A stretch of DNA of 64,000 nucleotides from Aciduliprofundum sp. MAR08-339 (GTDB lineage Archaea > Thermoplasmatota > Thermoplasmata > Thermoplasmatales > Aciduliprofundaceae), in the NCBI RefSeq assembly GCF_000327505.1, contig NC_019942.1, positions 1,178,001 through 1,242,000 of the forward strand. Reading direction: 5' to 3'. Below, piece by piece: positions 1 through 64,000 of this stretch. The notes under the pieces were generated by a model, which searched no databases, was not told where the DNA came from, and worked only from the letters and a program-made list of their open reading frames with translations. Numbering within the stretch: the first letter of the stretch is position 1; each line of letters begins with the position of its first letter. Both the position numbers and the translations under genes were made by a program.

Positions 1-91
1 CGTTGCAGTTTACAGAACTTGGCTTCAGGGTTACTACTACAATCCAGTGATGATGCTGAACTTCTACAGCCTGTACAAGGCTTATTCCTAA
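1..91 (+). CDS. C-terminal end of a peptide ABC transporter substrate-binding protein (partial)
   Basis: The reading frame beginning at base 2 runs into a TAA at 89-91 and encodes about 29 residues. The Tyr-rich segment (GYYYNPVM followed by FYSLYKAY) resembles the C-terminus of family 5 extracellular solute-binding proteins, which capture oligopeptides outside the cell. The next four genes encode the matching permeases and ATPases, so this is very probably the first gene of the same dpp/opp locus. Only the tail is in the window, so ligand and anchoring cannot be judged. Confidence 0.7.
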   Translation, partial: VAVYRTWLQGYYYNPVMMLNFYSLYKAYS

Positions 92-147
92 ACCCTTTCT
101 TCTTTTTATCCTAAATTTTTAAGTATTGGTTAGGTATTCTCCTTTCA

Positions 148-1155
148 ATGAAACTCTGGCAATATATTGTTAGAAGACTAATACTGCTTTTCCCGGTTAT
201 AATCGGTGTGACTCTGATAACATTTGCCGTGTCTTTTGTAATCCCTGCGAATCCTGCAAGAGCTTGGGCAGGTCCAAAGGCACCACCTTCAACTGTTGAG
301 GAGATAAAGGAAAAATACCATCTAAACGATCCTTTGTATGTTCAGTACTATTATTACATCACAGGGGTGTTTACGGGTAACTGGGGATACTCTCATTCTC
401 AAAAGAGGCCTGTAGCTGCATGTCTTGCAGATTTCTTTCCTGCAACCTTTGAATTAACTTTATGGGCGATGATGATAGCTATTCCTACTGGAATATATCT
501 GGGTGTTGTTTCGGCAGTAAAGAGAAACAAAATTCCTGACCATCTTTCAAGGATATTTGCCCTGAGCGGAGTTTCTATGCCAATATTCTGGCTTGGTTTG
601 CTGTTGATCCTTCTGTTCTATACATATCTGGGCTGGTTCCCTGCAAGTGGGAGAGGAATTCCACCATCACATATTTACACTGGACTTTACATCTTGGATA
701 GCATACTTTCCTTGGACTGGACATCCTTGGTATCGGATGTATGGCACATAATACTTCCTGCAGTTACTTTGTCATATGCAACTCTTGCAGTGATAACAAG
801 GATGACTCGATCTAGTATGCTTGAGGTCCTGAGACTTGATTACATAAAAACAGCCAAGGCAAAGGGCCTATCCGATAAGGTTGTGATATACAGACATGCG
901 CTGAGAAATGCTCTGATTCCAACCCTAACAGTGTCTGGTCTTGCCTTTGCTGGGTTGCTTGGAGGTGCAGTTCTCACTGAAACAATTTTCGCGTGGCCTG
1001 GAATGGGTAGATACGCCTATCAAGCTATATCTTCCCTTGATTACCCTGCGATTATGGGAGTGACATTACTCATGGCTATAATCTTTGTGATTGGCAATTT
1101 GATAGTTGATATAATGTACGCATACCTTGATCCAAGAATAAAGTTGGGAGAGTGA
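148..1155 (+). CDS. dppB: Peptide ABC transporter permease, DppB/OppB type
   Basis: This 335-residue membrane protein has about six hydrophobic segments and begins with the usual MKLWQYIVRRL-like N-terminus of DppB/OppB permeases. The cytoplasmic EAA loop that docks to the ATPase is visible near residue 250 (RHALRNALIPT). It forms half of the membrane channel of a di/oligopeptide importer. A TATA-like stretch (AAATTTTTAAG, about 113-123) lies roughly 28 bases before the ATG and there is no Shine-Dalgarno, so a leaderless transcript may start here, in addition to readthrough from the binding-protein gene. The stop is followed after 4 bases by the second permease. Confidence 0.92.
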   Translation: MKLWQYIVRRLILLFPVIIGVTLITFAVSFVIPANPARAWAGPKAPPSTVEEIKEKYHLNDPLYVQYYYYITGVFTGNWGYSHSQKRPVAACLADFFPATFELTLWAMMIAIPTGIYLGVVSAVKRNKIPDHLSRIFALSGVSMPIFWLGLLLILLFYTYLGWFPASGRGIPPSHIYTGLYILDSILSLDWTSLVSDVWHIILPAVTLSYATLAVITRMTRSSMLEVLRLDYIKTAKAKGLSDKVVIYRHALRNALIPTLTVSGLAFAGLLGGAVLTETIFAWPGMGRYAYQAISSLDYPAIMGVTLLMAIIFVIGNLIVDIMYAYLDPRIKLGE

Positions 1156-1159
1156 TAGT

Positions 1160-2077
1160 GTGGCAGAGATTAGCACCACAAAAAAATTTATGAAGGAGCA
1201 CGAATCCCAAATCAAAGAGTTCAAATATACTTTGCATCTTATGAGGAGAAGCCCACTAACTCTTGTGGGTCTCGGGCTTCTGATTTTTATATTTCTCGTT
1301 GCAATATTTGCACCCTGGATTGCTCCGTATCATCCTGAGAATGTGGGCGGTCAGCAGTACTGGCCTTACAATTTCTCCCAAGCACTTCAGCCCCCTAGTT
1401 GGAAACATCCTTTCGGGACAGATGATATGGGTCACGACCTGTACAGTATGGTCATCTACGGCACTCGAGAGGCACTTTACATAGGGTTTATTGTGGTAAT
1501 GGTGGCTATGCTCATAGGAGTTCTCCTTGGAGCCTACGCGGGATACATAGGAGGATGGTTTGATGAGATCATGATGAGAATCTGTGACATGTTCTTTGCA
1601 TTTCCAGGTCTTGTGCTTGCCATGGCCATAACTGCTGCTCTGGGCCCCGGACTTCAAAATGTCATGTACGCTTTGATGATCGTGTGGTGGCCCGGATATA
1701 CTAGGATAGTGAGGGGTCAGGTGCTCTCTGTAAAGCAGAATCAGTATGTGGAGGCTGCCAGGGCAATTGGAATAAGCAGATTCAAGATCATATGGAAGCA
1801 TGTGATACCAAATTCTTTACCTCCAATTCTGGTTCAGGCCACGATGGACCTCGGAAACGTGATTTTGACCGCCGCGGGCCTAGCGTTTCTTGGGTTGGGT
1901 GCAGCGGCCTATACTGCTGACTGGGGAGTAATGGTCAGTCAGGGAAGAACCTGGCTTGTTGCTGGATACTGGTGGTGGTCAACATTTCCAGGGTTGGCCA
2001 TATTCGTTACAGTGCTTGCTTTCAATCTGTTTGGTGATGGACTCAGAGATATCCTAGATCCGAGGTTGAGGAGGTGA
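1160..2077 (+). CDS. dppC: Peptide ABC transporter permease, DppC/OppC type
   Basis: This 305-residue protein starts at a GTG just after the dppB stop. It carries the soluble N-terminal part typical of DppC/OppC, a first membrane helix near residues 37-55, an HPFGTDDMGHD motif (conserved in this family after the first helix), and an EAA loop (AARAIGISRFKIIWKHVIPN). It pairs with DppB to form the channel of the peptide importer. Translation is probably coupled to dppB because of the 4-base gap. Confidence 0.92.
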   Translation: MAEISTTKKFMKEHESQIKEFKYTLHLMRRSPLTLVGLGLLIFIFLVAIFAPWIAPYHPENVGGQQYWPYNFSQALQPPSWKHPFGTDDMGHDLYSMVIYGTREALYIGFIVVMVAMLIGVLLGAYAGYIGGWFDEIMMRICDMFFAFPGLVLAMAITAALGPGLQNVMYALMIVWWPGYTRIVRGQVLSVKQNQYVEAARAIGISRFKIIWKHVIPNSLPPILVQATMDLGNVILTAAGLAFLGLGAAAYTADWGVMVSQGRTWLVAGYWWWSTFPGLAIFVTVLAFNLFGDGLRDILDPRLRR

Positions 2078-2082
2078 ATTCG

Positions 2083-3120
2083 ATGGATGATGATATTCTG
2101 CTAAAGGTAGAGAACCTTCACACATATTTTTACACCTACGAGGGTGTAGTGAAAGCCGTTGATGGTGTATCCTTCTATGTTAAAAAGGGTGAAATATTCG
2201 GGCTTGTTGGAGAGACCGGGTGCGGAAAATCCGTAACTGCACTTTCCATCATAGGACTCATAGATGAGCCGGGGAAAATTGAAAGTGGTAAAATCATATT
2301 CAATGGCAAGAATCTTCTGGAGCTTCCTGAAGATGAAAAGAGGAAGATAAGGGGTAAGGGGATTTCAATGATATTTCAGGAGCCCATGACCGCCCTGAAT
2401 CCTGTTTATACAATTGGGGACCAGATCCTTGAAATAATAATGCTCCACAAATATGGCATAGAGAATCTCAAAAAGGCCCCAAAAGATCTAAAGAAGAAGG
2501 AAAGAAAAACGGTTATAGATATGCTGAGACTGGTTCGGATGCCCGATCCTGAAAGGGCTATAGACAGTTATCCCCATGAGTTGAGTGGTGGTATGCGTCA
2601 GAGGGCCATGATTGCAATGATGCTCGCAACTGAACCATCCTTACTTATAGCAGATGAGCCTACCACGGCTCTAGATGTGACCGTACAGGCACAGATTTTG
2701 AATATCCTTCTGGATATGAGGGAAAAACTTGGAATATCCATAATCTTGATAACCCATGATCTCAGTGTAGTGGCCGACGTGTGCGATAGGGTTGGTGTGA
2801 TGTACGCGGGAAATATAGTGGAAGTGGGAGATGTTTATACCATATTCAAGAGACCTATACATCCGTATACGCGAGGTCTTATGCAGGCAATACCAAGTAT
2901 TGCGGAGAAGAGGGAGGAGTTGCATTATATAAGGGGATCAGTACCAAACTTGATATATCCCCCTCCTGGATGCAGGTTCCACCCAAGATGCGAATATGCA
3001 AAGGATATATGTAAGAGAGAGAAGCCACAACTTGTAGAGGTCGAGCCAGGGCACTTTGTAGCCTGCCATTTTGCAAATCAATTTTTTGCAAATTCAAAGG
3101 AAGGTGATGGTGATGAATGA
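2083..3120 (+). CDS. dppD: Peptide ABC transporter ATPase, DppD/OppD type
   Basis: The 345-residue ATPase has a Walker A motif (GETGCGKS, near residues 43-50), an LSGGMRQR signature, a Walker B (LLIADEPTTALD) and the oligopeptide-transporter C-terminal domain with GCRFHPRC. A GTG at 2074 is in frame, but the ATG at 2083 is preferred because a strong Shine-Dalgarno (GAGGAGGTGA, 2068-2077) sits 5 bases before it. It energises peptide uptake together with the following ATPase. The Cys residues in the C-terminal domain resemble those of OppD proteins thought to bind an Fe-S cluster; that is family knowledge, not tested here. Confidence 0.93.
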   Translation: MDDDILLKVENLHTYFYTYEGVVKAVDGVSFYVKKGEIFGLVGETGCGKSVTALSIIGLIDEPGKIESGKIIFNGKNLLELPEDEKRKIRGKGISMIFQEPMTALNPVYTIGDQILEIIMLHKYGIENLKKAPKDLKKKERKTVIDMLRLVRMPDPERAIDSYPHELSGGMRQRAMIAMMLATEPSLLIADEPTTALDVTVQAQILNILLDMREKLGISIILITHDLSVVADVCDRVGVMYAGNIVEVGDVYTIFKRPIHPYTRGLMQAIPSIAEKREELHYIRGSVPNLIYPPPGCRFHPRCEYAKDICKREKPQLVEVEPGHFVACHFANQFFANSKEGDGDE

Positions 3121-4183
3121 TGACACAATAATTCAGATTTACGGACTTAAAAAATATTTCCCAGTTAAGGGGGGCATTTTTGGGAAGGTTATTGCCAATG
3201 TCAAGGCGGTTGATAATGTGAGCATAGAGATCAAGAGGGGAGAGACCTTTGGTATTGTGGGTGAAAGCGGATGTGGCAAAACCACACTTGGAAGAACCAT
3301 TTTGCGTCTGATTAAGGCCGATGATGGCATGGTATTCTTTGATCTGCCACGGGATCTTCAGGGCAGGGTGAGAGAACTTGTAGGGAAGAGAGATGAAAGA
3401 TCCAAGAAGGAACTGCTGGAAATAAGAAAGAAGTACGATCTAAATATGAAGAAGGATAAGGAAATGATGCATTACAGGAAAAAAATGCAAATAGTTTTCC
3501 AGGATCCTCAATCTTCTCTGGATCCGAGAATGACCATAAAGAAGATTCTTGCTGAACCCTTGCTCACCCATAAAATCGTTCCTCCCAGCAAGGTAGAAAG
3601 CAGAATTATAGAACTGCTCGAACTTGTTGGACTAAAAAAGGAGCATCTTCACAGATTCCCCCATGAGTTCAGTGGAGGCCAGAGACAGAGAATAGGAATA
3701 GCCAGGGCTTTGTCTCTGAATCCAGATTTCATCGTGCTCGATGAACCCACATCTGCCCTTGATGTCTCCGTTCAGGCCCAGATTTTAAATCTTCTTAAAA
3801 AATTACAGAAGGATTTCAAACTTACATATATGTTCATAACTCACGATCTCAGTGTGGCAAGGCATATGAGTCATAGAATCGGAGTTATGTACGTTGGAAA
3901 ACTTGTGGAACTCGCACCAGCAGATGAACTGTTCAATGATCCATTACATCCCTACACAAAGTTACTTTTGGAGTCAATTCCTCTGCCTGATCCAACAAAG
4001 AGAAAGAGAGAAAGAAAACTTTTCACAGGCGAGGTTCCAAGTGCGGTCAATCCTCCAAAGGGCTGCCGTTTCCATCCCAGGTGCAGTTATTTCATGGCGG
4101 GAGTCTGTGATAAACTTGAGCCACCGATGATCGAGGTCAAGAAAGGCCACTATGTTGCTTGCCATATGTACACTAAGGGATAA
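3113..4183 (+). CDS. dppF: Peptide ABC transporter ATPase, DppF/OppF type
   Basis: This is the second ATPase of the importer: Walker A (GESGCGKTT), Walker B (FIVLDEPTSALD), signature FSGGQRQR and the C-terminal GCRFHPRC element. The frame is open from a TTG at 3071, but the ATG at 3113 is chosen because an AGGAAGGTGAT element lies just before it; this gives 356 residues and an 8-base overlap with dppD. An extra charged stretch of about 40 residues (near residues 75-120, rich in Lys and Arg) sits between Walker A and the Q-loop. Confidence 0.92.
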   Translation: MNDDTIIQIYGLKKYFPVKGGIFGKVIANVKAVDNVSIEIKRGETFGIVGESGCGKTTLGRTILRLIKADDGMVFFDLPRDLQGRVRELVGKRDERSKKELLEIRKKYDLNMKKDKEMMHYRKKMQIVFQDPQSSLDPRMTIKKILAEPLLTHKIVPPSKVESRIIELLELVGLKKEHLHRFPHEFSGGQRQRIGIARALSLNPDFIVLDEPTSALDVSVQAQILNLLKKLQKDFKLTYMFITHDLSVARHMSHRIGVMYVGKLVELAPADELFNDPLHPYTKLLLESIPLPDPTKRKRERKLFTGEVPSAVNPPKGCRFHPRCSYFMAGVCDKLEPPMIEVKKGHYVACHMYTKG

Positions 4184-4187
4184 AGAA

Positions 4188-4622
4188 ATGGACAGGGAAC
4201 TCAGAAGAAAGGTAATAAAACTCATATTTACGATACTTGGCTACCTCATGGCAATGATGTTCCTTCTCGGAGGGATAGTTTATCTTCTTATTCATTTATG
4301 GTTTTCAGGATTGATAATGCTCACAATCTCGGTTGTCCTGTTTTACTCAACCATGTATTTTTATATGGGTACTTCCGTATATGTGATCTTTGAAGATTCT
4401 GTTTATGTACCGCGTCTTTACAGGTATGGGGTGGTAAAAAAGAAGGATTTGATGGAATTGAAGAAGGTTAAAAAAGTCGTTGAACACAGGGGATTTTTCA
4501 GGGAAGGATTCTACTTTTATGTGTCTGAAAATGGGTACTATTTTATCAAGCGCTCCGTGTTCTGGGAGGTTCGAGAGAAATTAAATCCAGATGTGAAAAT
4601 AGTGTGGATTTCTAAAAATTAA
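4188..4622 (+). CDS. Small membrane protein of unknown function
   Basis: The 144-residue product begins at an ATG 4 bases after the dppF stop; a longer upstream frame overlaps dppF and is less likely. It has a basic N-terminus, two hydrophobic helices (about residues 12-35 and 38-58), then a soluble, charged C-terminal half with alternating hydrophobic residues that could be a small beta domain of PH type. I do not recognise a family. Its position suggests co-transcription with the peptide importer. Confidence 0.7.
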   Translation: MDRELRRKVIKLIFTILGYLMAMMFLLGGIVYLLIHLWFSGLIMLTISVVLFYSTMYFYMGTSVYVIFEDSVYVPRLYRYGVVKKKDLMELKKVKKVVEHRGFFREGFYFYVSENGYYFIKRSVFWEVREKLNPDVKIVWISKN

Positions 4623-4665
4623 ATTTTTACTTTTATATTTTTAGTCATTTATGGGTTATTTAATC

Positions 4666-4679
4666 AACTTTATAAAGTT
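4666..4679. repeat. Perfect 14-base palindrome in an intergenic region
   Basis: AACTTTATAAAGTT is its own reverse complement. It lies in the AT-rich 123-base gap between the dpp operon and the methyltransferase gene, about 65 bases before the latter's start. It could be an operator or part of a promoter; T-rich stretches before it (4623-4642) could terminate the dpp transcript. Confidence 0.5.
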
Positions 4680-4745
4680 ATTATGTTTATTAAGTTATCT
4701 AAAACTTGACGATGGTTTTATTTTTGTGCTCTCCATGAGCCAAAT

Positions 4746-5876
4746 GTGAGCAAGGAGAAAGCCGTAGAGTACGCTGTAAGACTGATAAAAAGAGGTTATC
4801 GAAAGAAAAGTGTAATTGAAAAACTTGAGGCTCGTGGATTTAATCCTGAGGAAATCTACGAAATTGCAAGATGCAGGCTTCGTATCAAAGACAAATTTTC
4901 CAAGAAAAAGCTGTATTTTGATACCTATGGACTGAGGTATTCCACACCGGAGATTATAGGTCTTTACAGGGCAAGGAGAATCAAAGGATACACAATAGCG
5001 GATGTGAGTTGCGGTGTGGGAATGCAGGCCATTTTTCTTGCGAGGACTAATAGAGAAGTGCTGTGCGTTGACATTGACGGAAGGAGAATTGAGTATGCAA
5101 AAAGAAACGCTGGGGCTTATGGTGTGAATAATATGAGATTCTTAGTGGGAGATTGCTTCAGCCAAGAGGTGCAATCCATAGCCAAGAAATACGATATAAT
5201 TTACTCTGATCCTGCAAGAAAAGAGGAGGAAAAAGAAAGAAAATTGGAGAACCTTATGCCTTCCCCCTTGAAAATAATTGAGAAATATGGGGAAAGAAAT
5301 TATGTGTTCGATTTACCCCCTCAAATTTCTCAGGACAAGATACCAGAAGGTTGGGAAAAGGAGTACATATCCCTCAATGGCAGGATAAGAAGATTAACCA
5401 CTTACATCGGTGAGTTATACCAGCACGACAGAAGAGCAGTAGCCCTCCCCTCAGGAGCCGAAATTCACTCTGATGAACTTTTAGAGTTTACTAAAAAAAT
5501 GGAGTTTAGTGATTATGTTTACATAGTTGACGAATCAATTTATTACGCCCGGCTACTTGGCTCATTGGAGAGGAGATATCCAATTTGGTATTTGCAGGTG
5601 GGAAAGAGAAGAACCCTTGCCTCCTCAAGTAATCTTTTGAAATCTGGATTTCTAAAACCATTTAAAGTTATATTTTTCTCAGATGATATTCAGGAGATAA
5701 TAAAATTTCTGAGATTGGAAAACTATGGGAAGGTAACACTTCGTCTCAGTGTTGATCCCGATAAATACTGGGAACTGAGAACTGAAATTGAAAGGAATCT
5801 TGATGGGAATGATAAAGCATCCCTTTTTAAAATAGGCGAGAATTATGTGGTTGGAATCCAATGCAACATAACATAG
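4746..5876 (+). CDS. Class I SAM-dependent methyltransferase, RNA-methylase-like
   Basis: The 376-residue protein starts at a GTG. After an N-terminal region of helices it has a SAM-binding motif I (ADVSCGVGMQAIFLA, near residues 84-98), an acidic motif II (VLCVDIDGRRIEYA) and a YSDPARK motif in the position of motif IV. The DPAR form is seen in the trimethylguanosine-synthase/THUMP-like methylase group, suggesting an RNA substrate, but the target is unknown. The C-terminal third (from about residue 225) is a separate domain, perhaps for substrate binding. It stands alone with its own AT-rich upstream region. Confidence 0.7.
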   Translation: MSKEKAVEYAVRLIKRGYRKKSVIEKLEARGFNPEEIYEIARCRLRIKDKFSKKKLYFDTYGLRYSTPEIIGLYRARRIKGYTIADVSCGVGMQAIFLARTNREVLCVDIDGRRIEYAKRNAGAYGVNNMRFLVGDCFSQEVQSIAKKYDIIYSDPARKEEEKERKLENLMPSPLKIIEKYGERNYVFDLPPQISQDKIPEGWEKEYISLNGRIRRLTTYIGELYQHDRRAVALPSGAEIHSDELLEFTKKMEFSDYVYIVDESIYYARLLGSLERRYPIWYLQVGKRRTLASSSNLLKSGFLKPFKVIFFSDDIQEIIKFLRLENYGKVTLRLSVDPDKYWELRTEIERNLDGNDKASLFKIGENYVVGIQCNIT

Positions 5877-6004
5877 GTTATGTTTCATAGATGTATGGAC
5901 CTCACAGATTGTATTAATTTGCATTTGAAGCCCCCCAGTTAAAACTCAAAAATGCCATTTCGTGAAGTCGTTAGATTTATCATGTTCCTTTCCATATACC
6001 AAGC

Positions 6005-6454
6005 ATGGACGTTGACTCACTCTACCATCTTGTGGAGGACCTGATGGGTTACGATAGATTCCTTTACGAGATAAAGAGCAGAAGAGAAAAATACGGTGGA
6101 CTCCTGACTGATGAGGCCATTGCATATCTCATAGTTGATGAACTCGGGAGGAATCCAGGAAACAAAATGAAAATTGTTGATCTATACGATGGCATAAACG
6201 CCACCGTGGAGGCGGAGATAGTTGGAATGGGGGAGATTGAAACCCGAAAAAACGGAGCGATGCGCATTCTGAAGATAGATATACGTGACGATACAGGCAC
6301 ATGTCAACTCGTTCTTTGGAATGATGAGATTGAAAGAATAGGAAAAAATTTGAAGGTCGGTATGAGGATAAAAATAATAAACGGCTATGTGCGGGACAAT
6401 ATGTATGGACTTCAGATTTCCCTTGGAAGATGGGGTATGATTTTGGTTATATAG
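6005..6454 (+). CDS. Single OB-fold nucleic-acid-binding protein (RPA/SSB-like)
   Basis: This 149-residue protein has a helical N-terminal part of about 60 residues followed by one OB fold (residues about 66-145). The strands are recognisable: an N-terminal NATVEAEIV strand, the RILKIDIRDDTGTCQLVLWND core and the KIINGYVRD strand, as in archaeal RPA-type single-strand-binding proteins. It lacks the zinc finger and extra OB folds of long archaeal RPAs. A TATA-like TAGATTTATC lies about 30 bases upstream of the ATG with no Shine-Dalgarno, so the transcript is probably leaderless. Confidence 0.75.
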   Translation: MDVDSLYHLVEDLMGYDRFLYEIKSRREKYGGLLTDEAIAYLIVDELGRNPGNKMKIVDLYDGINATVEAEIVGMGEIETRKNGAMRILKIDIRDDTGTCQLVLWNDEIERIGKNLKVGMRIKIINGYVRDNMYGLQISLGRWGMILVI

Positions 6455-6497
6455 TAACTATTGTATCGGTTTAATGTTTATAAGGTAAGTGATTAAT

Positions 6498-7076
6498 ATG
6501 ATGGCCAGAAAAGAAGCACTGGAAAAATACGAAAGGGCAAAAAGTAAGGGTTTGGTAGATAGGGATATAATCCCTCTACTCGACAAAATAAATTCCCTGG
6601 AGGATTTTTACACCACCAGCAGTTGCTCTGGAAGGATAGTACTTCTGAGCGTTCCAGAAATTGGGAATAAAAAAGACGCAAAATTTCTCGGAAAATGGCA
6701 CAGGGAAGTAAGATATGATGAGATAAAAAACGCAATTGGAGAGTATAGAGATGGATACTTATTTTTGCTTATGCAATCCCCAATAATCCATCTGGTTGCA
6801 AAAGATATGCAGAATGCAAAATATATTCTGAATGCAGCCCTTCAATGCGGTTTCAAGTACTCATCTATAAAGGGTATTGAGCAGGATATGATTTTACTGG
6901 AAATCCTGAGCACGGAGAATATGAGTGTGCCTGTGGGAGAGGGTGGAGAAATAAGGGTTGACGAGAAGGAACTCGAATTTTTCCTACAAATTGCAAATCA
7001 GCTGCTTAAAAGAGCAAAGGGAAAACTTGTTTGTTTTGAGAAAAAAATCAGCTACCTTCTTCTCTCATCTTCTTGA
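6498..7076 (+). CDS. taw3: TYW3 family tRNA methyltransferase (wyosine pathway)
   Basis: The product (192 residues from the ATG at 6498; a second ATG follows at 6501) matches TYW3/Taw3, which N4-methylates the tricyclic wyosine precursor at position 37 of tRNA-Phe. Diagnostic segments are FYTTSSCSGRIVLL near residues 36-49, the GKWHREV strand, and NAALQCGFKYSSIKG. A GTG at 6489 is possible but a GGTAAGTGAT element lies correctly for 6498. Its last 29 bases overlap the 3' end of the convergent S17e gene. I see no other wyosine genes here. Confidence 0.85.
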   Translation: MMARKEALEKYERAKSKGLVDRDIIPLLDKINSLEDFYTTSSCSGRIVLLSVPEIGNKKDAKFLGKWHREVRYDEIKNAIGEYRDGYLFLLMQSPIIHLVAKDMQNAKYILNAALQCGFKYSSIKGIEQDMILLEILSTENMSVPVGEGGEIRVDEKELEFFLQIANQLLKRAKGKLVCFEKKISYLLLSSS

Positions 7077-7254
7077 TTTTCCAGTACCTTGTAACATACC
7101 CCGCAAGCATGTTTCTCAATCTCTTTGTCTGCACATCAGTGAGTTTGGAAACCATTATCTTGTTATTCTCAAAATCTCCATTGAACTTATCCGGATAATT
7201 ATCCACCAACGCCCTAGCGACTCTCTTTATGTTTGAAGGCCTTATTGATCCCAT
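7048..7254 (-). CDS. rps17e: 30S ribosomal protein S17e
   Basis: The 68-residue product starting MGSIRPSNIKRVAR and containing KRLRNMLAGYVTR is a typical archaeal S17e, a small-subunit protein. The start at 7254 matches the usual S17e N-terminus, but no Shine-Dalgarno precedes it. An in-frame ATG at 7293 would add 13 residues (MEKYISQ...) and lies 5 bases after the priS stop with an AGGA 11 bases before it, so a longer form is possible. It follows priS closely and is probably in one operon with it. Confidence 0.85.
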   Translation of the reverse strand: MGSIRPSNIKRVARALVDNYPDKFNGDFENNKIMVSKLTDVQTKRLRNMLAGYVTRYWKIKKMREEGS

Positions 7255-7297
7255 AATAGCCGCAAATGGCATCTGGGATATATACTTTTCCATTAAA

Positions 7298-8512
7298 TCA
7301 GCATCCTGCGACAAAATCTGCCATACCTCTGGCAATCAAGAATATTGCAAGATAGTCAGGCACGCATTTCTCCTCATTAAAAATGAATTTTCTTCGGTTC
7401 AAACTCAAATCAATTTTGATCCTCGGATTCACCTTTGAGTTCTCATTTTTGAAAGTTTCGGGTATGGCATCTATCAGTGGATCGAATTTTTTGAACTCTT
7501 TTATGCTAAGGGGCTTTACAATGAATCCCGTCTTTCCATGCAAGGATCCTGTCAATCTTATAAGTCTGTGGATATCCGTGGTGACGGGCTCATCAATCTC
7601 GCTCCTGATCCTTAACTTCTCTTTTATGTATTGAATGAACGCATCGCGAATTCCATCATCATTAAAAATCTGGAGTTTTTGTGACTCATCACTTCTTGCT
7701 AGATATTCAATTTTTGTAGTGTATTCCTTGCTCTCTTCCAAAAGCTCACGTACGATCTTCTTTGACAACTTTTTGTTTTTTATTATTTTATCTATTTCAT
7801 TGACCAATTCTTCCTTTCCGGCGTTCTGGTATATCTCAAAGAGACGCCTGGATTCTTCGGTTATTCCTCTGTGTATCTTTGAGTACCAGCCCCCGTACTC
7901 GTAGGGATAGAGATAATAAAGTTCACGCATTTTCTTCCTCCCTATTTTTATTCTATCCTTCAGTATGAAACGGTTTATATCCACAGCCTCGCCAGTAATG
8001 TAATTCACAATTTCCCTGCGTTCATCGCTACTTAGCCGAAAAACCTTCTCGGTACGCACATAGACATGGTAACCCCTACCTCCAGAAAAACTCAAGAAAA
8101 GGTCCTGCTCGTTAAATCCCATGTCCCCCAGTAGAAAGCCGAATATCAATTTTTCAGTCTCCTTTTTAACTATGGCAAGCATCTCCTCGTAACTCTTTCC
8201 CTCCGTTTCGGGTATGTGATCCGCATCCAGATCAAAGATGAGATCCGCACCCAACCAGCCCTTCTCCTCCATATCCTGTTCTGAGGGATTTATGTAATAT
8301 GCTGTGGAATAGTAGGCATGCTTTGGAACGTAATCCACCAAGAACCTTTTCAACTGCTTTTTGTTCTCAAATCTCTTATGCCTGAGAACGAATTTTTTAT
8401 CAAAAAACATAAATCCATATTCCCTTCGGGTAAATCTCGGGGGAAGAATAACGTCGCTTTTCAGATAATACTCTCGAAATTTTGACTTTAGAAATGCCGT
8501 GTTAGCATCCAC
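7298..8512 (-). CDS. priS: DNA primase small (catalytic) subunit PriS
   Basis: The 404-residue protein begins at a GTG and shows the archaeo-eukaryotic primase core: the metal-binding DLDAD motif (about residues 93-97), followed by FSFSGGRGYHVY-type nucleotide-binding residues (SGGRGYH) and basic residues further on. It makes RNA/DNA primers together with PriL, which here lies 15 kb away next to tRNA-His rather than adjacent. A TATA-like AATTTAATATT about 28 bases before the GTG suggests a leaderless transcript. The downstream S17e gene overlaps or abuts it. Confidence 0.92.
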   Translation of the reverse strand: MDANTAFLKSKFREYYLKSDVILPPRFTRREYGFMFFDKKFVLRHKRFENKKQLKRFLVDYVPKHAYYSTAYYINPSEQDMEEKGWLGADLIFDLDADHIPETEGKSYEEMLAIVKKETEKLIFGFLLGDMGFNEQDLFLSFSGGRGYHVYVRTEKVFRLSSDERREIVNYITGEAVDINRFILKDRIKIGRKKMRELYYLYPYEYGGWYSKIHRGITEESRRLFEIYQNAGKEELVNEIDKIIKNKKLSKKIVRELLEESKEYTTKIEYLARSDESQKLQIFNDDGIRDAFIQYIKEKLRIRSEIDEPVTTDIHRLIRLTGSLHGKTGFIVKPLSIKEFKKFDPLIDAIPETFKNENSKVNPRIKIDLSLNRRKFIFNEEKCVPDYLAIFLIARGMADFVAGC

Positions 8513-8602
8513 GATTTATTGCATGTTCTACAATATTAAATTCTTTTCATTGTAAAATTAATTTTAGAAAACTTAAAAAATTTTGAATCAATATCCCCTG
8601 CC

Positions 8603-9469
8603 ATGGAAAGAAGGGTGAAGGGTGGGATTGTTACGGTTATTGGAGTTATAATAGTGCTCATAATTTTATTGCATCCCTATTTGCCCCACTCTTCCAGGGA
8701 AAATTTGGATAACCATGCAAAGATCATAATATCGGAGAATTTTGGGGAGAAGTGTGTGAAAACCATGGAAGTTAAACCTGGAGAGAGCGTTATAAAAACT
8801 CTTGAGGACAATTTCAACATCACAACGGCCTACGGTGGAAAATTCGTCACATCCATAGATGGAATAAAGCAAAATGCCACCCATTTCTGGTTTTACTATG
8901 TAAATGGAATCTTGGCAAATGTGGGCGCTGCAGATTATATAATCCATGCTGGAGACGTAATTCGCTGGGATTTTCATGTTTGGAAAAGAAATGAAGTAAT
9001 ATACGCGGAAATTGAGGATTTCCCAGAGCCCCTTCTTCATGGATACGGCGGACATGTGTACAATACAACCATTGTGTATTCAGCAGATTACGAAAAATAC
9101 GCCATGGAGTTGAAGAATTATCTTACACAAATGGGTGTTAATGTAAGTGTGGGAAATAACGTAAATAAATATGAAAATGTGATAATTCTCGGGTACCCCA
9201 AGCAGGCAAACTGGATAAATGAAAAATACAGAAAATTTGGATGGATATATCATGTACAAGATTCTTTCATAATCGGTCCGAATGGGAGGTACTTGGGTGC
9301 ATTTGCTCAGATTACCCAATCACCCTTCAATCCCAGAGGGCTAGGTGCTTCCGAGAATGTGATTATCTGGATTTATGCCACAGATGGACCCTATATGCAA
9401 AGGGCAATAAATGACCTTGAAAATGGGAAAATAGACAGTTTCTGGTACTTTACAGGTGAGGAGGATTGA
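8603..9469 (+). CDS. DUF4430-type exported protein linked to an ECF transporter
   Basis: The 288-residue protein has an N-terminal membrane anchor (residues about 8-25) and an extracellular part. Residues about 50-135 resemble DUF4430, a fold shared with the C-terminal domain of cobalamin-binding transcobalamins (VKPGESVIKTLEDNF, then a YYVNGI strand and a GDVIRWDFH strand). The remainder (about 150-285) is unfamiliar. Its stop overlaps the start of the ECF T component, so the four genes 8603-12654 form one operon. The neighbourhood suggests it delivers a ligand to the ECF importer; cobalamin is only a guess. The start follows a TATA (ACTTAAAAAATT) by about 25 bases. Confidence 0.7.
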   Translation: MERRVKGGIVTVIGVIIVLIILLHPYLPHSSRENLDNHAKIIISENFGEKCVKTMEVKPGESVIKTLEDNFNITTAYGGKFVTSIDGIKQNATHFWFYYVNGILANVGAADYIIHAGDVIRWDFHVWKRNEVIYAEIEDFPEPLLHGYGGHVYNTTIVYSADYEKYAMELKNYLTQMGVNVSVGNNVNKYENVIILGYPKQANWINEKYRKFGWIYHVQDSFIIGPNGRYLGAFAQITQSPFNPRGLGASENVIIWIYATDGPYMQRAINDLENGKIDSFWYFTGEED

Positions 9470-10371
9470 TCTGGCCCCTTTTTATTGTGATAATTCTTCC
9501 TTACCTCGCATCAAGGGTGCAGATATCTCACATTAAAATAAATGAATTTGTGTTTTTTGTGTACCTATCTACGATGCTCTACATAACTCTCGTTCTAACA
9601 TCACCCTATTTTCTCACGGCCATACTTTTATCAATGCTCATCTTGAAAATTTTCATCAGGTCTGACATGTGGGGAACCTTGATGAAATATACGGTCTATG
9701 TGGCAATTTTTGTGTTTCTATTCAATATACTTCTCAACACAAACGGCTCAAATATTCTTTTTTCCTATGGATTTTTAACCATCACGGAGGAATCTGTTGC
9801 ATTCTCAATTTCCATGCTTCTGAGACTTGAGATCATAATGGGAGCCTTTGCCCTGTTCAATAGCAATGTTGAGATGGAAGATTTGATAACAATCCTTGAA
9901 AAACTAAAACTTCCAAGCAAGGGTATACTTACCACCGCCATAGCCATGCGCTTCTTTCCAATAATGCTCAGAGAGGCAAATGAGATTTCTGAAATTTTCA
10001 AGATGAGGGGCGTTCCTGCACCGTCGGGCGGAATAAGGGACAGGGTGTTCTCAAGGTATCCAATAATGGGATCCATGTTGAACCTATCTCTGGAACGTGC
10101 CATAAACATAGGGGAGGCACTTGAGACAAGAGGATACCCTTCAAAGCACAGAAGGGTATGGAGAAAAATAAGGTTGAATACGTGGCAGAAACTGTCAACC
10201 GCAGTTTTACTTATCCTTGCCCTCCTATCAACCATTCACGTGCTTCTCTATGGTAATTTCACTTTCTATCCCACCCTCTCTTCCCTAAATGATGAGGAGA
10301 TTGTTGTGAGTGGCCTGATGCTGATACTGCCACTTTCAGTCTTAATTGGGAGGGTGAGCGAAGATGATTGA
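9466..10371 (+). CDS. ecfT: ECF transporter transmembrane (T) component
   Basis: The 301-residue membrane protein probably starts at the TTG at 9466, which overlaps the previous stop and is preceded by GGTGAG. It has several hydrophobic helices in its first 110 residues, then the conserved cytoplasmic coupling helices with the two xRG motifs of EcfT proteins (FKMRGVPAP and ETRGYPSK). It couples ATP hydrolysis by the paired ATPase to the substrate-binding S component. It overlaps the ATPase gene by 8 bases. Confidence 0.88.
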   Translation: MIWPLFIVIILPYLASRVQISHIKINEFVFFVYLSTMLYITLVLTSPYFLTAILLSMLILKIFIRSDMWGTLMKYTVYVAIFVFLFNILLNTNGSNILFSYGFLTITEESVAFSISMLLRLEIIMGAFALFNSNVEMEDLITILEKLKLPSKGILTTAIAMRFFPIMLREANEISEIFKMRGVPAPSGGIRDRVFSRYPIMGSMLNLSLERAINIGEALETRGYPSKHRRVWRKIRLNTWQKLSTAVLLILALLSTIHVLLYGNFTFYPTLSSLNDEEIVVSGLMLILPLSVLIGRVSEDD

Positions 10372-11950
10372 ATTTGAAGATTTCTCTTTCAGATACCCCT
10401 TATCCCACGATTGGGCTCTCAAGAATATAAACTTTAAAATCCATCGGGGCGAATTTGTCTTGGTGGTGGGACCCTCAGGCGGTGGAAAGACAACATTATT
10501 GAGGGCAATAAATGGCTTAATACCGCATTTTTACAGCGGTACGTTGCGCGGTACAGTGAGAGTTTGTGATAGAATAACCAAAGAAAGTAGTGTGAGTCAA
10601 CTTGCGGAGCATGTCTCCACAGTATTCCAGAACATTGAAAATCAAATCATAATGAGTACCGTGGACAGAGAGATTGCGTTTCCCCTTGAAAATAGAGGAT
10701 TTGAAGAGAGTCAAATCTCCAGAAGGGTGGAGGAGGCTCTGGAGGTAATCGGAATTGCCCATTTAAAGGGGAGAAAGATCTCCCACCTATCCGGTGGAGA
10801 GAAACAGAAAGTTGCCATAGCCGCAAGCATTGCCACCCGACCAGACTTCATTCTCCTAGACGAGCCCACAAGTCAGTTATCTCCAAACTCTGCCGAGGAT
10901 ATTTTAAGTTTACTGGAACGTCTAAATGATGAGTTTGGAATGGGAATAATTCTGGTTGAACACAGGCTTGAAAGGCTCATGCACAGGGTTGATAGGTTGA
11001 TAGTGATTCACAATGGAAAGGTCCTTGATGATGGTGAGCCCCGAATTGTTGCTTCTCGAATTGATCTTGATGCCCTAGGGGTTGGCTACCCACAGGTTGC
11101 AAGGGTTGCCAGATATTTGGGAAAGCGGTTTTTACCGCTAACCGTTAAGGAGGGAAGAAAGACCCTTGAGGAGGATGTTAAGAGATTCAAGTTGAAGTCC
11201 AGAAATCCAAGTTTTGAGGATCCCATTTTAAAAATTTCAGATTTGTATTTCTCCTATGACAAGGGGTATGTTCTACGGGGAATAAATTTGAAATTGCGCA
11301 GGGGAGAGATTCTGGGCATAATCGGAAGGAATGGCTCTGGAAAAACCACACTTGCAAAGCTCATAACAGGCATACTGCAGCCTGAAAAGGGCATGATAAT
11401 TATACCCAATGTAAAAGGTAAAAATGGAAAAGGGGTTGCTATGGTGTTTCAAAATCCAGACATGCATCTTTTTGGTGAGACAATATACGAGGACATCTCG
11501 CTGGGTGTAAAAGATGGAAAAAAAGTTGAAAATATTATGAAAACTTTGGGCATATGGGAACTCAAGAATAGAAATTCCCGCGATCTCTCCGGCGGAGAGC
11601 GAATGCTTGCAGCCATAGCCTCCGTTGCCGTACTTGAGCCTGAAATCCTAATACTTGATGAGCCTACAAGGGGATTGAGCTATTCCCTCAAATTAAAAAT
11701 CTCAAAATTTTTAAGGTCCTATGCAAGATCAAAGGGGGCCATAATAATAAGCCATGATATGGAGATGATAGCAAGAACTGCAGATACTGTGGCCTTCATG
11801 GCCGATGGAAGGATAATAGCCCATGGGGATAAGAGGGATATTATGCCAAATTCCATTAATTATACAACCCAACTAAACAAAATAATGGTTTCTGTCAAGG
11901 GTGCAAACCCAGATATACTTGTGGAGGAGGATGTGGAGGGTTTGATATGA
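10364..11950 (+). CDS. ecfA: ECF transporter ATPase, two fused ABC domains (EcfA-like)
   Basis: The 528-residue protein contains two complete ABC ATPase domains in one chain. The first has GPSGGGKTT, HLSGGEKQ and LLDEPTSQL; the second, from about residue 288, has GRNGSGKTT, DLSGGERM and LILDEPTRGL. It therefore replaces the separate EcfA1 and EcfA2 of bacteria. It sits between T and S genes with overlaps on both sides, which implies translational coupling. Confidence 0.92.
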   Translation: MIEFEDFSFRYPLSHDWALKNINFKIHRGEFVLVVGPSGGGKTTLLRAINGLIPHFYSGTLRGTVRVCDRITKESSVSQLAEHVSTVFQNIENQIIMSTVDREIAFPLENRGFEESQISRRVEEALEVIGIAHLKGRKISHLSGGEKQKVAIAASIATRPDFILLDEPTSQLSPNSAEDILSLLERLNDEFGMGIILVEHRLERLMHRVDRLIVIHNGKVLDDGEPRIVASRIDLDALGVGYPQVARVARYLGKRFLPLTVKEGRKTLEEDVKRFKLKSRNPSFEDPILKISDLYFSYDKGYVLRGINLKLRRGEILGIIGRNGSGKTTLAKLITGILQPEKGMIIIPNVKGKNGKGVAMVFQNPDMHLFGETIYEDISLGVKDGKKVENIMKTLGIWELKNRNSRDLSGGERMLAAIASVAVLEPEILILDEPTRGLSYSLKLKISKFLRSYARSKGAIIISHDMEMIARTADTVAFMADGRIIAHGDKRDIMPNSINYTTQLNKIMVSVKGANPDILVEEDVEGLI

Positions 11951-12654
11951 ATTGGAGGCTGTGGACTTTTACAATGGTGGTTTTCATCTTCATACTCATA
12001 ATCTTTTCCATAATTCATCCAATTTTTTCAGGCATTGTTTCAATACTCATAATAACCCTGAGTTTACTCTCCATTCTATTTCTTTACGAGAGGGATTCTC
12101 TCCGAGGCAAGGAAATAGCGGTTATTGCCATGATGGGGGTCTTCTCAGCAGCAGCCCGTGTGCCATTTGCTGCACTTCCAAACATACAGCCATGCACATT
12201 CATAATACTTGTCTCGGGATATGTATTCGGACCATTTGCAGGTTTTCTGATTGGGGCCGAAACCGCTGTGCTGTCAAACTTCTTTCTTGGACAGGGTCCG
12301 TGGACTCCATGGCAGATGCTTGCCTGGGGAATAATAGGAGTTATTGGATATTTATTTCGTTTTGCTTTCAAAGGGAGAAAATACGAGTTTGAAATGTTTC
12401 TTCTTGTGGGCTTTCTGAGCGGCTATATTTATGGTATGATAATGGATCTGTGGTACTGGCTTTCATTTGTGTATCCTCACACCTGGCAGAGCTTTTTGAT
12501 GGTTGAGGCCACATCCATATGGTTTGACACGCTACATGCTGTGGGTAACGCCATATTCATAGACCTATTTGCTCTCAGATTCATAGGAACCCTTGAGCGC
12601 TATCGTATCAGATTTGGGCTATTCAGTAAAACTCCAGACTCTCCTGTTTCATAA
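11947..12654 (+). CDS. ECF transporter substrate-specific (S) component
   Basis: The 235-residue protein has about six hydrophobic helices, including an N-terminal pair and a conserved core with the small-residue helix MMGVFSAAARVPFAAL needed for packing on EcfT. The pattern PNIQPCTFIILVSGYVFGP resembles ECF S proteins of the general family that includes the cobalamin-type CbrT. The ligand cannot be read from the sequence. Its start overlaps the ATPase stop (ATGA) and its 3' end overlaps the convergent truD gene by 32 bases. Confidence 0.8.
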   Translation: MNWRLWTFTMVVFIFILIIFSIIHPIFSGIVSILIITLSLLSILFLYERDSLRGKEIAVIAMMGVFSAAARVPFAALPNIQPCTFIILVSGYVFGPFAGFLIGAETAVLSNFFLGQGPWTPWQMLAWGIIGVIGYLFRFAFKGRKYEFEMFLLVGFLSGYIYGMIMDLWYWLSFVYPHTWQSFLMVEATSIWFDTLHAVGNAIFIDLFALRFIGTLERYRIRFGLFSKTPDSPVS

Positions 12655-13855
12655 ACTCACGCATAAGGGATGTGGCATAAGACCCTCTGTAAAGGGTGAA
12701 CCTGAATCTGCATTCATCCCGTTTGTAGTCAATTATTGGAGATAGTATATTCCTTCTTCTCCCTCTTGAACTCAACTCGTACAGTTCCTTTATTCTGAAC
12801 ATATCAGGAGATATGCCCTCATCCTCTATTATTTTTCTTTCTATCTCACCCTGTATTCCACCTGAAAAATCAGTATTGTAGCCAAAAAGAATTGTGGACA
12901 CATAGGCTTTTCTCTCCAAAACCAGTTTCTTGATTTTGGGAAAATTGAAATTATTGACTTTTACAAAATCTTGAATGGGAACTCCATAAGAATCAATTTT
13001 CATAACTACATCTCCCACTTTCAAATCCGTGCCTATCATCAATCTTTCACTCAAAATCTTGTTAAAAAGATAACTCTGATATCCATGAACAAAAAGAAGC
13101 AGTAAATTCTTTGGTAGTTCCCTGAGTGCTCCCACATAGTCCCCAGGATTCTTTATCAAATAATTCAAGATTGCTCTTTCGTAACTGGCATTCTTGTCGA
13201 GCTCCTTGATTGCAGCAAGAGGATCCATATTCTCAAAGAATATCTTTCTGCCATCATCGTGCTCAAATGTTGAAGGAAATCCCACATAGTATCTGACGGC
13301 ATCTCTGTAATTCCCCTGTATTATGAACTTCCCAACAAGGTGCGTTATGGGTCTTGATGCACCGAATCTCTGAACACCGAAGAAATTTGGAAAAAAGCCA
13401 TTAAGTTCATCCTCTATTTTCTCCACCCTATCATCGCAGATGGTATCTTGAAGGAGTATGTCAAATCTGTTACCATAAAGATCTCCTATTTCCAGGCATT
13501 GATCACTTCTGAATATTTCCAATATTTCCACATCTTTGAGATGAATACTAAGATCTCCCTGATAATTCAATATGCAAAAGTATTGCACGGTTATGCCCCT
13601 TTTGTCCTTGTTACCTGCAAATTTTATCCTGCGCCTGCTCATGCCCAGGCTCTTGCTCAAGATCTTCACAAATCTGTTTGTCTCCCAGTTTCTCAATCTC
13701 ACTTTCAAAAACAGATTTTTTCCGCAATCCTTTCTTTCAACAGGTAGGGGAATCTCCTCAACGTAAAAATCCTCAACCCCTTTCCTTAGTTTTCCGCCGA
13801 TACCGGGAGAATGGGATAAAAAAGAAAAAATACCGATATCTTGTTCGGTGTACAT
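12623..13855 (-). CDS. truD: tRNA pseudouridine(13) synthase TruD
   Basis: The 410-residue protein is of the TruD family, which makes pseudouridine 13 (and in archaea sometimes 35) in tRNA. The catalytic segment KFAGNKDKRGITVQ, holding the likely nucleophilic Asp, is near residue 82; the FFGVQRFGASRPITH motif and the inserted TRUD domain follow. It shares one base with the upstream ndk stop, so it is the last gene of the L7Ae ribosomal operon. In many archaea infB occupies this place. Confidence 0.92.
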   Translation of the reverse strand: MYTEQDIGIFSFLSHSPGIGGKLRKGVEDFYVEEIPLPVERKDCGKNLFLKVRLRNWETNRFVKILSKSLGMSRRRIKFAGNKDKRGITVQYFCILNYQGDLSIHLKDVEILEIFRSDQCLEIGDLYGNRFDILLQDTICDDRVEKIEDELNGFFPNFFGVQRFGASRPITHLVGKFIIQGNYRDAVRYYVGFPSTFEHDDGRKIFFENMDPLAAIKELDKNASYERAILNYLIKNPGDYVGALRELPKNLLLLFVHGYQSYLFNKILSERLMIGTDLKVGDVVMKIDSYGVPIQDFVKVNNFNFPKIKKLVLERKAYVSTILFGYNTDFSGGIQGEIERKIIEDEGISPDMFRIKELYELSSRGRRRNILSPIIDYKRDECRFRFTLYRGSYATSLMREFMKQESLEFY

Positions 13856-14301
13856 TATATCCAGATCTCGTCCACAAGGCGATACTCTAAAATTTCTTCA
13901 TCGCTGAAGAATATTGGTATTTCCCTTGCTGCTGACTCTTCAGAATCAGAGCCATGAACCAGATTGTTCTGAATGCTCATTGCAAAGTCCCCTCGTATTG
14001 TGCCTGGCTCTGCCTCCACGCCATTGGTCTTACCCATCATCCTGCGCACAACTTCAATTGCGCGCTCTCCCTCAAGCACCATGGCTATGATGGGTGCGGA
14101 TGTTATGTAATCTATCAAACTCTCGTAAAAAGGCTTGCCTCTGTGTACCTCATAATGTTTCTCCGCCCTATCTCTGGTAAGCCATAGCATCTTCATTGCC
14201 ACTATCTTGAGTCCCTTTCTCTCAAACCTGGATATGATCTCGCCCACAAGACGGCGATTCACAGCATCCGGTTTAAGCAGTACCAGCGTTTTCTGCCTCA
14301 T
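13855..14301 (-). CDS. ndk: Nucleoside diphosphate kinase
   Basis: The 148-residue enzyme transfers phosphate between nucleoside di- and triphosphates. The [14 protein letters not shown]-terminus and the catalytic His (His116 in NLVHGSDS) are intact. The family length is about 150. It overlaps the end of the L24e gene by 29 bases on the same strand, and its stop touches truD. Conserved archaeal gene order places ndk after L24e. Confidence 0.96.
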
Positions 14302-14518
14302 TCTTTCTCCTCTCCAGCAAATGCAATCTCACCTTTTTCTCCTTTCTGTACGCTTCAGTCCACCTGATTCTGCGAGGCACTCTACCAAGATATATCATAT
14401 TCTTCTGGCACTTACTGCTGCAGAAATACAGCACAGTTCCATTTTTCATGACGTACATCTTCCCTGTGCCGGGCTCAATTTCCCGTCCGCAAAATGCACA
14501 AACATGCTTTGTTGGCAT
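14273..14518 (-). CDS. rpl24e: 50S ribosomal protein L24e
   Basis: The 81-residue protein contains the zinc-binding [17 protein letters not shown] motif and the second Cys pair FCSSKC of L24e. The ATG at 14518 is chosen over an in-frame GTG at 14527 because an AAGGTGAT element lies immediately before. It lies between S28e and ndk in the conserved archaeal order. Confidence 0.94.
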
Positions 14519-14523
14519 ATGAA

Positions 14524-14733
14524 TCACCTTGCCTCCAGTTTGCGTGCCTCGCGGGCTGTTTCTCTAAGCATAAGTATGTCTCCAACTCGCACAGGACCCA
14601 TAACGTTGCGGGTTAGAATCCTGCCCTTATCCCTTCCCTCAAGAACGCGAACCTTAACCTGAGTAACCTCGCCGGTCATACCTGTACGACCCATAATTTC
14701 AACGACTTCCGCGGGTGTCGCTTCATCTGCCAT
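14524..14733 (-). CDS. rps28e: 30S ribosomal protein S28e
   Basis: The 69-residue product matches S28e ([17 protein letters not shown] near the centre and an [10 protein letters not shown]-terminus). This OB-like small-subunit protein lies near the mRNA exit. It is 10 bases downstream of L7Ae and its stop is followed 5 bases later by the L24e start. Confidence 0.95.
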
Positions 14734-14743
14734 CTAAACCACC

Positions 14744-15109
14744 TTATTTTTTAATGGTGCTGATCTGATCGATTATTTCCTTAAAGGAATTGGCAGCCTT
14801 GCCAAAGTCAATTATGCTCACAGATGCAGCACTCTTTATGCCGACTCTCTTTCCCAGTTCTTCCTTGGTAGAGACGTATGCATAGGGTATTCCCTTCTCC
14901 TCGCAAAGCAGTGGAAGATGAGCCACTATCTCCGGAGGATTCACATCCTCCGCAATTACCACGAATTTTGCATCTCCACGCTCAACGGTCTTTGTAACCT
15001 CATTTGTTCCCTTGCGTACCTTTCCCGTCTCACGGGATATTTCAACGGCACTGAGTATTTTGTCCTGCAGTTCCTTAGGGGTCTCAAACCTCACATATAT
15101 TGCAGCCAT
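14744..15109 (-). CDS. rpl7ae: 50S ribosomal protein L7Ae (kink-turn-binding)
   Basis: The 121-residue product has the L7Ae core: GTNEVTKTVERG and the VIAEDVNPPEIVAHLP segment. Besides the ribosome it binds kink-turns in box C/D, H/ACA and RNase P RNAs. The start at 15109 is preceded by GGAGGT (complement of 15117-15122), which rules out a start 18 bases further upstream. It is the first gene of the L7Ae-S28e-L24e-ndk-truD operon. Confidence 0.95.
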   Translation of the reverse strand: MAAIYVRFETPKELQDKILSAVEISRETGKVRKGTNEVTKTVERGDAKFVVIAEDVNPPEIVAHLPLLCEEKGIPYAYVSTKEELGKRVGIKSAASVSIIDFGKAANSFKEIIDQISTIKK

Positions 15110-15162
15110 TTTCTTTACCTCCTTCATTTAGTCAATCATAGGCAAAGCACGAAAAGGATAAT

Positions 15163-15174
15163 GGTATAAATAAT
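15163..15174 (-). promoter_or_regulatory. Probable TATA box of the L7Ae ribosomal operon
   Basis: Read on the minus strand the element is ATTATTTATACC. It lies about 55 bases before the L7Ae start, in the gap between ftsZ and L7Ae, which leaves room for a short leader containing the Shine-Dalgarno at 15117-15122. Confidence 0.6.
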
Positions 15175-15185
15175 TTGTGAAAAAA

Positions 15186-16241
15186 TCAGTAAACCACGGA
15201 GATGAGGTCGTTTATTCCCCCGATTTCCTCCGTGAAGTACTTTGCCTCCTTCTTTGGCAGATAGGGTGTGTGCACTCCTGTGAGTATCGTGGTTATCTTC
15301 AATTTCTTGCTGTACCTGTCGTCTATCCTCGCTCCTATTTTGACCTCAGCGTCCTCCCTTATTCCTGAAGTTATCCCCTCCGTTATGTGGTAAACCGTCT
15401 GAAGGGACATCTCAGAGCCGCCTGTTATGTGTATTAGTGCTCCGTTTGCCCCCCGGTAATCTATATCCATAAGAGGATTGTTCAGAGTATCAACCACAGC
15501 ATCCTGGGGAGTGTAGTAATTTCCCTCTCCGTAGAGTATCGTGGACGTACCGCCATTCCTCATTATTGATTCAAGATCGGAGAAATCTATGTTCATGAGA
15601 GACGGAATGGTTATCGCCTCTGAAAGGTTCTTTATCACATCACCGATTAGGTAGTCCATTATTGCGAAGGCCTTTGATATGGGCAAATTCTTTGCGAGTT
15701 TTATGAGATTGTTGTTGTCCAGCACTATAACGGTGTGCGACTTGTCTCTGAAACTCAGAAGGGACTCTTCTGCAAGGGCCCATCTTCTCTTTCCTTCCGC
15801 CTTGAATGGCATGGTGACCATGGATATCACAAGGGCACCGGCATCCCTGGCAATCTCGGAGATTACCGGACCTGCTCCTCCACCTGTGCCCCCTCCCAGT
15901 CCTGCAAGAACAAAAACGATATCGGCACCATCAAGAATCTTGTAAATATCGTTGTAGGCCATCTGGGCTGCCTGCTCACCAATCTGCATATTCCCCCCAG
16001 TTCCATGCCCGCGGGTTATTTTCTTTCCTATGAGGACCTTCTTTGAGGCATCCACAATTGAAAAATGAGCCTTGTCAGTATTCACCGCAATTAACTCCGC
16101 CTTTATCTGCTGGGAACTTAACCTTGTGATGCTGTTGCATCCACCGCCACCTACACCTACCACCTTTATGTTCACACCCGATTCATTTCTCTCTACAGGA
16201 TCAAGAGAGAGAGCATCTCTAACCAAATATTCAAGACCCAT
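15186..16241 (-). CDS. ftsZ: Cell division protein FtsZ
   Basis: The 351-residue tubulin-like GTPase has the N-terminal VVGVGGGGCNSITRL nucleotide-binding loop, an AVNTDKAHF segment and the T4 signature loop in the form LGGGTGGGAGP. The usual loop is GGGTG followed by T or S, so a Gly here is a variant. It polymerises into the division ring. It starts at 16241 with AAAGGTGAT just before; upstream in-frame GTG and ATG codons (16250, 16247) are too close to that Shine-Dalgarno. The C-terminal tail is very short. The promoter carries two palindromes described separately. Confidence 0.95.
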   Translation of the reverse strand: MGLEYLVRDALSLDPVERNESGVNIKVVGVGGGGCNSITRLSSQQIKAELIAVNTDKAHFSIVDASKKVLIGKKITRGHGTGGNMQIGEQAAQMAYNDIYKILDGADIVFVLAGLGGGTGGGAGPVISEIARDAGALVISMVTMPFKAEGKRRWALAEESLLSFRDKSHTVIVLDNNNLIKLAKNLPISKAFAIMDYLIGDVIKNLSEAITIPSLMNIDFSDLESIMRNGGTSTILYGEGNYYTPQDAVVDTLNNPLMDIDYRGANGALIHITGGSEMSLQTVYHITEGITSGIREDAEVKIGARIDDRYSKKLKITTILTGVHTPYLPKKEAKYFTEEIGGINDLISVVY

Positions 16242-16260
16242 TACCATCACCTTTCATATA

Positions 16261-16301
16261 TTTGTCTGACAAATTATCTATATACGTCCGACATATTTAA
16301 G
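16261..16301 (-). promoter_or_regulatory. ftsZ promoter with two GTCYGAC palindromes
   Basis: TTTGTCTGACAAA (16261-16273) is a perfect 13-base palindrome around a central base. A second, shorter one, GTCCGAC (16286-16292), has its centre 22 bases away, about two helical turns. Between them lies TATATA-type sequence (16279-16284), and TTAAATATG on the minus strand (16292-16300) is an alternative TATA box. The start codon is at 16241. Placement over the core promoter is what one expects for a repressor operator; the regulator is unknown. Confidence 0.6.
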
Positions 16302-16438
16302 CCTTTTGGTAACATATGAGGCGATTGAAAATTAGCGCCATGGTTGTACGATCTACAAGGCAAAAGTTTATTTCCTCAGATTGCATTATAGTATTGGGCA
16401 GGAAATGTTATTGGGTTCTTGCCCGCGAGGTGATAGAT

Positions 16439-17581
16439 ATGGAACCAGAAAGCATAAAGGTTGAAGAGGTTATGACAAGGGATGTTATCTCAGTGAAAAT
16501 AGGAGACACCATTGCCAAGGCCATAAGCAAGATGCAGGAGCATGGATTTCATGAACTTCCGGTGATAAACGATCGGGGCGAGCTCGTGGGATTCCTGAAT
16601 TACCGCGTACTTATCAGGAGGAAGAGCCTATCCATATATTCAAGGGTGGAAAACGTTATGGTAAAGCCACCCACAGTGGATCCTGATGCGAGCATTGTGG
16701 ACGTTGTTAAGTTGATGGTGGATGCCGGGTACAGGTCAATACCTGTGGTTAGGAAGAACAAACTTGTGGGTATAATTTCCAGAACCGATATACTCAGGCT
16801 TGTGCCCGAGATGAAGGAAGTAGCAGATTTACCTGTGGAGGACGTTATGACCTCTGAGCCTGATGTGGTGGAAGAGAACTCACCCATTGAGTATGCCATT
16901 GACATAATGAGAAAACTGGGTGAGATGAGCGTGCCCGTTGTTGATGAGAACAGAAAACTTGTGGGCATCGTGCATATGCGTGACGCTTCTCGTGCCATAT
17001 GGAGGGACAAGGAGCGCGCCAGCATGGGTGAGGTTTCCGGAGAGAAGAAAAAGGTTCAGGTGCTGGCCAAGGAGATAATGAGCCCTCCCGTTTACGTTGA
17101 GGAGAGTGCCTGCCTGTGCGATGCCGTGGAAAACATGCTGAAATTTCACTCATCCATATGCGTTGTTGTGGACAAGAAGATGGCTCCAATTGGAGTTATT
17201 TCTCAGAGAGACGTGATTGAGGCTGTAATGCGTAAGGGAAAGCCTGAGGGAGTGTTTGTTCAGATAACTGGGCTGGATATTGAGGATACAGAGCCCTATC
17301 TGGCCATATACGATATGGTTGAGGATTTCTTGAAAAAGATAAACAGGTTCAAGGAGTTCAAGCCCCAGATGCTGACTTTCCACGTTGAGGAGCATCACAT
17401 AAGCGGTAAGGAGATCAAGTACAGCGTTCGCGCAAGGCTCACCACAGACAGAAAACTGTTCTTTGCCAAGGATTATGACTGGAACCTGTACAGAGCATTT
17501 AGAGACGTGCTTGAGACCCTTGAAAGGAATGTGAAGAAGGAGCGTGACAAGTTACTGGAGTACCGCAGAGAGGTGCTGTGA
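16439..17581 (+). CDS. Four CBS domains fused to an HPF/S30EA-like C-terminal domain
   Basis: The 380-residue protein has two Bateman pairs: CBS repeats at about residues 8-60, 70-122, 134-188 and 210-270, each with the (V)MT/(V)M...V pattern and a G(I/F)(I/L)s.rD-like end. CBS pairs bind adenine nucleotides. Residues about 275-380 (KYSVRARLTTDRKLFFAKDYDWN, abbreviated: KYSVRARL then DWNLYRAFRDVLETLE) resemble the ribosome-hibernation HPF/S30EA fold. A nucleotide-sensing ribosome-silencing factor is the inference. The frame is open from 16316, but the ATG at 16439 is chosen because GAGGTGAT precedes it. Confidence 0.75.
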   Translation: MEPESIKVEEVMTRDVISVKIGDTIAKAISKMQEHGFHELPVINDRGELVGFLNYRVLIRRKSLSIYSRVENVMVKPPTVDPDASIVDVVKLMVDAGYRSIPVVRKNKLVGIISRTDILRLVPEMKEVADLPVEDVMTSEPDVVEENSPIEYAIDIMRKLGEMSVPVVDENRKLVGIVHMRDASRAIWRDKERASMGEVSGEKKKVQVLAKEIMSPPVYVEESACLCDAVENMLKFHSSICVVVDKKMAPIGVISQRDVIEAVMRKGKPEGVFVQITGLDIEDTEPYLAIYDMVEDFLKKINRFKEFKPQMLTFHVEEHHISGKEIKYSVRARLTTDRKLFFAKDYDWNLYRAFRDVLETLERNVKKERDKLLEYRREVL

Positions 17582-17590
17582 GGCGATTTT

Positions 17591-18955
17591 ATGGAGGATG
17601 TCATGAGAAGGGTACTGGATGGAATAGATGCGAGGTTCTCCGAGATAAGGTACATGAGAATTAGGAGCAATCGAATTGTGGTTAAAAATGGAGTTGTGAA
17701 TTCCATATCTTCCAGCGAGGAGGGTGGATTTGCGGTTCGTGTTGTGAACTCTGGAATAGGGTTTGCAGCCACCAACGATATCGATAAACTCCAGTATGCA
17801 GCGGAAATTGCTGAAAGATTATCAAGAAAGAGAAGGAATGTGGTTGGGTTCTCTGAGGAAAAAAGTTATGAGGACTCATGGAGCGTTGAGGAAAGGAAGA
17901 AGATAGAGGATTTTGGCACGGAAGAAAAAATAGATTACCTTCTTGACGTGGATAAGGTCCTAAAGGCTGAGATGAAAATTCAGATGCTTCATGACAAGGT
18001 GATTGAAAAGATTTACATGAGTAGTGAGGGTTCCTTTATAAAGGCCCGCATTCCCAGGGTGGAGTACTTCTACATGATGGGTGTCATGGAATCAGGTAAC
18101 TTTGAGCAGGCATACAGGCAGTACGGGATGAGTGGTGGATATGAGATCTTCGATAGGTGGAATATGCTTGATATACTTCCAGAGGAAGAGAGATCTCTGA
18201 GGGAAATCGCAAATGCAAAGAAATCGCCCGAGGGGACCTTTGATTTGATTGTCGGGCCCGAGGTGGCCGGTATAATAGCCCACGAATCCTGCGGGCATCC
18301 CAGCGAGGCGGATCGCATACTGGGCAGGGAGGCTGCTCAGGCTGGAGAGAGTTTCATAAAACCTGAAAAGGTTGGAAAAAGGATTGGCAGCGAGGTTGTA
18401 AATGTTGTAGATGATCCCACAGTGCCCAACAGTTTCGGGTATTACAAATACGATGATGAGGGTGTGCCTGCCAGAAGGAGATACCTTTACAAGAATGGAA
18501 AAATAAACGAGTTTCTGCACAACAGGGAGAGTGCTGGAAAACTTGGAGTGCATAGCAACGGAGCTGCACGGTCATCCTGGTGGGATCGGGAGCCAATAGT
18601 CAGGATGAGCACCACATTCTTCGAGCCTGGAGATTACAGAAAGGAGGAAATTTTTGAAGATGTGAAAGAGGGAATTTACATGAAGAGCTTCACTGAGTGG
18701 AACATAGATGATGTGCGTTACAATCAAAAGTATGTTGGTCGCGAGGCATATCTGATAAAGAATGGCGAGATCGTGGCACCCCTGCGCAGACCAGTTCTTG
18801 AGATCACGACTCCCGGTTTCTACAGCAGGGTTGACGCTGTCGCAAATGATCTTGAATTCTACGCGGGTACATGTGGAAAGGGTGATCCAATGCAAGGCGT
18901 TGATGTGTGGATGGGTGGCCCGCATCTCCGTCTCAGAAATGTGAGGTTGAGGTGA
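17591..18955 (+). CDS. tldD: TldD family metalloprotease
   Basis: The 454-residue protein has the HExxxH zinc motif (AHESCGHPSEAD, near residue 233) of TldD, and the later YxGxCGKGDP region near the C-terminus. With PmbA/TldE it forms a heterodimeric peptidase that degrades or matures small peptides. It follows the CBS-HPF gene by 9 bases and is followed by pmbA after 4, so the three are likely one operon. Confidence 0.92.
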   Translation: MEDVMRRVLDGIDARFSEIRYMRIRSNRIVVKNGVVNSISSSEEGGFAVRVVNSGIGFAATNDIDKLQYAAEIAERLSRKRRNVVGFSEEKSYEDSWSVEERKKIEDFGTEEKIDYLLDVDKVLKAEMKIQMLHDKVIEKIYMSSEGSFIKARIPRVEYFYMMGVMESGNFEQAYRQYGMSGGYEIFDRWNMLDILPEEERSLREIANAKKSPEGTFDLIVGPEVAGIIAHESCGHPSEADRILGREAAQAGESFIKPEKVGKRIGSEVVNVVDDPTVPNSFGYYKYDDEGVPARRRYLYKNGKINEFLHNRESAGKLGVHSNGAARSSWWDREPIVRMSTTFFEPGDYRKEEIFEDVKEGIYMKSFTEWNIDDVRYNQKYVGREAYLIKNGEIVAPLRRPVLEITTPGFYSRVDAVANDLEFYAGTCGKGDPMQGVDVWMGGPHLRLRNVRLR

Positions 18956-18959
18956 TTTT

Positions 18960-20261
18960 ATGGACCTTGAAAAATTGCTCAATAGGGCCTTGAACCAAGG
19001 TGTGGATGAGGCTGCACTTCTCCTAATTGAGAGGGAGAAAAGGCAGGTGAGATTCTCCAACAACGATATTGACGTATCAAAGATTTGGATAGAAAAGAGT
19101 CTGGAAGTTTTTCTTTCAAAGGGAAAGAGGATATTTATGACCACCATAAAGGATATGAAGCACGCGGAGGAGATGATTGAAAGATATGCGAAATTGCTTC
19201 CATCACTTCCCGAAAACAGGGATTTTTACGGCATAAATCCTGAAAAGCAGAGTTATGAGTCCAGCAAGATGGAGGAGGATATCCTGCACGTGGATCTGGA
19301 GAATCTGGCAATTGAGGTGATAGATGGCGCTGTGGAGAAGGGTGCAACCCGCGCTTCAGGCGTGATCTATCGGGATCATGTTAAAAGAGAGATCCTCACA
19401 ACATACAACCATGCTGAGGAGGAAATAGCAAACATTGACGTTGTGGTTAGGGCTTTTAACGAGTATCGCAACGCTGGGCAGGAGGCTGTGACCACGGCAA
19501 GTGTCAAGGACCTTGAGAATTCAAGAGAGATCGGTGAGCGTGCAGGCTCCATTGCCTCCATGGGAGGTCAGCCAAAGGATGGCAGAGAGGGAAAATTCAA
19601 GGTTCTATTTCATCCACTCGCCTTTGGCTCGCTGGTATCTTACAGTATGCACATGGCTTCCGCATTCAGCGTGGATGCAGGGATGAGTTTCTTTGCAGGT
19701 AAGCTGGGTAAGAAGGTATTCTCTGAGAAACTCACGCTCTATGACGATCCCACGTTCTTTTCTACAGGACACAGGACATTTGATATGGAGGCCACTTCAA
19801 CCCAGAGAACTCCTGTGATTGAGAATGGTGTGGTGAAAAATTATCTGCACAGTTACTCCACAGCTCAGAAATTTAAAACAAAGAGCACGGGAAATGCCGG
19901 GATAATAAATCCACAGGCATGGCAACCTGTTATGGAGAATGGCGTAAAGAGTTACAACGATCTTCTTGGAGAGATTGAAGAGGGACTTTACATTGTTAAC
20001 CTGTGGTACACTCGATTTCAGGATTATAGAAATGGAGATTTCTCCACAATACCCAGGGATGGGATATTCTACGTTAAGGACGGGGAGATCGTGGAGTCCT
20101 GGAAGGGGATAAGGGTCACGGAGAACATGCCGCATCTTCTATCCTCAATCCTTGATGTGAGCAAAGAGAGGGAGAAGGTGAAGTGGTGGGATGAGGTTCT
20201 GCCCTCCTATCTACCCTACGTACTTGTGGACGGTGTGAACATTACCCGTTCCACCCTTTGA
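18960..20261 (+). CDS. pmbA: PmbA/TldE family protein
   Basis: This 433-residue partner of TldD has the family fold and characteristic segments (FHPLAFGSLVSY, AxxFSVDAGMSFFAGKLG) but lacks the HExxxH zinc motif, as expected for TldE. The upstream TGA-GGTGATTTT provides a Shine-Dalgarno before the ATG. Its 3' end faces the DUF1614 gene with a 5-base gap. Confidence 0.9.
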   Translation: MDLEKLLNRALNQGVDEAALLLIEREKRQVRFSNNDIDVSKIWIEKSLEVFLSKGKRIFMTTIKDMKHAEEMIERYAKLLPSLPENRDFYGINPEKQSYESSKMEEDILHVDLENLAIEVIDGAVEKGATRASGVIYRDHVKREILTTYNHAEEEIANIDVVVRAFNEYRNAGQEAVTTASVKDLENSREIGERAGSIASMGGQPKDGREGKFKVLFHPLAFGSLVSYSMHMASAFSVDAGMSFFAGKLGKKVFSEKLTLYDDPTFFSTGHRTFDMEATSTQRTPVIENGVVKNYLHSYSTAQKFKTKSTGNAGIINPQAWQPVMENGVKSYNDLLGEIEEGLYIVNLWYTRFQDYRNGDFSTIPRDGIFYVKDGEIVESWKGIRVTENMPHLLSSILDVSKEREKVKWWDEVLPSYLPYVLVDGVNITRSTL

Positions 20262-20266
20262 TTTTT

Positions 20267-20959
20267 TTATATCAGCAGTACTGCTATTATTCCCGAAAGA
20301 AAAATTCCATCAAATGTGCCTGCACCGCCTATGCTGGCCACTGGCGCTCCAAGCTTTTCAATATCTTTCAGATGCAGCAGGTCCGCTCCTATCAGGGTCC
20401 CCATTGTTCCCGCGATATACGCAACAGGCACTGGATTTTCTGGAGAGATGAATATCGCGGTTATGGCTGCCACTATGGGTGGAAGAAACGCGGGCAACGC
20501 TATGCCCATGCCCTTGACAGGTCTGGCAAATAAATATGAAACAACGCTAACAATGGCTATTCCGATGAGACTTTTCAGCATTAATATGTAGAATGAATGA
20601 ATGGCCATCGACCATAGGATTAGAATTGATAGGAAAACTGGGATTATCGCACCTCCGAGGTTTACAGCCAGAAGGGTTGTATTGTGGGGTGTATGCGGGA
20701 TCCTATAGGATATACCCCAGAAATTCACTGAGCCCTTTTCCCTCATCGGTATCCGGCTCTCTATCCTTGATATGGGTATGTTAACGAAACTGCCAAGCAA
20801 TGCGAGCCAGAAAAGTGTTATTGAGACCCTGGGAGGTATCCCTAGTTTAACAAAGGCTATGGGTATGCCGAATGCGAAGAAAATTGAGAACATAAAGAAG
20901 AACAAAATGTAGATGAAGAGAATAAGGTAGTGGAACGGGTAATAGAGGTAATGCTTCAT
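20267..20959 (-). CDS. DUF1614 membrane protein
   Basis: The 230-residue protein has about six hydrophobic helices and matches the DUF1614 family, including the segment IGGAGTFDGIFLSGI near the C-terminus, a good family marker, and GTMGTLIGADLLHL. The function is unknown; transport has been suggested by topology only. Its start overlaps the end of the carboxyltransferase gene by 4 bases, so they are co-translated. Confidence 0.8.
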   Translation of the reverse strand: MKHYLYYPFHYLILFIYILFFFMFSIFFAFGIPIAFVKLGIPPRVSITLFWLALLGSFVNIPISRIESRIPMREKGSVNFWGISYRIPHTPHNTTLLAVNLGGAIIPVFLSILILWSMAIHSFYILMLKSLIGIAIVSVVSYLFARPVKGMGIALPAFLPPIVAAITAIFISPENPVPVAYIAGTMGTLIGADLLHLKDIEKLGAPVASIGGAGTFDGIFLSGIIAVLLI

Positions 20960-22383
20960 TCTATCAGTTCCTCCACATTCACAAGATATTCCTCTCCATT
21001 TACCCAGATCTTGTACTTCCTTCCATCCCTGGGCGGCTCAATGGGCTCATTCAACAATCCCTTTCTTCGCATCAGGAACTTCCTTGCAACATCTGGGAAG
21101 AGGGCGTAGGAGAGCACATCCTCCTCGTTATCTGCAAGGTCTCCAATCTCTTTCTTAAGCTTTTCAAATTCGGGCTCCAGGAGATCGGCTGGCCTGGTGG
21201 TTATGGGCTTCTCATCTCCGAGAACCTTTTTCTTTATATCTGCACTGATCTCTCCCGGTGGCTTGCCATATAGGCCCTTTATGTAGTTCCTCATCTCCTT
21301 GGTGACCATCTTCCACCTCTCTCCAGATATGACGTTCATAACGGCCTGTGTACCTACAATCTGACTCAAGGGTGTAACAAGTGGGGGATAGCCGACCTCA
21401 GCACGAACCCTTGGGACTTCTGCAAGAACCTCTTCAATCTTATCCTCGGCCTTCATCTCCCTCAGTTGGTTGTAGAGATTCGAGAGCATTCCGCCTGGAA
21501 CTTGGTAAATAAGTACCCTTGTGTCGGCCATTCTCATCTCCATCCTTGTGTACTTCCTCAATTTTTTCTCCACGCCTCTGAAATATTCTGCTATCTTCTC
21601 CAGTTTTTTCAGATCCATACCTGTATCGTATTCTGTGCCCTGGAGAGCGGCCACCATGCTCTCTGTGGCGGGCTGAGCCGTGCCGAAGCCGAATGGGGAC
21701 ATGGCTGTATCAATCACATCCACTCCAGCTTCAACAGCCTTCATATAAGTTACGGGAGCCCAACCGGCAGTGCTGTGGGTGTGCAAATCTATGGGCACGC
21801 TTATCTCCCTCTTGAGCATCTTTACCAGTTTGTAGGCCACGGTTGGACTCATGAGTCCGGCCATGTCCTTTATGCATATGGAATCCACGCCCAGCTCCTC
21901 CAGTTTCTTTGCCATATCCACATAACTTTCAAGGGTATGTATGGGACTTATCGTGTAGACCACCGAGCCCTGCGCGTGGGCACCCGCTCTTTTAACGGCT
22001 CTTATGGCAGTCTCCATATTCCTTATATCATTGAGGGCATCGAATATGCGAAATATATCAATTCCAGCCTTGTGGGCCTTGAAAACGAATTTTTCCACGA
22101 TGTCATCCGGATAGTGCCTATAGCCAACAAGATTCTGACCTCTTAGGAGCATCTGCAATGGAGTATTTTTAATGTATTTTTTCAGAATTTTTGGCCTGTC
22201 CCATGGGTTCTCGTTGAGGAAGCGCATAGCGGAGTCAAATGTTGCACCTCCCCAGACTTCGAGGGAGAAAAAACCCATCTCGTCCATGGCCTCTGCAATG
22301 GGCACCATATCCTCCGTGCGCATCCTCGTGGCAAAAAGGCTCTGATGCCCGTCGCGAAGCGTGGTATCTGTTATCTTCACCAT
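20956..22383 (-). CDS. Pyruvate/oxaloacetate carboxyltransferase subunit without biotin domain
   Basis: The 475-residue protein has the TIM-barrel carboxyltransferase fold: DTTLRDGHQSLFATRMRT at the start, the carboxylase loop IFDALNDIRN, KDMAGL, and metal-binding HTHSTAG. This domain moves CO2 between carboxybiotin and pyruvate (PycB) or oxaloacetate (OadA). The chain ends with KYKIWVNGEEYLVNVEE, the very start of the C-terminal linker region, and no biotinyl domain with an MKM motif follows, so a separate biotin carrier must be encoded elsewhere. A TATA-like AGTTTATACC lies about 40 bases upstream. A decayed fragment of a paralogue lies at 53661-53773. Confidence 0.88.
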   Translation of the reverse strand: MVKITDTTLRDGHQSLFATRMRTEDMVPIAEAMDEMGFFSLEVWGGATFDSAMRFLNENPWDRPKILKKYIKNTPLQMLLRGQNLVGYRHYPDDIVEKFVFKAHKAGIDIFRIFDALNDIRNMETAIRAVKRAGAHAQGSVVYTISPIHTLESYVDMAKKLEELGVDSICIKDMAGLMSPTVAYKLVKMLKREISVPIDLHTHSTAGWAPVTYMKAVEAGVDVIDTAMSPFGFGTAQPATESMVAALQGTEYDTGMDLKKLEKIAEYFRGVEKKLRKYTRMEMRMADTRVLIYQVPGGMLSNLYNQLREMKAEDKIEEVLAEVPRVRAEVGYPPLVTPLSQIVGTQAVMNVISGERWKMVTKEMRNYIKGLYGKPPGEISADIKKKVLGDEKPITTRPADLLEPEFEKLKKEIGDLADNEEDVLSYALFPDVARKFLMRRKGLLNEPIEPPRDGRKYKIWVNGEEYLVNVEELIE

Positions 22384-22451
22384 ACTTTGTGGAATGCTTT
22401 ACCGTTAAAAATATTTTGGTATAAACTTTTTGACAAAAAATAATTAAATAA

Positions 22452-23255
22452 TTATTTAATCATATTTTCTAATTTCTTTTTTGCTTCTTCGTATTGCTGT
22501 AGGGTGATTTCCCCGACTAGGTATCTATCTTCTAATCTCTCTAATCTCTCTTTTATTCTTTCTTGTTTTTTATATTTTTCACCTATAGCTCTAATTTTAA
22601 CCTCTATGTATTTAGGATCCGACACACCTTCAAACTTTATTTCATATCCTAAAGAACCAGCTGTATTTACAAGAACATCGCCATAATTAAGTAGTCTACC
22701 CCACACTCCTTGAGATATGGAAATATCTGTAATTTTATCAAATGTTGTTTCTGAAATTTTGCGGGATATCCATCCATGCCTACTATACACTCTCTTGTTT
22801 GTAATTGCATATTCAGTACTAATCCACTTAATTACTATTCTCAAAATTAAAAGTAGGCCTAGAAAGAAAAGAATCACTCCAAAGTAAGGAATTATAATTC
22901 CAAATATTATTCCAGATATAAAAAGAAGCAAAGTAATTATTATCCCACCTATGAAACTCTTAAAACTTCTTCTACCATACCATTCGACGATCTCACCGTC
23001 AACTAAACTAAGCCCAGTAGGGGTCGGATTGGAAGCATGATATCCTTCGTTAGGGATATAGTCCTCTTTTTGCTCTAGTGGTGGAGTAACAGATTCTTTA
23101 TTTTTATCCCCAGATATACTGGTTCCCTCATTCAATTCTCCATTATCAATATTCTCAAATGAAAGTTTATTTCCACAATAAGGACACACCTTCCAACTGG
23201 GATCTATTTCCTTACCACAATAAGGGCAATACTTTGGGGCGTTATTATCTTCCAT
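22452..23255 (-). CDS. Zinc-ribbon, bPH2 and SHOCT membrane protein
   Basis: The 267-residue protein has an N-terminal double-knuckle zinc ribbon (CPYCGKEI...CPYCGNKL, residues 9-29), a polar linker of about 50 residues, two hydrophobic helices (about 103-145), a bacterial-PH-like domain (AITNKRVYSRHGWISRKI ... ITDISISQGVWGRL) and a SHOCT-like helical end (LVGEITLQQYEEAKKKL). Its function is unknown; similar architectures are membrane-anchored sensors or assembly factors. It is notably richer in A and T than its neighbours, which suggests transfer. Confidence 0.75.
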   Translation of the reverse strand: MEDNNAPKYCPYCGKEIDPSWKVCPYCGNKLSFENIDNGELNEGTSISGDKNKESVTPPLEQKEDYIPNEGYHASNPTPTGLSLVDGEIVEWYGRRSFKSFIGGIIITLLLFISGIIFGIIIPYFGVILFFLGLLLILRIVIKWISTEYAITNKRVYSRHGWISRKISETTFDKITDISISQGVWGRLLNYGDVLVNTAGSLGYEIKFEGVSDPKYIEVKIRAIGEKYKKQERIKERLERLEDRYLVGEITLQQYEEAKKKLENMIK

Positions 23256-23354
23256 ATTTAAGGGTATTTTAATTCGAGTATTTATTTTTTTTTATGAAGC
23301 ATTTAAATATCCCAGAAAAACTTTATGTATTTATTCTCCTTTCACTCCTTGCAT

Positions 23355-23427
23355 GGCCGGGATAGGGTAGGGGCTATCCTGTGGGACTGTGGATCCCACG
23401 ACCCGGGTTCAAATCCCGGTCCCGGCC
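23355..23427 (+). tRNA. tRNA-His (GTG)
   Basis: The sequence folds as a tRNA: acceptor GCCGGGA with TCCCGGC, anticodon stem TGGGA/TCCCA, loop CTGTGGA with anticodon GTG at 34-36, and the T arm GGG-TTCAAAT-CCC. The extra encoded G at the 5' end faces C73, the identity feature of tRNA-His. A TATA-like CTTTATGTATTTA (about 23321-23333) lies about 26 bases upstream. CCA is not encoded. Confidence 0.97.
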
Positions 23428-23431
23428 CTGT

Positions 23432-24529
23432 ATGGATTTACGGACATTTGTGAAGTATCCTTTTCTTCCAGGGGCGATTGATCTTGTCAAAAATATAAAA
23501 TTAGATGAACTTCTTTCATCGCCAGTTTACGAGGATGCGAGAGGGTTTGGAATATCCCGAGTTAGAAGCTGCTTTACGGGGGAAAGGGTGCCCTTTACAA
23601 GTGATGAGAACAGAATAATCGGGTTCTACGTTTCAAAACTCTTCCTTATGGCCCTAAACGATCCAATAATCACAAGGAGATTCGCAAATATGATGCGCGA
23701 TGAAATTGAAAGATACCTGCTTGGAGACACTGACGAGAACGTTTACTCTGTTGCCAGCGCCCTGAAAGTATCCCACAGGGATGTGGATGAGCGGGCAAGA
23801 GAGTTGTATGAAAAGTATCCAAAACCCGGAACAGCAGGTGTGAAATTTAAAGTTTTCACGCAGATACACTTTCTTGATTTCATAAAATATGCGTCAAAAT
23901 TGAGCGGGGAGACCTTTAAACTTGTGTATCAACCCCTAAAGGATGGATGGATACCTGTGGCAAGGGAAGAATTTGTAAAGATCATAAGAGAGGCTTTTGT
24001 TGAGGAATTTGTGGAAGAGATCGATGCTCAGGCTGAACAGGCAAAAACACTTAGAAAGTACTTTGAGAAGGAAATAATCGGGATGCGAAACTTGAAAGAC
24101 AAGTACATCTCAAGATATACATCTAAGGAATTTGGAGATGTGACAGAAGATGCATTTCCTCCCTGCCTGAAATCCATAATTGTAAAATTGAAAAATGGAA
24201 TAAATTTGCCCCATCAGGCAAGGTTCTTCCTCGTTACATTTCTCCACAAGATCGGAATGAAGAACGACGAAATAATGAAGATATTTGCCACCGCCCCCGA
24301 TTTTAATGAAAGTATGACAAGGTACCAAGTGGAACACATAACCGGCGGTATATCCAAGAAGGAGTATGAGGTGCCTAAATGCTCGACTCTCCAGGCCTAT
24401 GGGCTTTGCATAAAGGATGTTGCCAACGACAATCTTTGTAACAAGGAGTGGATGACCCATCCGCTGCTCTACTACAAGATCAAGAAGGAATGGCTTTCCA
24501 AGCGTGAAAAACGCGTTGAATCGCAGTGA
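23432..24529 (+). CDS. priL: DNA primase large subunit PriL
   Basis: The 365-residue protein has the PriL features: an N-terminal helical region and, in the C-terminal half, the Fe-S cluster cysteines in FPPC, then a VPKC...GLC...NLC cluster, with INLPHQARFFL between. It is the regulatory partner of PriS. The frame is open through the tRNA, but the ATG at 23432 is the evident start; it lies only 4 bases after the 3' end of tRNA-His and has no Shine-Dalgarno. Its last 50 bases overlap the convergent phosphatidyltransferase-like gene. Confidence 0.9.
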   Translation: MDLRTFVKYPFLPGAIDLVKNIKLDELLSSPVYEDARGFGISRVRSCFTGERVPFTSDENRIIGFYVSKLFLMALNDPIITRRFANMMRDEIERYLLGDTDENVYSVASALKVSHRDVDERARELYEKYPKPGTAGVKFKVFTQIHFLDFIKYASKLSGETFKLVYQPLKDGWIPVAREEFVKIIREAFVEEFVEEIDAQAEQAKTLRKYFEKEIIGMRNLKDKYISRYTSKEFGDVTEDAFPPCLKSIIVKLKNGINLPHQARFFLVTFLHKIGMKNDEIMKIFATAPDFNESMTRYQVEHITGGISKKEYEVPKCSTLQAYGLCIKDVANDNLCNKEWMTHPLLYYKIKKEWLSKREKRVESQ

Positions 24530-25082
24530 TGTGCCCGAGCACCGCAAAGAGAATGAGAATCCATGAGGATATGGAAAAATAATATCCCCACCAGAAGAAT
24601 TGAATTATGGGCAAAATCATAAGTATGACCAGGCGATCGGCTCTGCCAAGAATGCCACCGTATATGCGCTTTAGTCCAACTGCCTGTGCCTGAGTACCCA
24701 CGTAACTTGTCATGAAAACTCCGCTTAGAGCAAATAAACCTATTAGTGGGTTGGAATATGGACTCAGTGCCACACCGATTATTATCATCATATCTGCATA
24801 CCTATCAACAAGGTGATCCAGAAAATCCCCCCTCTTTGAGGATATGCCCCTCCTACGGGCCACCTTACCATCAATGGCATCGAGAAGAGACGCTAAAATT
24901 ATGAATAGAAATGAAAGAAGAAGATAATATGAGGAGATCCACGTGAGATAATATGATACTCCAGCCAAAAACGAGATGAGCACGGAGATCAACGTAATGG
25001 TGTTTGGATGCATCTTCATAAATGGTTTTGAGATCTTCGTAAGTAATCCATCAACTCTCGCTCTGTACCTGTTCAGTACCAT
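24480..25082 (-). CDS. CDP-alcohol phosphatidyltransferase, archaetidylinositol-phosphate-synthase-like
   Basis: The 200-residue membrane enzyme contains the complete CDP-alcohol motif D-x2-DG-x2-AR-x8-G-x3-D-x3-D (from DAIDG to HLVD, near residues 67-92), which binds metal and the CDP-lipid. It has about six hydrophobic helices. The short length and N-terminus fit archaeal phospholipid synthases, most likely joining inositol phosphate to CDP-archaeol; the exact alcohol is inferred. It overlaps the AK6 kinase stop by 10 bases and so follows it in an operon. Confidence 0.8.
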   Translation of the reverse strand: MVLNRYRARVDGLLTKISKPFMKMHPNTITLISVLISFLAGVSYYLTWISSYYLLLSFLFIILASLLDAIDGKVARRRGISSKRGDFLDHLVDRYADMMIIIGVALSPYSNPLIGLFALSGVFMTSYVGTQAQAVGLKRIYGGILGRADRLVILMILPIIQFFWWGYYFSISSWILILFAVLGHITAIQRVFHAWKAIPS

Positions 25083-25591
25083 TTAAGTATCTCCCCCATA
25101 TAGTTTATTCGAGGTCTGAATTTTTCATCTTTCCTTTCAATTATGTTTCTCACATCCTCTGCTACATCCTTGGGCTCTCTGCCCGTTGTATCGACTTCAA
25201 ATACTTTATCCTTTCCATAATAGTTTATGGCCTCCGAGGTTATGAGCCCCATGGCCTCTGCCTCCAAATTTTCTCTAATTTTTCTCTCAATATAGCCCCT
25301 TTTCTCCAACCTTTTTCTGAGTTCATCAGGATGACAACGAAGCACAATAACCAGATCCACAGGCATATCATGGGAATAATGCCCTTCCAGTATGACCTTT
25401 TCCTTATCCTTTAATTCTTTCACCTTGTCTTTTAGCATATCAATATCCACCACATAGGATTTGCGCTCTTCATCGTAATACATTCTGGCATCTTCAAAAT
25501 CTTTGAGATAAATCACCCTGTATTCCCTTTCCAGAACCTTCGCCACAGAGGTTTTTCCAGTACCGGGTGTTCCTGTGAGTGCAATCAACAT
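25073..25591 (-). CDS. AK6/Fap7-type nucleotide kinase
   Basis: The 172-residue protein has the P-loop GTPGTGKTSVA and the Fap7/AK6 layout, with a short LID segment and ILEGHYSHDMP in the middle. In archaea and eukaryotes this family is an adenylate kinase and ribosome-assembly factor that acts with S11. The start at 25591 is preferred over a TTG at 25609 because a TATA box (TTTTTATAATC on the minus strand, about 25612-25622) lies about 25 bases upstream, which makes the transcript leaderless at that ATG. Confidence 0.85.
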   Translation of the reverse strand: MLIALTGTPGTGKTSVAKVLEREYRVIYLKDFEDARMYYDEERKSYVVDIDMLKDKVKELKDKEKVILEGHYSHDMPVDLVIVLRCHPDELRKRLEKRGYIERKIRENLEAEAMGLITSEAINYYGKDKVFEVDTTGREPKDVAEDVRNIIERKDEKFRPRINYMGEILKWY

Positions 25592-25633
25592 AAAAAAGGA
25601 AAGAAACAAAAGATTATAAAAATAGCGAAGAAA

Positions 25634-28600
25634 TTAGTGATGCTCTTCCTCGACCTCATCTATCTTTTCCTGAGGATATAGGGTATGTGGCTCTTCTTCA
25701 TTTTGGGGTGACTCGTTCTCCCGTGTTACATATTCAACCTTGGGTTTTCTTGCTGCAGCTGCGAATGCCACTATAAGGGCTATTATTGCAATGACAATGC
25801 CCGCATATCCTATCTGATCACTTGTATTTATGGCTTGAGATTGCTCATCATTTTTCGCCTTTATATTCGATATCTGCGTATTCAGATTATCTGCCTTGCC
25901 CTTCAGATCGTTTATCTGGTTCTGTAGATTCTGGATGTTAGAGTTTATCTTCTCCATAAGGGTGGTGTTCATATTCTCAATGGCCATGTTCAGAGCACTT
26001 ATATTTTCCTGAAGAGCATTCTCAAGGTCATTGAGCTTTGCGTCAAGAGCGCTTATTTCATTCTCGATCTGGGACACATTACCCTTCAATGTGGATATTT
26101 CACTCTGCATTGTGCTTATCTGAGACTTTATGTTTCCTATCTCTGCATTTATATTGTTTATGGCCTTCCACAGTTCTGGTAACTGTGGCAAATACAGCAC
26201 TGTAACAATCTCGGTGGCAGAATTACCCGCGCTATCCGTTGCTGTTACCTTGAATACATTCTCACCATCCTCAAGTGTAGCCTTGTATGTGAAAGTGCCA
26301 TCAGAATTGACAGTTACCTGTTCTCCGTTTATTGTCACAGAGGCTCCCGGATCCGTAGTACCATTGATCCAGAACACGGAATTGTAGGTAAGAGGCACAT
26401 TTGTCGGAGAGGTTATTTTCAGCTCTGGAGGAGTGGTATCTACTTCAAAGTTCCAGGACATGGAGGCAGTATTACCACCATTGTCTGTTAACTCCACACT
26501 CACTGTGTGCTTTCCATCGGAGAGTAGGAATGGAACATGAGCCACAATGGTGCCGTTGTTTCCATACGTGGTAAGGGTTGCCATTATAGATATGCCATCT
26601 ATCTCCACAGAAACTTTTGAGAAACCGCTGTATATCTCATCATACCAGCAGAACTTCAAGGTTGGCGCTCGAGTATTCACAACCTTATCTGCAAGGGAGA
26701 AACTCTTCAATTCTGGAGCAATCGTATCGGTTAGGTTCAAGGTATAGTAAATCACATCGTTTGAAGCACCTCCCGTTGTCAAAGTTGCCACCTCTCCAGG
26801 AGTATTTGAAACTATCTTGAAGTAATGAATTCCTGCAAAAGTATTGCCAAGGGGTATTGACACGGCGGAATAGGATCCAGACGCGATTGAACCCACAGAG
26901 GATTTTCCAATAAAGCTTATGCCTGTGGCATAGGCATCTATGTAGAAGCCCGTGTAATTCACAGCCTCATCGGATCTAAGTTCCACATAAACCTTAGAAC
27001 CGTTTATGAACGGAGTCCAGAGATTCTGATAGAAGCCGGTATACTCAACCTGAAGTGCTCCCGTTGAGTTGTATATATACACATAATCGTATCCTGGCTC
27101 CACATAGAGATAGTTGAAGTGAAGTGCTATTCTCGTGGCATTTTGAGCGCTTATCTCCCACGTATGATCATAGTTGTTTGGATACGGGTGAGGAGATTCA
27201 ACATCTACCTGACTCACTCCCTTTATTTCGTAGAGCTCAACGGTTGTTCCCTTGGAACTCAATGGCCCATAATTGTAGAGTGTTATCTTTGCATTATCAT
27301 TGTTCTGAGCCAGGCCTCTTGGAGTAACATCATAGCTCAGGACCTTGAAGGTTGTTATTCCATAATAGCCATTTGGATAATAAAATCCTACGTCATTGGC
27401 TGTGTTAATATCTCCCGGTGTATTGGCCATTACTATAATCTCATCTGTTCCTGCGTATTGTGGTGTCCAATGTACCGTTATAAACTTTGTTTCTCCGGGA
27501 TTGAGAGTGACCGTTAGGTTTTTAATGTATCCATAGTCATCCATAACGCTCACATTGGATATTGCAGACTCAGATGTGCCTATATTGGATATTTCAAATG
27601 TTATGTAATTGGCCTCACCCATAACAGGATCATTCTTTATGAACACCTTTTGAACCCACACATCAACGGGTAGATGCACATGGAAGAGGCCCCATATTGC
27701 GTTGTTTGCAGAATTGGTATCATTGAGCACATCTGCACTGGCAACCACGTACTGCCATCTAGCAGATGAATTTGTTGGATCCAATCCAAGAGGTATGAGA
27801 TTTACTGCTTTCCAGGGAATGGTTACATATGCCACTTCACCTGGAGCCAGAGAACTCACCGTCTTGTTTCCAAGCCAGATGAGTGGATGTGTTAGATTAT
27901 GCTGTTGGAACACAAGCACGTAATTTTCCAAATAGAAATGCACGGTTATATCTGTGGCCATTTTAGTGCCCGCATTGTAAATCACAGCAGTCACATTTGT
28001 TATCTTTCCAAAGGCAACATCTCCGTAGTCGAGAAGAGTTATGACCTGGATATCAGGACCTGTGTTGTTTGAATTTCTCCAATTTTCCTCGCCACCTTTC
28101 ACCTTGCTCTTGTGCATTTCCAAGGGCGGCATAGGAGAATTACATGACATGTAGAACCTTGTATTCTTCCCATCCTCGCTGTAAACGGAGAGTATATACG
28201 TGCCTTCTCTACCCGGTGTAAACGAGTATGTGAAATTATTGATTCCACCTACGGAAGAGGTTGGACTCAGCGTCTTCATATCAAGTATGAAATCATAATA
28301 CGTATCTGCAGAGCCCCACATTCCAGAGCCATAGTCATGCTCAAGATAAAGGAGTTCAACCTTCACCCGCGGAGAGTCCGTCTGTATGTTAATATGTACC
28401 TCCTTGCCTCTGGTAATCATAGGCACATCATTGGAATTGTAAACAGCATTGGGTATTACAACCTTTGGCTGGTTATAGGATGGGTAACTAGCCCCACTTC
28501 CCGAAACTTTCAGAGCAGGATCACCTATAAGGGAGTATTCGAAATAGGACCTCTGCCATGGATTATCGTTGAGGCCTGTATCCCAGGGATCAATCATCCT

Positions 28601-30433
28601 CAGCTTGGGACCAAGCCACTGGTTATACAGGGAAAGTGCATAGTAATACATCATTCCGAGGGTAACATATCCGTATATATGTGTACCTATGTAATAACCA
28701 GCCACAGTTCCATCCTCTGTTATCAAATCTCCAAAATCGTTTGGAGCCACCAAGGTACCGTTATCGAACCAAGCAAGAGTGCTTCCATAGGCTTCCCTGT
28801 CTCCTCCGTAGTAAGCAATTATTCCATCTGGGGCATATAGCATCTTCTCAGCGATGGAAGTTCCTCCGTTAATCCCAGAAGCGAATTCAGATGGATACAT
28901 CTCCTCATCCCAAGCACCATTTAGACAGGAACCTGAGATGTATATCGGCAAGCTTCCGTAGGTTGAGTTCATACTGAAATCCCAAGCACTTATTTCATCG
29001 TTGTGATGCCAGAATGAATATCCAGAGCCATGCGTTATCTCCACTATCATATCGCTGTTGTACATCATCTTCACAAAGTTGTTGTAGGTGAAGTTTCTCA
29101 ATGTGTGGAAGTACTCGGTAACCTTCACACCATCAAGCCATCCATAGTTGAGAGGCTCTAATACGCCTGTCTCTCCCAGGAAATAGGGAGTTTCGAATAC
29201 TTGGCCTCCAGAGAGAGTAACATTCTCTATACCACCACTCTTGTGTGTTGCATAGTATATGATTTTATTTACAACAATATCTGCAGTCAGGGGATTCACG
29301 GGAATTCTGCCAAAATAGAATCTGGGTTCGTAACTGAAATGGGTGGAGTTGTAATTTGGCTGCGCATAGAAAGCATCAGTTGGAATCCATGCATCGTACA
29401 TATCACTGTATCCGAGGTATGCAAGCAAATACATGTACTGATCGGTCCAATAGTAACTTGGTGGCACCATTCTGGCATTTCCAAATATGGTTACATACTC
29501 CACATTGCTTCCATAACTCTCATTTTGAAGGAACGCTATTATCTTCTTTGCAAGGGTGTAATTGTACCCTATTATGGCACTTTTATCAAGAGGCAAGGTC
29601 GCGTTGTTGAAGTAGGCATAGGGATCAGTGGTTGAGTTTGCATAACCATTCACTGGAGGGTTCGGAGCAGGCTGGAAATTCTTGGCAATCCAGGTTGTGG
29701 TAACGACCCAGGAGGTCAAACCTGTGCTGTTATGGAAATTGGCCAATCTTTGTGCCTGTGCCTTTAGCTGCGGAGACGTAATTATTATGTTAGGGACATC
29801 TATGGGTGCACTCCCTGATTTTAACTTACCGAGCTCATAATTAACGCTCACCACAGCGTTTGTCAGAACTCTTATCTCATTGGTAACCGGATTGTACCTT
29901 ACCGGATAGAGGTACACATTCACTTCCACTCCGTCCCTGCTTCTGCTCACGGTGTAAGAGTACACCTTATAGGGATAGAAACTGTTGCTCTTGTAAACCT
30001 TGACATTGTATTTTGGAGGAGAATATTTGGATGGAAAAGCCTTTCCAGAGTTCAGAAGCGGTGCAGGTGCGGGAGATATCTTGAGGGTTCCATAGTTCAC
30101 CTCATGGGTGGCCTTCACATTCACATTAACATGCTCCACATTCTTGGGAAGTTTAAAACTCAAAATCTTTACAGGCACAACGGGCTGTCCTGGAATCTGG
30201 AGAACCCTTGCTCCATGCAGAATAAGATACTTCCCGCCATTCGGTCCTCTGACATATTTGAGGGCATTTAGATCTATGTGCACAATTTTGGTTATTTCAT
30301 TGCTCGAAGATATTTTCTTCGCGCCCGTTGCAGTTGCATATGGCTGAAAACTGGTGAGCACTGCAAGTGCTGTTAGAACCATTAAAAGGACTACTAGTAC
30401 ACTACTCACCTTTTTATAACTACCACCTTTCAT
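25634..30433 (-). CDS. Very large cell-surface C25 (gingipain-like) cysteine peptidase
   Basis: The 1599-residue protein has a signal peptide (hydrophobic residues about 11-35), a propeptide, and a peptidase C25 domain with a catalytic His (ITHGSG, about residue 467) and Cys (SGSCLNG, about residue 501). Behind it come several beta-sandwich repeats of CARDB type (VFIKNDP, NIGTSESAISNVSV), an Ig-like domain starting PPELKITSPTNVP, then a long coiled coil rich in IxxLxxxI heptads (about residues 1430-1545), a membrane helix (about 1553-1573) and a charged cytoplasmic tail. So it is a tethered surface protease on a stalk. Many Asn-x-Thr/Ser sites fit S-layer-like glycosylation. It is the largest gene here and has a short gap to the kinase gene. 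Confidence 0.9.
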   Translation of the reverse strand: MKGGSYKKVSSVLVVLLMVLTALAVLTSFQPYATATGAKKISSSNEITKIVHIDLNALKYVRGPNGGKYLILHGARVLQIPGQPVVPVKILSFKLPKNVEHVNVNVKATHEVNYGTLKISPAPAPLLNSGKAFPSKYSPPKYNVKVYKSNSFYPYKVYSYTVSRSRDGVEVNVYLYPVRYNPVTNEIRVLTNAVVSVNYELGKLKSGSAPIDVPNIIITSPQLKAQAQRLANFHNSTGLTSWVVTTTWIAKNFQPAPNPPVNGYANSTTDPYAYFNNATLPLDKSAIIGYNYTLAKKIIAFLQNESYGSNVEYVTIFGNARMVPPSYYWTDQYMYLLAYLGYSDMYDAWIPTDAFYAQPNYNSTHFSYEPRFYFGRIPVNPLTADIVVNKIIYYATHKSGGIENVTLSGGQVFETPYFLGETGVLEPLNYGWLDGVKVTEYFHTLRNFTYNNFVKMMYNSDMIVEITHGSGYSFWHHNDEISAWDFSMNSTYGSLPIYISGSCLNGAWDEEMYPSEFASGINGGTSIAEKMLYAPDGIIAYYGGDREAYGSTLAWFDNGTLVAPNDFGDLITEDGTVAGYYIGTHIYGYVTLGMMYYYALSLYNQWLGPKLRMIDPWDTGLNDNPWQRSYFEYSLIGDPALKVSGSGASYPSYNQPKVVIPNAVYNSNDVPMITRGKEVHINIQTDSPRVKVELLYLEHDYGSGMWGSADTYYDFILDMKTLSPTSSVGGINNFTYSFTPGREGTYILSVYSEDGKNTRFYMSCNSPMPPLEMHKSKVKGGEENWRNSNNTGPDIQVITLLDYGDVAFGKITNVTAVIYNAGTKMATDITVHFYLENYVLVFQQHNLTHPLIWLGNKTVSSLAPGEVAYVTIPWKAVNLIPLGLDPTNSSARWQYVVASADVLNDTNSANNAIWGLFHVHLPVDVWVQKVFIKNDPVMGEANYITFEISNIGTSESAISNVSVMDDYGYIKNLTVTLNPGETKFITVHWTPQYAGTDEIIVMANTPGDINTANDVGFYYPNGYYGITTFKVLSYDVTPRGLAQNNDNAKITLYNYGPLSSKGTTVELYEIKGVSQVDVESPHPYPNNYDHTWEISAQNATRIALHFNYLYVEPGYDYVYIYNSTGALQVEYTGFYQNLWTPFINGSKVYVELRSDEAVNYTGFYIDAYATGISFIGKSSVGSIASGSYSAVSIPLGNTFAGIHYFKIVSNTPGEVATLTTGGASNDVIYYTLNLTDTIAPELKSFSLADKVVNTRAPTLKFCWYDEIYSGFSKVSVEIDGISIMATLTTYGNNGTIVAHVPFLLSDGKHTVSVELTDNGGNTASMSWNFEVDTTPPELKITSPTNVPLTYNSVFWINGTTDPGASVTINGEQVTVNSDGTFTYKATLEDGENVFKVTATDSAGNSATEIVTVLYLPQLPELWKAINNINAEIGNIKSQISTMQSEISTLKGNVSQIENEISALDAKLNDLENALQENISALNMAIENMNTTLMEKINSNIQNLQNQINDLKGKADNLNTQISNIKAKNDEQSQAINTSDQIGYAGIVIAIIALIVAFAAAARKPKVEYVTRENESPQNEEEPHTLYPQEKIDEVEEEHH

Positions 30434-30478
30434 TGGGCATCACCCTATAGGCAAGGAAGATAGTTGGATAATTCTATA

Positions 30479-32275
30479 TTAACTTTTCCCATGCGCCTTC
30501 AGGTACGATCCTATTGCATTTCTCAACCTCTCACTCACCACCCTTCCATCAACCCTGCCACGCAGCTCCTTCATCACGAGACCCATTAGGGGCTTGAATG
30601 CACCCATTCCTCTCTCCTCTATGAGTTGTTCCTTCTCCCTAACAATTTTCTCAATAATTGAATCCACATCAACTCTTGATGAGAAACTTTCTATGAGGGT
30701 CTGCAGATCCTCACCATTGCAGGCTCGCTCGACAATTTCATCAATCGCTTCCTTGGCAAATTTACCCTCAGCAAGGGCCGAAAATATGCAGGCATAATCC
30801 ACATTATCACATCCATTTATGAGTGCACGGGCAACCACCGTAGGGTATCCAAATTTCTTAACTATGCTCTCAAATAGATCATCCCTATCCTCGTGTATTA
30901 TCTGCCAAGCAAGTTCCTCATTTATTCCCAAAGTCTCAAGCTCTTTCACCCTCTCCTCAGGCATGGGAGGCAGTTCTTTTCTCAATTTCTCCACATAATC
31001 CTGCGAGATCCTTATTGAGGGTATATCAGTCTCCGGATACATTCTCGCACCGCCTGGAAGAGGACGGAGATAATGGGTTGAACCGTCGTCTCTTGGACCT
31101 CGAGTCTCATCGGGTACCCCCTTTAATGCAATTTTGGCCCTCTCAATAACCCTTTGAAGTCCCATATTTGCAAGATCCTTCTTTTCTGCTATTATAACGA
31201 AGGAATCTTCGGGACCGAGATTCAATAGTTTCCTGATCTCTTCCACCTCCTCTTCACTTATCCCGTAGGATGGAAGTTCATCTCCATGGAAGAGTCCCCG
31301 TATCCCAATAACACGTACCCTATCTGCAAGTTCCTTACCAAGTCTGTAATTTCCATTTTTAAGAACCCCTGCAAATCCAATCAATTTTAAGCCCAGAACC
31401 TTGCCCCCATTATTGAGAATTCTTGATATTATCTTTGAACTCGTGTTCTCAAAAATTTCTGTGAGATCATAAATTTTCTCCTCAACCCTCGCATTTCTTT
31501 TTTGAAGAATTGAAGCAATTTCCTTTAACATTTCCTGCCTCTCAATCTCCATATTCACCCACTGGGGTATCATATTGAGTTTTGATGCTCCCTTTATCTC
31601 AACCCTCCCCTGACCTGTGGATATGTTGATGTCCTGTCTTATTGTTCCCACACCCCTGCGTACCCTCTTGGTGGCTCTCAAAATGTACCCTATTTTCTGG
31701 GCAACCTCCTTGACCTGCTCACCACTCTTCATGTCAGGGGCTGTGGAAATCTCAATGAGGGGTATGCCGAGCCTGTCAAGGCGATAGACCACATAACCAT
31801 CACCCTCCTCAATTTTTCTTGCGGCCTCCTCTTCCAGGCAGATTGTGGGTATTCTAACCCTTCCAAAGGAGGTATCAAGATATCCATCCATAGCCACAAG
31901 AGCGGTGCGTTGGAAGCCCGAGGTGTTGGAGCCGTCTATGACGATCTTGCGCATCACATGTATTTCATCCACTATCTTGGCATGGAGCATCAGGGCAACC
32001 TTGAGCGTTATCTCCAAAGCATCCCTATTAAGGTCATGTGGTGGTTCCTCGTCTGCCTCCACCAAGCATGAATTTTCTGTTGCTTCATATATGAATTTTC
32101 TATGCTTTATGCTCTCTTCCACAGCCGCTCTATCAACCTCGCCAAGCTCGCTCTGTGTGGGTCTTAGAACACGCTCAAATTTGAAAATAACATTGTCACT
32201 GAGGTACGAGTCACAATCGCAAAACAATTTTTTTGTGGCGAGCTGCTGATGGATCTCAAGTCCACATTTTACCAT
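30479..32275 (-). CDS. gatE: Glu-tRNA(Gln) amidotransferase subunit E
   Basis: The 598-residue archaeal-specific tRNA-binding and kinase subunit begins MVKCGLEIHQQL and contains the GatB-like core (GLEIHQQL, TSGFQRTALVAMDGY, and HYLRPLPGGARMYPETDIP) followed by the C-terminal tail with YqeY-like end. It converts Glu-tRNA-Gln to Gln-tRNA-Gln with GatD, whose gene overlaps its start by 7 bases. Archaea lack the GatCAB form for this step. Confidence 0.95.
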   Translation of the reverse strand: MVKCGLEIHQQLATKKLFCDCDSYLSDNVIFKFERVLRPTQSELGEVDRAAVEESIKHRKFIYEATENSCLVEADEEPPHDLNRDALEITLKVALMLHAKIVDEIHVMRKIVIDGSNTSGFQRTALVAMDGYLDTSFGRVRIPTICLEEEAARKIEEGDGYVVYRLDRLGIPLIEISTAPDMKSGEQVKEVAQKIGYILRATKRVRRGVGTIRQDINISTGQGRVEIKGASKLNMIPQWVNMEIERQEMLKEIASILQKRNARVEEKIYDLTEIFENTSSKIISRILNNGGKVLGLKLIGFAGVLKNGNYRLGKELADRVRVIGIRGLFHGDELPSYGISEEEVEEIRKLLNLGPEDSFVIIAEKKDLANMGLQRVIERAKIALKGVPDETRGPRDDGSTHYLRPLPGGARMYPETDIPSIRISQDYVEKLRKELPPMPEERVKELETLGINEELAWQIIHEDRDDLFESIVKKFGYPTVVARALINGCDNVDYACIFSALAEGKFAKEAIDEIVERACNGEDLQTLIESFSSRVDVDSIIEKIVREKEQLIEERGMGAFKPLMGLVMKELRGRVDGRVVSERLRNAIGSYLKAHGKS

Positions 32276-33504
32276 GTTATCATCCTCCTCGTGGAGATCT
32301 CACCCCGGAGATTTCTTGCAAGCAAATCTTTTGCCTCATCATGCTCGTAATTTCCAAGGAGCCACATGAGCTTTACATACGCCACCTCAGGAAGCATGTC
32401 TTCAAGAGGCACAACGCCCGCCTTCTTCAGCTCCCTTCCCGTGGAATACACATTCAGATTAACCCTGCCATGAATGCACTGGGAGGTCATGCCTATTACA
32501 ATACCATCTTTCATGGCCCTTTTTATGGATGGCAGGAGATGGGTACCCACATGCCCCAAGCCGGTTCCCATTATAATTGCACCGTGCATGCCCTCAATCA
32601 TCCTCTCAAAATGCTCAACACTCATTCCCGGATAATAGTAAATCAAGGCCACCTTCTCATCCATCCTATCCATTAACTCCGTCTCATCTTCCTTTTTCCT
32701 GTAATCACCGTAAAATTTCACATTGCCGTTCCTCACCTCTCCAAGTGGTCTGGAATTTACGCTCTTGAACGCATCTCTGCGGGATGTGTGCATCTTTCGG
32801 GCACGGACACCCCGATGCACATGGCAGAAATCATCGCTGGTGGTGGCATGCATAACAACTGCAACCTCACCCAGATCGCTCTTGGCCACTTTCACGGCGG
32901 AGAGCAGGTTCATGTAGGCATCGCTGCTGGGTCTATCACTGCTTCTCTGAGCTCCCACAAAAACCACAGGTCCAGATAATTTCGGAAACATGAATGATAG
33001 GGCTGCGGCTGAATAGCCCATGGTATCCGTGCCATGGGGTATCACAACCCCCTCCGAATATTTCAGTTCCTCCTTAACTTTCCTTGCCATTTTAATCCAG
33101 TATTCAGGGTGCATATCCTCGCTCAGAATGTTGAAAAGCACACTTGCCCGGATATCGCATTCTTCAACAATCTCAGGAACAGAGAATATTAAATCCTCAG
33201 CTGTGAGCGCTGGATGCACCGCACCGGTGCGATAATCCACATAACTGGCAATTGTGCCACCTGTGCCAATTATTGAAATCTTCGGAAGTGTCTTATCCGA
33301 TTTTATTTCCCTTTTAATCTTTTTCTTTTTTCCACCCTTCTTTATTACTTTGATTTCTTTCGGGATTATGCCTATGTTGTAACCGTTATCAAGTTTGAGA
33401 ATGATTATATCCTTATTGCCCAATTTGTTTCTTGGCATCAAAACTCCACGAAATGTACCTTTCTCACTTATGACTTCAACGTAATCTCCAGGCTCAGGAT
33501 TCAT
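32269..33504 (-). CDS. gatD: Glu-tRNA(Gln) amidotransferase subunit D
   Basis: The 411-residue glutaminase subunit has a small N-terminal beta domain (residues 1-70, with KKIKREI linker) and an asparaginase fold with IIGTGGTIAS (first catalytic Thr) and the second HGTDTMGYSAAAL motif. It supplies ammonia to GatE. The gene starts at 33504 and is followed directly by gatE, so the two form an operon. Confidence 0.95.
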   Translation of the reverse strand: MNPEPGDYVEVISEKGTFRGVLMPRNKLGNKDIIILKLDNGYNIGIIPKEIKVIKKGGKKKKIKREIKSDKTLPKISIIGTGGTIASYVDYRTGAVHPALTAEDLIFSVPEIVEECDIRASVLFNILSEDMHPEYWIKMARKVKEELKYSEGVVIPHGTDTMGYSAAALSFMFPKLSGPVVFVGAQRSSDRPSSDAYMNLLSAVKVAKSDLGEVAVVMHATTSDDFCHVHRGVRARKMHTSRRDAFKSVNSRPLGEVRNGNVKFYGDYRKKEDETELMDRMDEKVALIYYYPGMSVEHFERMIEGMHGAIIMGTGLGHVGTHLLPSIKRAMKDGIVIGMTSQCIHGRVNLNVYSTGRELKKAGVVPLEDMLPEVAYVKLMWLLGNYEHDEAKDLLARNLRGEISTRRMITW

Positions 33505-33534
33505 AGAGGGGTATATGCAAATGGGTATTAACCT

Positions 33535-36207
33535 TTATCTCAAATCCCAGAACTGCTTGTTCTTTGCATATTTCAATTCCTCTCGCAAAACTCTCTTTGC
33601 AATCTCAAACTCGTCCTCATAGGGAATCTGAAGAATTCTGGCTGCCGTGCTCAGTCCTATTCCACGCCCTGCAAGGGCAAGAGCCGCAGCCCTCTTGTGG
33701 GTTCTGAGCAGATGAGATATAGCCATCATCCTGTTCAGATCCCTGCGCTCCTCAGCGGTGAATTTCTTCTTTCTCAAAATATTTATTTTTTCTTCCTCGT
33801 AGGGCTTTAAAAGTGCGACTCTCACGCTTCCACAGAAGGGGCATACTGGCTTTTGAAAATCCTTGACTTTTATGTGCATGCTCCCCCCGCAGGAGAGACA
33901 AACGAGGATCATCTCCTCCTCAAGAAGCCTTCTGTAAACCGCCTCAATTACAGGTCTCGTGGCCACAATAGGAGATACGAGGTCTCCATGCTCCTCCATC
34001 AGTTCCTTGCTCTCCTCCCTGAGTTCTCTTATCACGATTTCGATCTCTCCTTTCCTTATTTTTTCCAGTATTCTCTCAACGATCTCAATGTCCATATAGT
34101 CAAACATCAATTTATCAAGAACCTCGCGGTAAAGCGGCGTGCCCTTGTAAACATCCACTATCTTCTCAATTCTTATCTTTCTCAGGTCTGCGCCCTTCTT
34201 TATAACCCCCATCTTCTTTGCCACGTGCATAAATATGTAATTGAAAAGCCGGGAGTTTCTGGCAACTATTCTCAAAACCCCCTCAACGTTTCTGAGTTTG
34301 AAGAGCAGGTCCCGAAGATAATCGAGATTTATATGTGGATTGAAAAATGCTATGTGGTATGGAGATATGGAAAATTCCACACTCTCTCCAATCTTCTGGG
34401 AGATTATGGAAGAGAGTAAGAGGGCCATGGTGTAATTTGCCCTTGTACCTCCTCTTATGCCCATAAAAACAATGCCTTCTCCCTTTTCAAGTACTATTCT
34501 ACTTGAATTCCAGTCCATGTTCCACCCTTCAAGAATATCCCTGGCAGCAGAGTTCAAATAACTTACATCGGGCTCTGCCGATGCAACTTCATAGGGGACT
34601 GGAATCTCCTCGCCAACCCAGGAGGGGGGCATTGCTATGTCCCGCAGGTATTCGACGATGATTTTATCCTCCTTCATGTCAACGATTCTCCAAGCCATGC
34701 CCCTAATAACGAAACTCTCCCCGTAATTCAGAGATGAAACAAAACTCTCATCCAGAGTGCCTATGAAATCTCCCTTCAGAGTTACCACCTTGTAGGTTTT
34801 TTCGTCCGGAATCATTGATATATTCTCGTAAAAGTACTCCCTTCCACCACGGGTTCTGCCAAAACTCAGCCCATCGTACCATATCTTTTTCAAATCCCTA
34901 AGAAATTCAAGAATTTCAACGAATTCTTCGTATTTCAGATCCTGAAATGGATACACTCCTTTGACCAGAGCATAGGCATCTCCCACATTTACCCTTCCTT
35001 CAGAATTTGCCATTGCAACTATTTGATTTGCAAGTACCATAAGGGGATTCCTGCGAATTCTAACCTTTTCAACTCTGCCATCGTGCAGGAGGGTGAGTAT
35101 GGCTGCAGATTCCCATATTTCAACAGGTGTATGGGCAAATATTTTGCCCCTTGATACCTCATCTATCCTGTGGCCTGCCCTGCCAACACGCTGCAGGAGC
35201 TTTGTTACCTGCCTCGGCGAGTTAAACTGGGCAACAAAATCAACTATGCCAACATCTATGCCTAGTTCCAGAGAGGAGGTACATATCAGCGCTTTCAACT
35301 CACCCCTTTTGAATCGCTCCTCAGCCTCAACCCTGACCCTGCGACTCAGTGAGCCATGGTGAACCTCAATAGGAGGAGAGGAGAATAAAAGACGGTAACG
35401 CATGCCTATGTCCTCGGCTGTGCATCTCGTGTTTGTAAAAACGAGTGTGGCTCGGTGAGCCATAATATCTTCCCACATTTCCATTAAAAGGGATGCGTAT
35501 TCCACGTCACTTCCCATTATCTCCGCTTCCCTCTTGTACCTCCTTTCGGGTGCATGAACCTGCACATCTATTTTCTTGTAGAGTTTCAGTTCCACAATCT
35601 CTATGGGTTCTCTTGGAGAGAGAAATTTTCCAATCTCCTGGGGATTGCCCACACTGGCAGATAATCCAATAATCTGGAAATCTGTGAATGTACGAAGTCT
35701 TTCAAGTGCCAGTGCTAGTTGGGCGCCACGCTCATCAGATGCCAGTTCGTGTACCTCATCCACCACAACAAATTTCACGCTTTTCAGGCTTTCCTTCAAT
35801 CTCTTTCCCATAAACATTATCTGAAACGTTTCCGGCGTTGTTATGAGCACATCTGGTGGTTTGAGGGCAAGTTTTCTCCTCTCATTTGAGGGTGTATCTC
35901 CATGCCTCACCGCAACCTCCAGTCCCAGTTTCTGGCCGAAATCCCTTAGCCTCTTGAGCATATCCCTGTTTAAAGCGCGTAGGGGAGTGATGTAAAGGCA
36001 TGCGATTTTTCCATGTTTTTCGCTCATAATTCTGTGAAATATTGGAAGCACAGCCGCCTCTGTCTTGCCACTTCCTGTGGGGGAGATGAGAAGTACGTTC
36101 TTGCCCTCAAGAATAAAGGGAATTACCTTCTTCTGCGGTTCTGTGGGCTCGAATATACCCTTCTCTCTTAGCACCCTTTGAATCTCCGGATGCAGTAGTT
36201 CAAACAC
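33535..36207 (-). CDS. lhr: Lhr-like superfamily 2 helicase
   Basis: The 890-residue protein has the Lhr arrangement: Walker A (SPTGSGKTEA, near residue 44), DEVH box (VVVDEVHELASDERG), motifs IV-VI (ICTSSLELGIDVG, QRVGRAGHR) and the winged-helix and Lhr core. The C-terminal region has a zinc-ribbon (CLSCGG ... CPFCGS) that distinguishes the longer archaeal Lhr2-like group. Lhr-like enzymes unwind DNA/RNA hybrids in repair or recombination. A divergent promoter region separates it from the TIP49 gene. Confidence 0.9.
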   Translation of the reverse strand: MFELLHPEIQRVLREKGIFEPTEPQKKVIPFILEGKNVLLISPTGSGKTEAAVLPIFHRIMSEKHGKIACLYITPLRALNRDMLKRLRDFGQKLGLEVAVRHGDTPSNERRKLALKPPDVLITTPETFQIMFMGKRLKESLKSVKFVVVDEVHELASDERGAQLALALERLRTFTDFQIIGLSASVGNPQEIGKFLSPREPIEIVELKLYKKIDVQVHAPERRYKREAEIMGSDVEYASLLMEMWEDIMAHRATLVFTNTRCTAEDIGMRYRLLFSSPPIEVHHGSLSRRVRVEAEERFKRGELKALICTSSLELGIDVGIVDFVAQFNSPRQVTKLLQRVGRAGHRIDEVSRGKIFAHTPVEIWESAAILTLLHDGRVEKVRIRRNPLMVLANQIVAMANSEGRVNVGDAYALVKGVYPFQDLKYEEFVEILEFLRDLKKIWYDGLSFGRTRGGREYFYENISMIPDEKTYKVVTLKGDFIGTLDESFVSSLNYGESFVIRGMAWRIVDMKEDKIIVEYLRDIAMPPSWVGEEIPVPYEVASAEPDVSYLNSAARDILEGWNMDWNSSRIVLEKGEGIVFMGIRGGTRANYTMALLLSSIISQKIGESVEFSISPYHIAFFNPHINLDYLRDLLFKLRNVEGVLRIVARNSRLFNYIFMHVAKKMGVIKKGADLRKIRIEKIVDVYKGTPLYREVLDKLMFDYMDIEIVERILEKIRKGEIEIVIRELREESKELMEEHGDLVSPIVATRPVIEAVYRRLLEEEMILVCLSCGGSMHIKVKDFQKPVCPFCGSVRVALLKPYEEEKINILRKKKFTAEERRDLNRMMAISHLLRTHKRAAALALAGRGIGLSTAARILQIPYEDEFEIAKRVLREELKYAKNKQFWDLR

Positions 36208-36298
36208 CCTGGTTTGTAGGAAAAATCGTATAAAAATTTATTTGCACTTTTAGAAAAATTTATATAGAAGAAAAATTTTACAAAATCTGGTGGTGCAT

Positions 36299-37645
36299 AT
36301 GGAAATAACTGAAATGAAGGAGTGGGAGAGAATATCGGCGCACTCACACATTCTTGGACTTGGACTGGATGAGAATTACAGGGCGCTAAGAAAGGCGGAT
36401 GGAATGATAGGTCAGGTGGAGGCAAGGGAAGCCGCCGGAATCATAGTTAGAATGATCAAGGAGGGAAAATTTGCAGGCAATGCCATTCTCATAGCAGGTC
36501 CTCCGGGAAGCGGAAAAACCGCACTTGCAATAGGCATAGCCAAGGAACTGGGTGAGGACGTGCCCTTCGTGCACATTGCAGGAAGTGAGATTTACAGCAG
36601 CGAGGTGAAGAAAACGGAGTTTTTAACCCAGACACTTCGGAAGGCAATAGGTGTGCGTATCCATGAGATGCGCAACATATACGAGGGCAAGGTTGAAAAG
36701 CTGAGCATGGACTACATGCAGCACCCCTACAATCCATACCAGAAGATACCTGCAAGCGCAACCATAACACTGAAAACAAAGAAGGAGAAGAAAAAACTCA
36801 AGATGGACCAGAGTTTTGCAATGCAGTTGCTCCAGCAGGGCATAGATGAGGGGGACATAATCCAGATAGATGCTGATAGTGGAAGAGTTGTAAAAATAGG
36901 GATATCCAAGGATGCGGTGGAGGAGAAGAGTTACGACCTGGCTTCTGAGAAGATCATGGACATACCGGATGGACCCGTGCTGCAGGAAAAGGAATTCGTC
37001 TATACCCTGACTCTCAACGATCTTGATATGATGCAATCCCGTTCAGGCATGGATATTGCCTCGCTTCTATTTGGATCCTCTGAGAGAAAGGAGATAGGAG
37101 ATGAGGTGCGTAGAAGGGTTGATGAGCAGGTAAAGAGGCTTGTGGAGGATGGTCGTGCAGAGCTGATTCCCGGAGTGCTGTTTATTGACGAGTGCTCAAT
37201 GCTGGATATTGAAACATATGCATTCCTGAACAAGGCAATGGAGCAGGAACTATCCCCAATACTGATATTTGCCACCAACCGCGGCATAACAACTGTGCGC
37301 GGTACCGATATAAAATCACCCTTCGGTATGCCCATAGACCTTCTTGACAGATTGCTCGTGATCACCACAAAGAAATACGAAAAGGAGGATATGCGCGATA
37401 TAATTCTGACCAGGGCCAAGAAGGAGAAAATAAAAATCAATGAGGACGCACTTGACTATCTCGTGGATATAGGACAAAAAGCCTCTCTGAGGTACGCCAT
37501 ACAGCTGCTCGCTCCAGCCTGGGAACTTGCAGGAAAGAAGGAGATCGAAAGGGAACACATTGAAAGGGTGTACAGATTATTCGCAGATGTAAAGCGCTCG
37601 GTGGAGTACCTGCGCAGGATGGAAGAAGAAATGATTTACGATTGA
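36299..37645 (+). CDS. TIP49 (RuvB-like) AAA+ ATPase
   Basis: The 448-residue protein has the Walker A GPPGSGKTA (residues 67-75) and Walker B GVLFIDEC, plus an OB-like insertion between them, the layout of archaeal TIP49/RuvBL. Relatives in eukaryotes (pontin, reptin) act in chromatin and snoRNP assembly. The ATG at 36299 is preferred over in-frame GTGs at 36290 and 36293, with GGTGGTG as Shine-Dalgarno. A TATA-like TTTATATAG (about 36259-36267) lies about 35 bases upstream. Confidence 0.9.
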   Translation: MEITEMKEWERISAHSHILGLGLDENYRALRKADGMIGQVEAREAAGIIVRMIKEGKFAGNAILIAGPPGSGKTALAIGIAKELGEDVPFVHIAGSEIYSSEVKKTEFLTQTLRKAIGVRIHEMRNIYEGKVEKLSMDYMQHPYNPYQKIPASATITLKTKKEKKKLKMDQSFAMQLLQQGIDEGDIIQIDADSGRVVKIGISKDAVEEKSYDLASEKIMDIPDGPVLQEKEFVYTLTLNDLDMMQSRSGMDIASLLFGSSERKEIGDEVRRRVDEQVKRLVEDGRAELIPGVLFIDECSMLDIETYAFLNKAMEQELSPILIFATNRGITTVRGTDIKSPFGMPIDLLDRLLVITTKKYEKEDMRDIILTRAKKEKIKINEDALDYLVDIGQKASLRYAIQLLAPAWELAGKKEIEREHIERVYRLFADVKRSVEYLRRMEEEMIYD

Positions 37646-37680
37646 TCTCAATTTTTTATTTTTAAAAAAAGAAAAAGGGT
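37646..37680. terminator. Bidirectional T-tract between convergent genes
   Basis: This gap holds ATTTTTTATTTTT on the plus strand and TTTTTCTTTTTTT on the minus strand, T-runs that fit archaeal termination for the TIP49 and glutamate dehydrogenase genes that converge here. No stable hairpin is needed for archaeal intrinsic termination. Confidence 0.6.
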
Positions 37681-39051
37681 TTAGTAAATGCCCTGATCGA
37701 GCATGGAGTCTGCCACTTTCACGAATCCACCAATGTTGGATCCGAGCAGCAGGTTGGTTGGCTTGTCGTACTTCTCTGCATACTTGACTCCGGTGTTGAA
37801 TATGTTCACCATTATGTTGTGCAACTTGCGATCAACTTCCTCTGCTGTCCAGTAGGTGAACTGGGCGTTCTGGCTCATCTCAAGACCGCTCACAGCCACG
37901 CCTCCTGCATTGGCTGCCTTTGCAGGTCCGAAGAGCACATCGTTCTCAAAGTAGTGGTTGATTGCATCCAGCGTGCTTGGCATGTTGGCACCCTCAACCA
38001 CAGCAATCAATCCGGCGTTGGTGAGTATCTTGGCATCCTCCAGATTGATTTCGTTCTGGGTAGCGCTTGGGAATGCTATGTGAACCTCTCCTGCTTCCTT
38101 GGCGGCAACTTCCCATGCCTTCTTGCCAGGGAACCAGGGCAGATCGAATTTCTCAGCCACTTCCTGCAGCCTGCCATGCTTTATGGCCTTGGTCTCGTAA
38201 ACAGCATTCCATATATCATCGTTTATACCATCGGGCAGATACATCGTACCCTTTGAATCTGAGAGTGTCACGACCTTACCACCATACTCGGTGACCTTCT
38301 TTGAGGCAAACTGGGCCACATTACCGCTGCCGGATATGGCCACATTGTAACCCTTAAGGTCCTTCTTGCCCTTGAACTTCTTGAGCATCTCAATGAGGTA
38401 ATACGTGGCTCCATAACCTGTAGCCTCAGGCCTTATGAGTGATCCACCCCAGTTGAGACCCTTACCTGTCAGCACGCCTTCCCAGCGATTCACAATCTTC
38501 CTGTAGGCACCAAAGAGATAACCAATCTCTCGACCACCAACACCGATATCTCCGGCAGGAACATCGGTATTCGGGCCAATATGCCTGTAGAGCTCCATCA
38601 TGAAATTCTCGCAGAAGCGGCGCACCTCAGCATCGCTCTTGCCATGGGGGTCAAAATCACTACCGCCCTTGGCACCGCCCATGGGTATGCCAGTAAGGGC
38701 ATTCTTGAATATCTGCTCAAATCCGAGGAACTTGAGCACACCAAGGGTCACGGTTGGGTGGAACCTCAAACCGCCCTTGTACGGGCCAATTGCTCCATTG
38801 AACTCAATTCTGTAACCGCGATTCACGTGCAGCTCGCCATTGTCATCCTCCCAGGTAACACGAAACATAACTACGCGCTCTGGCTCGGTTATTCTCTCAA
38901 GAATCTTGTGCTTCATGTACTTGGGATTCTTCTCTATCACAGGTATCAGTGTGTGCAGAACCTCGGTTACAGCCTGATGAAATTCGGGCTGTGCTGGATT
39001 CTTTGCCTTGACGTTCTCTATAACATTTTCCACATATTCCTTTGCATTCAT
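37681..39051 (-). CDS. gdhA: Glutamate dehydrogenase, bacterial NADP-type
   Basis: The 456-residue enzyme interconverts glutamate and 2-oxoglutarate plus ammonia. Motifs are GGLRFHP, the catalytic PMGGAKGGSDFDP (Lys in the loop), and the Rossmann part GYNVAISGSGNVAQFA. The length and the N-terminal MNAKEYVENVIE match the bacterial GdhA group rather than the shorter archaeal one of about 420 residues. The frame is open 26 codons further upstream, but GGTGAT just before the ATG at 39051 marks the start. Confidence 0.93.
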   Translation of the reverse strand: MNAKEYVENVIENVKAKNPAQPEFHQAVTEVLHTLIPVIEKNPKYMKHKILERITEPERVVMFRVTWEDDNGELHVNRGYRIEFNGAIGPYKGGLRFHPTVTLGVLKFLGFEQIFKNALTGIPMGGAKGGSDFDPHGKSDAEVRRFCENFMMELYRHIGPNTDVPAGDIGVGGREIGYLFGAYRKIVNRWEGVLTGKGLNWGGSLIRPEATGYGATYYLIEMLKKFKGKKDLKGYNVAISGSGNVAQFASKKVTEYGGKVVTLSDSKGTMYLPDGINDDIWNAVYETKAIKHGRLQEVAEKFDLPWFPGKKAWEVAAKEAGEVHIAFPSATQNEINLEDAKILTNAGLIAVVEGANMPSTLDAINHYFENDVLFGPAKAANAGGVAVSGLEMSQNAQFTYWTAEEVDRKLHNIMVNIFNTGVKYAEKYDKPTNLLLGSNIGGFVKVADSMLDQGIY

Positions 39052-39167
39052 TTCTATCACCTTTTTTAGGCATGGGGAAATTGCAGCAATAGATATAAAG
39101 ATTTCTTGTACCGAAAATGAATTTTTCAAAATTCGTAAAATGAATAACGATAACTGTAAATAAATAG

Positions 39168-39240
39168 CAGCCCCGGGAGGATTCGAACCTCCGTCAGGGG
39201 ATCCAGAGTCCCCGATGCTTGACCACTACACCACGGGGCT
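39168..39240 (-). tRNA. tRNA-Gln (CTG)
   Basis: On the minus strand it folds with acceptor AGCCCCG/CGGGGCT, anticodon stem GGGGA/TCCCC, loop CTCTGGA with anticodon CTG, T arm GGAGG/CCTCC and discriminator G73. The A1-U72 pair is the form found in archaeal tRNA-Gln that enters the GatD/GatE amidation route, whose genes lie about 7 kb away. No TATA box lies at the right place directly upstream; see the repeat at 39255-39300. Confidence 0.96.
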
Positions 39241-39254
39241 ACGCGCTGCTCGCT

Positions 39255-39300
39255 CCGGGGCTAGTTCGCACCTTCCGGTGCTCACTACACCGCGGGGCTA
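39255..39300 (-). repeat. Truncated tandem copy of the tRNA-Gln 5' part
   Basis: On the minus strand AGCCCCG occurs at 39299, 39262 and 39240 (the last begins the functional tRNA). The most distal copy, AGCCCCGCGGTGTAGTG, matches the start of tRNA-Gln in 16 of 17 bases, then has GGTGCGAAC, which looks like a remnant of the T arm. The anticodon arm is missing. The only good TATA (TTTTAATA on the minus strand, about 39325-39334) lies about 30 bases before this remnant rather than before the functional tRNA. Confidence 0.7.
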
Positions 39301-39522
39301 GGCGATTGGTAAATGGGAAATGGGTATTAAAATCTTACGTTCCCCCTCCCGTACTCCCGGCCAGAGGTGGGAATAATTAAATCATAGATTACGAACACAA
39401 AGGCAAGAAGAGAAACATGAAAAATGATCCACTCATCTTGACTCCACCTTCACAATGTATAAATGATCTTCCGCAAAACTTTGAACAATATTTAAATCCG
39501 ATACTCAATTTTACCATTGAAA

Positions 39523-41490
39523 ATGAGAGTTAGAAATTTAACTTTGTTCCTTATTCCGGTAATTCTCGCCATAATATTCTCTCTCATAGTGGGGGTGAGA
39601 AACCCTGCAATCATACTCGCCTTCTTCATAATATTTGACGCGGTGAGTTCGGTAATCTCCTCGTTCATATTCATAACCTACTGGCATAAGAGCAAGAAAT
39701 ACAAGGAGCTATTGGTATCTTACTTGAAACCAAGGGGAGGAGTTGAGGGAAAGATAGCCATAGTGATACCTGTCTACAACGAGGATCCCTGGACGGTTGT
39801 GCAAACAGCTGTGGCTGCAAAGATGGCTGCGGAGGGATACGGGGATGTTTACGTTCTTGATGATTCCACAGATGATGAAATAAGAAAAAAACTTGATGAG
39901 TATGCTAAGGAATACGAGTTCATCGTTTTCAGGAGAGGAAGCCGGAAGGGATACAAGGCAGGAGCTGTGAATTCCTGGTTGAGAAAGCACGGGGAGAGTT
40001 ACGATTTCATGATGATTCTTGATGCTGACCAGAGGCCCATGCCAGGGTTTGCAAAGCACATACTTAGCATGTTTGACGATCCAGATGTGGCCTTCGTTCA
40101 GGTACCCCAGTACTATTCAAGATTGGATACCACCATAGCCCTGGCTGCACATTTGCAGCTAATACCATTTCTGAGGGTTGTGATGAGGGCAAGGCATATA
40201 AATCACAGTGCATTCAGCCTGGGAAGTGGCACGGTATTTAGAATCAAGCCCCTGATGGAAGTTGGCGGATTATACGAGAAGACGGTAACGGAGGATATTT
40301 ACACATCCATTCTTCTTCACGAGAAGGGATACAAGAGCAAGTACCTTGACATACCCCTGGTTTGGTATGGAGAGGCGCCCCTGGACCTCAAGGCCTACTG
40401 GATACAGCAGAACAGATGGTCTGCGGGTGGTTTTCAGCTCATACCCAAACTACTGGATGCAAAGCTCTCAACTCGCCAGCTTGTGGATTATATGAACGGT
40501 GTGTTTTACTGGCTTCACGTGGGTCTGCTAACGATGATAGACATAATAGCTCCCGTGCTGTTTCTCATCTTTGGAATATACTTTATGAGTGTTGAGCCAC
40601 TCTACTACCTCGTATTCTATGGGTCAATTTTTGCCTTCACGTTCATATTTTACATACTATCAATGAGGGATTACAAGTACGGATTGAGAGAGTATATGTA
40701 TCACCAGGGAATACAGTTCGTAGCATCTCTTCCCGTGACCATCGCGCTGTTTCAGTGGCTTACCGGTCGCAAAAAATCGTTTAGGGTAACTCCAAAGAAA
40801 AAGAAGATGGGGGATGTTGTAAGGTATCACATATACTTCATGACTGTCATAGTGATGCTCTCCCTGTCAATAGTATTCGGGGTTCTGAAACTCATTTACG
40901 GACAATGGCACATGCTCTATGCATACCTGATCAACATGTTCTGGGCCGTATGGTGGCTGTGGCTCTCAATAAGTGCCTTCTATGTTTCCCTCTCCAGGCC
41001 CGTGCCAAAAAGGGTGAGGGAGAGAGCCAGGCAGACCTACGAGGGCCTAGAAATAACAGTCGTGGATATGCTTGCCTGCGGTATAGAGTTTGAAAAACTT
41101 ATTGGAAGGTATTACGTGACCCTTGCGAATATGTATCCTAAGTATGAGAAGGTTCTAATTGATATAGCCAAGGACTCATTCAGACACGCGAGAATCTACG
41201 AGAAGATTTTGAATCTGGCCAAGGAAAGGTGGGGCAAGAGTATGGAGGAACAGTGCAGCGGTATAAGTTCTTACTTGAAGAATATAGAGGATATGGAAAA
41301 AAGATGTGGGAGAATCCCATTCAAGGAATGCCTCCTTCCGCAGGAGGAGATTTCCATGTACGTGTATGCCCATCTGGTTCTGGAAAGCTGCAGGTTCATA
41401 CCAAAAAAGCTCATGGACGAGGTTGAAGGCATAGCCAGGGAGGAACTTGATCACAACAGGAGGATAAGAGAACTTGCCACAGGAGAATAG
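39523..41490 (+). CDS. Membrane glycosyltransferase (GT2, cellulose-synthase-like) with ferritin-like tail
   Basis: The 655-residue protein has two N-terminal membrane helices, a GT2 catalytic domain with a metal-binding DxD (LDADQRP), TED and the processive QxxRW motif (QQNRW), then about four more membrane helices. From about residue 505 there is a soluble helical domain with E...SFRHARIYEK and E...EELDHNRR, resembling the ExxH metal sites of ferritin-like proteins. It probably makes a polysaccharide; the substrate is unknown. A TTG at 39517 is in frame but the ATG is preferred; TATA ATATTTAAA lies about 30 bases upstream. No partner cellulose genes are adjacent. Confidence 0.8.
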   Translation: MRVRNLTLFLIPVILAIIFSLIVGVRNPAIILAFFIIFDAVSSVISSFIFITYWHKSKKYKELLVSYLKPRGGVEGKIAIVIPVYNEDPWTVVQTAVAAKMAAEGYGDVYVLDDSTDDEIRKKLDEYAKEYEFIVFRRGSRKGYKAGAVNSWLRKHGESYDFMMILDADQRPMPGFAKHILSMFDDPDVAFVQVPQYYSRLDTTIALAAHLQLIPFLRVVMRARHINHSAFSLGSGTVFRIKPLMEVGGLYEKTVTEDIYTSILLHEKGYKSKYLDIPLVWYGEAPLDLKAYWIQQNRWSAGGFQLIPKLLDAKLSTRQLVDYMNGVFYWLHVGLLTMIDIIAPVLFLIFGIYFMSVEPLYYLVFYGSIFAFTFIFYILSMRDYKYGLREYMYHQGIQFVASLPVTIALFQWLTGRKKSFRVTPKKKKMGDVVRYHIYFMTVIVMLSLSIVFGVLKLIYGQWHMLYAYLINMFWAVWWLWLSISAFYVSLSRPVPKRVRERARQTYEGLEITVVDMLACGIEFEKLIGRYYVTLANMYPKYEKVLIDIAKDSFRHARIYEKILNLAKERWGKSMEEQCSGISSYLKNIEDMEKRCGRIPFKECLLPQEEISMYVYAHLVLESCRFIPKKLMDEVEGIAREELDHNRRIRELATGE

Positions 41491-41891
41491 GAAATTTACT
41501 ATGTATATCATGATCGCCAAAAACCTCTATTATGGTTCGTTAATGTTTGGGGTTATGTTTTCCATTATTGAGGGTAGATCTTTCAACAGTGACGATTCTA
41601 CGGGCTCTCAGAGGGTGATTTTGACGCTTCTAATATTTAGGTGAAACATGGAAACTTGTTTCAGGCATATTAATAAAAGTAAAATAAAAATAGTCACATT
41701 TCAATCACTTTCAGGATACGTTATTTGGTGAGGTATCCAGCAATTCTGCAATATTCAGTAGATTTCGATAAAACTGGAAGATGAAATTCATATAACGTTC
41801 TGGGGATATGTGAAGTTTCGCCATAAGGCGAAATTTGGGCGAAGTGAGACGAAGCTGTATGTCCGCTGTTAGGTGACGAACCCATAAATTT
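41491..41891. other. Intergenic region at the left edge of the BREX island
   Basis: This 401-base stretch contains no convincing gene. An open frame of 47 codons (41501-41644) has weak coding signs and no clear start signal. The right part holds the palindromic element listed at 41791-41883. The left part is AT-rich and probably serves as the terminator region of the glycosyltransferase gene and the 3' end of the minus-strand BREX operon. Confidence 0.5.
41791..41883. repeat. Left flanking imperfect palindrome of the BREX island, attC-like
   Basis: An inner hairpin, TTTCGCC-ATAA-GGCGAAA (41816-41833), is enclosed by outer arms that are partly complementary (TAACGTTCTGGGGATATG at 41793-41810 and GTATGTCCGCTGTTA at 41857-41871). 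The right end GTTAGGT fits the attC core form GTTRRRY. A related element lies at 51473-51555 in the same orientation; they share TAACGTTCTG, GAAGTT at the same offset, and AATTTGGG. Confidence 0.6.
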
Positions 41892-43316
41892 TCAACCTCT
41901 TATTTTAATTTCGGGTAAAGTATCATTGAACTCATTATCAATTAGACTTATTTGCTTCTTAATGATTTTTCTCATTTCTATCGCTGGTTTTAAACAAAAT
42001 GTTTCAAACTCTTTTTTATAAATATCTTCAACTTTGTGTATATGCGGGAAAAGCAGTTTTAAATAACCTGTGCTTATTTTCACTATCGCTCTTGTATCTC
42101 TCGTGTCAGCGTTTTTAGGTATATCTAACAAAGAATCTACTACTTTAGCAAAATCAGGTATTGTTCTTAATTTGTGTAATATTTCGGAGAAATATTCTAC
42201 ATTCAATGCATATCCTCTCAACTTTAAATCTTCTCGCATTCTAGGTAATCTCCATCCTTCAATGAAACCATGAAATCTATCTAATAGTGCAGAATCTTGA
42301 AAGAATTTTGGTAAATTAACGAAATATTTGTTATGTAGGGGTTTTCTATCTTTTTTTAATGGGATGTTTCCCAATAACATAAATCCAGCAGAAGAAACTC
42401 CTCTATAGTCTGCTACAGAAAAATTTCCTGATTCTAAATAATTTTTTAAAGCCCCTTGTAATTCACTTGGGTCCGTAAATTTTATAGTTTCGATTTCATC
42501 CAAGACTACAAAATCATAGCGGGTTATTATGCCAGGAGTTGAACGGGCAACATCGTAAAGCAACTTTGCCCTTGAAACAACACCACCACTTATAACCCAA
42601 CCGTATTTACTTAGATTATTAAATGTATAAGATTTGCCAGTTCCTTTGGGAGCAAGTTCTATCATATTCAAGTTTGGTTCAACAAAAACGAGAAGCCGAG
42701 CCAAAAATAATAACTTTTGAGAAAGCGATTCAAACCCATCGGGATTGTATTCCATAGAACGTATCATAAGGTCTATCCATTCTTCTAAAGTAAATTCTTT
42801 TCGCTTCTCCCTGAAATATTTCACATCCACATCATAAGGTTTAAATGGTTTGTAATCCACTATTTCTATTGCTCCTCTTTGTTTTCCTTCAGGCGGAATA
42901 TAAACTAATTTAACGACACCCCAGACTTCCCCTCCTTTTAATTCTGGGAACTTTTTAGCAATATACTGAGGAATCCGACCCTCATTGGGTTTTATACCTA
43001 TATCTGGTATAGAAAATCTCAGTATTCCTGACTTTATATCTGGGTCTACTACAATTCTCGCAAGCAATGTGACCTCTTTTAAATCGTTTAAAAGAGTTCC
43101 TTTTATTTTGCTCTCTTTATGTGCAATATGGGCATTCAAAAAAAGCTTTAGAGCATCAACATCCAAATTTCCATACTCATCTGTAAACTTCCTTAATATC
43201 CAATCCTTGACAAAAGATGGAAGATTATATCCAGAAAATATCCTATATTCTTTTGGACTTTTAAACACGGATTCCTCTGGAAATATTCTCTTTATTTTAT
43301 CATCTAACTCATTCAT
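41892..43316 (-). CDS. brxL: BREX type 4 protein BrxL (AAA+, Lon-like family)
   Basis: The 474-residue protein has a Walker A APKGTGKSY (near residues 222-230) and Walker B VVLDE (about 270-274), in the BrxL form IELAPKGTGKSY followed by SGGVVSRAKLLYD and RYDFVVLDEIE. BrxL proteins are AAA+ complexes of BREX phage defence. The typical type 1 BrxL is about 680 residues with a C-terminal Lon-like protease domain; this chain ends soon after the AAA+ module, so that domain seems absent. It is the last gene of the operon, overlapping pglZ by 4 bases, and is AT-rich. Confidence 0.85.
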   Translation of the reverse strand: MNELDDKIKRIFPEESVFKSPKEYRIFSGYNLPSFVKDWILRKFTDEYGNLDVDALKLFLNAHIAHKESKIKGTLLNDLKEVTLLARIVVDPDIKSGILRFSIPDIGIKPNEGRIPQYIAKKFPELKGGEVWGVVKLVYIPPEGKQRGAIEIVDYKPFKPYDVDVKYFREKRKEFTLEEWIDLMIRSMEYNPDGFESLSQKLLFLARLLVFVEPNLNMIELAPKGTGKSYTFNNLSKYGWVISGGVVSRAKLLYDVARSTPGIITRYDFVVLDEIETIKFTDPSELQGALKNYLESGNFSVADYRGVSSAGFMLLGNIPLKKDRKPLHNKYFVNLPKFFQDSALLDRFHGFIEGWRLPRMREDLKLRGYALNVEYFSEILHKLRTIPDFAKVVDSLLDIPKNADTRDTRAIVKISTGYLKLLFPHIHKVEDIYKKEFETFCLKPAIEMRKIIKKQISLIDNEFNDTLPEIKIRG

Positions 43317-45700
43317 AGTAGATCCCTCTCCTTAAATCCTCCTATAATAGTTACCTTTATTTGGTAGTCCTTATCTCCTATTTTCAATACTATCGTGTGT
43401 TCTCCAACTTTTAAGCCTCTTAGATCTATCTTATAGATATCATCCTCTTTCTCGTAAGACACATTCAATGATCGCTCATTGAGAAAAGCTTCAGGAATAT
43501 ACAAAGGCTGTGGGTATATTTTAAATTGAACTACAGGATTAGTTATCCAGACCTCAGAATTAATAAGTTCAATTTCATATTCAGTTTTGTCTTTTTCAGT
43601 TTCTATTACAATATAAGGTACTAAAACTTCTTCAGGAGTGGCCCCTCCATGAACCTCTCTATAAGGAGTATTATTTAATGAAACATGTTTCAATGCAACA
43701 AGGACCTTTCTACCCCGGCAATTCCCCTCATCAATGTTCCACACAATAAAATATTCGTCCTCTTTGTAATTTACCTCGTCGATCCACATACATCTTCCCT
43801 CATGTTCAGTGTTTGGCAAATCGAGTCTTTTAAAATTACCAAAATCCTTCAAACACAAAAAACTGAATCCGTGATCTGAAAGGATGCCAATTTTTTCATA
43901 TTGCATCTCAATAATTTCTTTTATTATTTTTTCTACGAGTTCAAATTCTTTGATTAGATCATCTGGATATTTATATGGATTTTGATTATGGATGTGCTTA
44001 TCTAAATTTCCAACTTTTTCAAATTCGTATCTATTGCATTCTGTAATGCTTGGCAAATTTACCCGCGTAAGTAACTTATTTTTTACGATTTTTCCTTTTT
44101 CTTTTCCATATTTATTGAGCAGATGAACTACTAATGAAAACCATTCCGCTCCTAACCCATCTATCCACACATATTTAATCTCCTCTTCTATTTTTGCTTT
44201 AGGCAAAGAATAATACCAATCTGAAAAAGTAGACTTATTTCTGTTTTTGTTATTAATTAGTTCTTCTATTTTTAGAGATTTACTATGCCTTATTTTTGAA
44301 TAATTGTACTCTTTAAAATATTCAAGTATCCAATTATCCACTTCGTTATCGGGCTTTATTAACTCCCAATCTAAATAGTAAGCCAATTCTGGATAAACAT
44401 CTTTTAAGTTAGGAAGAAGTCTTTGAATTTCTTGGATATCAACATTTTTTAGTTCAGAAATTAGGTATTTCCTCTCAGTAAATGTTATGTTGGTTAAATA
44501 TTCGAGCTTTTTCTTCAACGGGTAGCTTTTTATATTATCAAGTTCATTATAAAGTTTCTCTTCTACAAATCGAGCTGAGAAGTTGAGATTCTTATGTATG
44601 TAGTTTAAAAATTCCTTTCTCTCGGAAAAAACATCCTTAGTTGGTGTTTCAGAAGGTAGCTGAAATATCTCCAACCATAGTTTTTCTATTAAATCCTCCT
44701 CTTTTAATTCTTCCAGTCTTTCGAAACATTTGTGTAAATAGGAAGACTTAAACTTATCTAAAGCTAAGAAGAGGTTTCTGATTAACCATCTTTCATAATA
44801 ATCATTAGTTTTCAAATAGCAATCGAGAAATTCTTTAGGTGTTAATTTTTCTATACTTCTAAAATTAAAATGTCTTAAAAATATACCTTCTATGGTTAAT
44901 CCTTTTCTATTGTATCTGCCTACCTCCTTTATGAGTTCGTTCCAAAACTCTATTTCGTCATCTTTAAACTTTACCGGAACTTTGATTTCAAAAATCTCTT
45001 CAAGAAATTCTTTTTGATTTGAAATCCCCTTTAACTCGAATGCTTGATCTGGGAGAAAATTTTTATAAAAATATGACAAGGATTGGGACAGGGATAGGAT
45101 ACCTTTCACATTCTCTCTTTTCCAAACACTTAACCATTCTTCAGTAGTAGATACTAATACAAAGTTTTCTAAGAGAAGATTCTTATAATCTAAATCAAAA
45201 TTTATTTGATATATAATTGTTTTTTGAGAAGATGTTTCTAACTTCCAAACTGATGCCCATTCTTCCTTTCTGTAAAAGTTAGTCCAGAACTCTTGTTCAA
45301 ATCTCTCCCACAAACCAACTAAGGGTATATAGATTCTTATATTGTTTTGCTTTTCAATTTCAGTTAGGCTTTTTAAAGTTATATAAAAATCTTCTTTACT
45401 TTGAAATCTCAGAAATTCTGATAGTGGAACCACAACAGCATTGTTAGATATTTCCCTTATCCAATTTACTATTTCATCTGTTGTTAGCCATCTATTTTTA
45501 TCAGATAGGAGTTCCGTTATTTCTCTACTTTCAACATTACAATTTTTAACTAGAAATCTAATAATTTCTCGTAATTCTTCGAAAGAATTAAGGAAGATTA
45601 ACCTTACCGGAAATCTTCTGTCAGAGGGCATTTTAGAATTCTTATCCTGCTTTATTCGAGCATACAATTCTTTAAGAGAATGAAAATCTTCTACTCCCAT
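43313..45700 (-). CDS. pglZ: BREX type 4 PglZ-domain phosphatase-like protein
   Basis: The 795-residue protein contains the alkaline-phosphatase-like PglZ domain in its C-terminal half: the WIDGLGAEWF segment with the catalytic-site Asp, ILSDHGFSFL with Asp-His metal ligands, and NTEHEGRCMW. The N-terminal half is a long helical region of unknown role. PglZ is the hallmark of BREX and of the older Pgl systems. It overlaps both neighbours (1 base with brxC, 4 with brxL). Confidence 0.88.
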   Translation of the reverse strand: MGVEDFHSLKELYARIKQDKNSKMPSDRRFPVRLIFLNSFEELREIIRFLVKNCNVESREITELLSDKNRWLTTDEIVNWIREISNNAVVVPLSEFLRFQSKEDFYITLKSLTEIEKQNNIRIYIPLVGLWERFEQEFWTNFYRKEEWASVWKLETSSQKTIIYQINFDLDYKNLLLENFVLVSTTEEWLSVWKRENVKGILSLSQSLSYFYKNFLPDQAFELKGISNQKEFLEEIFEIKVPVKFKDDEIEFWNELIKEVGRYNRKGLTIEGIFLRHFNFRSIEKLTPKEFLDCYLKTNDYYERWLIRNLFLALDKFKSSYLHKCFERLEELKEEDLIEKLWLEIFQLPSETPTKDVFSERKEFLNYIHKNLNFSARFVEEKLYNELDNIKSYPLKKKLEYLTNITFTERKYLISELKNVDIQEIQRLLPNLKDVYPELAYYLDWELIKPDNEVDNWILEYFKEYNYSKIRHSKSLKIEELINNKNRNKSTFSDWYYSLPKAKIEEEIKYVWIDGLGAEWFSLVVHLLNKYGKEKGKIVKNKLLTRVNLPSITECNRYEFEKVGNLDKHIHNQNPYKYPDDLIKEFELVEKIIKEIIEMQYEKIGILSDHGFSFLCLKDFGNFKRLDLPNTEHEGRCMWIDEVNYKEDEYFIVWNIDEGNCRGRKVLVALKHVSLNNTPYREVHGGATPEEVLVPYIVIETEKDKTEYEIELINSEVWITNPVVQFKIYPQPLYIPEAFLNERSLNVSYEKEDDIYKIDLRGLKVGEHTIVLKIGDKDYQIKVTIIGGFKERDLL

Positions 45701-48700
45701 CAGGATCCCTCCAGATATTTTTCAATTGTCTCTATAATCTCAGGATGTTCATCTATCAGTTTAATTAAAATTTCTTTGAGCCTCTCTGCAGAATAGCTCT
45801 CTATTTGTTGTTTAATATTTTTCACCTTTTCTTCAGATATGGGATGCGAATGGAATTTATAGTGTTGAGAAGTGGTTATCCCATCGTCCCGCTTAGAGTA
45901 TTCCAATTCATCAATCTGTTTTTTAAGCTTCTCTCTATCCCAATCTTTAACTTTCTCTCTAACTTTATCTTCTGTCCAAGAAGCAACTTCTTCCTGCATA
46001 TTTCTTTTAATGTAGCCTATAACCTCTCCTATATCCTCAGATGAAATTTCAACTCCTTCAATACATTTCAACCACTTTTTAAACAACTCCCCCGGATTTT
46101 CTCGGTCTATTAAAATGTCAAGATCATACTTTACGTCCTCTATAGTATTTAGGTAATCCTTTATCTTTTCATACGTAAGATCTCTATCAATTGATTGAAC
46201 GAGTTCAAAAATAGTATCTATAGCTTTCTTAGTATTTTCATTTATATTCTCTGCGAATTTGAATACCCATATAGGAAATCCTTGTTTTTTAACCCATTCT
46301 CTTATTTTCCATCTTGCATCATTCAAACTTCTAACGTCTTTAAGTTTAAATAAATCTTTCAAAATCTCAATAAGTTCTTCTTCATCTTCTGTCCCAAAAC
46401 GAACCTCCAACTTCTCTCCATGCGTTCCTTTTTCCCAGTAATCAAACAAAGTCAATATTTTATCTCTCATTACCTCTTTTTGAATTGGTATTCCTGTTCC
46501 TTCCTCAAAAAGTTTACCAATATATTCTCTCATTAAAAAGCCAATTGCTGCCATATTAATCATATTGGGGTATAATCCATATGGTGGTTTGGTGAGGAAT
46601 CTTAGAGCATCTCCTAGATTAAATACTCCGCTATCTCTTTCTTTTTCAAAGACTTTTCGTATTTCTAAATACATCTTTTTTAGAGGGTGATTTTCAAAAA
46701 CATCATCTTTTATTTTTAGATTTATATCTACGATGTATTCCCCATTGTTGTCTTTAATGATCTCCCGTAAATATCTTTCCGGACCTTTAGATGTCTTTTC
46801 TTCTATATCCTTTCTGTTATTAGCGAATAAAAATATTTCAGCAGAAGTTTTAGATCGTTTGTATGTCCAAATGTTTCTGTTCTTTTGAGTCCCATCTATA
46901 TTTTCTAAACCATAGGAAAATATCTTTCTGGATAATTCTTCGTTTATCTTTCTGCTAAACTGACTCATTAATTCTTTACCGCTTTCATTCTGCAAGAACC
47001 ACTCAATATATCCAGATTTTACTTGATTCATCCAGTTATCAATAATCTTTCTTGCATATTCCTCGTTTATATTTCTCTCTTCTGGATAATTATGTTTGTC
47101 TGCAACTATTGCCCTTGCTTTGTATTCTATGAATCTATTAAATGTTTTGTCGTCTAAGGTTGCTTCAGATACAACAAAAATTATATTTCTGAGATCATCA
47201 TTAGAGATCTCCTTCAATATGTTTTTTATTTGTTGTAATTCTTGTTCACTTTTTCCTAAAAACAAACATAAGTGAATTGTATAATCTTTTTGGAAGGCTT
47301 TTTCTATTTTTCTTCTTATTAAATGTTCATTTAAACTAGCATCCATTATCATGAACTCGACAACTCTATTTACGGAAGCGCTAATAGTATCTTGTAGTTC
47401 TTTTTCTTGCTTCCTATTGAGTATTCTATCAATTGTATTATATTCACTTTTTATCTTATTCTTTTCGGTTTCAACTTCTCTTGAAGGTAACCCTGAACTT
47501 GTAATTAAGTATAAGTTATCTGGTGTTTTATTGATTATTTGCTTGTCATCAATGAATGATAGAATGCTGGTTAAATACTTCCGGTCAATAGCGCCAGCAA
47601 AAAGATTTATTATATTCTTCTCCGAAGGAACTACAAGAGAAGATTCTCCAACTTCTACAAATCTGTAAAGAAAGTTTAGAAGAAGTGCACCTTTAAACAC
47701 AGACAAATATTCATCACCTTTCTCCTCCAAAATGCTCTTATGAAGTTTAAATTTTTCCAACACAGAATAAACTTTTTCACTTCCCATCCTTTCAAATTCT
47801 TCATAGAAAAAGTCCCAAAGATAATCCACTGTTAAAAATATCCTTCCTTTCTCTCCTGGATTTTCCTTTATGAATTTCTTGAAACCACTTCTTTCATCAT
47901 ACAAAAAATTGAAAATGCTCCTTTCTGTAGAACCTATATTTCTTGCTATAAAAGTTGCTAAATATGCAGTATAAGGATGGATTGGGAAAAGACTCTCTAA
48001 GGATTTTTGAACTTGTGTTCCTTCACTTCCGGTAATTTCCTCTATTAAAGATTTGACTGAATCCATATATTTATCTTTAATCTCTGTAAATTTGTCCATA
48101 TCTTTTTTCTTAATAGCAGCGTTGATAATGTGGTAAGTGGTTATAGGCTCCATTGAATAATCCAATACTTTAAATCTTCCAAGAACTTTCTCTACATCAT
48201 CTCTTGAAATATTTGTCTGGTAGGGTTTTCTATGGGCGACAACAAACAAATAAACACCTTTATTGATAGATAGTTCTGCTATATTCTGCAATTCTGTCAA
48301 TAATAGACCAGATTTAGGCAGTTCCAAAATTCCAGTGAATTCATCCCAATAAATTACTAAATAATCCGCAATTTCTTTATTTTTTAGTTCATTTTGTACT
48401 TCTACCAACCAGTTTGCAATATTTTCAGTAGAGAAGTGAATACCCTTTTGTGAAAGTATGTTCTCTATTTTTCTTAATATGGTTATATCTCCCTGTTGAA
48501 GCTTAGAAATTATATCCTCTTTGGTCCCATAAATCTCTAACTCTGTTCCTTTAAAAATTTTTTCCCAATTTATCTCATCACTTTTTAATTTTTTAATCAT
48601 TTTATCAAAATCAGTTTTTGTATTGAGTTCAATACCTTCTTTCTTTAAGGCATTCTTTACTGCTTTTTCAAGTACCAATGCAAAGGTTCTATTATCAATA

Positions 48701-49062
48701 ATAGAGGATGTCCCTTTTAAAACAACTGGAAAAGCCCTCTTATTTTTACGGAAATTTTTTATTTTAAACTTTATTTGTTCTTCCAGATTTTCAATGAAAT
48801 CGTTTATCTCATCAAGATCATCAAAAAGAATGTGCTTTACTACAGCGGTTGCGTGGCTTTTTCCGGTGCCATAAGCTCCCTGAAGCCATATTGATTTTCT
48901 TTCTTCAGGTTTGCTACTTTCAAGCGAGTTTATTGTTTCTGATAGCACTTTATAAAATTTTTCGTTAGGGATAAATTGCTTCCAGTATGTTCCAATTTCA
49001 TTTTCTAAATCATAAACAGGTTGAAAGTAATCATTTAACCCTATAATTTCCTCATACCTCAT
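45700..49062 (-). CDS. brxC: BREX type 4 large ATPase BrxC/PglY
   Basis: The 1120-residue protein has a Walker A LQGAYGTGKSHA (residues 60-71) and a Walker B LVIYWDEF (about 235-242). Long helical, Lys/Glu-rich C-terminal parts are typical of BrxC/PglY, the largest ATPase of BREX, which is needed for both modification and defence in type 1. The start at 49062 overlaps the brxP stop by 4 bases. The coding sequence is distinctly AT-rich. Confidence 0.87.
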   Translation of the reverse strand: MRYEEIIGLNDYFQPVYDLENEIGTYWKQFIPNEKFYKVLSETINSLESSKPEERKSIWLQGAYGTGKSHATAVVKHILFDDLDEINDFIENLEEQIKFKIKNFRKNKRAFPVVLKGTSSIIDNRTFALVLEKAVKNALKKEGIELNTKTDFDKMIKKLKSDEINWEKIFKGTELEIYGTKEDIISKLQQGDITILRKIENILSQKGIHFSTENIANWLVEVQNELKNKEIADYLVIYWDEFTGILELPKSGLLLTELQNIAELSINKGVYLFVVAHRKPYQTNISRDDVEKVLGRFKVLDYSMEPITTYHIINAAIKKKDMDKFTEIKDKYMDSVKSLIEEITGSEGTQVQKSLESLFPIHPYTAYLATFIARNIGSTERSIFNFLYDERSGFKKFIKENPGEKGRIFLTVDYLWDFFYEEFERMGSEKVYSVLEKFKLHKSILEEKGDEYLSVFKGALLLNFLYRFVEVGESSLVVPSEKNIINLFAGAIDRKYLTSILSFIDDKQIINKTPDNLYLITSSGLPSREVETEKNKIKSEYNTIDRILNRKQEKELQDTISASVNRVVEFMIMDASLNEHLIRRKIEKAFQKDYTIHLCLFLGKSEQELQQIKNILKEISNDDLRNIIFVVSEATLDDKTFNRFIEYKARAIVADKHNYPEERNINEEYARKIIDNWMNQVKSGYIEWFLQNESGKELMSQFSRKINEELSRKIFSYGLENIDGTQKNRNIWTYKRSKTSAEIFLFANNRKDIEEKTSKGPERYLREIIKDNNGEYIVDINLKIKDDVFENHPLKKMYLEIRKVFEKERDSGVFNLGDALRFLTKPPYGLYPNMINMAAIGFLMREYIGKLFEEGTGIPIQKEVMRDKILTLFDYWEKGTHGEKLEVRFGTEDEEELIEILKDLFKLKDVRSLNDARWKIREWVKKQGFPIWVFKFAENINENTKKAIDTIFELVQSIDRDLTYEKIKDYLNTIEDVKYDLDILIDRENPGELFKKWLKCIEGVEISSEDIGEVIGYIKRNMQEEVASWTEDKVREKVKDWDREKLKKQIDELEYSKRDDGITTSQHYKFHSHPISEEKVKNIKQQIESYSAERLKEILIKLIDEHPEIIETIEKYLEGS

Positions 49063-51434
49063 TTTAATCTCACCTCCGCAATTTTTACTATATCCAAAGA
49101 TGTAAGGTCTTCTCTTAGGTAAATGTTATCCAAGTCAGCTACTAAGTCAACTCTTAAAATCTCTTCTTTATCTTCTTGAAGTCCTCTTAAAATTCTTTCT
49201 AATTTGTCTTTTGAAATTCCAAATAATTTATATGGTCCGCCTTTGAATTCTTTCGTATATAATTCAGATACTGTAAAATCTCTCCTTCCAATATGTTCTG
49301 CTGCTTTATAAAGGCTGTACGCAACTGCCAATGGATGAACATCATCTGTGCCAATTTTTTTAATAGATTTTACAACTCTCCCCTTTTTATCTAAGAGGCC
49401 AATTTTTAGTTCCAATCCCAAGGGAGAATTGTCAAACATATTAACCATAGCATCTATTGGATTACTTAGTGTACCTCTGCTTAGGTTGGGATAAGCCAAA
49501 CTAATTTTTTCTTTCAAATCTTTTTTAGTAATTATTGATCCCCAACTAATTTGTTCATTATACCATCTAATTACTTGGGAGTTGTAATACATATTGTTCC
49601 AAATTATTTCCCATACAAACAAACTATCTTTAGTATATATTTTTCTCAGATACTTGCTTAGGGGTGTGGTTCTTTTGCTTTTAGGATATATTAACTCTGC
49701 ATCAATAAGCCAATGAAGCACTGCGGGTATTTGTTTGGGACCTAAGTTATTTTCTTCTAACCATTCTTCCCCAAAATTAAAAAATGCATTTAACCACTCT
49801 TCTCTAAGACCAAAGGTAGAATATTTATCTATTCCCCCTGTTCTTTTTTTCATAGACACACCTCCAATATTTTCATGTACAGATTTGGCCACCAAGCATC
49901 CTTTTTCAACAAAATTAATACAGTTTCCACAATGAGTACATAAACCACTATTTATTTTAACTTTTGGTATCACATTCAAAGCACCTGTGGGGCATTCTAT
50001 TTCACAAGCGCCACAATGGATGCAAAAGGCAGTTTTATATGAGACTTTCTTAACCTTACTAATTAAATCAATATTTGATCCCACATCATAAAAAGTTATT
50101 GATGTTTTATTCTTTTTTATATTTAATTCAAAGGGAATCACGGAATTTTTAATCTTCAATTCTCCATAAATATTTCCTGCTGGACCCTTCTTGTACATTA
50201 CTTCTCCTATAGTTTTACTCCACTCCAAAAAATCTTCCTTTGGATTCAACATAATGGATTTAATAGAACTATGATCGGTAATAAATCTTACATCTGAGTC
50301 TTTGTTGAGTCCCCTCCCTCCAGATCTCTTTTTCCACTCACCATTAGAAATATACCTGTTTATTTGTCCTTCTTCTTTTAACCCCATGGATTCAGCATAT
50401 TTCTTTAATAAACTAAAATATCCCCCGATATCTTCTTCCAACTTACCCAAGACAAATTCCGTCCATTCAGATGAAAAGGGACATACTGAACATCCTACTC
50501 TGGATAAACCCGTTCGATATCCTCGATTCAATAAAAGATTTCTGAAAAAAAGATATAGGAATATCTCTGATGTATTCCAATAGAGTACGGGCCTTGCATT
50601 TACTGTCATAAGGTGTTTGACATTTTTTGCTATCCTGCTATAGTGTGATCTTTTCTCACTCTCTTCGGTTCTCACCCCTTCAAAAACTATGATTTTGAAT
50701 TTATCATTTTTAGTATTTATAAACTCATCTTTTATAAGTTTGTGGAACGGTGCCGTCTTGATTACTGTGCAACACCACCTGTGAATTCTGCTTGGTGGAC
50801 CAAAATCACTCCAAAACTCTATCGCTGGTTTAGGTGGTTTTGCAGTATAAAATTTCAATCCAGGATATCGTTTTTCGTATTCTTTTTTAGTTTTTTCTAC
50901 ATTCTCATAGGTATATGAAATTTCCATAGTAGTATCTGAAAATATAACTACTAAATCATCTGGAGGTATAATTCTTGTTACAAGGTCTAACACCACCTGT
51001 GAATCTTTTCCTCCACTATAAGCTACAGCAAATAAGAATCTTTTCCTTTTATAGACTTTATATGTATGCTCTATAAAATCCAAAGCTTCATTCTCTAGAA
51101 CAAATAAAGATTCTTTATTTTTTTCAATCACCTTAGTAACATCTATTGGTTCCAACTTGAAATTTTGTCCTTTTTCGGTGAGTACTATTTCAGGAGGTTC
51201 AAATATGTTGCCTCCTTTAGCCTCGGCTACAAGCACTCCTTTATAGTAATATCTTCTTCCAATCGCCCAGAGCAGAGGCTCTTGAACTTTAGGATAGTCC
51301 CAAAATTTATTAAAACCTAATAGATCCAACTCTTCAAAGAATACTGGACGAGGGGGAGTTATTGTCTGATCTCTCCTATTACTGTTTGTTAATATGATTC
51401 CATTATTAGTTGAATCCCATATTACCTTATACAT
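49059..51434 (-). CDS. brxP: BREX type 4 PAPS-reductase-like protein BrxP with Fe-S clusters
   Basis: The 791-residue protein has a PP-loop ATP-pyrophosphatase motif SGGKDS (residues 140-145) of the PAPS-reductase/DndC family, cysteines in RWCCTVIKTAP and VGCSVCPFSS that could hold a cluster as in DndC, and a ferredoxin-like pair (CIHCGACEIECPTG and CTHCGNCINF). It takes the place of the methyltransferase of other BREX types and may act on DNA sulfur chemistry; that is inference. A GAGGTG element (complement of 51443-51448) lies 8 bases before the ATG. Confidence 0.87.
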   Translation of the reverse strand: MYKVIWDSTNNGIILTNSNRRDQTITPPRPVFFEELDLLGFNKFWDYPKVQEPLLWAIGRRYYYKGVLVAEAKGGNIFEPPEIVLTEKGQNFKLEPIDVTKVIEKNKESLFVLENEALDFIEHTYKVYKRKRFLFAVAYSGGKDSQVVLDLVTRIIPPDDLVVIFSDTTMEISYTYENVEKTKKEYEKRYPGLKFYTAKPPKPAIEFWSDFGPPSRIHRWCCTVIKTAPFHKLIKDEFINTKNDKFKIIVFEGVRTEESEKRSHYSRIAKNVKHLMTVNARPVLYWNTSEIFLYLFFRNLLLNRGYRTGLSRVGCSVCPFSSEWTEFVLGKLEEDIGGYFSLLKKYAESMGLKEEGQINRYISNGEWKKRSGGRGLNKDSDVRFITDHSSIKSIMLNPKEDFLEWSKTIGEVMYKKGPAGNIYGELKIKNSVIPFELNIKKNKTSITFYDVGSNIDLISKVKKVSYKTAFCIHCGACEIECPTGALNVIPKVKINSGLCTHCGNCINFVEKGCLVAKSVHENIGGVSMKKRTGGIDKYSTFGLREEWLNAFFNFGEEWLEENNLGPKQIPAVLHWLIDAELIYPKSKRTTPLSKYLRKIYTKDSLFVWEIIWNNMYYNSQVIRWYNEQISWGSIITKKDLKEKISLAYPNLSRGTLSNPIDAMVNMFDNSPLGLELKIGLLDKKGRVVKSIKKIGTDDVHPLAVAYSLYKAAEHIGRRDFTVSELYTKEFKGGPYKLFGISKDKLERILRGLQEDKEEILRVDLVADLDNIYLREDLTSLDIVKIAEVRLK

Positions 51435-51472
51435 TTATTCTGCACCTCAAGTAATTTTTGATCCGAGTGAGA

Positions 51473-51555
51473 GTTTGTCGCCTAACGTTCTGCGGCTAAG
51501 CGAAGTTGCACGATAGGGCAATTTGGGAGGACGTTTAGCCACGGAAACTCCAAAT
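51473..51555. repeat. Right flanking palindrome of the BREX island, attC-like
   Basis: It begins GTTTGTCGCCTAACG, containing GCCTAAC, which fits the attC form RYYYAAC. The arms TTCTGCGGCTAA (51489-51500) and TTAGCCACGGAA (51535-51546) pair in 11 of 12 positions, with one G-T and one mismatch. An inner TTGC/GCAA pair lies between. It is related to the element at 41791-41883 and lies just upstream of brxP. Confidence 0.6.
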
Positions 51556-51679
51556 ATACGAAATTCATAGAACCTCACCACACCAGAGTTATTCAGAAGT
51601 TTTATCGCACTACAACGCATTAATGAAGATATTAACCTATAAGATAAAAACCTTGCTCCGAAGAATCCATTAATGATAT

Positions 51680-52030
51680 TCACACTTCGAACTCGACCTC
51701 ATCCCTGGAAATTTCCCTTATTTCCCTGCTATCTATTACCTCAAAATATCTTACCGGCTTGTTTAACGACTCTGCAAGTTCTATTTCTCTCTGCACTCCA
51801 TCGCTTATGGGTCCAAATACCCAGAGCTCATCACACCTCTTCACAAGATTGTTGTTGGCGTTTCTCACCATGTCCCTATCCACGGTATCAAGCAGGAAAT
51901 AATCAAAGAGCATGAAGGGATTTAAAGGCACGCAGTTGTGCTCAAGCACAAACCTAGAAATGTGTTGCCTGAAATAAAATGTGTGCTTTGACATGGCCGT
52001 GAATACAAGTTTCATATCCTCTGTTTCCAT
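51680..52030 (-). CDS. Small nucleoside-2-deoxyribosyltransferase-like protein
   Basis: The 116-residue product has a short beta strand (MKLVFTAMS), a helix, FDYFLLDT, a second strand DELWVFGPISDGVQREIELA, and VRYFEVID, which fits the flavodoxin-like fold of the NDT-like/DUF7768 group. The Asp and Glu in DELWVF and the GV.REIE helix are the expected substrate side. A TATA-like TATTTAAAA lies about 24 bases before the ATG at 52030 (leaderless). The role is unknown. Confidence 0.55.
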   Translation of the reverse strand: METEDMKLVFTAMSKHTFYFRQHISRFVLEHNCVPLNPFMLFDYFLLDTVDRDMVRNANNNLVKRCDELWVFGPISDGVQREIELAESLNKPVRYFEVIDSREIREISRDEVEFEV

Positions 52031-52163
52031 ATTACTGGTAGTCTTTGGAATTTTAAATAGTTATTTCCCTCCACTATAATTTTTCGGAAACTTTGTTTAT
52101 CAAATAAATATATAAAGTAATAATAAAACTCCGCACTCCTAGAAAAACCTGAAAAATACTGAA

Positions 52164-52202
52164 TTTTTGATCAATTTACAGCTGATCGAAAATTATATAA
52201 AT
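52164..52202 (+). promoter_or_regulatory. Inverted repeat directly upstream of a TATA box
   Basis: TTTTTGATCA (52164-52173) and TGATCGAAAA (52183-52192) are inverted repeats with one mismatch. TTATATAAAT (52193-52202) follows at once and is a strong TATA box; a start of transcription near 52225 would then precede the GGAAGGAG at 52226-52233. The repeat could bind an activator or repressor of the zinc-ribbon gene. Confidence 0.55.
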
Positions 52203-52242
52203 CTAGGCTTTCACTTATCCATTTCGGAAGGAGATGATCAAA

Positions 52243-52686
52243 ATGCTGTTTGTAGAATGCCCGTACTGTCATAGAGATATGTGTTTCAATTGGGATGACA
52301 TAGAGGAATACTGTCAGGATGGTACCCTCGCCACGTATATATTCACCGAGAAGGAAGTAACATTGATATGCCCCCATTGCGGAGGGGAGATCAGGTTCAT
52401 AGGCAAAGGAAGGGATGTTCTACTGGATAAGGAGGCGGAAGCCATTGCCCTAGAAAGGTTTATGAGGTTTGAAATACGGGGAGCTTACGCCTTACAGGTT
52501 GAGAATAGAGATGGAGAGATCACAGCATTCCCTACAGAGGATATGGTGGCCATAAGCTTTGTGTATGGGGAATTTGGTAACTTGGATGATTTGCCTGCTG
52601 AGTGGTTAGACGAAGTACAAAAAAATGGAGCAAACATCATAGTTATTAATCACGGGGACAGAAATCTTACATTATACTATATGTAA
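52243..52686 (+). CDS. Zinc-ribbon protein of unknown function
   Basis: The 147-residue protein has CPYC near its start (residues 6-9) and CPHC (about residues 45-48), which would form one zinc ribbon. The rest (LDKEAEAIALERFMRFEIR and VAISFVYGEFGNLDDL) is acidic and unfamiliar. An upstream in-frame ATG at 52234 abuts the Shine-Dalgarno, so the ATG at 52243 is preferred. It lies alone next to repetitive DNA. Confidence 0.6.
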   Translation: MLFVECPYCHRDMCFNWDDIEEYCQDGTLATYIFTEKEVTLICPHCGGEIRFIGKGRDVLLDKEAEAIALERFMRFEIRGAYALQVENRDGEITAFPTEDMVAISFVYGEFGNLDDLPAEWLDEVQKNGANIIVINHGDRNLTLYYM

Positions 52687-52884
52687 AAGTTATTTAGAGA
52701 TACTTAATGTTTGAAGTTTGGAAGTTTAGAAAAAGTTGAGAAAATTTGAAATGACCCGGAAATTTTTCACGCTACTTCTTGGGTAGTGTCATCATGAGAA
52801 AACGGGGGTTTTCTCATGTATATATACATGAGAATGCACGTGTTTTTCCTATAGGAAATCATGGAAATATGGGAGTAATATGTG

Positions 52885-53039
52885 GTTTAGACCTAAACTT
52901 TTTCTAAACTTTTCTAAACCATCTCAAAAACCTGTAAAATACTACTTCCAACCAATTTCTAAACTTTTTCTAAACCTTTCTAAACTTTCCTAAACTTTTC
53001 TAAACCGCTCTAAACTTTCGTGTAATACTACTTCCAACC
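52885..53039. repeat. Phased CTAAAC repeat array
   Basis: CTAAAC occurs at 52893, 52904, 52914, 52959, 52970, 52980, 52990, 53000 and 53010. The last six are spaced 11, 10, 10, 10 and 10 bases, about one helical turn each. The two groups are related by a 66-base shift, and TACTACTTCCAACC recurs at 52940-52953 and 53026-53039. This pattern is expected of protein-binding iterons or intrinsically curved DNA. No replication initiator gene is nearby. Confidence 0.75.
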
Positions 53040-53261
53040 GCTCTCAACCCGCTGATTTTTGAGGGAATTTTTATATATTATCCAGCCACGATAAAATTCC
53101 ATGTTTCTCTGAGTTTTACCCATGTTTTGGAAAAAACTGGAAATAAAAACAATGCATTGAAAAATAAGTAAAATACACAAAATATTTTAACTTCAAAGCA
53201 ATTTCAAATTCTCGGTTATTTCATAACTCAGAATTCGAGAAATACAGAAAAAATAAGGCAT

Positions 53262-53301
53262 TTTTGGAAAATCTTCCAAAACCTTTTCCAATTTTGGAAA
53301 A
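53262..53301. repeat. Two adjacent inverted repeats
   Basis: TTTTGGAA-AATC-TTCCAAAA (53262-53281) and TTTTCCAA-TT-TTGGAAAA (53284-53301) have 8-base arms and stand 2 bases apart. They contain the same 8-base word in opposite order, so alternative pairing across both is possible. They lie 25 bases after the stop of the broken permease gene and may terminate transcription or bind a regulator. Confidence 0.7.
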
Positions 53302-53325
53302 ATTTAAAAATAAAAAAGAAAAAGT

Positions 53326-53484
53326 TTAATTTTCAGCATACTCTCCCAGAATATAGTATTTAAAGTCCTTCTCTGGAGTCTTCCTGAGGGTAGAATACAT
53401 TATTATATAGAAAATCAAACCCATCACTAGGAATATTATGAATATAGCACATTCATATGGCCATACTAAGTATCCCGGAGACAT
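53326..53484 (-). pseudogene. C-terminal remnant of an APC-type permease
   Basis: The minus frame ending at 53326 encodes about 52 residues from an ATG at 53484 (MSPGYLVWPYECAIFII and a Lys-rich tail KYYILGEY). One hydrophobic helix and the tail look like the C-terminus of amino-acid/polyamine permeases. Everything upstream is replaced by the truncated gene on the other strand. A genuine small membrane protein is possible but less likely. Confidence 0.45.
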
Positions 53485-53674
53485 GGGTAACAATAGTGCC
53501 AAGAGGAAAATTATAGGTGTAATTACTGCAGTGATAATAGTGGTTGCAGCCATCGCAGGTGTTTGGATGATAGCACAGCCCAGCAAAGAGAAACCCGGTC
53601 AGCCGGGTGGAGGTGAAGGTGGTGGAGGTCCTCCAGTAACACCTGAGGCGCTATATGTTGCAGGTACCTGGTAG
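53483..53674 (+). pseudogene. N-terminal remnant of an exported (binding-protein-like) gene
   Basis: The frame from the ATG at 53483 encodes 63 residues: a basic start, a membrane anchor (IIGVITAVIIVVAAIAGVWMI) and a Gly/Pro-rich linker (GGGEGGGGPP), as at the start of archaeal solute-binding proteins. It then runs into the decayed carboxyltransferase fragment at about 53661 and stops at 53674. The mature domain is missing. Confidence 0.5.
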
Positions 53675-53773
53675 CTCAGAACCTTTGTATCTGCAATGCG
53701 CATCTCCATTCTTGTATATTTTCCAAGCTTTTACTCAACCTTTCTGAAGTATTGTGAAATTTTTTCCAGCTGG
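53661..53773 (-). pseudogene. Decayed internal fragment of a pyruvate/oxaloacetate carboxyltransferase gene
   Basis: Translated on the minus strand, about 36 residues align with the carboxyltransferase at 20956-22383 (around residue 290): LEKISQYFRKVE, a stop codon, then KYTRMEMRIADTKVL. I count 28 of 36 identical positions. The in-frame TAA (plus-strand TTA at 53731-53733) and the truncation on both sides show that it is not functional. It differs enough from the 21-kb copy to be an old paralogue rather than a recent duplication. Confidence 0.8.
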
Positions 53774-53787
53774 GCAATCACCTTGAT

Positions 53788-56700
53788 TTATGGCATGTTT
53801 TTAGGTATTTTTAGAACAAACACACTTCCACGTGGTTCGTTGTTTTTTATCTCCACACTTCCACCATGGAGCTCCATTATCATCCTTACTATGGACAGAC
53901 CCAAACCTGAACCTTCGCCCGAATGAAGTCTTTTAAATGGTTCAAATATAAGTTCCTTCTTACTGTCCGGTATGCCTGGGCCATCATCTGCAAAATGGAT
54001 AAGAACGTAATTTTCATTCTCCGCAGTATAAATTTTAACCTCGCTAGCCCCATATTTGAAGGCATTGTCAAGTATGTTAACAAATGCCTCTTTCAGCAGG
54101 GTGAATCCTTTCATATTCAGATATCCAACTTTGTTGATTATTTTTGCATCTGGATACTTCTTCCTTATCAAGGCTATGCTTTTATCCAGCATCTCAGAGA
54201 TATTTGCACTATCTTTTTTCAGGTCCGTTCCATTTATGCCCAGTTTTGAGAACAGTCGGGCCTTGTTTATTATGCCATTTGCCTCTTCAAGGGCATCCGC
54301 CATGGTGTCAAGGAACTCATGTGAGGACTCCTCTTTGATAAGTTCCAGGTATCCCTGAATAACGGCCAGAGGATTTTTCAGATCATGGCTAACAATGTGG
54401 ATAAGGAGTTCCTGGAACTCTTTGGCTCTTTCAAGGTTTCTCTGGTATTCCAGACTTGCGAGTGAAACACCAAGGTGTGAGGCAATTAGATCTATTAACT
54501 TCCGGTCATCCTCAGATATGCCATCAACTTTATCACTTTCCACGTTTAAAACCCCAAAAATTCTGTTTTCATACATTATTGGTGTTGCATACTCACTCTT
54601 TGTATGTGGATTTGCATTGAAGTACCACGGATCCCTTGAGACGTCCGGCGCATAGTATGGTTTTTTATTTCTTACCACCCATCCAACAATGCCACGATTC
54701 ACTATTTTTATACCCTCAAGGTCCACTGCTCCCCCCATGCCACCATACCTGCGAATCACAGCACCATCGCCCTGCATCTCCGTGATAACCACATCTTTAA
54801 TTCCCAGCACATTTGTGATGGCATCAATAACCATGGTGAAAAGTTCATCCTCTTTTCTGGCCATTTTCATACTCTCAAACATGCTGACCATTGCCAGAAG
54901 TTTATCCTCCATTTCTTTAAGGGCCGTGATATCCTGAGCACTCATCATGTCAACCTTCTTTCCTTCCCACTCCACTATGGTCCCTCTAACCATACACCAT
55001 TTCGGATTTCCCTTGGAATCTATGAGTTTTGCCACATAAGTATCTGGAATATTCTCTCCCGCCATACGTCTATTGTAATTACTCCATAGAATATCACGCA
55101 TATCTGGATGCACTATTTTTAGAAAGTTCTTGTTCAAAAGATCCTCCTCTGAGTAACCGAGCATATCCTTCATCGTTTTATTTACAAATATGATCTTGCC
55201 ATCATGAAGAATTGCTATGCCCACCAGCACGTTCTCCAATGCAGTTCTGTACTTTTCCCACTCTTCCCGGAGTTTGTTCATCAATTTATTTCTCTCAGTG
55301 ATATCTATTGCCACCCCTATCGCACCCTTCACATTACCTTTCCCATCTCTGAGAGGTGATGCATTTACCAAGATATCCACGGTTGCTCCATCTTTTCTGA
55401 TTATGCGTGCTTCATAAACCTCGCTAAGTCCACGCTTTATATTTTTGTGTTTCTCAATAAAAACATCTCTGCTATCTTCGGATAGAAAATCAAATACCTG
55501 TCTCCCGAGCATCTCTTCAGGTTCATAACCGGCCATTCTGGCAAGTCTGCTATTGACAAATGTTAGCCTGTAATCCTCATCAGTTATACCTACTCCAGCA
55601 AGGGATGTGTTTATCAATGTCTCGTATCTCTCCTTTGTCTCTTTTATATTTTTGAAAAGATTTGCGTTTTCAATGAATATGGCGAGGAAGTTGGCAATTA
55701 TCTCCATGTACTTCAAATCCTCCTCGGTGTAAATGTTGGGTGCAGGTGTAGATACTACGAGCAGTCCCAGAACCCTGTCCCGATAAATTATCGGAACGAA
55801 CATTGCGGATTTTTCCATCTCTTTGGATCCAACAACCATGTACTCCTCAGGAGAGAACTCCTTGGATAAATCCCTTATAAGCAGTGGCTTCTTTGTGTAT
55901 ATAACACGTCCTGCAAGAGAGTGCTCAGGATCAAATTTGATACTTATCTCTGTCATATCCTCAGTATCTGAGCGTCCATAGGGATAGTAAATCTCACCCA
56001 TCTCCTCCTTGTATATGCCAAAGAGAAAAGATTTGAAATTCATTACCTTTTTAAGTTCCTCGTATATGCACTCTCCCATGTACCTCAAATCTGGAAAACC
56101 ACCCATTTTAAGAGATATGTTGTAAAGAGCTGATAGAAGATTGCTTCTGCGCATCAGTTCCTGCTCATGCACTTTTTTATCAGTGATATCGTATTTCAAG
56201 GAAACCATGTATTCAACCTCACCGCTTTCGCCTGTAACGGGTACTATGGTCATTTCCTCAGTGTACAGTTCTCCATTCTTCTTCCTGTTCACAATCACCC
56301 CGTGCCAGATGTTTCCCTGCGCCACTCTCTCACATATATCCCTATAAAACTTTTTGTCATAGAGTCCGCTGTTCAAAAATTCAGGGGTTCTTCCAATAAC
56401 CTCCTCAGGCCTGTATCCAGTTATTCGGGTAAACGCGGGATTCACATAAAGTATTCTCCCGCTTTTATCCGTAACCATGACCATTTCAAGTATATTACCT
56501 ATAGAACTTGATAGTAGTTTCAGAGCAACTTCCATTCTCTTTTGAGACTCATCCCAGATATGAAGTACTATGTTATCCTCAACCGCAAGCGCCTCCACAG
56601 TGCAACCCCTGGCATTTTTCGAGAGGTTAAGGTTTACGCTTAAGAGGCCATTGCTATCTGAAAGAGAGGATATCCTATCTCTAAGAATCTTCCGGGAACG

Positions 56701-56847
56701 TTCATCAAGATAGTCCAGAAAATTCTCCTTTGTAGGGTCATAATTCAATATGTTCCTGGCATTTGAATCTGCATTTATGATTTTAAATTCTTTATCAACA
56801 ACGACCACGCCCGGAGGAGAGTACTTGAAACTGAATATATCACCCAT
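53788..56847 (-). CDS. Soluble multi-PAS/GAF sensor histidine kinase
   Basis: The 1019-residue protein begins at the ATG at 56847 (a longer frame to 56916 has no start signal). Domains in order are a PAS-like segment, a PAS (TDKSGRILYVNPAFTRITGYRPEEVIG), a GAF, two PAS (FVNSRLARMAGYEPEEM; HDGKIIFVNKTMKDMLGY), a second GAF, HisKA with the phospho-acceptor His in IVSHDLKNPLAV, and HATPase_c (DNAFKYG, DDGPGIP, GSGLGLSI). No membrane helix is visible, so it is a cytoplasmic sensor. No response regulator gene is adjacent. A TATA-like AT-rich stretch lies about 30-40 bases upstream. Confidence 0.9.
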   Translation of the reverse strand: MGDIFSFKYSPPGVVVVDKEFKIINADSNARNILNYDPTKENFLDYLDERSRKILRDRISSLSDSNGLLSVNLNLSKNARGCTVEALAVEDNIVLHIWDESQKRMEVALKLLSSSIGNILEMVMVTDKSGRILYVNPAFTRITGYRPEEVIGRTPEFLNSGLYDKKFYRDICERVAQGNIWHGVIVNRKKNGELYTEEMTIVPVTGESGEVEYMVSLKYDITDKKVHEQELMRRSNLLSALYNISLKMGGFPDLRYMGECIYEELKKVMNFKSFLFGIYKEEMGEIYYPYGRSDTEDMTEISIKFDPEHSLAGRVIYTKKPLLIRDLSKEFSPEEYMVVGSKEMEKSAMFVPIIYRDRVLGLLVVSTPAPNIYTEEDLKYMEIIANFLAIFIENANLFKNIKETKERYETLINTSLAGVGITDEDYRLTFVNSRLARMAGYEPEEMLGRQVFDFLSEDSRDVFIEKHKNIKRGLSEVYEARIIRKDGATVDILVNASPLRDGKGNVKGAIGVAIDITERNKLMNKLREEWEKYRTALENVLVGIAILHDGKIIFVNKTMKDMLGYSEEDLLNKNFLKIVHPDMRDILWSNYNRRMAGENIPDTYVAKLIDSKGNPKWCMVRGTIVEWEGKKVDMMSAQDITALKEMEDKLLAMVSMFESMKMARKEDELFTMVIDAITNVLGIKDVVITEMQGDGAVIRRYGGMGGAVDLEGIKIVNRGIVGWVVRNKKPYYAPDVSRDPWYFNANPHTKSEYATPIMYENRIFGVLNVESDKVDGISEDDRKLIDLIASHLGVSLASLEYQRNLERAKEFQELLIHIVSHDLKNPLAVIQGYLELIKEESSHEFLDTMADALEEANGIINKARLFSKLGINGTDLKKDSANISEMLDKSIALIRKKYPDAKIINKVGYLNMKGFTLLKEAFVNILDNAFKYGASEVKIYTAENENYVLIHFADDGPGIPDSKKELIFEPFKRLHSGEGSGLGLSIVRMIMELHGGSVEIKNNEPRGSVFVLKIPKNMP

Positions 56848-56965
56848 ACCTATTTGAGGAATATGAGTAAAGTTTTTATTTTTTATGGGTGTGATTATCC
56901 AATTTGATAATAGCAATCAAAGATTCGTGAAAATTTTAAAATACTGCCGTTCAGTCTCATCTTGT

Positions 56966-58549
56966 ATGGAACTGAAAATCTACGATGGTGCAGATGAGAT
57001 AGGTGGATCAAAAATCTACGTTAGGGAAGGTAAGCATGGTTTATTTCTTGATTTCGGGCTCAACTTCAATGTGAACAACCTATATTTCAAAGAGTTCCTT
57101 TCAACGCGCCCCACAAGGGGGCTCAACGATCCACTGGAGATGGGACTCTTACCAAGAATAAAGGCTTACAGGGAGGATCTGATACCCTCAGATGTATCCA
57201 TTGAAAATTTTGAAAACATACCTGTGGAGGCAGTACTTTTAAGCCATGCACATATGGACCACTACGGCATGATTGGGTACCTTAATTTTTCCATACCTCT
57301 GGTTGCATCCCCTGAAACTTTGGCCATAATAAAGGCCTATCAGGATGCGGGTAGATCAGAAATTGGCACATCGGTTATATACTCCCACATAAGGGAACAG
57401 AAGAATGATGGGCCAATGCCCATGCTGGAAAATAGGGCAAAGAGCACGAGAAATACGAAAGACAGGAGCAAAATGAAGGAGAAGTTAAAGAAATACATGA
57501 AACTGAGGCCCATAATCCCAACAGATCAACTCTCAAAGGATGAAAAGGAATTTCTGTATCTGCAGAAATTTGGGGAGGGGGGAAGGGAATACTTTGAGGA
57601 GGAGATGAAAATAGAAAATCTGGATTCACTGCATTTCAATGTTAAGGCGTATCCTGTGGACCACTCTATATATGGTTCTACGGGCTATATCGTTGAGATT
57701 GACTCAAAAAAGATCGTGTACACTGGCGACCTAAGGTTGCATGGTGAGCGTGGAAATCTCACAATGGAGTTTGCACATAAGGCAAAGGGAAGTGATGTTC
57801 TCATAATAGAGGGAACCCGGGTATCCGATGATAGAGAGCACAACTTCACAACAGAAAAGGATGTGTACGAGAATTGCCTCAACGCAATGTCTCAGGAGAG
57901 AGGCCTGATCATTGCTGATTTTTCAGCCAGGAACTTTGAAAGACTCAACAGTTTTGCCCGCATGGCCGGAGAGATTGGAAGGAAACTCGTGGTTACGGAC
58001 AAGGATGCGTATGCCATAAGTGCTCTAGCATCTGTGGGCACGAGAATTGCAACTGAAAATCTGCTTATATACGATAAGCCCAAGGAGCGCATCAACTGGA
58101 CAGAGGGTATCTTAAAGGAGGAATTTGGCTGGGAAGACAGGTACGTTGGTCCATTGGATATAAGGAAGAATCCAGAGCTGTATGTACTTGCGTTCTCTCT
58201 TTACGATTTTACCAATCTGATGGATATAAAACCCGATGGAGGCCTGTATTTGTACTCTTCCACAGAGGCGTTCACCGAGGAGATGGAACTTGATTTTTAC
58301 ACTCTTGGACACTGGCTCAAGAGGTACAATATGAGGAGTGTGGGATTTAGAATTGAAGAAAACAGGGTAAAATTTGAACGGGGTTATCATGCCTCGGGTC
58401 ATGCCAGTGGGGAGGAACTGAGAAAGATAATATGGATTGTGGATCCAGATGTTGTTGTGCCTGTACACACCACAAATCCGTCATGGTTCGTCAGAGAATT
58501 CGGAGATATAACGAAAATTTTGAAGGATGGGCAATCAATGAATCTCTAA
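56966..58549 (+). CDS. MBL-fold exonuclease, RNase J-like
   Basis: The 527-residue protein has the metallo-beta-lactamase motif HAHMDH (near residue 93), KIVYTGDLRLHG, and YHASGHASG near the C-terminus, as in RNase J and other MBL nucleases with a beta-CASP region (IIADFSARN). An inserted Lys/Arg-rich segment lies near residues 160-200. It probably processes or degrades RNA. The start at 56966 follows a TATA-like ATTTTAAAAT by about 30 bases with no Shine-Dalgarno. It overlaps the convergent gene by 15 bases. Confidence 0.8.
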   Translation: MELKIYDGADEIGGSKIYVREGKHGLFLDFGLNFNVNNLYFKEFLSTRPTRGLNDPLEMGLLPRIKAYREDLIPSDVSIENFENIPVEAVLLSHAHMDHYGMIGYLNFSIPLVASPETLAIIKAYQDAGRSEIGTSVIYSHIREQKNDGPMPMLENRAKSTRNTKDRSKMKEKLKKYMKLRPIIPTDQLSKDEKEFLYLQKFGEGGREYFEEEMKIENLDSLHFNVKAYPVDHSIYGSTGYIVEIDSKKIVYTGDLRLHGERGNLTMEFAHKAKGSDVLIIEGTRVSDDREHNFTTEKDVYENCLNAMSQERGLIIADFSARNFERLNSFARMAGEIGRKLVVTDKDAYAISALASVGTRIATENLLIYDKPKERINWTEGILKEEFGWEDRYVGPLDIRKNPELYVLAFSLYDFTNLMDIKPDGGLYLYSSTEAFTEEMELDFYTLGHWLKRYNMRSVGFRIEENRVKFERGYHASGHASGEELRKIIWIVDPDVVVPVHTTNPSWFVREFGDITKILKDGQSMNL

Positions 58550-59278
58550 TCTCTCTAGCAGGTCCGCTAGGGTTCTACCCTTCTTTGTGAGATGAAGGGT
58601 ATCACCACGCATCTCAATATGCCCGCATTTTTTGAAGTAAGTTATTATTTTATCCGGATTCTCTGCATCTTTTTTTATTCTTCTCTCAAACTCTTCCAGG
58701 GAGAGGCCATTTTTAAGAGTTATCAGATAACTTTCCCATGAGCGACGCTCTACACTTTCAAAATGCATCACCGGCAGTTTTTCTATGTTTCTCTCCGCAT
58801 GGTACACATCAACGAATAAAGAATTTGAATTTCGTGAACTCAGGTATCTGTAGAGTTCTTTGCTGTGCACCACAGACATCAATGAGAGATAGAGTGCCAG
58901 AGAACCAAGTTTGTGACCACAACTAACATTTACCTTCAACTCCACGGACTCTTTCTTCACATGGGATTTCAAGAGATCATAGAGCACATCGTACATCGTG
59001 GAATAGGAGTTCTGATAATCGTTTAGGTTCACCTTTAAGAATTTGAAATCTTCTATTTTTGAAAGCAAATCTCTGTAAATCTCACTCTCCTCAGGGGTGA
59101 GCAGGGCTGCTCTGGTTTCAAGTTCATCACGATGGTAATCGGAGAACACGATTCCTCTATCATACTCCCCTGCAAAGTTCATAGCTTCAGTGAATTTTCT
59201 AACCTCTTCCATATTTAGCTTCACCCGAATATCCTCACCATAGTCGTACATTGTCAAGGTGGATATAAATACCCTCAT
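58535..59278 (-). CDS. CARF-like domain protein with winged-helix tail
   Basis: The 247-residue protein starts with a beta strand (MRVFISTLTMYDYG), and in the middle has VNVSCGHKLGSLALYLSLMSVV, resembling the CARF-domain ligand loop (x-G-x-K), followed by a winged-helix tail (EFERRIKKDAENPD and HLTKKGRTLADLL). It resembles Csa3/DUF6293-type regulators. It lies 6 bases after the second CARF-like gene, so they are co-transcribed. Confidence 0.55.
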   Translation of the reverse strand: MRVFISTLTMYDYGEDIRVKLNMEEVRKFTEAMNFAGEYDRGIVFSDYHRDELETRAALLTPEESEIYRDLLSKIEDFKFLKVNLNDYQNSYSTMYDVLYDLLKSHVKKESVELKVNVSCGHKLGSLALYLSLMSVVHSKELYRYLSSRNSNSLFVDVYHAERNIEKLPVMHFESVERRSWESYLITLKNGLSLEEFERRIKKDAENPDKIITYFKKCGHIEMRGDTLHLTKKGRTLADLLERLEIH

Positions 59279-59284
59279 TGAGCA

Positions 59285-59917
59285 TTACCCCCCCAAGAAG
59301 AGGTATGCAGCATTGTTCGCAATTATAATTTTCTCCCGACCATTTTTGCTCTCATTTATGAGATTTGCCTTTATCAGTTTGTTCTTTGCATCTGAAAGTG
59401 TGGAATACCGGGATCCAAGGGCTCTTTTTATATCCTTCATAGAGGCTTTTCCACCGTACTTCTCAACCAGTGTTGTAAGAAATTTCATGGTTGTGGAATC
59501 CTTATCATGGATACGGATAAGACTATTTGAATCAGTTATCAAATTAATTGGCAAACGCAGGATCTTGGTTTCTCCGTTTTCAGTTGCCATATAAACCACA
59601 GGCACTCCGAGAACGGCCGCTCTTAACGCTAGCGAAAAAGCCATAATCTTCGTACCACCAGTTATATTGGCCACAGAATCCTCCGTAAGGTATCTGTCAA
59701 CGGCCTGAATACACTCATAAAAATTCATTGGATCTCTGACATGTACTTCAATCACATTATCCAACTCCTCTCTTACCTTGTCCAGTGCCTTTTTAATCTC
59801 CATTTCCTCATTCTCATCCACATAACCATAAATAACCACGTTTTCATCAGGTTTGAGAACCTTGGCAGTCTCTATCACCACCTTTGCGGTCCATCCAAGT
59901 GTTGAAATTAATCTCAT
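59285..59917 (-). CDS. Csa3-like CARF domain transcription regulator
   Basis: The 210-residue protein begins MRLISTLGWTAKVV and has the CARF signature ANITGGTKIMAFSLALRAA (about residues 85-103), which in Csa3/Csx1 binds cyclic oligoadenylate or similar ligands. Its C-terminal part is a winged helix (KDIKRALGSRYSTLSDAKNKL). GGAGATG lies before the ATG at 59917. No cas gene or CRISPR array is visible in this window. Confidence 0.7.
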   Translation of the reverse strand: MRLISTLGWTAKVVIETAKVLKPDENVVIYGYVDENEEMEIKKALDKVREELDNVIEVHVRDPMNFYECIQAVDRYLTEDSVANITGGTKIMAFSLALRAAVLGVPVVYMATENGETKILRLPINLITDSNSLIRIHDKDSTTMKFLTTLVEKYGGKASMKDIKRALGSRYSTLSDAKNKLIKANLINESKNGREKIIIANNAAYLFLGG

Positions 59918-59997
59918 TTTCATCTCCAAAGGTAAAGAACACTCAAATGATAAATTATTTTCTCCGAAGTTTTATGGTAAAAATAAAAAAAAGAAAA

Positions 59998-60582
59998 TTA
60001 AAAGCCATATTGAACGCTTATGATATCCACATGGCTATCATCGTAGATCTCCTGGGGCGCAACACCCCACAGGTACTTCCAGCTGAAACCGGGGTGCTCA
60101 TCAATGTCTATTCCCGCAACGTAGTATCCTGCCCAGGCAAGCTCAGAACAATAGTACTTGCCATTATCTATCTCCTTGTGCCACCAAGCATAGTCGTAGG
60201 GGTCTCCCAATTTGGATAGCATAAATGCAAGGGCTTCCTCCTTCACCTTCTCTGTGGTCATAACTCTCCCTATGGCAATTTCAGGATATCTGTGATCTAT
60301 CACACTCAGAGGGCGCAGATGGACTCCATCTGCATAGGCTTCTATGAACCACCCAGTGCCATTACTGTCCCAGCCAACAAAAATCATCACATGCGTCCAG
60401 TGTCCAGGGATTATCCATGCCACAGAGGGGGAGTATCCGAAAATTATATCTCCCGGCTCTAACATAGAAAAATCATAATGTTCGTTGTACGTGTTTCCTC
60501 CAAGGGATGATGCAAATGCTGTACCCTGTATGGAAACCATGGTAATCAGCACAAACAGGGATACAAACTTTCCTATTTTCAT
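59998..60582 (-). CDS. Secreted papain-like (C92/YiiX-type) hydrolase
   Basis: The 194-residue protein has a signal peptide (residues 1-25), a HWTHVMIFVG segment with the catalytic His, and YYCSELAWAGY with the Cys of permuted papain-like NlpC/YiiX enzymes. It probably cleaves a wall or lipid-linked amide. The ATG at 60582 is chosen over 60609 because the TATA-like TTTAAATA lies only about 15 bases before the latter. Confidence 0.75.
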   Translation of the reverse strand: MKIGKFVSLFVLITMVSIQGTAFASSLGGNTYNEHYDFSMLEPGDIIFGYSPSVAWIIPGHWTHVMIFVGWDSNGTGWFIEAYADGVHLRPLSVIDHRYPEIAIGRVMTTEKVKEEALAFMLSKLGDPYDYAWWHKEIDNGKYYCSELAWAGYYVAGIDIDEHPGFSWKYLWGVAPQEIYDDSHVDIISVQYGF

Positions 60583-60712
60583 ATTACCACTCACTAAGCA
60601 ATACTTCATTCTGATATTTAAATTTATCCACCCTCCAAATTTTGGGGCAAGTATTTAAACTCCAAAGGAGGTTATAAAAACGCAAAATGAGGAAAATAAA
60701 GGGTTTGAGAAT

Positions 60713-60739
60713 GGTGGAAAGGGTGCGAATCCTTCCACC
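60713..60739 (-). repeat. Hairpin downstream of tRNA-Asn
   Basis: GGTGGAAAGG (60713-60722) pairs with CCTTCCACC (60731-60739), with one bulged base and an 8-base loop. On the minus strand it follows the tRNA by about 16 bases and is followed by TTTATTTT, so it may end the tRNA transcript or be a small RNA. Confidence 0.5.
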
Positions 60740-60755
60740 CGCGCTACCACACCAG

Positions 60756-60873
60756 CGCCGCCGGCAGGATTCGAACCTGCGACCTGCCGGTTTCTGCGGC
60801 CCTTTTGGGGTAAAGCCCTTTTTTAAAGGGCTTCTTAACAGCCGGCCGCTCCAGCCTACTAAGCTACGGCGGC
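60756..60873 (-). tRNA. tRNA-Asn (GTT) with a 44-base intron
   Basis: On the minus strand the two exons (60836-60873 and 60756-60791) fold into acceptor GCCGCCG/CGGCGGC, anticodon stem GCCGG/CCGGC, loop CTGTTAA with anticodon GTT, T arm GCAGG/CCTGC and discriminator G73. The intron (60792-60835) lies after position 37, the standard archaeal site, and forms a hairpin with GCCCTTT/AAAGGGC. A TATA-like TTTAAATATT lies about 28 bases upstream. Confidence 0.93.
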
Positions 60874-60913
60874 ACAATCCAGTGTAATAGAAAGGAATAT
60901 TTAAACTTTAACC

Positions 60914-61840
60914 TCACTTAAAATAGGGCTCCCTGCGGAGTATGGCCTCTTTGAATATTTCCAATAATTCATCATCCGAAGCTCCATTTCTCAACGGACC
61001 AAGTATATCCACCAGGTTATCGTTCCTCAGGAGACAGGGCTTGAGTTTTCCATCACTGGTTAATCTTATCCTCGTGCAGTACATGCAAAATGTGCTGTTG
61101 TGCATGGGCCTCACAATTTCAACCTCTGCCATCCTGGATCCGAATTTGAACCTGAATCTCTTTCTCCGATGCAACTCGTTGTAGTTTATCTCATCCGCTA
61201 CCTTTTCAAGGTGCTCCTCTATAAATTTGGGATTAACATGGTATTTCTTAAAAAATTGGGTGTTCTCCCTCTCCACCGGCGTTTCAAGCTCAATGATCTG
61301 GAGTATTGCACCCGTTTCCGCAGAGAACTCTATCATTCTCTCTATCTCATCCTCATTTATTCCTCTCAGGAGAACCATGTTCAGCTTCACGGGATTCAAT
61401 CCCGCATCTATGGCAGCATGCACCCCATCCATGGCATCCTTCAGATCTCCATTTCTCGTTATCTTTCTGTACTTCTCAGGGTCAAGCGTGTCCAGGCTTA
61501 TGTTAACCCTCATCAACCCAGCATCTTTAAGATCCTGAGCGTACTTGGAAAGAAGGGTCCCGTTGGTGGTCAGAGACACATCCCTATCCATGAGTGGCGC
61601 GGCCCTTGCAACAATATCCACAATATCCTCCCTCATCAGTGGCTCTCCTCCAGTGAACTTAACCTTCCTTATATCAAGAGCCCTTGCTATCTTTAAAATC
61701 CTTTCAACTTCCTCAGGAGCCATCTCATTCCTGTGCCTGTGCCATTCCCCCTCCCTGTGACAGTAAAAACAGTTAAGATTGCACCTCTCCGTAAGTGATA
61801 CCCTTATGCTTTTCACCGGCCTTCCAAATCTATCCTTCAC
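60914..61840 (-). CDS. moaA: GTP 3',8-cyclase MoaA (molybdenum cofactor)
   Basis: The 308-residue radical SAM enzyme has the CNLNCFYC cluster motif near residue 20, TGGEPL, and a second Fe-S binding region (CMYCTRIRLTSDGKLKPC) near the C-terminus, both needed for GTP cyclisation. It begins at a GTG. I see no other moa genes nearby. The chain ends at -EPYFK; MoaA often ends in a GG, which is missing here. Confidence 0.9.
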   Translation of the reverse strand: MKDRFGRPVKSIRVSLTERCNLNCFYCHREGEWHRHRNEMAPEEVERILKIARALDIRKVKFTGGEPLMREDIVDIVARAAPLMDRDVSLTTNGTLLSKYAQDLKDAGLMRVNISLDTLDPEKYRKITRNGDLKDAMDGVHAAIDAGLNPVKLNMVLLRGINEDEIERMIEFSAETGAILQIIELETPVERENTQFFKKYHVNPKFIEEHLEKVADEINYNELHRRKRFRFKFGSRMAEVEIVRPMHNSTFCMYCTRIRLTSDGKLKPCLLRNDNLVDILGPLRNGASDDELLEIFKEAILRREPYFK

Positions 61841-61894
61841 GATGTACCTAATAGAGCATAACGATAAAAAAGTTTTGAAAAATAAAAAGAGAGA

Positions 61895-62713
61895 TCATTC
61901 CTTCTTCAGATGGACATCCACCTGTGGGAACGGTATCTCTATGCCCTCTTTTCCATAGGCCTCGTATATTGCCTTGGTTATCTCTCCCTTGACCGTCCAA
62001 TAGTTTTCTGTCTTGGCCCATGGCCTCAACTGCAGGTTTATGGATGAATCTGCCAGTTCCGTAATGGCAACCGATGGTTCTGGATTCTTTAATACGAGTT
62101 CGTGGTTCTTCATAATATCCATGGCAATCTTGACAGCCTTATCCAGATCCGTACCGTATGCTACGCCCACATTCACATCCACACGTCTTATGTCCATTTT
62201 TGTGTAATTCACCATTGGACTTCCCCAGACACTCTTGTTAGGGATTGTTATAACAGTGTTGTCAGGCGCGAGCATGGTGGTTGACATTATACCTATGTGT
62301 TTTACGCTTCCCGTGAATCCCTGGACGGATACAACATCGTTCTTATCAAATGGCCTTGTAAGTGCGATCCAGAACCCGCTAGCCATGTTCGTTATGGTAT
62401 CCTGCAATCCAAAGCCCAACATCAAGCCCAAGATGGCTGATAGACCCAGAACGATGGCATTCATGTCGTATCCAAGCGCTGTCACTGCAAGCAAGAACAC
62501 CAGTATATAGAGAACTATGGCCGTCACTCTCACGAGAAATTCAGCCAGAATCTCTGGGAGCGGTGTTCTCTTGAAACTCTTTTTAAGAGCCCAGATAACT
62601 ATCTTTACGACAATAAAGCCCACAATAAGTACAACGAAGAACCATATTATTTGCATCACTGAAAATCCAATGTAGGGCAGTGGTTTTTCTAAATCAAATC
62701 CTCCTGTAGCCAT
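61895..62713 (-). CDS. MscS-type mechanosensitive channel
   Basis: The 272-residue protein has three hydrophobic helices (about residues 17-42, 58-80, 85-110), the third leading into the Gly/Ala-rich pore segment GLSAILGLMLGFGLQDTITN. The beta domain (FDKNDVVSVQGFTGSVKHIGIMSTTML) follows. It releases solutes on osmotic downshock. Its promoter faces that of the cobalamin adenosyltransferase gene. Confidence 0.9.
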   Translation of the reverse strand: MATGGFDLEKPLPYIGFSVMQIIWFFVVLIVGFIVVKIVIWALKKSFKRTPLPEILAEFLVRVTAIVLYILVFLLAVTALGYDMNAIVLGLSAILGLMLGFGLQDTITNMASGFWIALTRPFDKNDVVSVQGFTGSVKHIGIMSTTMLAPDNTVITIPNKSVWGSPMVNYTKMDIRRVDVNVGVAYGTDLDKAVKIAMDIMKNHELVLKNPEPSVAITELADSSINLQLRPWAKTENYWTVKGEITKAIYEAYGKEGIEIPFPQVDVHLKKE

Positions 62714-62805
62714 TTTTGGTCACCCTTTATATATGCGATTTCCCATATTTAATGCTTTCTTGATGCTTTCAGCAACTTATTTAATTATCCTGCATATTCT
62801 CGCCC

Positions 62806-63315
62806 ATGGGCTACATACATGTTTACACAGGCAATGGTAAGGGCAAAACCACCGCTGCCTTCGGTCTGGCCATGCGTGCTGCCGGACGCGGTAAAAGAGT
62901 ATGCATAATACAGTTCATGAAGCCCGATAAAGGTTACGGTGAGCAGGTTTCTGCCAGAAAACTAGGGATTGAGGTTTATCCCTTTGGAACCAACAGGTTT
63001 GTAAACAAGAAAAATCCCGCAAAGGAGGATGTGGAGAGGGCACAGAATGCCCTGGAGTTTGCCAGAAAGAAGATGAAAGAAGGTTATGATGTCCTTATTT
63101 TAGATGAGATCAACGTGGCCATAGACTTCAACCTGATATCCATGAAAGACGTTATGGAGATGCTCCAAGAAGTGCCAGAGAGAACAGAGGTTGTGCTCAC
63201 TGGAAGATACGCAAGGGAAGAAATAATAGAGAGGGCAGATCTCGTTACGGAGATGAGAGAAGTAAAACATTATTATAGGATTGGCGTCATGGCTAGGGAA
63301 GGAATAGAGTATTGA
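62806..63315 (+). CDS. cobO: Cob(I)alamin adenosyltransferase, CobO/BtuR type
   Basis: The 169-residue enzyme has the CobO P-loop GNGKGKTTAAFG near the N-terminus, MKPDKGYGEQ, and VLILDEINVAIDF. It attaches the adenosyl group to cob(I)alamin. A TATA-like CTTATTTAATTA lies about 28 bases upstream of the ATG with no Shine-Dalgarno. It is followed by an SCP2-like gene 10 bases on. Confidence 0.93.
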   Translation: MGYIHVYTGNGKGKTTAAFGLAMRAAGRGKRVCIIQFMKPDKGYGEQVSARKLGIEVYPFGTNRFVNKKNPAKEDVERAQNALEFARKKMKEGYDVLILDEINVAIDFNLISMKDVMEMLQEVPERTEVVLTGRYAREEIIERADLVTEMREVKHYYRIGVMAREGIEY

Positions 63316-63325
63316 GGTGATAAAT

Positions 63326-63646
63326 ATGAAGGACATACTTCAAGAGTTGGTTAACAAATTCAATTCCAAGGAGGATCCCAGAAAGGATAAAATTAGGGAT
63401 CTGGAAAGAAGCATAGTGATAAGATTCAAGGATAACGGAGTGTACCATATGTACCTTAAAGACGCGAAACTCTCCGATGTGGAAGAGGGCGATATTGATG
63501 CAGATATAGTCGTTGAAACCGATGCAAAGACGTTTCAGGACATACTTGATAAGAAGGAGGATGCCCTTACGGCATACATAACGAAGAAAATAAAGATAAA
63601 GGCAAAGTTGATGGACAAACTCCTCCTATCAGACCTCCTAAAATAG
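63326..63646 (+). CDS. SCP2 sterol-carrier-like protein
   Basis: The 106-residue product is a single SCP2-like domain: YHMYLKDAKLSDV, DIVVETDAKTFQDILD and a conserved C-terminus (ITKKIKIKAKLMDKLLLSDLLK, abbreviated). Such domains bind lipids or CoA thioesters. A GAGGTGAT before the ATG at 63326 sets the start, and it is co-transcribed with cobO. Confidence 0.85.
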   Translation: MKDILQELVNKFNSKEDPRKDKIRDLERSIVIRFKDNGVYHMYLKDAKLSDVEEGDIDADIVVETDAKTFQDILDKKEDALTAYITKKIKIKAKLMDKLLLSDLLK

Positions 63647-63650
63647 CCAG

Positions 63651-63778
63651 TTGTCATACATCAGGTCCAAGAATGGATAATATTGGAGACTTTTGTCATA
63701 AAAAGTCATACATTTATTTTGATTTTTCTGAAAAGATGGGTGAAATTCAAATTTTCTAAAAACATTTTGTCATAAAAA
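63651..63778. promoter_or_regulatory. Direct repeats TTGTCATA upstream of an RHH regulator gene
   Basis: TTTTGTCATAAAAA occurs twice in the same orientation (63691-63704 and 63765-63778). A related TTGTCATACAT (63651-63661) and AGTCATACATTT (63704-63715) add two more. All share GTCATA. They lie between the SCP2 gene and the ribbon-helix-helix gene, before its TATA (CTTTATATA, 63807-63815). Confidence 0.6.
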
Positions 63779-63862
63779 TATTAAAATTTTATGCAATAAT
63801 GAAAAACTTTATATATTCTTTTGTACATATCTTCCATACCAACAAGGGCAAAGGGTGTATGA

Positions 63863-64000
63863 ATGAATGGAACAAGGTTAACAATAAGGCTCTCGGACGT
63901 GGAATTGGATGAAATTGATGATTTTATGGCAAGGCACCCCGAATACAGGAGCAGATCAGAGTTCATAAGAACTGCGCTTATGGAGTACATAAAGATGGCT
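63863..64000 (+). CDS. Ribbon-helix-helix (CopG/NikR-like) transcription regulator, partial
   Basis: The first 46 residues are visible: TRLTIRLSDVELDEIDDF forms the DNA-reading strand and first helix, and SRSEFIRTALMEYI the second. This is the N-terminal domain of RHH regulators, some of which bind metals in a C-terminal domain not in the window. GGGTG precedes the ATG at 63863. The direct repeats upstream suggest autoregulation. Confidence 0.85.
   Translation, partial: MNGTRLTIRLSDVELDEIDDFMARHPEYRSRSEFIRTALMEYIKMA

What the first reader, a model, noticed from the sequence alone, without database searches (positions are those of the whole stretch)
41892..51434. A complete four-gene type 4 BREX phage-defence operon in an archaeon
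Four minus-strand genes with 1-4 base overlaps encode a PAPS-reductase-like BrxP, a large BrxC/PglY ATPase, PglZ and BrxL, the gene set defined for BREX type 4. No methyltransferase gene is present. Type 4 is the least studied form, and its modification chemistry is unclear. A thermophilic archaeal example would be useful for structure work.
Basis: partly seen in the sequence, partly recalled or inferred. Interest (0 to 1): 0.82.

Follow-up and report, generated by a model that had tools for sequence, protein, structure and literature searches.

The report
BREX-4 defence operon in integron-like cassette
The four-gene antiviral operon is real and of a known type (BREX type 4), but it sits in a 9.7-kilobase mobile cassette with integron-type recombination sites, and nearly the same cassette, cut at the same base pairs, sits beside a related recombinase in an archaeon of another lineage.

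Summary
Window 41892-51434 (-) holds brxP-brxC-pglZ-brxL with 4, 1 and 4 bp overlaps. Each protein matches a BREX-4 family model end to end. As a BREX-4 system it is an ordinary new member.

The new result is the context. The operon is exactly one 9,690-bp cassette (41796-51485). An attC-type hairpin follows the brxL stop codon by about 16 bp. A remnant of a divergent tyrosine-recombinase gene with an attI-like site lies on the brxP side. A second cassette, 85% identical, sits in an Archaeoglobi genome bin next to a related (44% identical) but interrupted recombinase gene. The homology between the two starts and stops at the predicted G|TT crossover points, and the flanks share nothing.

The family of the host genome carries more such cassettes. 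Most with an identifiable function look like defence: a Shango/BrxD-BrxHI-like operon, NurA-HerA-SMC-like genes, TIR-NTPase, McrBC. The recombinase is XerA-like and lacks the IntI-specific insertion, so this works like an integron but fails one defining test. BrxP also shows two hypervariable blocks, which are candidate target-recognition segments. Excision and phosphorothioation were not tested.

The parts
49059..51434 (-). brxP: PAPS-reductase-like protein with PP-loop SGGKDSQ, 4Fe-4S ferredoxin-like region and SspB/DUF4007-like C-terminus
   Evidence: PADLOC PDLC02510 993 bits; PAPS_reduct PF01507 2.8e-25; PP-loop and cysteine motifs invariant in 36 homologues; AlphaFold2 pLDDT 88.8 with PDB fold matches to PAPS reductases and SspB 6lb9/6juf
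45700..49062 (-). brxC/pglY ATPase (Walker A GAYGTGKSHA, related to SspC)
   Evidence: PADLOC PDLC02472 2138 bits over residues 1-1118; SspC model E 9.5e-27
43313..45700 (-). pglZ, type 4
   Evidence: NF033445 BREX_PglZ_4 673 bits; D514, D609, H610, H684 conserved in archaeal and bacterial homologues
41892..43316 (-). brxL, short form: N-terminal and AAA+ domains, no Lon-like C-terminal protease
   Evidence: PF20442 + PF13337; PDLC02505 782 bits over 473 of 474 aa
41796..51485 (-). complete cassette (9,690 bp) from TT after G51486 to G41796; holds brxP-brxC-pglZ-brxL only
   Evidence: 85.0% blastn block to L040 starts at G51486/L040 G5606 and ends at GTTA, window 41793/L040 15333; no flank similarity
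41788..41876 (-). attC-type site (R''-L''-L'-R'), crossover G41796|T41795
   Evidence: model R1 69.9 bits, but this site is in the training set; covariation; independent twin in L040 at 71.1 bits
51478..51552 (-). degenerate attC-type site between the attI-like site and the cassette, crossover G51486|T51485
   Evidence: R1 27.9 bits, E 3.5e-4; 47-bp direct repeat with the 41793 site, 79%
51548..51580 (-). attI-like site (imperfect palindrome CTATGAATTTCGTATATTTGGAG|TT)
   Evidence: conserved upstream of the recombinase gene in G000 (617k, 533k) and, as GATTATGCG-AATT-CGCATAATCTAAAG|TT, in relatives
51581..51671 (+). remnant of the 5' part of the 272-aa tyrosine recombinase gene; intact copy at genome C1:617888-618703
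   Evidence: BLAST to L115, L116 and L112 copies; intact gene

Best explanation
What it is: a complete BREX type 4 operon carried as one very large gene cassette of an integron-like element. How it moves (inferred from anatomy): a XerA-type tyrosine recombinase encoded beside an attI-like site joins attI to the attC hairpin of a circular cassette at G|TT, placing the cassette just upstream of, and divergent from, the recombinase gene. In the window the recombinase gene has since decayed, freezing the BREX cassette in place; the same genome keeps an intact copy at another such locus. How it defends (inferred from family knowledge): BrxP, with its SspB-like DNA-binding/nicking part, Fe-S cluster and PP-loop, and BrxC mark host DNA with phosphorothioate at a short motif, and PglZ and BrxL with BrxC block unmarked invading DNA. 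Shown here: gene set, domain anatomy, cassette boundaries, attC structure, exact sharing between lineages. Not shown: recombination, phosphorothioation, virus defence.
For: BREX-4 identity. BrxP folds like PAPS reductases and SspB. Cassette: blastn of window 38001-54000 against L040 gives one 9,771-column block at 85.0% identity whose ends sit at the G|TT points on both sides; 400-bp flanks align no better than shuffled sequence. L040 carries a recombinase gene directly upstream and an independent attC hit (71.1 bits, E 3e-16) just after its brxL stop. attC-type hairpins show 6 pairs with changes on both sides, covariation reached by 0 of 500 shuffles and lost on sliding. Cassette starts match the complement of their own R'' boxes: L040 14/15, window 12/15, McrBC cassette 15/15, Shango-like cassette 14/15; 65 of 96 against a permuted mean of 44.6, 6 of 20,000 permutations as high; for G004 and G008 the matching attC was found by the model, not by seeking the complement. 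The recombinase and attI-like site are conserved in relatives with a different gene set inserted at the same point in each. R1 hits occur in 8 of 13 same-family genomes and in none of 8 order-level genomes.
Against: The recombinase lacks the IntI-specific insertion (about 42 aa shorter between boxes than IntI4 2a3v) and falls below the integron-integrase cut-off (196 against 265 bits), so its ability to use attC hairpins is untested. In the window the recombinase is a remnant, and in L040 it carries an in-frame stop. The site between attI and the BREX cassette is degenerate, with no clear R''. L040 is from a metagenome bin and could be mis-binned, although 18 of 40 genomes around it (including its own) carry R1 sites. 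Part of the start/R'' evidence is circular, because four cassettes were found by seeking the complement. The phosphorothioate role rests on homology and on papers about other hosts.
Confidence: 0.82

Rival explanations
1. The operon is an ordinary BREX-4 defence island inserted by an unrelated route (transposon, homologous recombination between dispersed repeats). The hairpins are MITE-like repeats, not recombination sites.
For: The hairpins occur in several copies in the genome; the recombinase at this locus is only a remnant; most other BREX-4 loci (e.g. L010, L027) show no such site at their ends.
Against: Dispersed repeats do not predict that each inserted segment begins with the complement of its own end, that two lineages share one segment cut at identical G|TT points, or that stems are kept by paired changes.
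Confidence: 0.08
2. The cassettes are true integron cassettes but are moved by a canonical IntI elsewhere (in another host or element). The neighbouring XerA-type recombinase does something else, such as dimer resolution.
For: The recombinase lacks the IntI insertion that PMC9668308 cites as necessary for integron-mediated recombination.
Against: The genome has a separate XerA-like recombinase (36% identical, C1:326750); this recombinase is tied to the attI-like site across the family; a 42-45% identical recombinase also stands beside the L040 cassette.
Confidence: 0.15
3. Function only: the operon is intact but acts without phosphorothioation (for example BrxP is a sensor), so type 4 in this host is a non-modifying defence.
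For: No cysteine desulfurase gene in the operon (it is present in only 56% of type-4 taxa, PMC12839542); stability of phosphorothioate under this host's conditions is unknown.
Against: PP-loop and cysteine motifs are invariant; PF00266 aminotransferases that could supply sulfur exist in the genome; type 4 is described as a phosphorothioate-synthesis family (PMC11931770, PMC12839542).
Confidence: 0.1

Closest known systems
BREX type 4 (brxPCZL), e.g. Methanosphaera sp. ISO3-F5 plasmid pNP174
   Same: Same four genes in the same order; BrxP 53%, BrxC 41%, PglZ 38%, BrxL 63% identical; same short BrxL.
   Different: The window operon is bounded by attC/attI-type sites; no such site was found in the 19-kb pNP174 stretch.
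Archaeal integrons (PMC9668308)
   Same: attC hairpins with R and L boxes, attI next to a tyrosine recombinase, cassettes starting at G|TT.
   Different: That survey found integrons only in metagenome-assembled genomes, used IntI and/or at least two attCs less than 4 kb apart as criteria, and its text does not mention Aciduliprofundum, Thermoplasmatota or Archaeoglobi. Here the recombinase is XerA-like and cassettes are 1-10 kb operons, which those criteria would tend to miss.
Bacterial chromosomal integrons that carry anti-phage cassettes (e.g. in Vibrio; my own knowledge)
   Same: A recombination platform that stocks defence genes.
   Different: From general knowledge, bacterial cassettes are usually about 1 kb with one gene. 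A library search for integron cassettes together with BREX turned up no title or abstract reporting a whole BREX operon as a cassette; the papers themselves were not read.
Ssp phosphorothioate system (SspBCD)
   Same: BrxC resembles SspC, the BrxP core resembles SspD, and the BrxP C-terminus folds like SspB.
   Different: BrxP fuses the SspD- and SspB-like parts, and PglZ and BrxL are present in place of SspE/SspFGH.

Membership tests
BREX type 4 | PglZ of the type-4 family | tested here: met
   NF033445 673 bits, cut-off 140; PDLC02542 1407 bits
BREX type 4 | BrxC/PglY ATPase | tested here: met
   PDLC02472 2138 bits, full length
BREX type 4 | BrxP PAPS-reductase in place of a methyltransferase | tested here: met
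   PDLC02510 993 bits, PF01507
BREX type 4 | DUF4007/SspB-like component | tested here: met
   Pfam DUF4007 does not hit the window protein but hits its 53% identical homologue weakly (E 0.0014); PDLC02511 on residues 536-785; PDB fold match to SspB
BREX type 4 | BrxL | tested here: met
   TIGR02688 493 bits, cut-off 329
BREX type 4 | phosphorothioate in host DNA; phage restriction | not testable with these tools
   needs host DNA and infection assays
Integron | attC sites: R''/L''/L'/R' hairpin, G|TT crossover | tested here: met
Integron | cassette 5' end complementary to the R'' of its own attC | tested here: met
   (partly selected sites)
Integron | attI site beside a divergent integrase gene | tested here: met
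   (several genomes); in the window the integrase is only a 5' remnant
Integron | IntI integrase with the IntI-specific additional domain | tested here: not met
   insertion absent; TIGR02249 196 bits below cut-off 265
Integron | demonstrated attI x attC recombination | not testable with these tools
   needs a recombination assay

The most novel reading that the evidence does not exclude
Archaea use a distinct class of integron, run by a XerA-type recombinase without the IntI domain, that trades whole multi-gene defence operons (BREX-4, McrBC, Shango-like, TIR-NTPase) as single cassettes between distant lineages.
Probability: 0.6. Interest if true: 0.88.

Novelty: new variant of a known kind. 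Interest (0 to 1): 0.76.

Why it matters
It gives a concrete, testable mechanism for how BREX and other large defence operons spread between distant lineages. It suggests that integrons may be commoner in Archaea than surveys keyed to IntI and short cassettes report. It also offers a natural minimal recombinase for asking whether the IntI-specific domain is really required for attC recombination. Nearly identical BREX-4 operons with swapped BrxP segments point to where phosphorothioate sequence specificity may be encoded.

Tried and rejected
Rfam scan of three array loci: no match, so no ready-made attC family. Viral-contig scan with BrxC: none. A first hand-made attC scanner was too strict and found only 3 sites; replaced by covariance model R1. 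DNA folding of the two flanking hairpins alone was not significant against shuffles, so the case rests on comparison, not folding energy. Considered MITEs or dispersed repeats: rejected because of cassette-start complementarity and shared exact ends. Considered tRNA-Gln (39167-39240) as the integration site: rejected, because it lies 2.5 kb away with a host gene between it and the island. Flanks of L010 and L027 (close relatives in BrxC, PglZ and BrxL) show no attC-type site, so not every close BREX-4 is a cassette. R1 hits at about 30 bits in Caldisericum and G407 are suggestive only.

Full report
Observation. The window holds four minus-strand genes at 41892-51434 with overlaps of 4, 1 and 4 bp. 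All four match BREX type-4 models over their whole length. The stretch is 31% G+C in a 40-47% neighbourhood. No other genome among 30 relatives has the type-4 PglZ, and none of 389 other genomes drawn from the phylum has the BrxC at E <= 1e-60. It was therefore acquired by this lineage.

BREX-4 anatomy. BrxP has a PAPS-reductase core with PP-loop SGGKDSQ, two ferredoxin-like cysteine groups, and a C-terminal part that resembles DUF4007/SspB. The PP-loop and the cysteines are invariant in 36 homologues. An AlphaFold2 model (pLDDT 88.8) matches PAPS/APS reductases and the SspB crystal structures 6lb9 and 6juf. BrxC has Walker A GAYGTGKSHA and resembles SspC. PglZ keeps its D/H motifs. BrxL is the short form without a protease domain. 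The same operon is on Methanosphaera plasmid pNP174, annotated as BREX-4, and a genome scan finds 264 stretches that encode relatives of BrxP, the best 80 kept. PMC12839542 describes type 4 as phosphorothioate-based in 457 taxa including 20 archaea, with DUF4007 often fused to the reductase and BrxL in 96%. PMC11931770 counts brxPCZL among phosphorothioate-synthesis gene families. As a BREX-4 system this is an ordinary new member.

The cassette. A 47-bp direct repeat flanks the operon (41793 and 51483, 79%). Beside the brxP end lies the 5' remnant of a tyrosine recombinase gene whose intact copy is elsewhere in the genome. That recombinase (272 aa) is 80-84% conserved in several genomes of the family. 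It is distinct from a second, XerA-like recombinase in the genome and carries the R-K-HxxR-H-Y residues. Upstream of it stands a conserved palindrome ending in AAAG|TT or a close variant, followed by different genes in each genome. Reading away from the recombinase, hairpins of the form R''-L''-...-L'-R' close the gene sets. Seven such sites align, and the stems keep pairing through changes on both sides (6 pairs; covariation 0.253 against 0.112, 0 of 500 shuffles; lost on sliding).

Independent confirmation. A covariance model built from those seven sites finds, outside its training set, a 71-bit site in L040, an Archaeoglobi archaeon bin, directly after its brxL. In L040 the BREX-4 operon sits between a recombinase gene (42-45% identical to the one here, with an in-frame stop) and that site. 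Blastn gives one block at 85.0% identity from window G51486 = L040 G5606 to the GTTA at window 41793 = L040 15333. The flanks have no detectable similarity. The cassette starts GTTAGGCGACAAAC, and the complements of the closing R'' regions read GTTAGGTGACGAAC (window) and GTTAGGCGACGAAC (L040). Over eight cassettes the starts match their own ends at 65 of 96 positions against 44.6 when permuted, 6 of 20,000 permutations as high. Four of those cassettes were found by seeking the complement, so this test is partly circular. For G004 and G008 the matching attC lay on another contig and was found by the model first.

Cargo. Other cassettes in this family are: a four-gene operon with BrxD/SngB-like and BrxHI/SngC-like proteins (5.1 kb, C1 1096.3-1101.4k); NurA, HerA, an SMC-like ATPase and a 296-aa protein (5.9 kb, 611.5-617.5k); a TIR-NTPase protein (2.7 kb) and McrBC (about 3 kb) in G010; and an unknown 302-aa protein in G002. 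R1 sites occur in 8 of 13 same-family genomes and in 18 of 40 genomes around L040, including its own. One of these, G441, has five sites in one direction over 8 kb, with cargo that reads by eye as a methyltransferase and a DUF262-like protein.

Is it an integron? It works like one: attI, attC, G|TT crossover, cassette-own ends, recombinase divergent from the array. It fails one defining feature. The recombinase has no IntI-specific insertion (16 residues where IntI4 has 58) and scores below the integron-integrase cut-off. I therefore call it integron-like with a XerA-type integrase. PMC9668308 used IntI and/or at least two attCs less than 4 kb apart, and found archaeal integrons only in metagenome-assembled genomes. 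Cassettes of 5-10 kb with this recombinase would tend to escape that rule. A library search gave no paper on integrons in this genus.

BrxP mosaic. Among six close operons, BrxP residues 41-200 and 721-760 are mostly 75-95% identical to the window protein, and BrxC, PglZ and BrxL are mostly 80-95% (window against L040 and L010). BrxP residues about 230-480 fall to 25-60% in most comparisons. Residues 521-680, inside the SspB-like part, are 28-50% in four operons but 65-82% in L040. Such blocks in an otherwise near-constant operon suggest exchanged target-recognition segments. This is inference.

What is shown and what is inferred. Shown by sequence: gene set, motifs, cassette limits, hairpin covariation, exact sharing between two lineages, recurring defence-like cargo. 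Inferred: that the XerA-type recombinase is the driver, that cassettes circularise, that the system makes phosphorothioate and blocks viruses, and that the BrxP blocks set the motif.

Noticed in passing
window 39167-39240 (-): tRNA-Gln(CTG) has no intron here, while three congeners and the genome's other tRNA-Gln copy (C1:583675-583864) show a 40-50 nt insertion at the canonical 37/38 position (split BLAST hits).
   Followed up: no
window 52714-53312: About 600-bp AT-rich element with CTAAACTTTTTCTAAACC repeats; 80-83% copies at C1 1102433, 818691 and 453097; it lies about 1.1 kb from a recombinase remnant both here and at 1101.4k.
   Followed up: partly
window 49059-51434; L040, L010, L025, L027, L011: BrxP is mosaic: two hypervariable blocks (about 230-480 and 521-680) in otherwise near-identical operons, candidate sequence-specificity segments.
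   Followed up: partly
genome C1:1096282-1101388 (L165): A second multi-gene defence-like cassette (BrxD/SngB-like ATPases, BrxHI/SngC-like helicase) in the same genome with its own attC-type site.
   Followed up: partly
L218 (G441:C2:186000-200000): Array of five R1-type attC sites in one direction, with cargo that reads by eye as a DNA methyltransferase, a DUF262-like protein and a GHKL-type ATPase, in a genome related to the Archaeoglobi bin.
   Followed up: partly
L020, L195, L196 (Caldisericum bin): Weaker attC-type hits (about 30 bits), one 2.4 kb from its own BREX-4 locus in the opposite orientation.
   Followed up: no
window 51680-52030 (-) and 52234-52686 (+): A DUF7768 protein and a small zinc-ribbon-like protein flank the recombinase remnant; neither matches a defence family.
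   Followed up: no

What the first reader, a model, noticed from the sequence alone, without database searches (positions are those of the whole stretch)
49059..51434. BrxP may link BREX to DNA sulfur chemistry
BrxP combines an SGGKDS PP-loop, DndC-like cysteines and a two-cluster ferredoxin module in one 791-residue chain. DndC-type proteins act in phosphorothioate formation. No dndA, dndB or dndD is seen in the window, so the sulfur donor and specificity subunits are unexplained. A built-in electron-transfer module suggests that it needs redox partners.
Basis: partly seen in the sequence, partly recalled or inferred. Interest (0 to 1): 0.7.

Follow-up and report, generated by a model that had tools for sequence, protein, structure and literature searches.

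The report
BREX type 4 sulfur-marking protein BrxP
This is a standard BREX type 4 anti-virus operon, a kind already reported to write sulfur into the DNA backbone; what appears new is that its host has no detectable enzyme of the usual sulfur-donating kind, and that the middle of its sulfur-inserting protein is swapped like a cassette between otherwise near-identical operons in bacteria and archaea.

Summary
ORF 49059-51434(-) is an intact 791-aa BrxP heading a four-gene BREX type 4 operon (brxP-brxC-pglZ-brxL). The proposed link to DNA sulfur chemistry is already published (brxPCZL is a phosphorothioation family). The 'DndC-like cysteines' are half right: the three-cysteine triad shared with DndC is present (C221, C315, C318), but DndC's extra cysteine dyad is absent. 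The 'missing' specificity subunit is not missing: residues 532-791 have the fold of SspB, so BrxP is an SspD-SspB fusion.

Two further results are, as far as I could check, not in the literature. (1) The host genome (one contig, 99.4% complete) encodes no cysteine desulfurase, nor do six other archaeal BrxP hosts (drafts), so a housekeeping desulfurase cannot be the donor here as currently assumed; sulfide carried on the triad cluster is the likeliest source. (2) BrxP residues ~197-692 are exchanged by recombination on otherwise near-identical operons (Fisher p 5e-36; a second, independent case in contigs related to Bacteroides), which marks the likely DNA-target recognition region. No chemistry was measured.

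The parts
49059..51434 (-). brxP, 791 aa: PP-loop thiolase + alpha/beta domain + 2[4Fe-4S] ferredoxin + SspB (DUF4007) domain
   Evidence: PADLOC BrxP E 2e-299 over residues 1-786; Pfam
51000..51017 (-). SGGKDS PP-loop, residues 140-145
   Evidence: read from the sequence; invariant in alignment A3
50772..50774 (-). C221, first cysteine of the PP-loop [4Fe-4S] triad
   Evidence: invariant in BrxP, SspD, own paralogues and DndC; cluster itself inferred
50481..50492 (-). C315 and C318 (GCxxC), second and third cysteines of the triad
   Evidence: invariant in BrxP, SspD, own paralogues and DndC; cluster itself inferred
50055..50330 (-). alpha/beta domain, about residues 369-460; among the most divergent parts between alleles
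   Evidence: model secondary structure; identity profile; named Mog1p/PsbP-like in PMC12839542
49896..50024 (-). two-cluster ferredoxin module, residues 471-513
   Evidence: Fer4 models; eight invariant cysteines
49062..49841 (-). SspB-like (DUF4007) domain, residues 532-791
   Evidence: fold match to SspB 6juf_B: Z 20.6, rmsd 3.2, 252 aligned; DUF4007 in 7 of 8 family members, best E 5e-10
49359..50846 (-). exchanged central cassette of brxP, about residues 197-692; candidate target-recognition region
   Evidence: third-codon identity falls from 65-86% in the brxP flanks to 34-45% in the centre for window/L007 and L007/L011; switch points near residues 196 and 692
45700..49062 (-). brxC, 1120 aa ATPase (SspC relative); overlaps brxP by 4 bp
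   Evidence: PADLOC BrxC 2138 bits, SspC models down to E 1e-26
43313..45700 (-). pglZ, BREX-4 type, 795 aa; overlaps brxC by 1 bp
   Evidence: NCBIfam NF033445 BREX_PglZ_4, 672.7 bits against cut-off 140
41892..43316 (-). brxL, 474 aa Lon-like ATPase; overlaps pglZ by 4 bp
   Evidence: TIGR02688 493 bits against cut-off 329

Best explanation
The locus is a horizontally acquired BREX type 4 operon. BrxP is the sulfur-inserting enzyme and the DNA reader in one chain. Its PP-loop domain uses ATP to activate the DNA phosphate (inferred). A [4Fe-4S] cluster held by C221, C315 and C318 carries one extra sulfide on its free iron, as proposed for NcsA, TtuA and LarE, and passes it to the activated phosphate (inferred). 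Its SspB domain selects, and perhaps nicks, the target strand (fold shown, activity inferred), with BrxC as motor (inferred). The ferredoxin module keeps the cluster reduced or loaded (inferred, weakest step). In this host, where no cysteine desulfurase was found (shown), the sulfur comes from free sulfide or Fe-S cluster sulfur (inferred). BrxP residues ~197-692 are a natural exchange cassette (shown) that sets the target sequence (inferred), as target-recognition-domain swaps do in HsdS.
For: BREX-4 membership. Phosphorothioation by brxPCZL is published (PMC11931770; PMC12839542). SspB fold: Z 20.6 over 252 residues. SspD-SspB fusion: on a Treponema plasmid an SspD (matching BrxP through the ferredoxin module), a DUF4007 protein, a large protein in the SspC position and a class-V aminotransferase are separate neighbouring genes. 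Triad conserved across BrxP, SspD, paralogues and DndC while DndC's dyad is absent; all 12 cysteines of this BrxP are triad (3), ferredoxin (8) or C222, which is Ser/Thr in the methanogen homologues, so no conserved cysteine is left to carry a persulfide. Three-cysteine [4Fe-4S] enzymes thought to bind sulfide at the free iron: PMC10067955, PMC9283937. No desulfurase: best Aminotran_5 match 95 bits, closest to PhnW/aspartate-glyoxylate aminotransferases, against 271-510 bits for the best match in 13 other BrxP hosts. Cassette: sites where L007 matches only L011 versus only L010 are 101:30, 146:383 and 51:10 in N-flank, centre and C-flank, Fisher p 5e-36; the lowest 200-codon window of the operon falls in brxP in all four pairs, with 0 of 2000 block permutations as low; L101 and L099 are 95.3% identical over 8.9 kb downstream while brxP after about codon 300 is 33-74%.
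Against: No sulfur in DNA has been measured for this strain. The structure model is of middling quality (mean pLDDT 66); residues 214-234 and 471-533, which carry C221 and the ferredoxin cysteines, are under 50, so the cluster geometry is not shown. Absence of a desulfurase rests on one Pfam family; an unrelated persulfide source is not excluded. Six of the seven desulfurase-less genomes are drafts. A swapped region marks diversifying exchange, not necessarily change of target sequence. The donor of the window's own central allele was not found. Whether SspB nicking residues are kept was not tested.
Confidence: 0.6

Rival explanations
1. Ordinary BREX type 4 as in the literature: a desulfurase or other persulfide enzyme, not recognised here, loads sulfur on BrxP; the host's lack of IscS/SufS is irrelevant.
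For: Published model: the sporadic linked desulfurase is replaced by housekeeping IscS/NifS/SufS (PMC12839542). 13 of 20 BrxP-bearing genomes tested have a clear desulfurase-type match.
Against: None in this single-contig, 99.4% complete genome, in the same-genus genome, or in six archaeal draft genomes with BrxP. BrxP has no conserved spare cysteine to take a persulfide.
Confidence: 0.25
2. The swapped centre of BrxP reflects escape from phage-encoded BREX inhibitors (or partner matching), not a change of target sequence.
For: Diversifying exchange is also expected under inhibitor pressure. The cassette includes catalytic parts (C221, C315, C318, ferredoxin), not only a DNA-binding domain.
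Against: The exchange is confined to the protein that carries the SspB domain; brxC, pglZ and brxL keep 71-85% third-codon identity in the hyperthermophile set. The most divergent parts are the alpha/beta domain and the first half of the SspB domain.
Confidence: 0.2
3. BrxP is a sulfate-assimilation enzyme (APS/PAPS reductase) or a tRNA thiolase that sits next to BREX genes by chance.
For: PAPS_reduct domain; fold matches to APS/PAPS reductases and TtuA.
Against: All 12 cysteines are accounted for, leaving none for the C-terminal catalytic cysteine of APS/PAPS reductases (that cysteine is from general knowledge). It overlaps brxC and the order brxP-brxC-pglZ-brxL is conserved across phyla. The cysH model scores far below cut-off (47.8 against 165.1).
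Confidence: 0.03

Closest known systems
BREX type 4 (brxP-brxC-pglZ-brxL)
   Same: All four genes, order, domain content, family models
   Different: No linked desulfurase (linked in 56% of taxa, PMC12839542) and none found anywhere in the host genome
Ssp system (SspABCD)
   Same: A plasmid SspD aligns with BrxP 29-526; SspB matches BrxP 532-791 by fold; BrxC matches SspC models
   Different: SspD and SspB are fused here; no SspA, SspE or SspFGH found in the scanned ORFs; PglZ and BrxL added
DndC (Dnd system)
   Same: PP-loop and three-cysteine triad
   Different: No cysteine dyad; extra ferredoxin and SspB domains; no dndB/D/E in scanned ORFs; DndC model score 33 against cut-off 290
NcsA / TtuA / LarE [4Fe-4S] sulfur transferases
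   Same: PP-loop fold (NcsA 6scy Z 12.9; LarE 8cnz Z 12.9) and three-cysteine pattern
   Different: Substrate is tRNA or a nucleotide cofactor; no ferredoxin plus SspB domains
Type I restriction HsdS subunits (general knowledge)
   Same: Central region swapped on a conserved backbone
   Different: In BrxP the swapped region also contains part of the catalytic domain; link to target sequence not tested

Membership tests
BREX type 4 | PAPS-reductase-domain gene brxP in place of a methyltransferase | tested here: met
   PADLOC BrxP 993 bits, full length
BREX type 4 | brxC, BREX-4 pglZ and brxL in the same operon | tested here: met
   NF033445 and TIGR02688 above cut-off, BrxC 2138 bits; genes overlap by 1-4 bp
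BREX type 4 | DUF4007/SspB domain present, often fused to BrxP | tested here: met
   SspB fold Z 20.6; DUF4007 in 7 of 8 members
BREX type 4 | phosphorothioate in host DNA | not testable with these tools
   needs LC-MS/MS or iodine cleavage
DndC family | TIGR03183 score above curated cut-off | tested here: not met
   33.2 bits against 290.4
DndC family | three-cysteine triad | tested here: met
   C221, C315, C318 align with DndC
DndC family | DndC-specific cysteine dyad | tested here: not met
   absent from BrxP, as PMC12839542 also states
Ssp system | SspB-type domain and SspC-type ATPase with a PP-loop enzyme | tested here: met
Ssp system | SspA desulfurase and SspE or SspFGH effector | tested here: not met
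   no desulfurase found in the genome; no Ssp effector among scanned window ORFs; rest of the genome not scanned for effectors
APS/PAPS reductase (CysH) | cysH model above cut-off and a C-terminal catalytic cysteine | tested here: not met
   TIGR00434 47.8 against 165.1; no cysteine outside triad, C222 and ferredoxin

The most novel reading that the evidence does not exclude
BREX type 4 can modify DNA with inorganic sulfide, with no cysteine desulfurase, through a sulfide-carrying [4Fe-4S] cluster in BrxP, and changes its target sequence by recombinational exchange of the BrxP centre, so that one chain carries both the chemistry and a swappable address and moves between archaea and bacteria.
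Probability: 0.42. Interest if true: 0.7.

Novelty: new member of a known kind. Interest (0 to 1): 0.5.

Why it matters
The headline link is known, but two open questions become directly testable. Where does the sulfur of DNA phosphorothioates come from when a cell has no cysteine desulfurase? And which part of a phosphorothioation system reads the target sequence? Pairs of near-identical operons that differ mainly in the BrxP centre (L101 and L099; L007 and L011) are natural experiments: mapping their modification motifs would address the second question, and this complete desulfurase-less genome is a suitable host for the first.

Tried and rejected
Close DndC membership: rejected (score and dyad). 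CysH-type reductase: rejected. Mosaic due to relaxed selection only: rejected, because third-codon identity at codons for identical residues also drops (82% in BrxP 1-196, 43% in 321-480, 88% after 692 for L007/L011) and L007's nearest relative switches. A sequence-profile search of the C-terminal domain against PDB did not find SspB; only fold comparison did. Empty-site analysis against the same-genus genome led nowhere: homologues of the two flanking genes lie at 715 kb and 482 kb there and are not syntenic. Promoter and terminator scans were below chance. One alignment was made with the start codon cut off (A1) and redone (A2, A3). The primary paper on BREX-4 phosphorothioation (Yuan et al., PMC12914056) is not held, so it may already discuss BrxP alleles. 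Attempts to find more near-identical operons with different alleles in viral contigs and Bacteroidales genomes gave no further close pair.

Full report
Observation. The ORF at 49059-51434 on the minus strand is intact, 791 aa. It is the first of four overlapping genes: brxP (49059-51434), brxC (45700-49062), pglZ (43313-45700) and brxL (41892-43316). The BrxP model of PADLOC matches residues 1-786 with 993 bits and the BrxC model 2138 bits; PglZ is the BREX-4 type (NF033445, 672.7 bits against a cut-off of 140) and BrxL scores above its cut-off. This is a canonical BREX type 4 operon. G+C is 31-33% across the operon and 41.4% over the window, and brxC, pglZ and brxL are 82-91% identical in protein to operons in a Thermotogaceae MAG (L007) and an Archaeoglobi MAG (L011), so it was acquired horizontally. 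Only two of 389 genomes of the host's phylum have a full-length BrxP.

Known part. BREX type 4 is already described as a phosphorothioation system. PMC11931770 lists dndABCDE, sspBCD and brxPCZL as the three synthesis families, and PMC12839542 treats type 4 as phosphorothioation-based, with BrxP fused to DUF4007, an extra alpha/beta domain, a ferredoxin-like region, and no DndC dyad. The primary report (Yuan et al. 2024, bioRxiv; PMC12914056) is cited there but not held here.

Cysteines. I aligned 14 BrxP sequences, one plasmid SspD, two PP-loop paralogues of the host and two DndC proteins. C221, C315 and C318 are invariant in all 19. DndC has two more cysteines just before the GCxxC motif; BrxP, SspD and the paralogues lack them. 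The eight ferredoxin cysteines are invariant in BrxP, in this SspD and in one host paralogue (L014), and absent from DndC and L015. The window BrxP has 12 cysteines in all: three triad, eight ferredoxin, and C222, which is Ser or Thr in the methanogen homologues. So there is no conserved cysteine left for a persulfide relay or for a CysH-type intermediate. The pattern is that of [4Fe-4S] sulfur transferases whose cluster has three cysteine ligands and, it is proposed, a sulfide on the fourth iron (NcsA, PMC10067955; LarE, PMC9283937). The cluster in BrxP is inferred.

Specificity subunit. An AlphaFold2 model from ten sequences (mean pLDDT 66; the C-terminal domain from about residue 540 is mostly 70-96) matches SspB crystal structures over residues 532-791 (6juf_B, Z 20.6, rmsd 3.2, 252 aligned) and PP-loop enzymes over about 100-330. 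DUF4007 is found in 7 of 8 family members (best E 5e-10), and below cut-off in the window protein itself (E 4e-5). On a Treponema plasmid an SspD (543 aa, aligned to BrxP 29-526), a DUF4007 protein, a large protein in the SspC position and a class-V aminotransferase are neighbouring separate genes.

Sulfur donor. Every Aminotran_5 match in the single-contig, 99.4% complete host genome was identified: a PhnW/aspartate-glyoxylate type aminotransferase, a glycine decarboxylase subunit, an ornithine/lysine decarboxylase relative, a DegT type sugar aminotransferase and two class I aminotransferases. No IscS, NifS, SufS, SspA or DndA type enzyme is among them. SufB-type proteins are present. Of 20 BrxP-bearing genomes tested, 13 have a full-length desulfurase-type match (best 271-510 bits) and seven do not (best 35-122 bits): this host, four genomes of the Methanothermococcus phylum and two Archaeoglobi; six of the seven are drafts. 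The same-genus genome also has none. A published survey finds complete Methanococcales genomes without SufS, and sulfide as the sulfur source of M. maripaludis (PMC8351635). PMC12839542 suggests that housekeeping desulfurases stand in where none is linked; on this evidence that cannot hold here. Near-identical operons persist both in a host with a desulfurase (Thermotogaceae) and in hosts without. The simplest reading is that BrxP can take sulfide; this is inferred.

Exchange cassette. Window, L007 and L011 share 82-91% protein and 71-85% third-codon identity in brxC, pglZ and brxL, but BrxP is only 60-74% identical. The loss is confined to the centre. For L007 against L011, third-codon identity at codons for identical residues is 82% (1-196), 43-44% (197-480), 49% (521-692) and 88% (693 to end). 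L007 is closest to L011 in the flanks and to Methanothermococcus L010 in the centre (101:30, 146:383, 51:10 discriminating sites; Fisher p 5e-36; switch points near residues 196 and 692). This is recombination, not relaxed selection. The window against L011 is lowest at 198-399 and recovers partly after about 520, so the exchanged stretch may come in two parts. A second, independent case: two viral-collection contigs related to the Bacteroides operon (L101, L099) are 95.3% identical over 8.9 kb that covers brxC, pglZ and brxL and 91% identical through the first part of brxP, while the rest of brxP is 33-74% identical. In all four pairs the lowest 200-codon window of the operon lies in brxP, and none of 2000 block permutations reached it. 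Flank-conserved, centre-swapped proteins in modification systems usually change target sequence (HsdS, general knowledge); the most divergent parts here are the alpha/beta domain and the first half of the SspB domain. That they read the target is inferred, at about 0.7.

Mechanism, with likelihoods. Phosphorothioation by BrxP with BrxC: about 0.85 (published for the family, not shown here). SspB domain in the chain: about 0.97 (shown by fold). Triad cluster carrying the sulfur: about 0.7. Sulfide rather than a desulfurase as donor in this host: about 0.6. Centre as target-recognition region: about 0.7. The ferredoxin's role (reducing or loading the cluster) is a guess.

Verdict. The finding as written restates a published idea with one error (dyad) and one omission (SspB domain). 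The locus itself is a new member of BREX type 4. The desulfurase-free host and the exchange cassette are the parts worth a specialist's time.

Noticed in passing
41892-51434: brxC, pglZ and brxL are shared at 71-85% third-codon identity between the archaeal genome here, a Thermotogaceae MAG (L007) and an Archaeoglobi MAG (L011): transfer between domains of life.
   Followed up: yes
L085 1501-3902; L082 1501-3840: brxP is broken in two other genomes: split into two overlapping frames in a Thermotogota genome (L085) and interrupted by an in-frame TGA in a draft genome (L082). Intact copies exist elsewhere.
   Followed up: no
45700-49062, codons about 1040-1120 of brxC: The last 80 residues of BrxC are much more variable (48-68% identity) than the rest; in third codons L007 and L011 agree there while the window differs.
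   Followed up: partly
59285-59929: A 214-aa CARF3-type protein (PADLOC PDLC01872, 401.7 bits), of a CRISPR-linked sensor family, 8 kb from the BREX operon.
   Followed up: no
51680-52030: 116-aa protein with DUF7768, related to phage nucleoside 2-deoxyribosyltransferases (phrog_355), just upstream of brxP.
   Followed up: no
L014 1000-2745(-): The host's own 581-aa PP-loop protein has the same triad and ferredoxin module as BrxP but no SspB domain; PP-loop relatives occur in most genomes of the phylum, function unknown.
   Followed up: partly
25634-30433: 1599-aa peptidase family C25 (gingipain-type) protein with propeptide and Ig-like domains in an archaeal genome.
   Followed up: no
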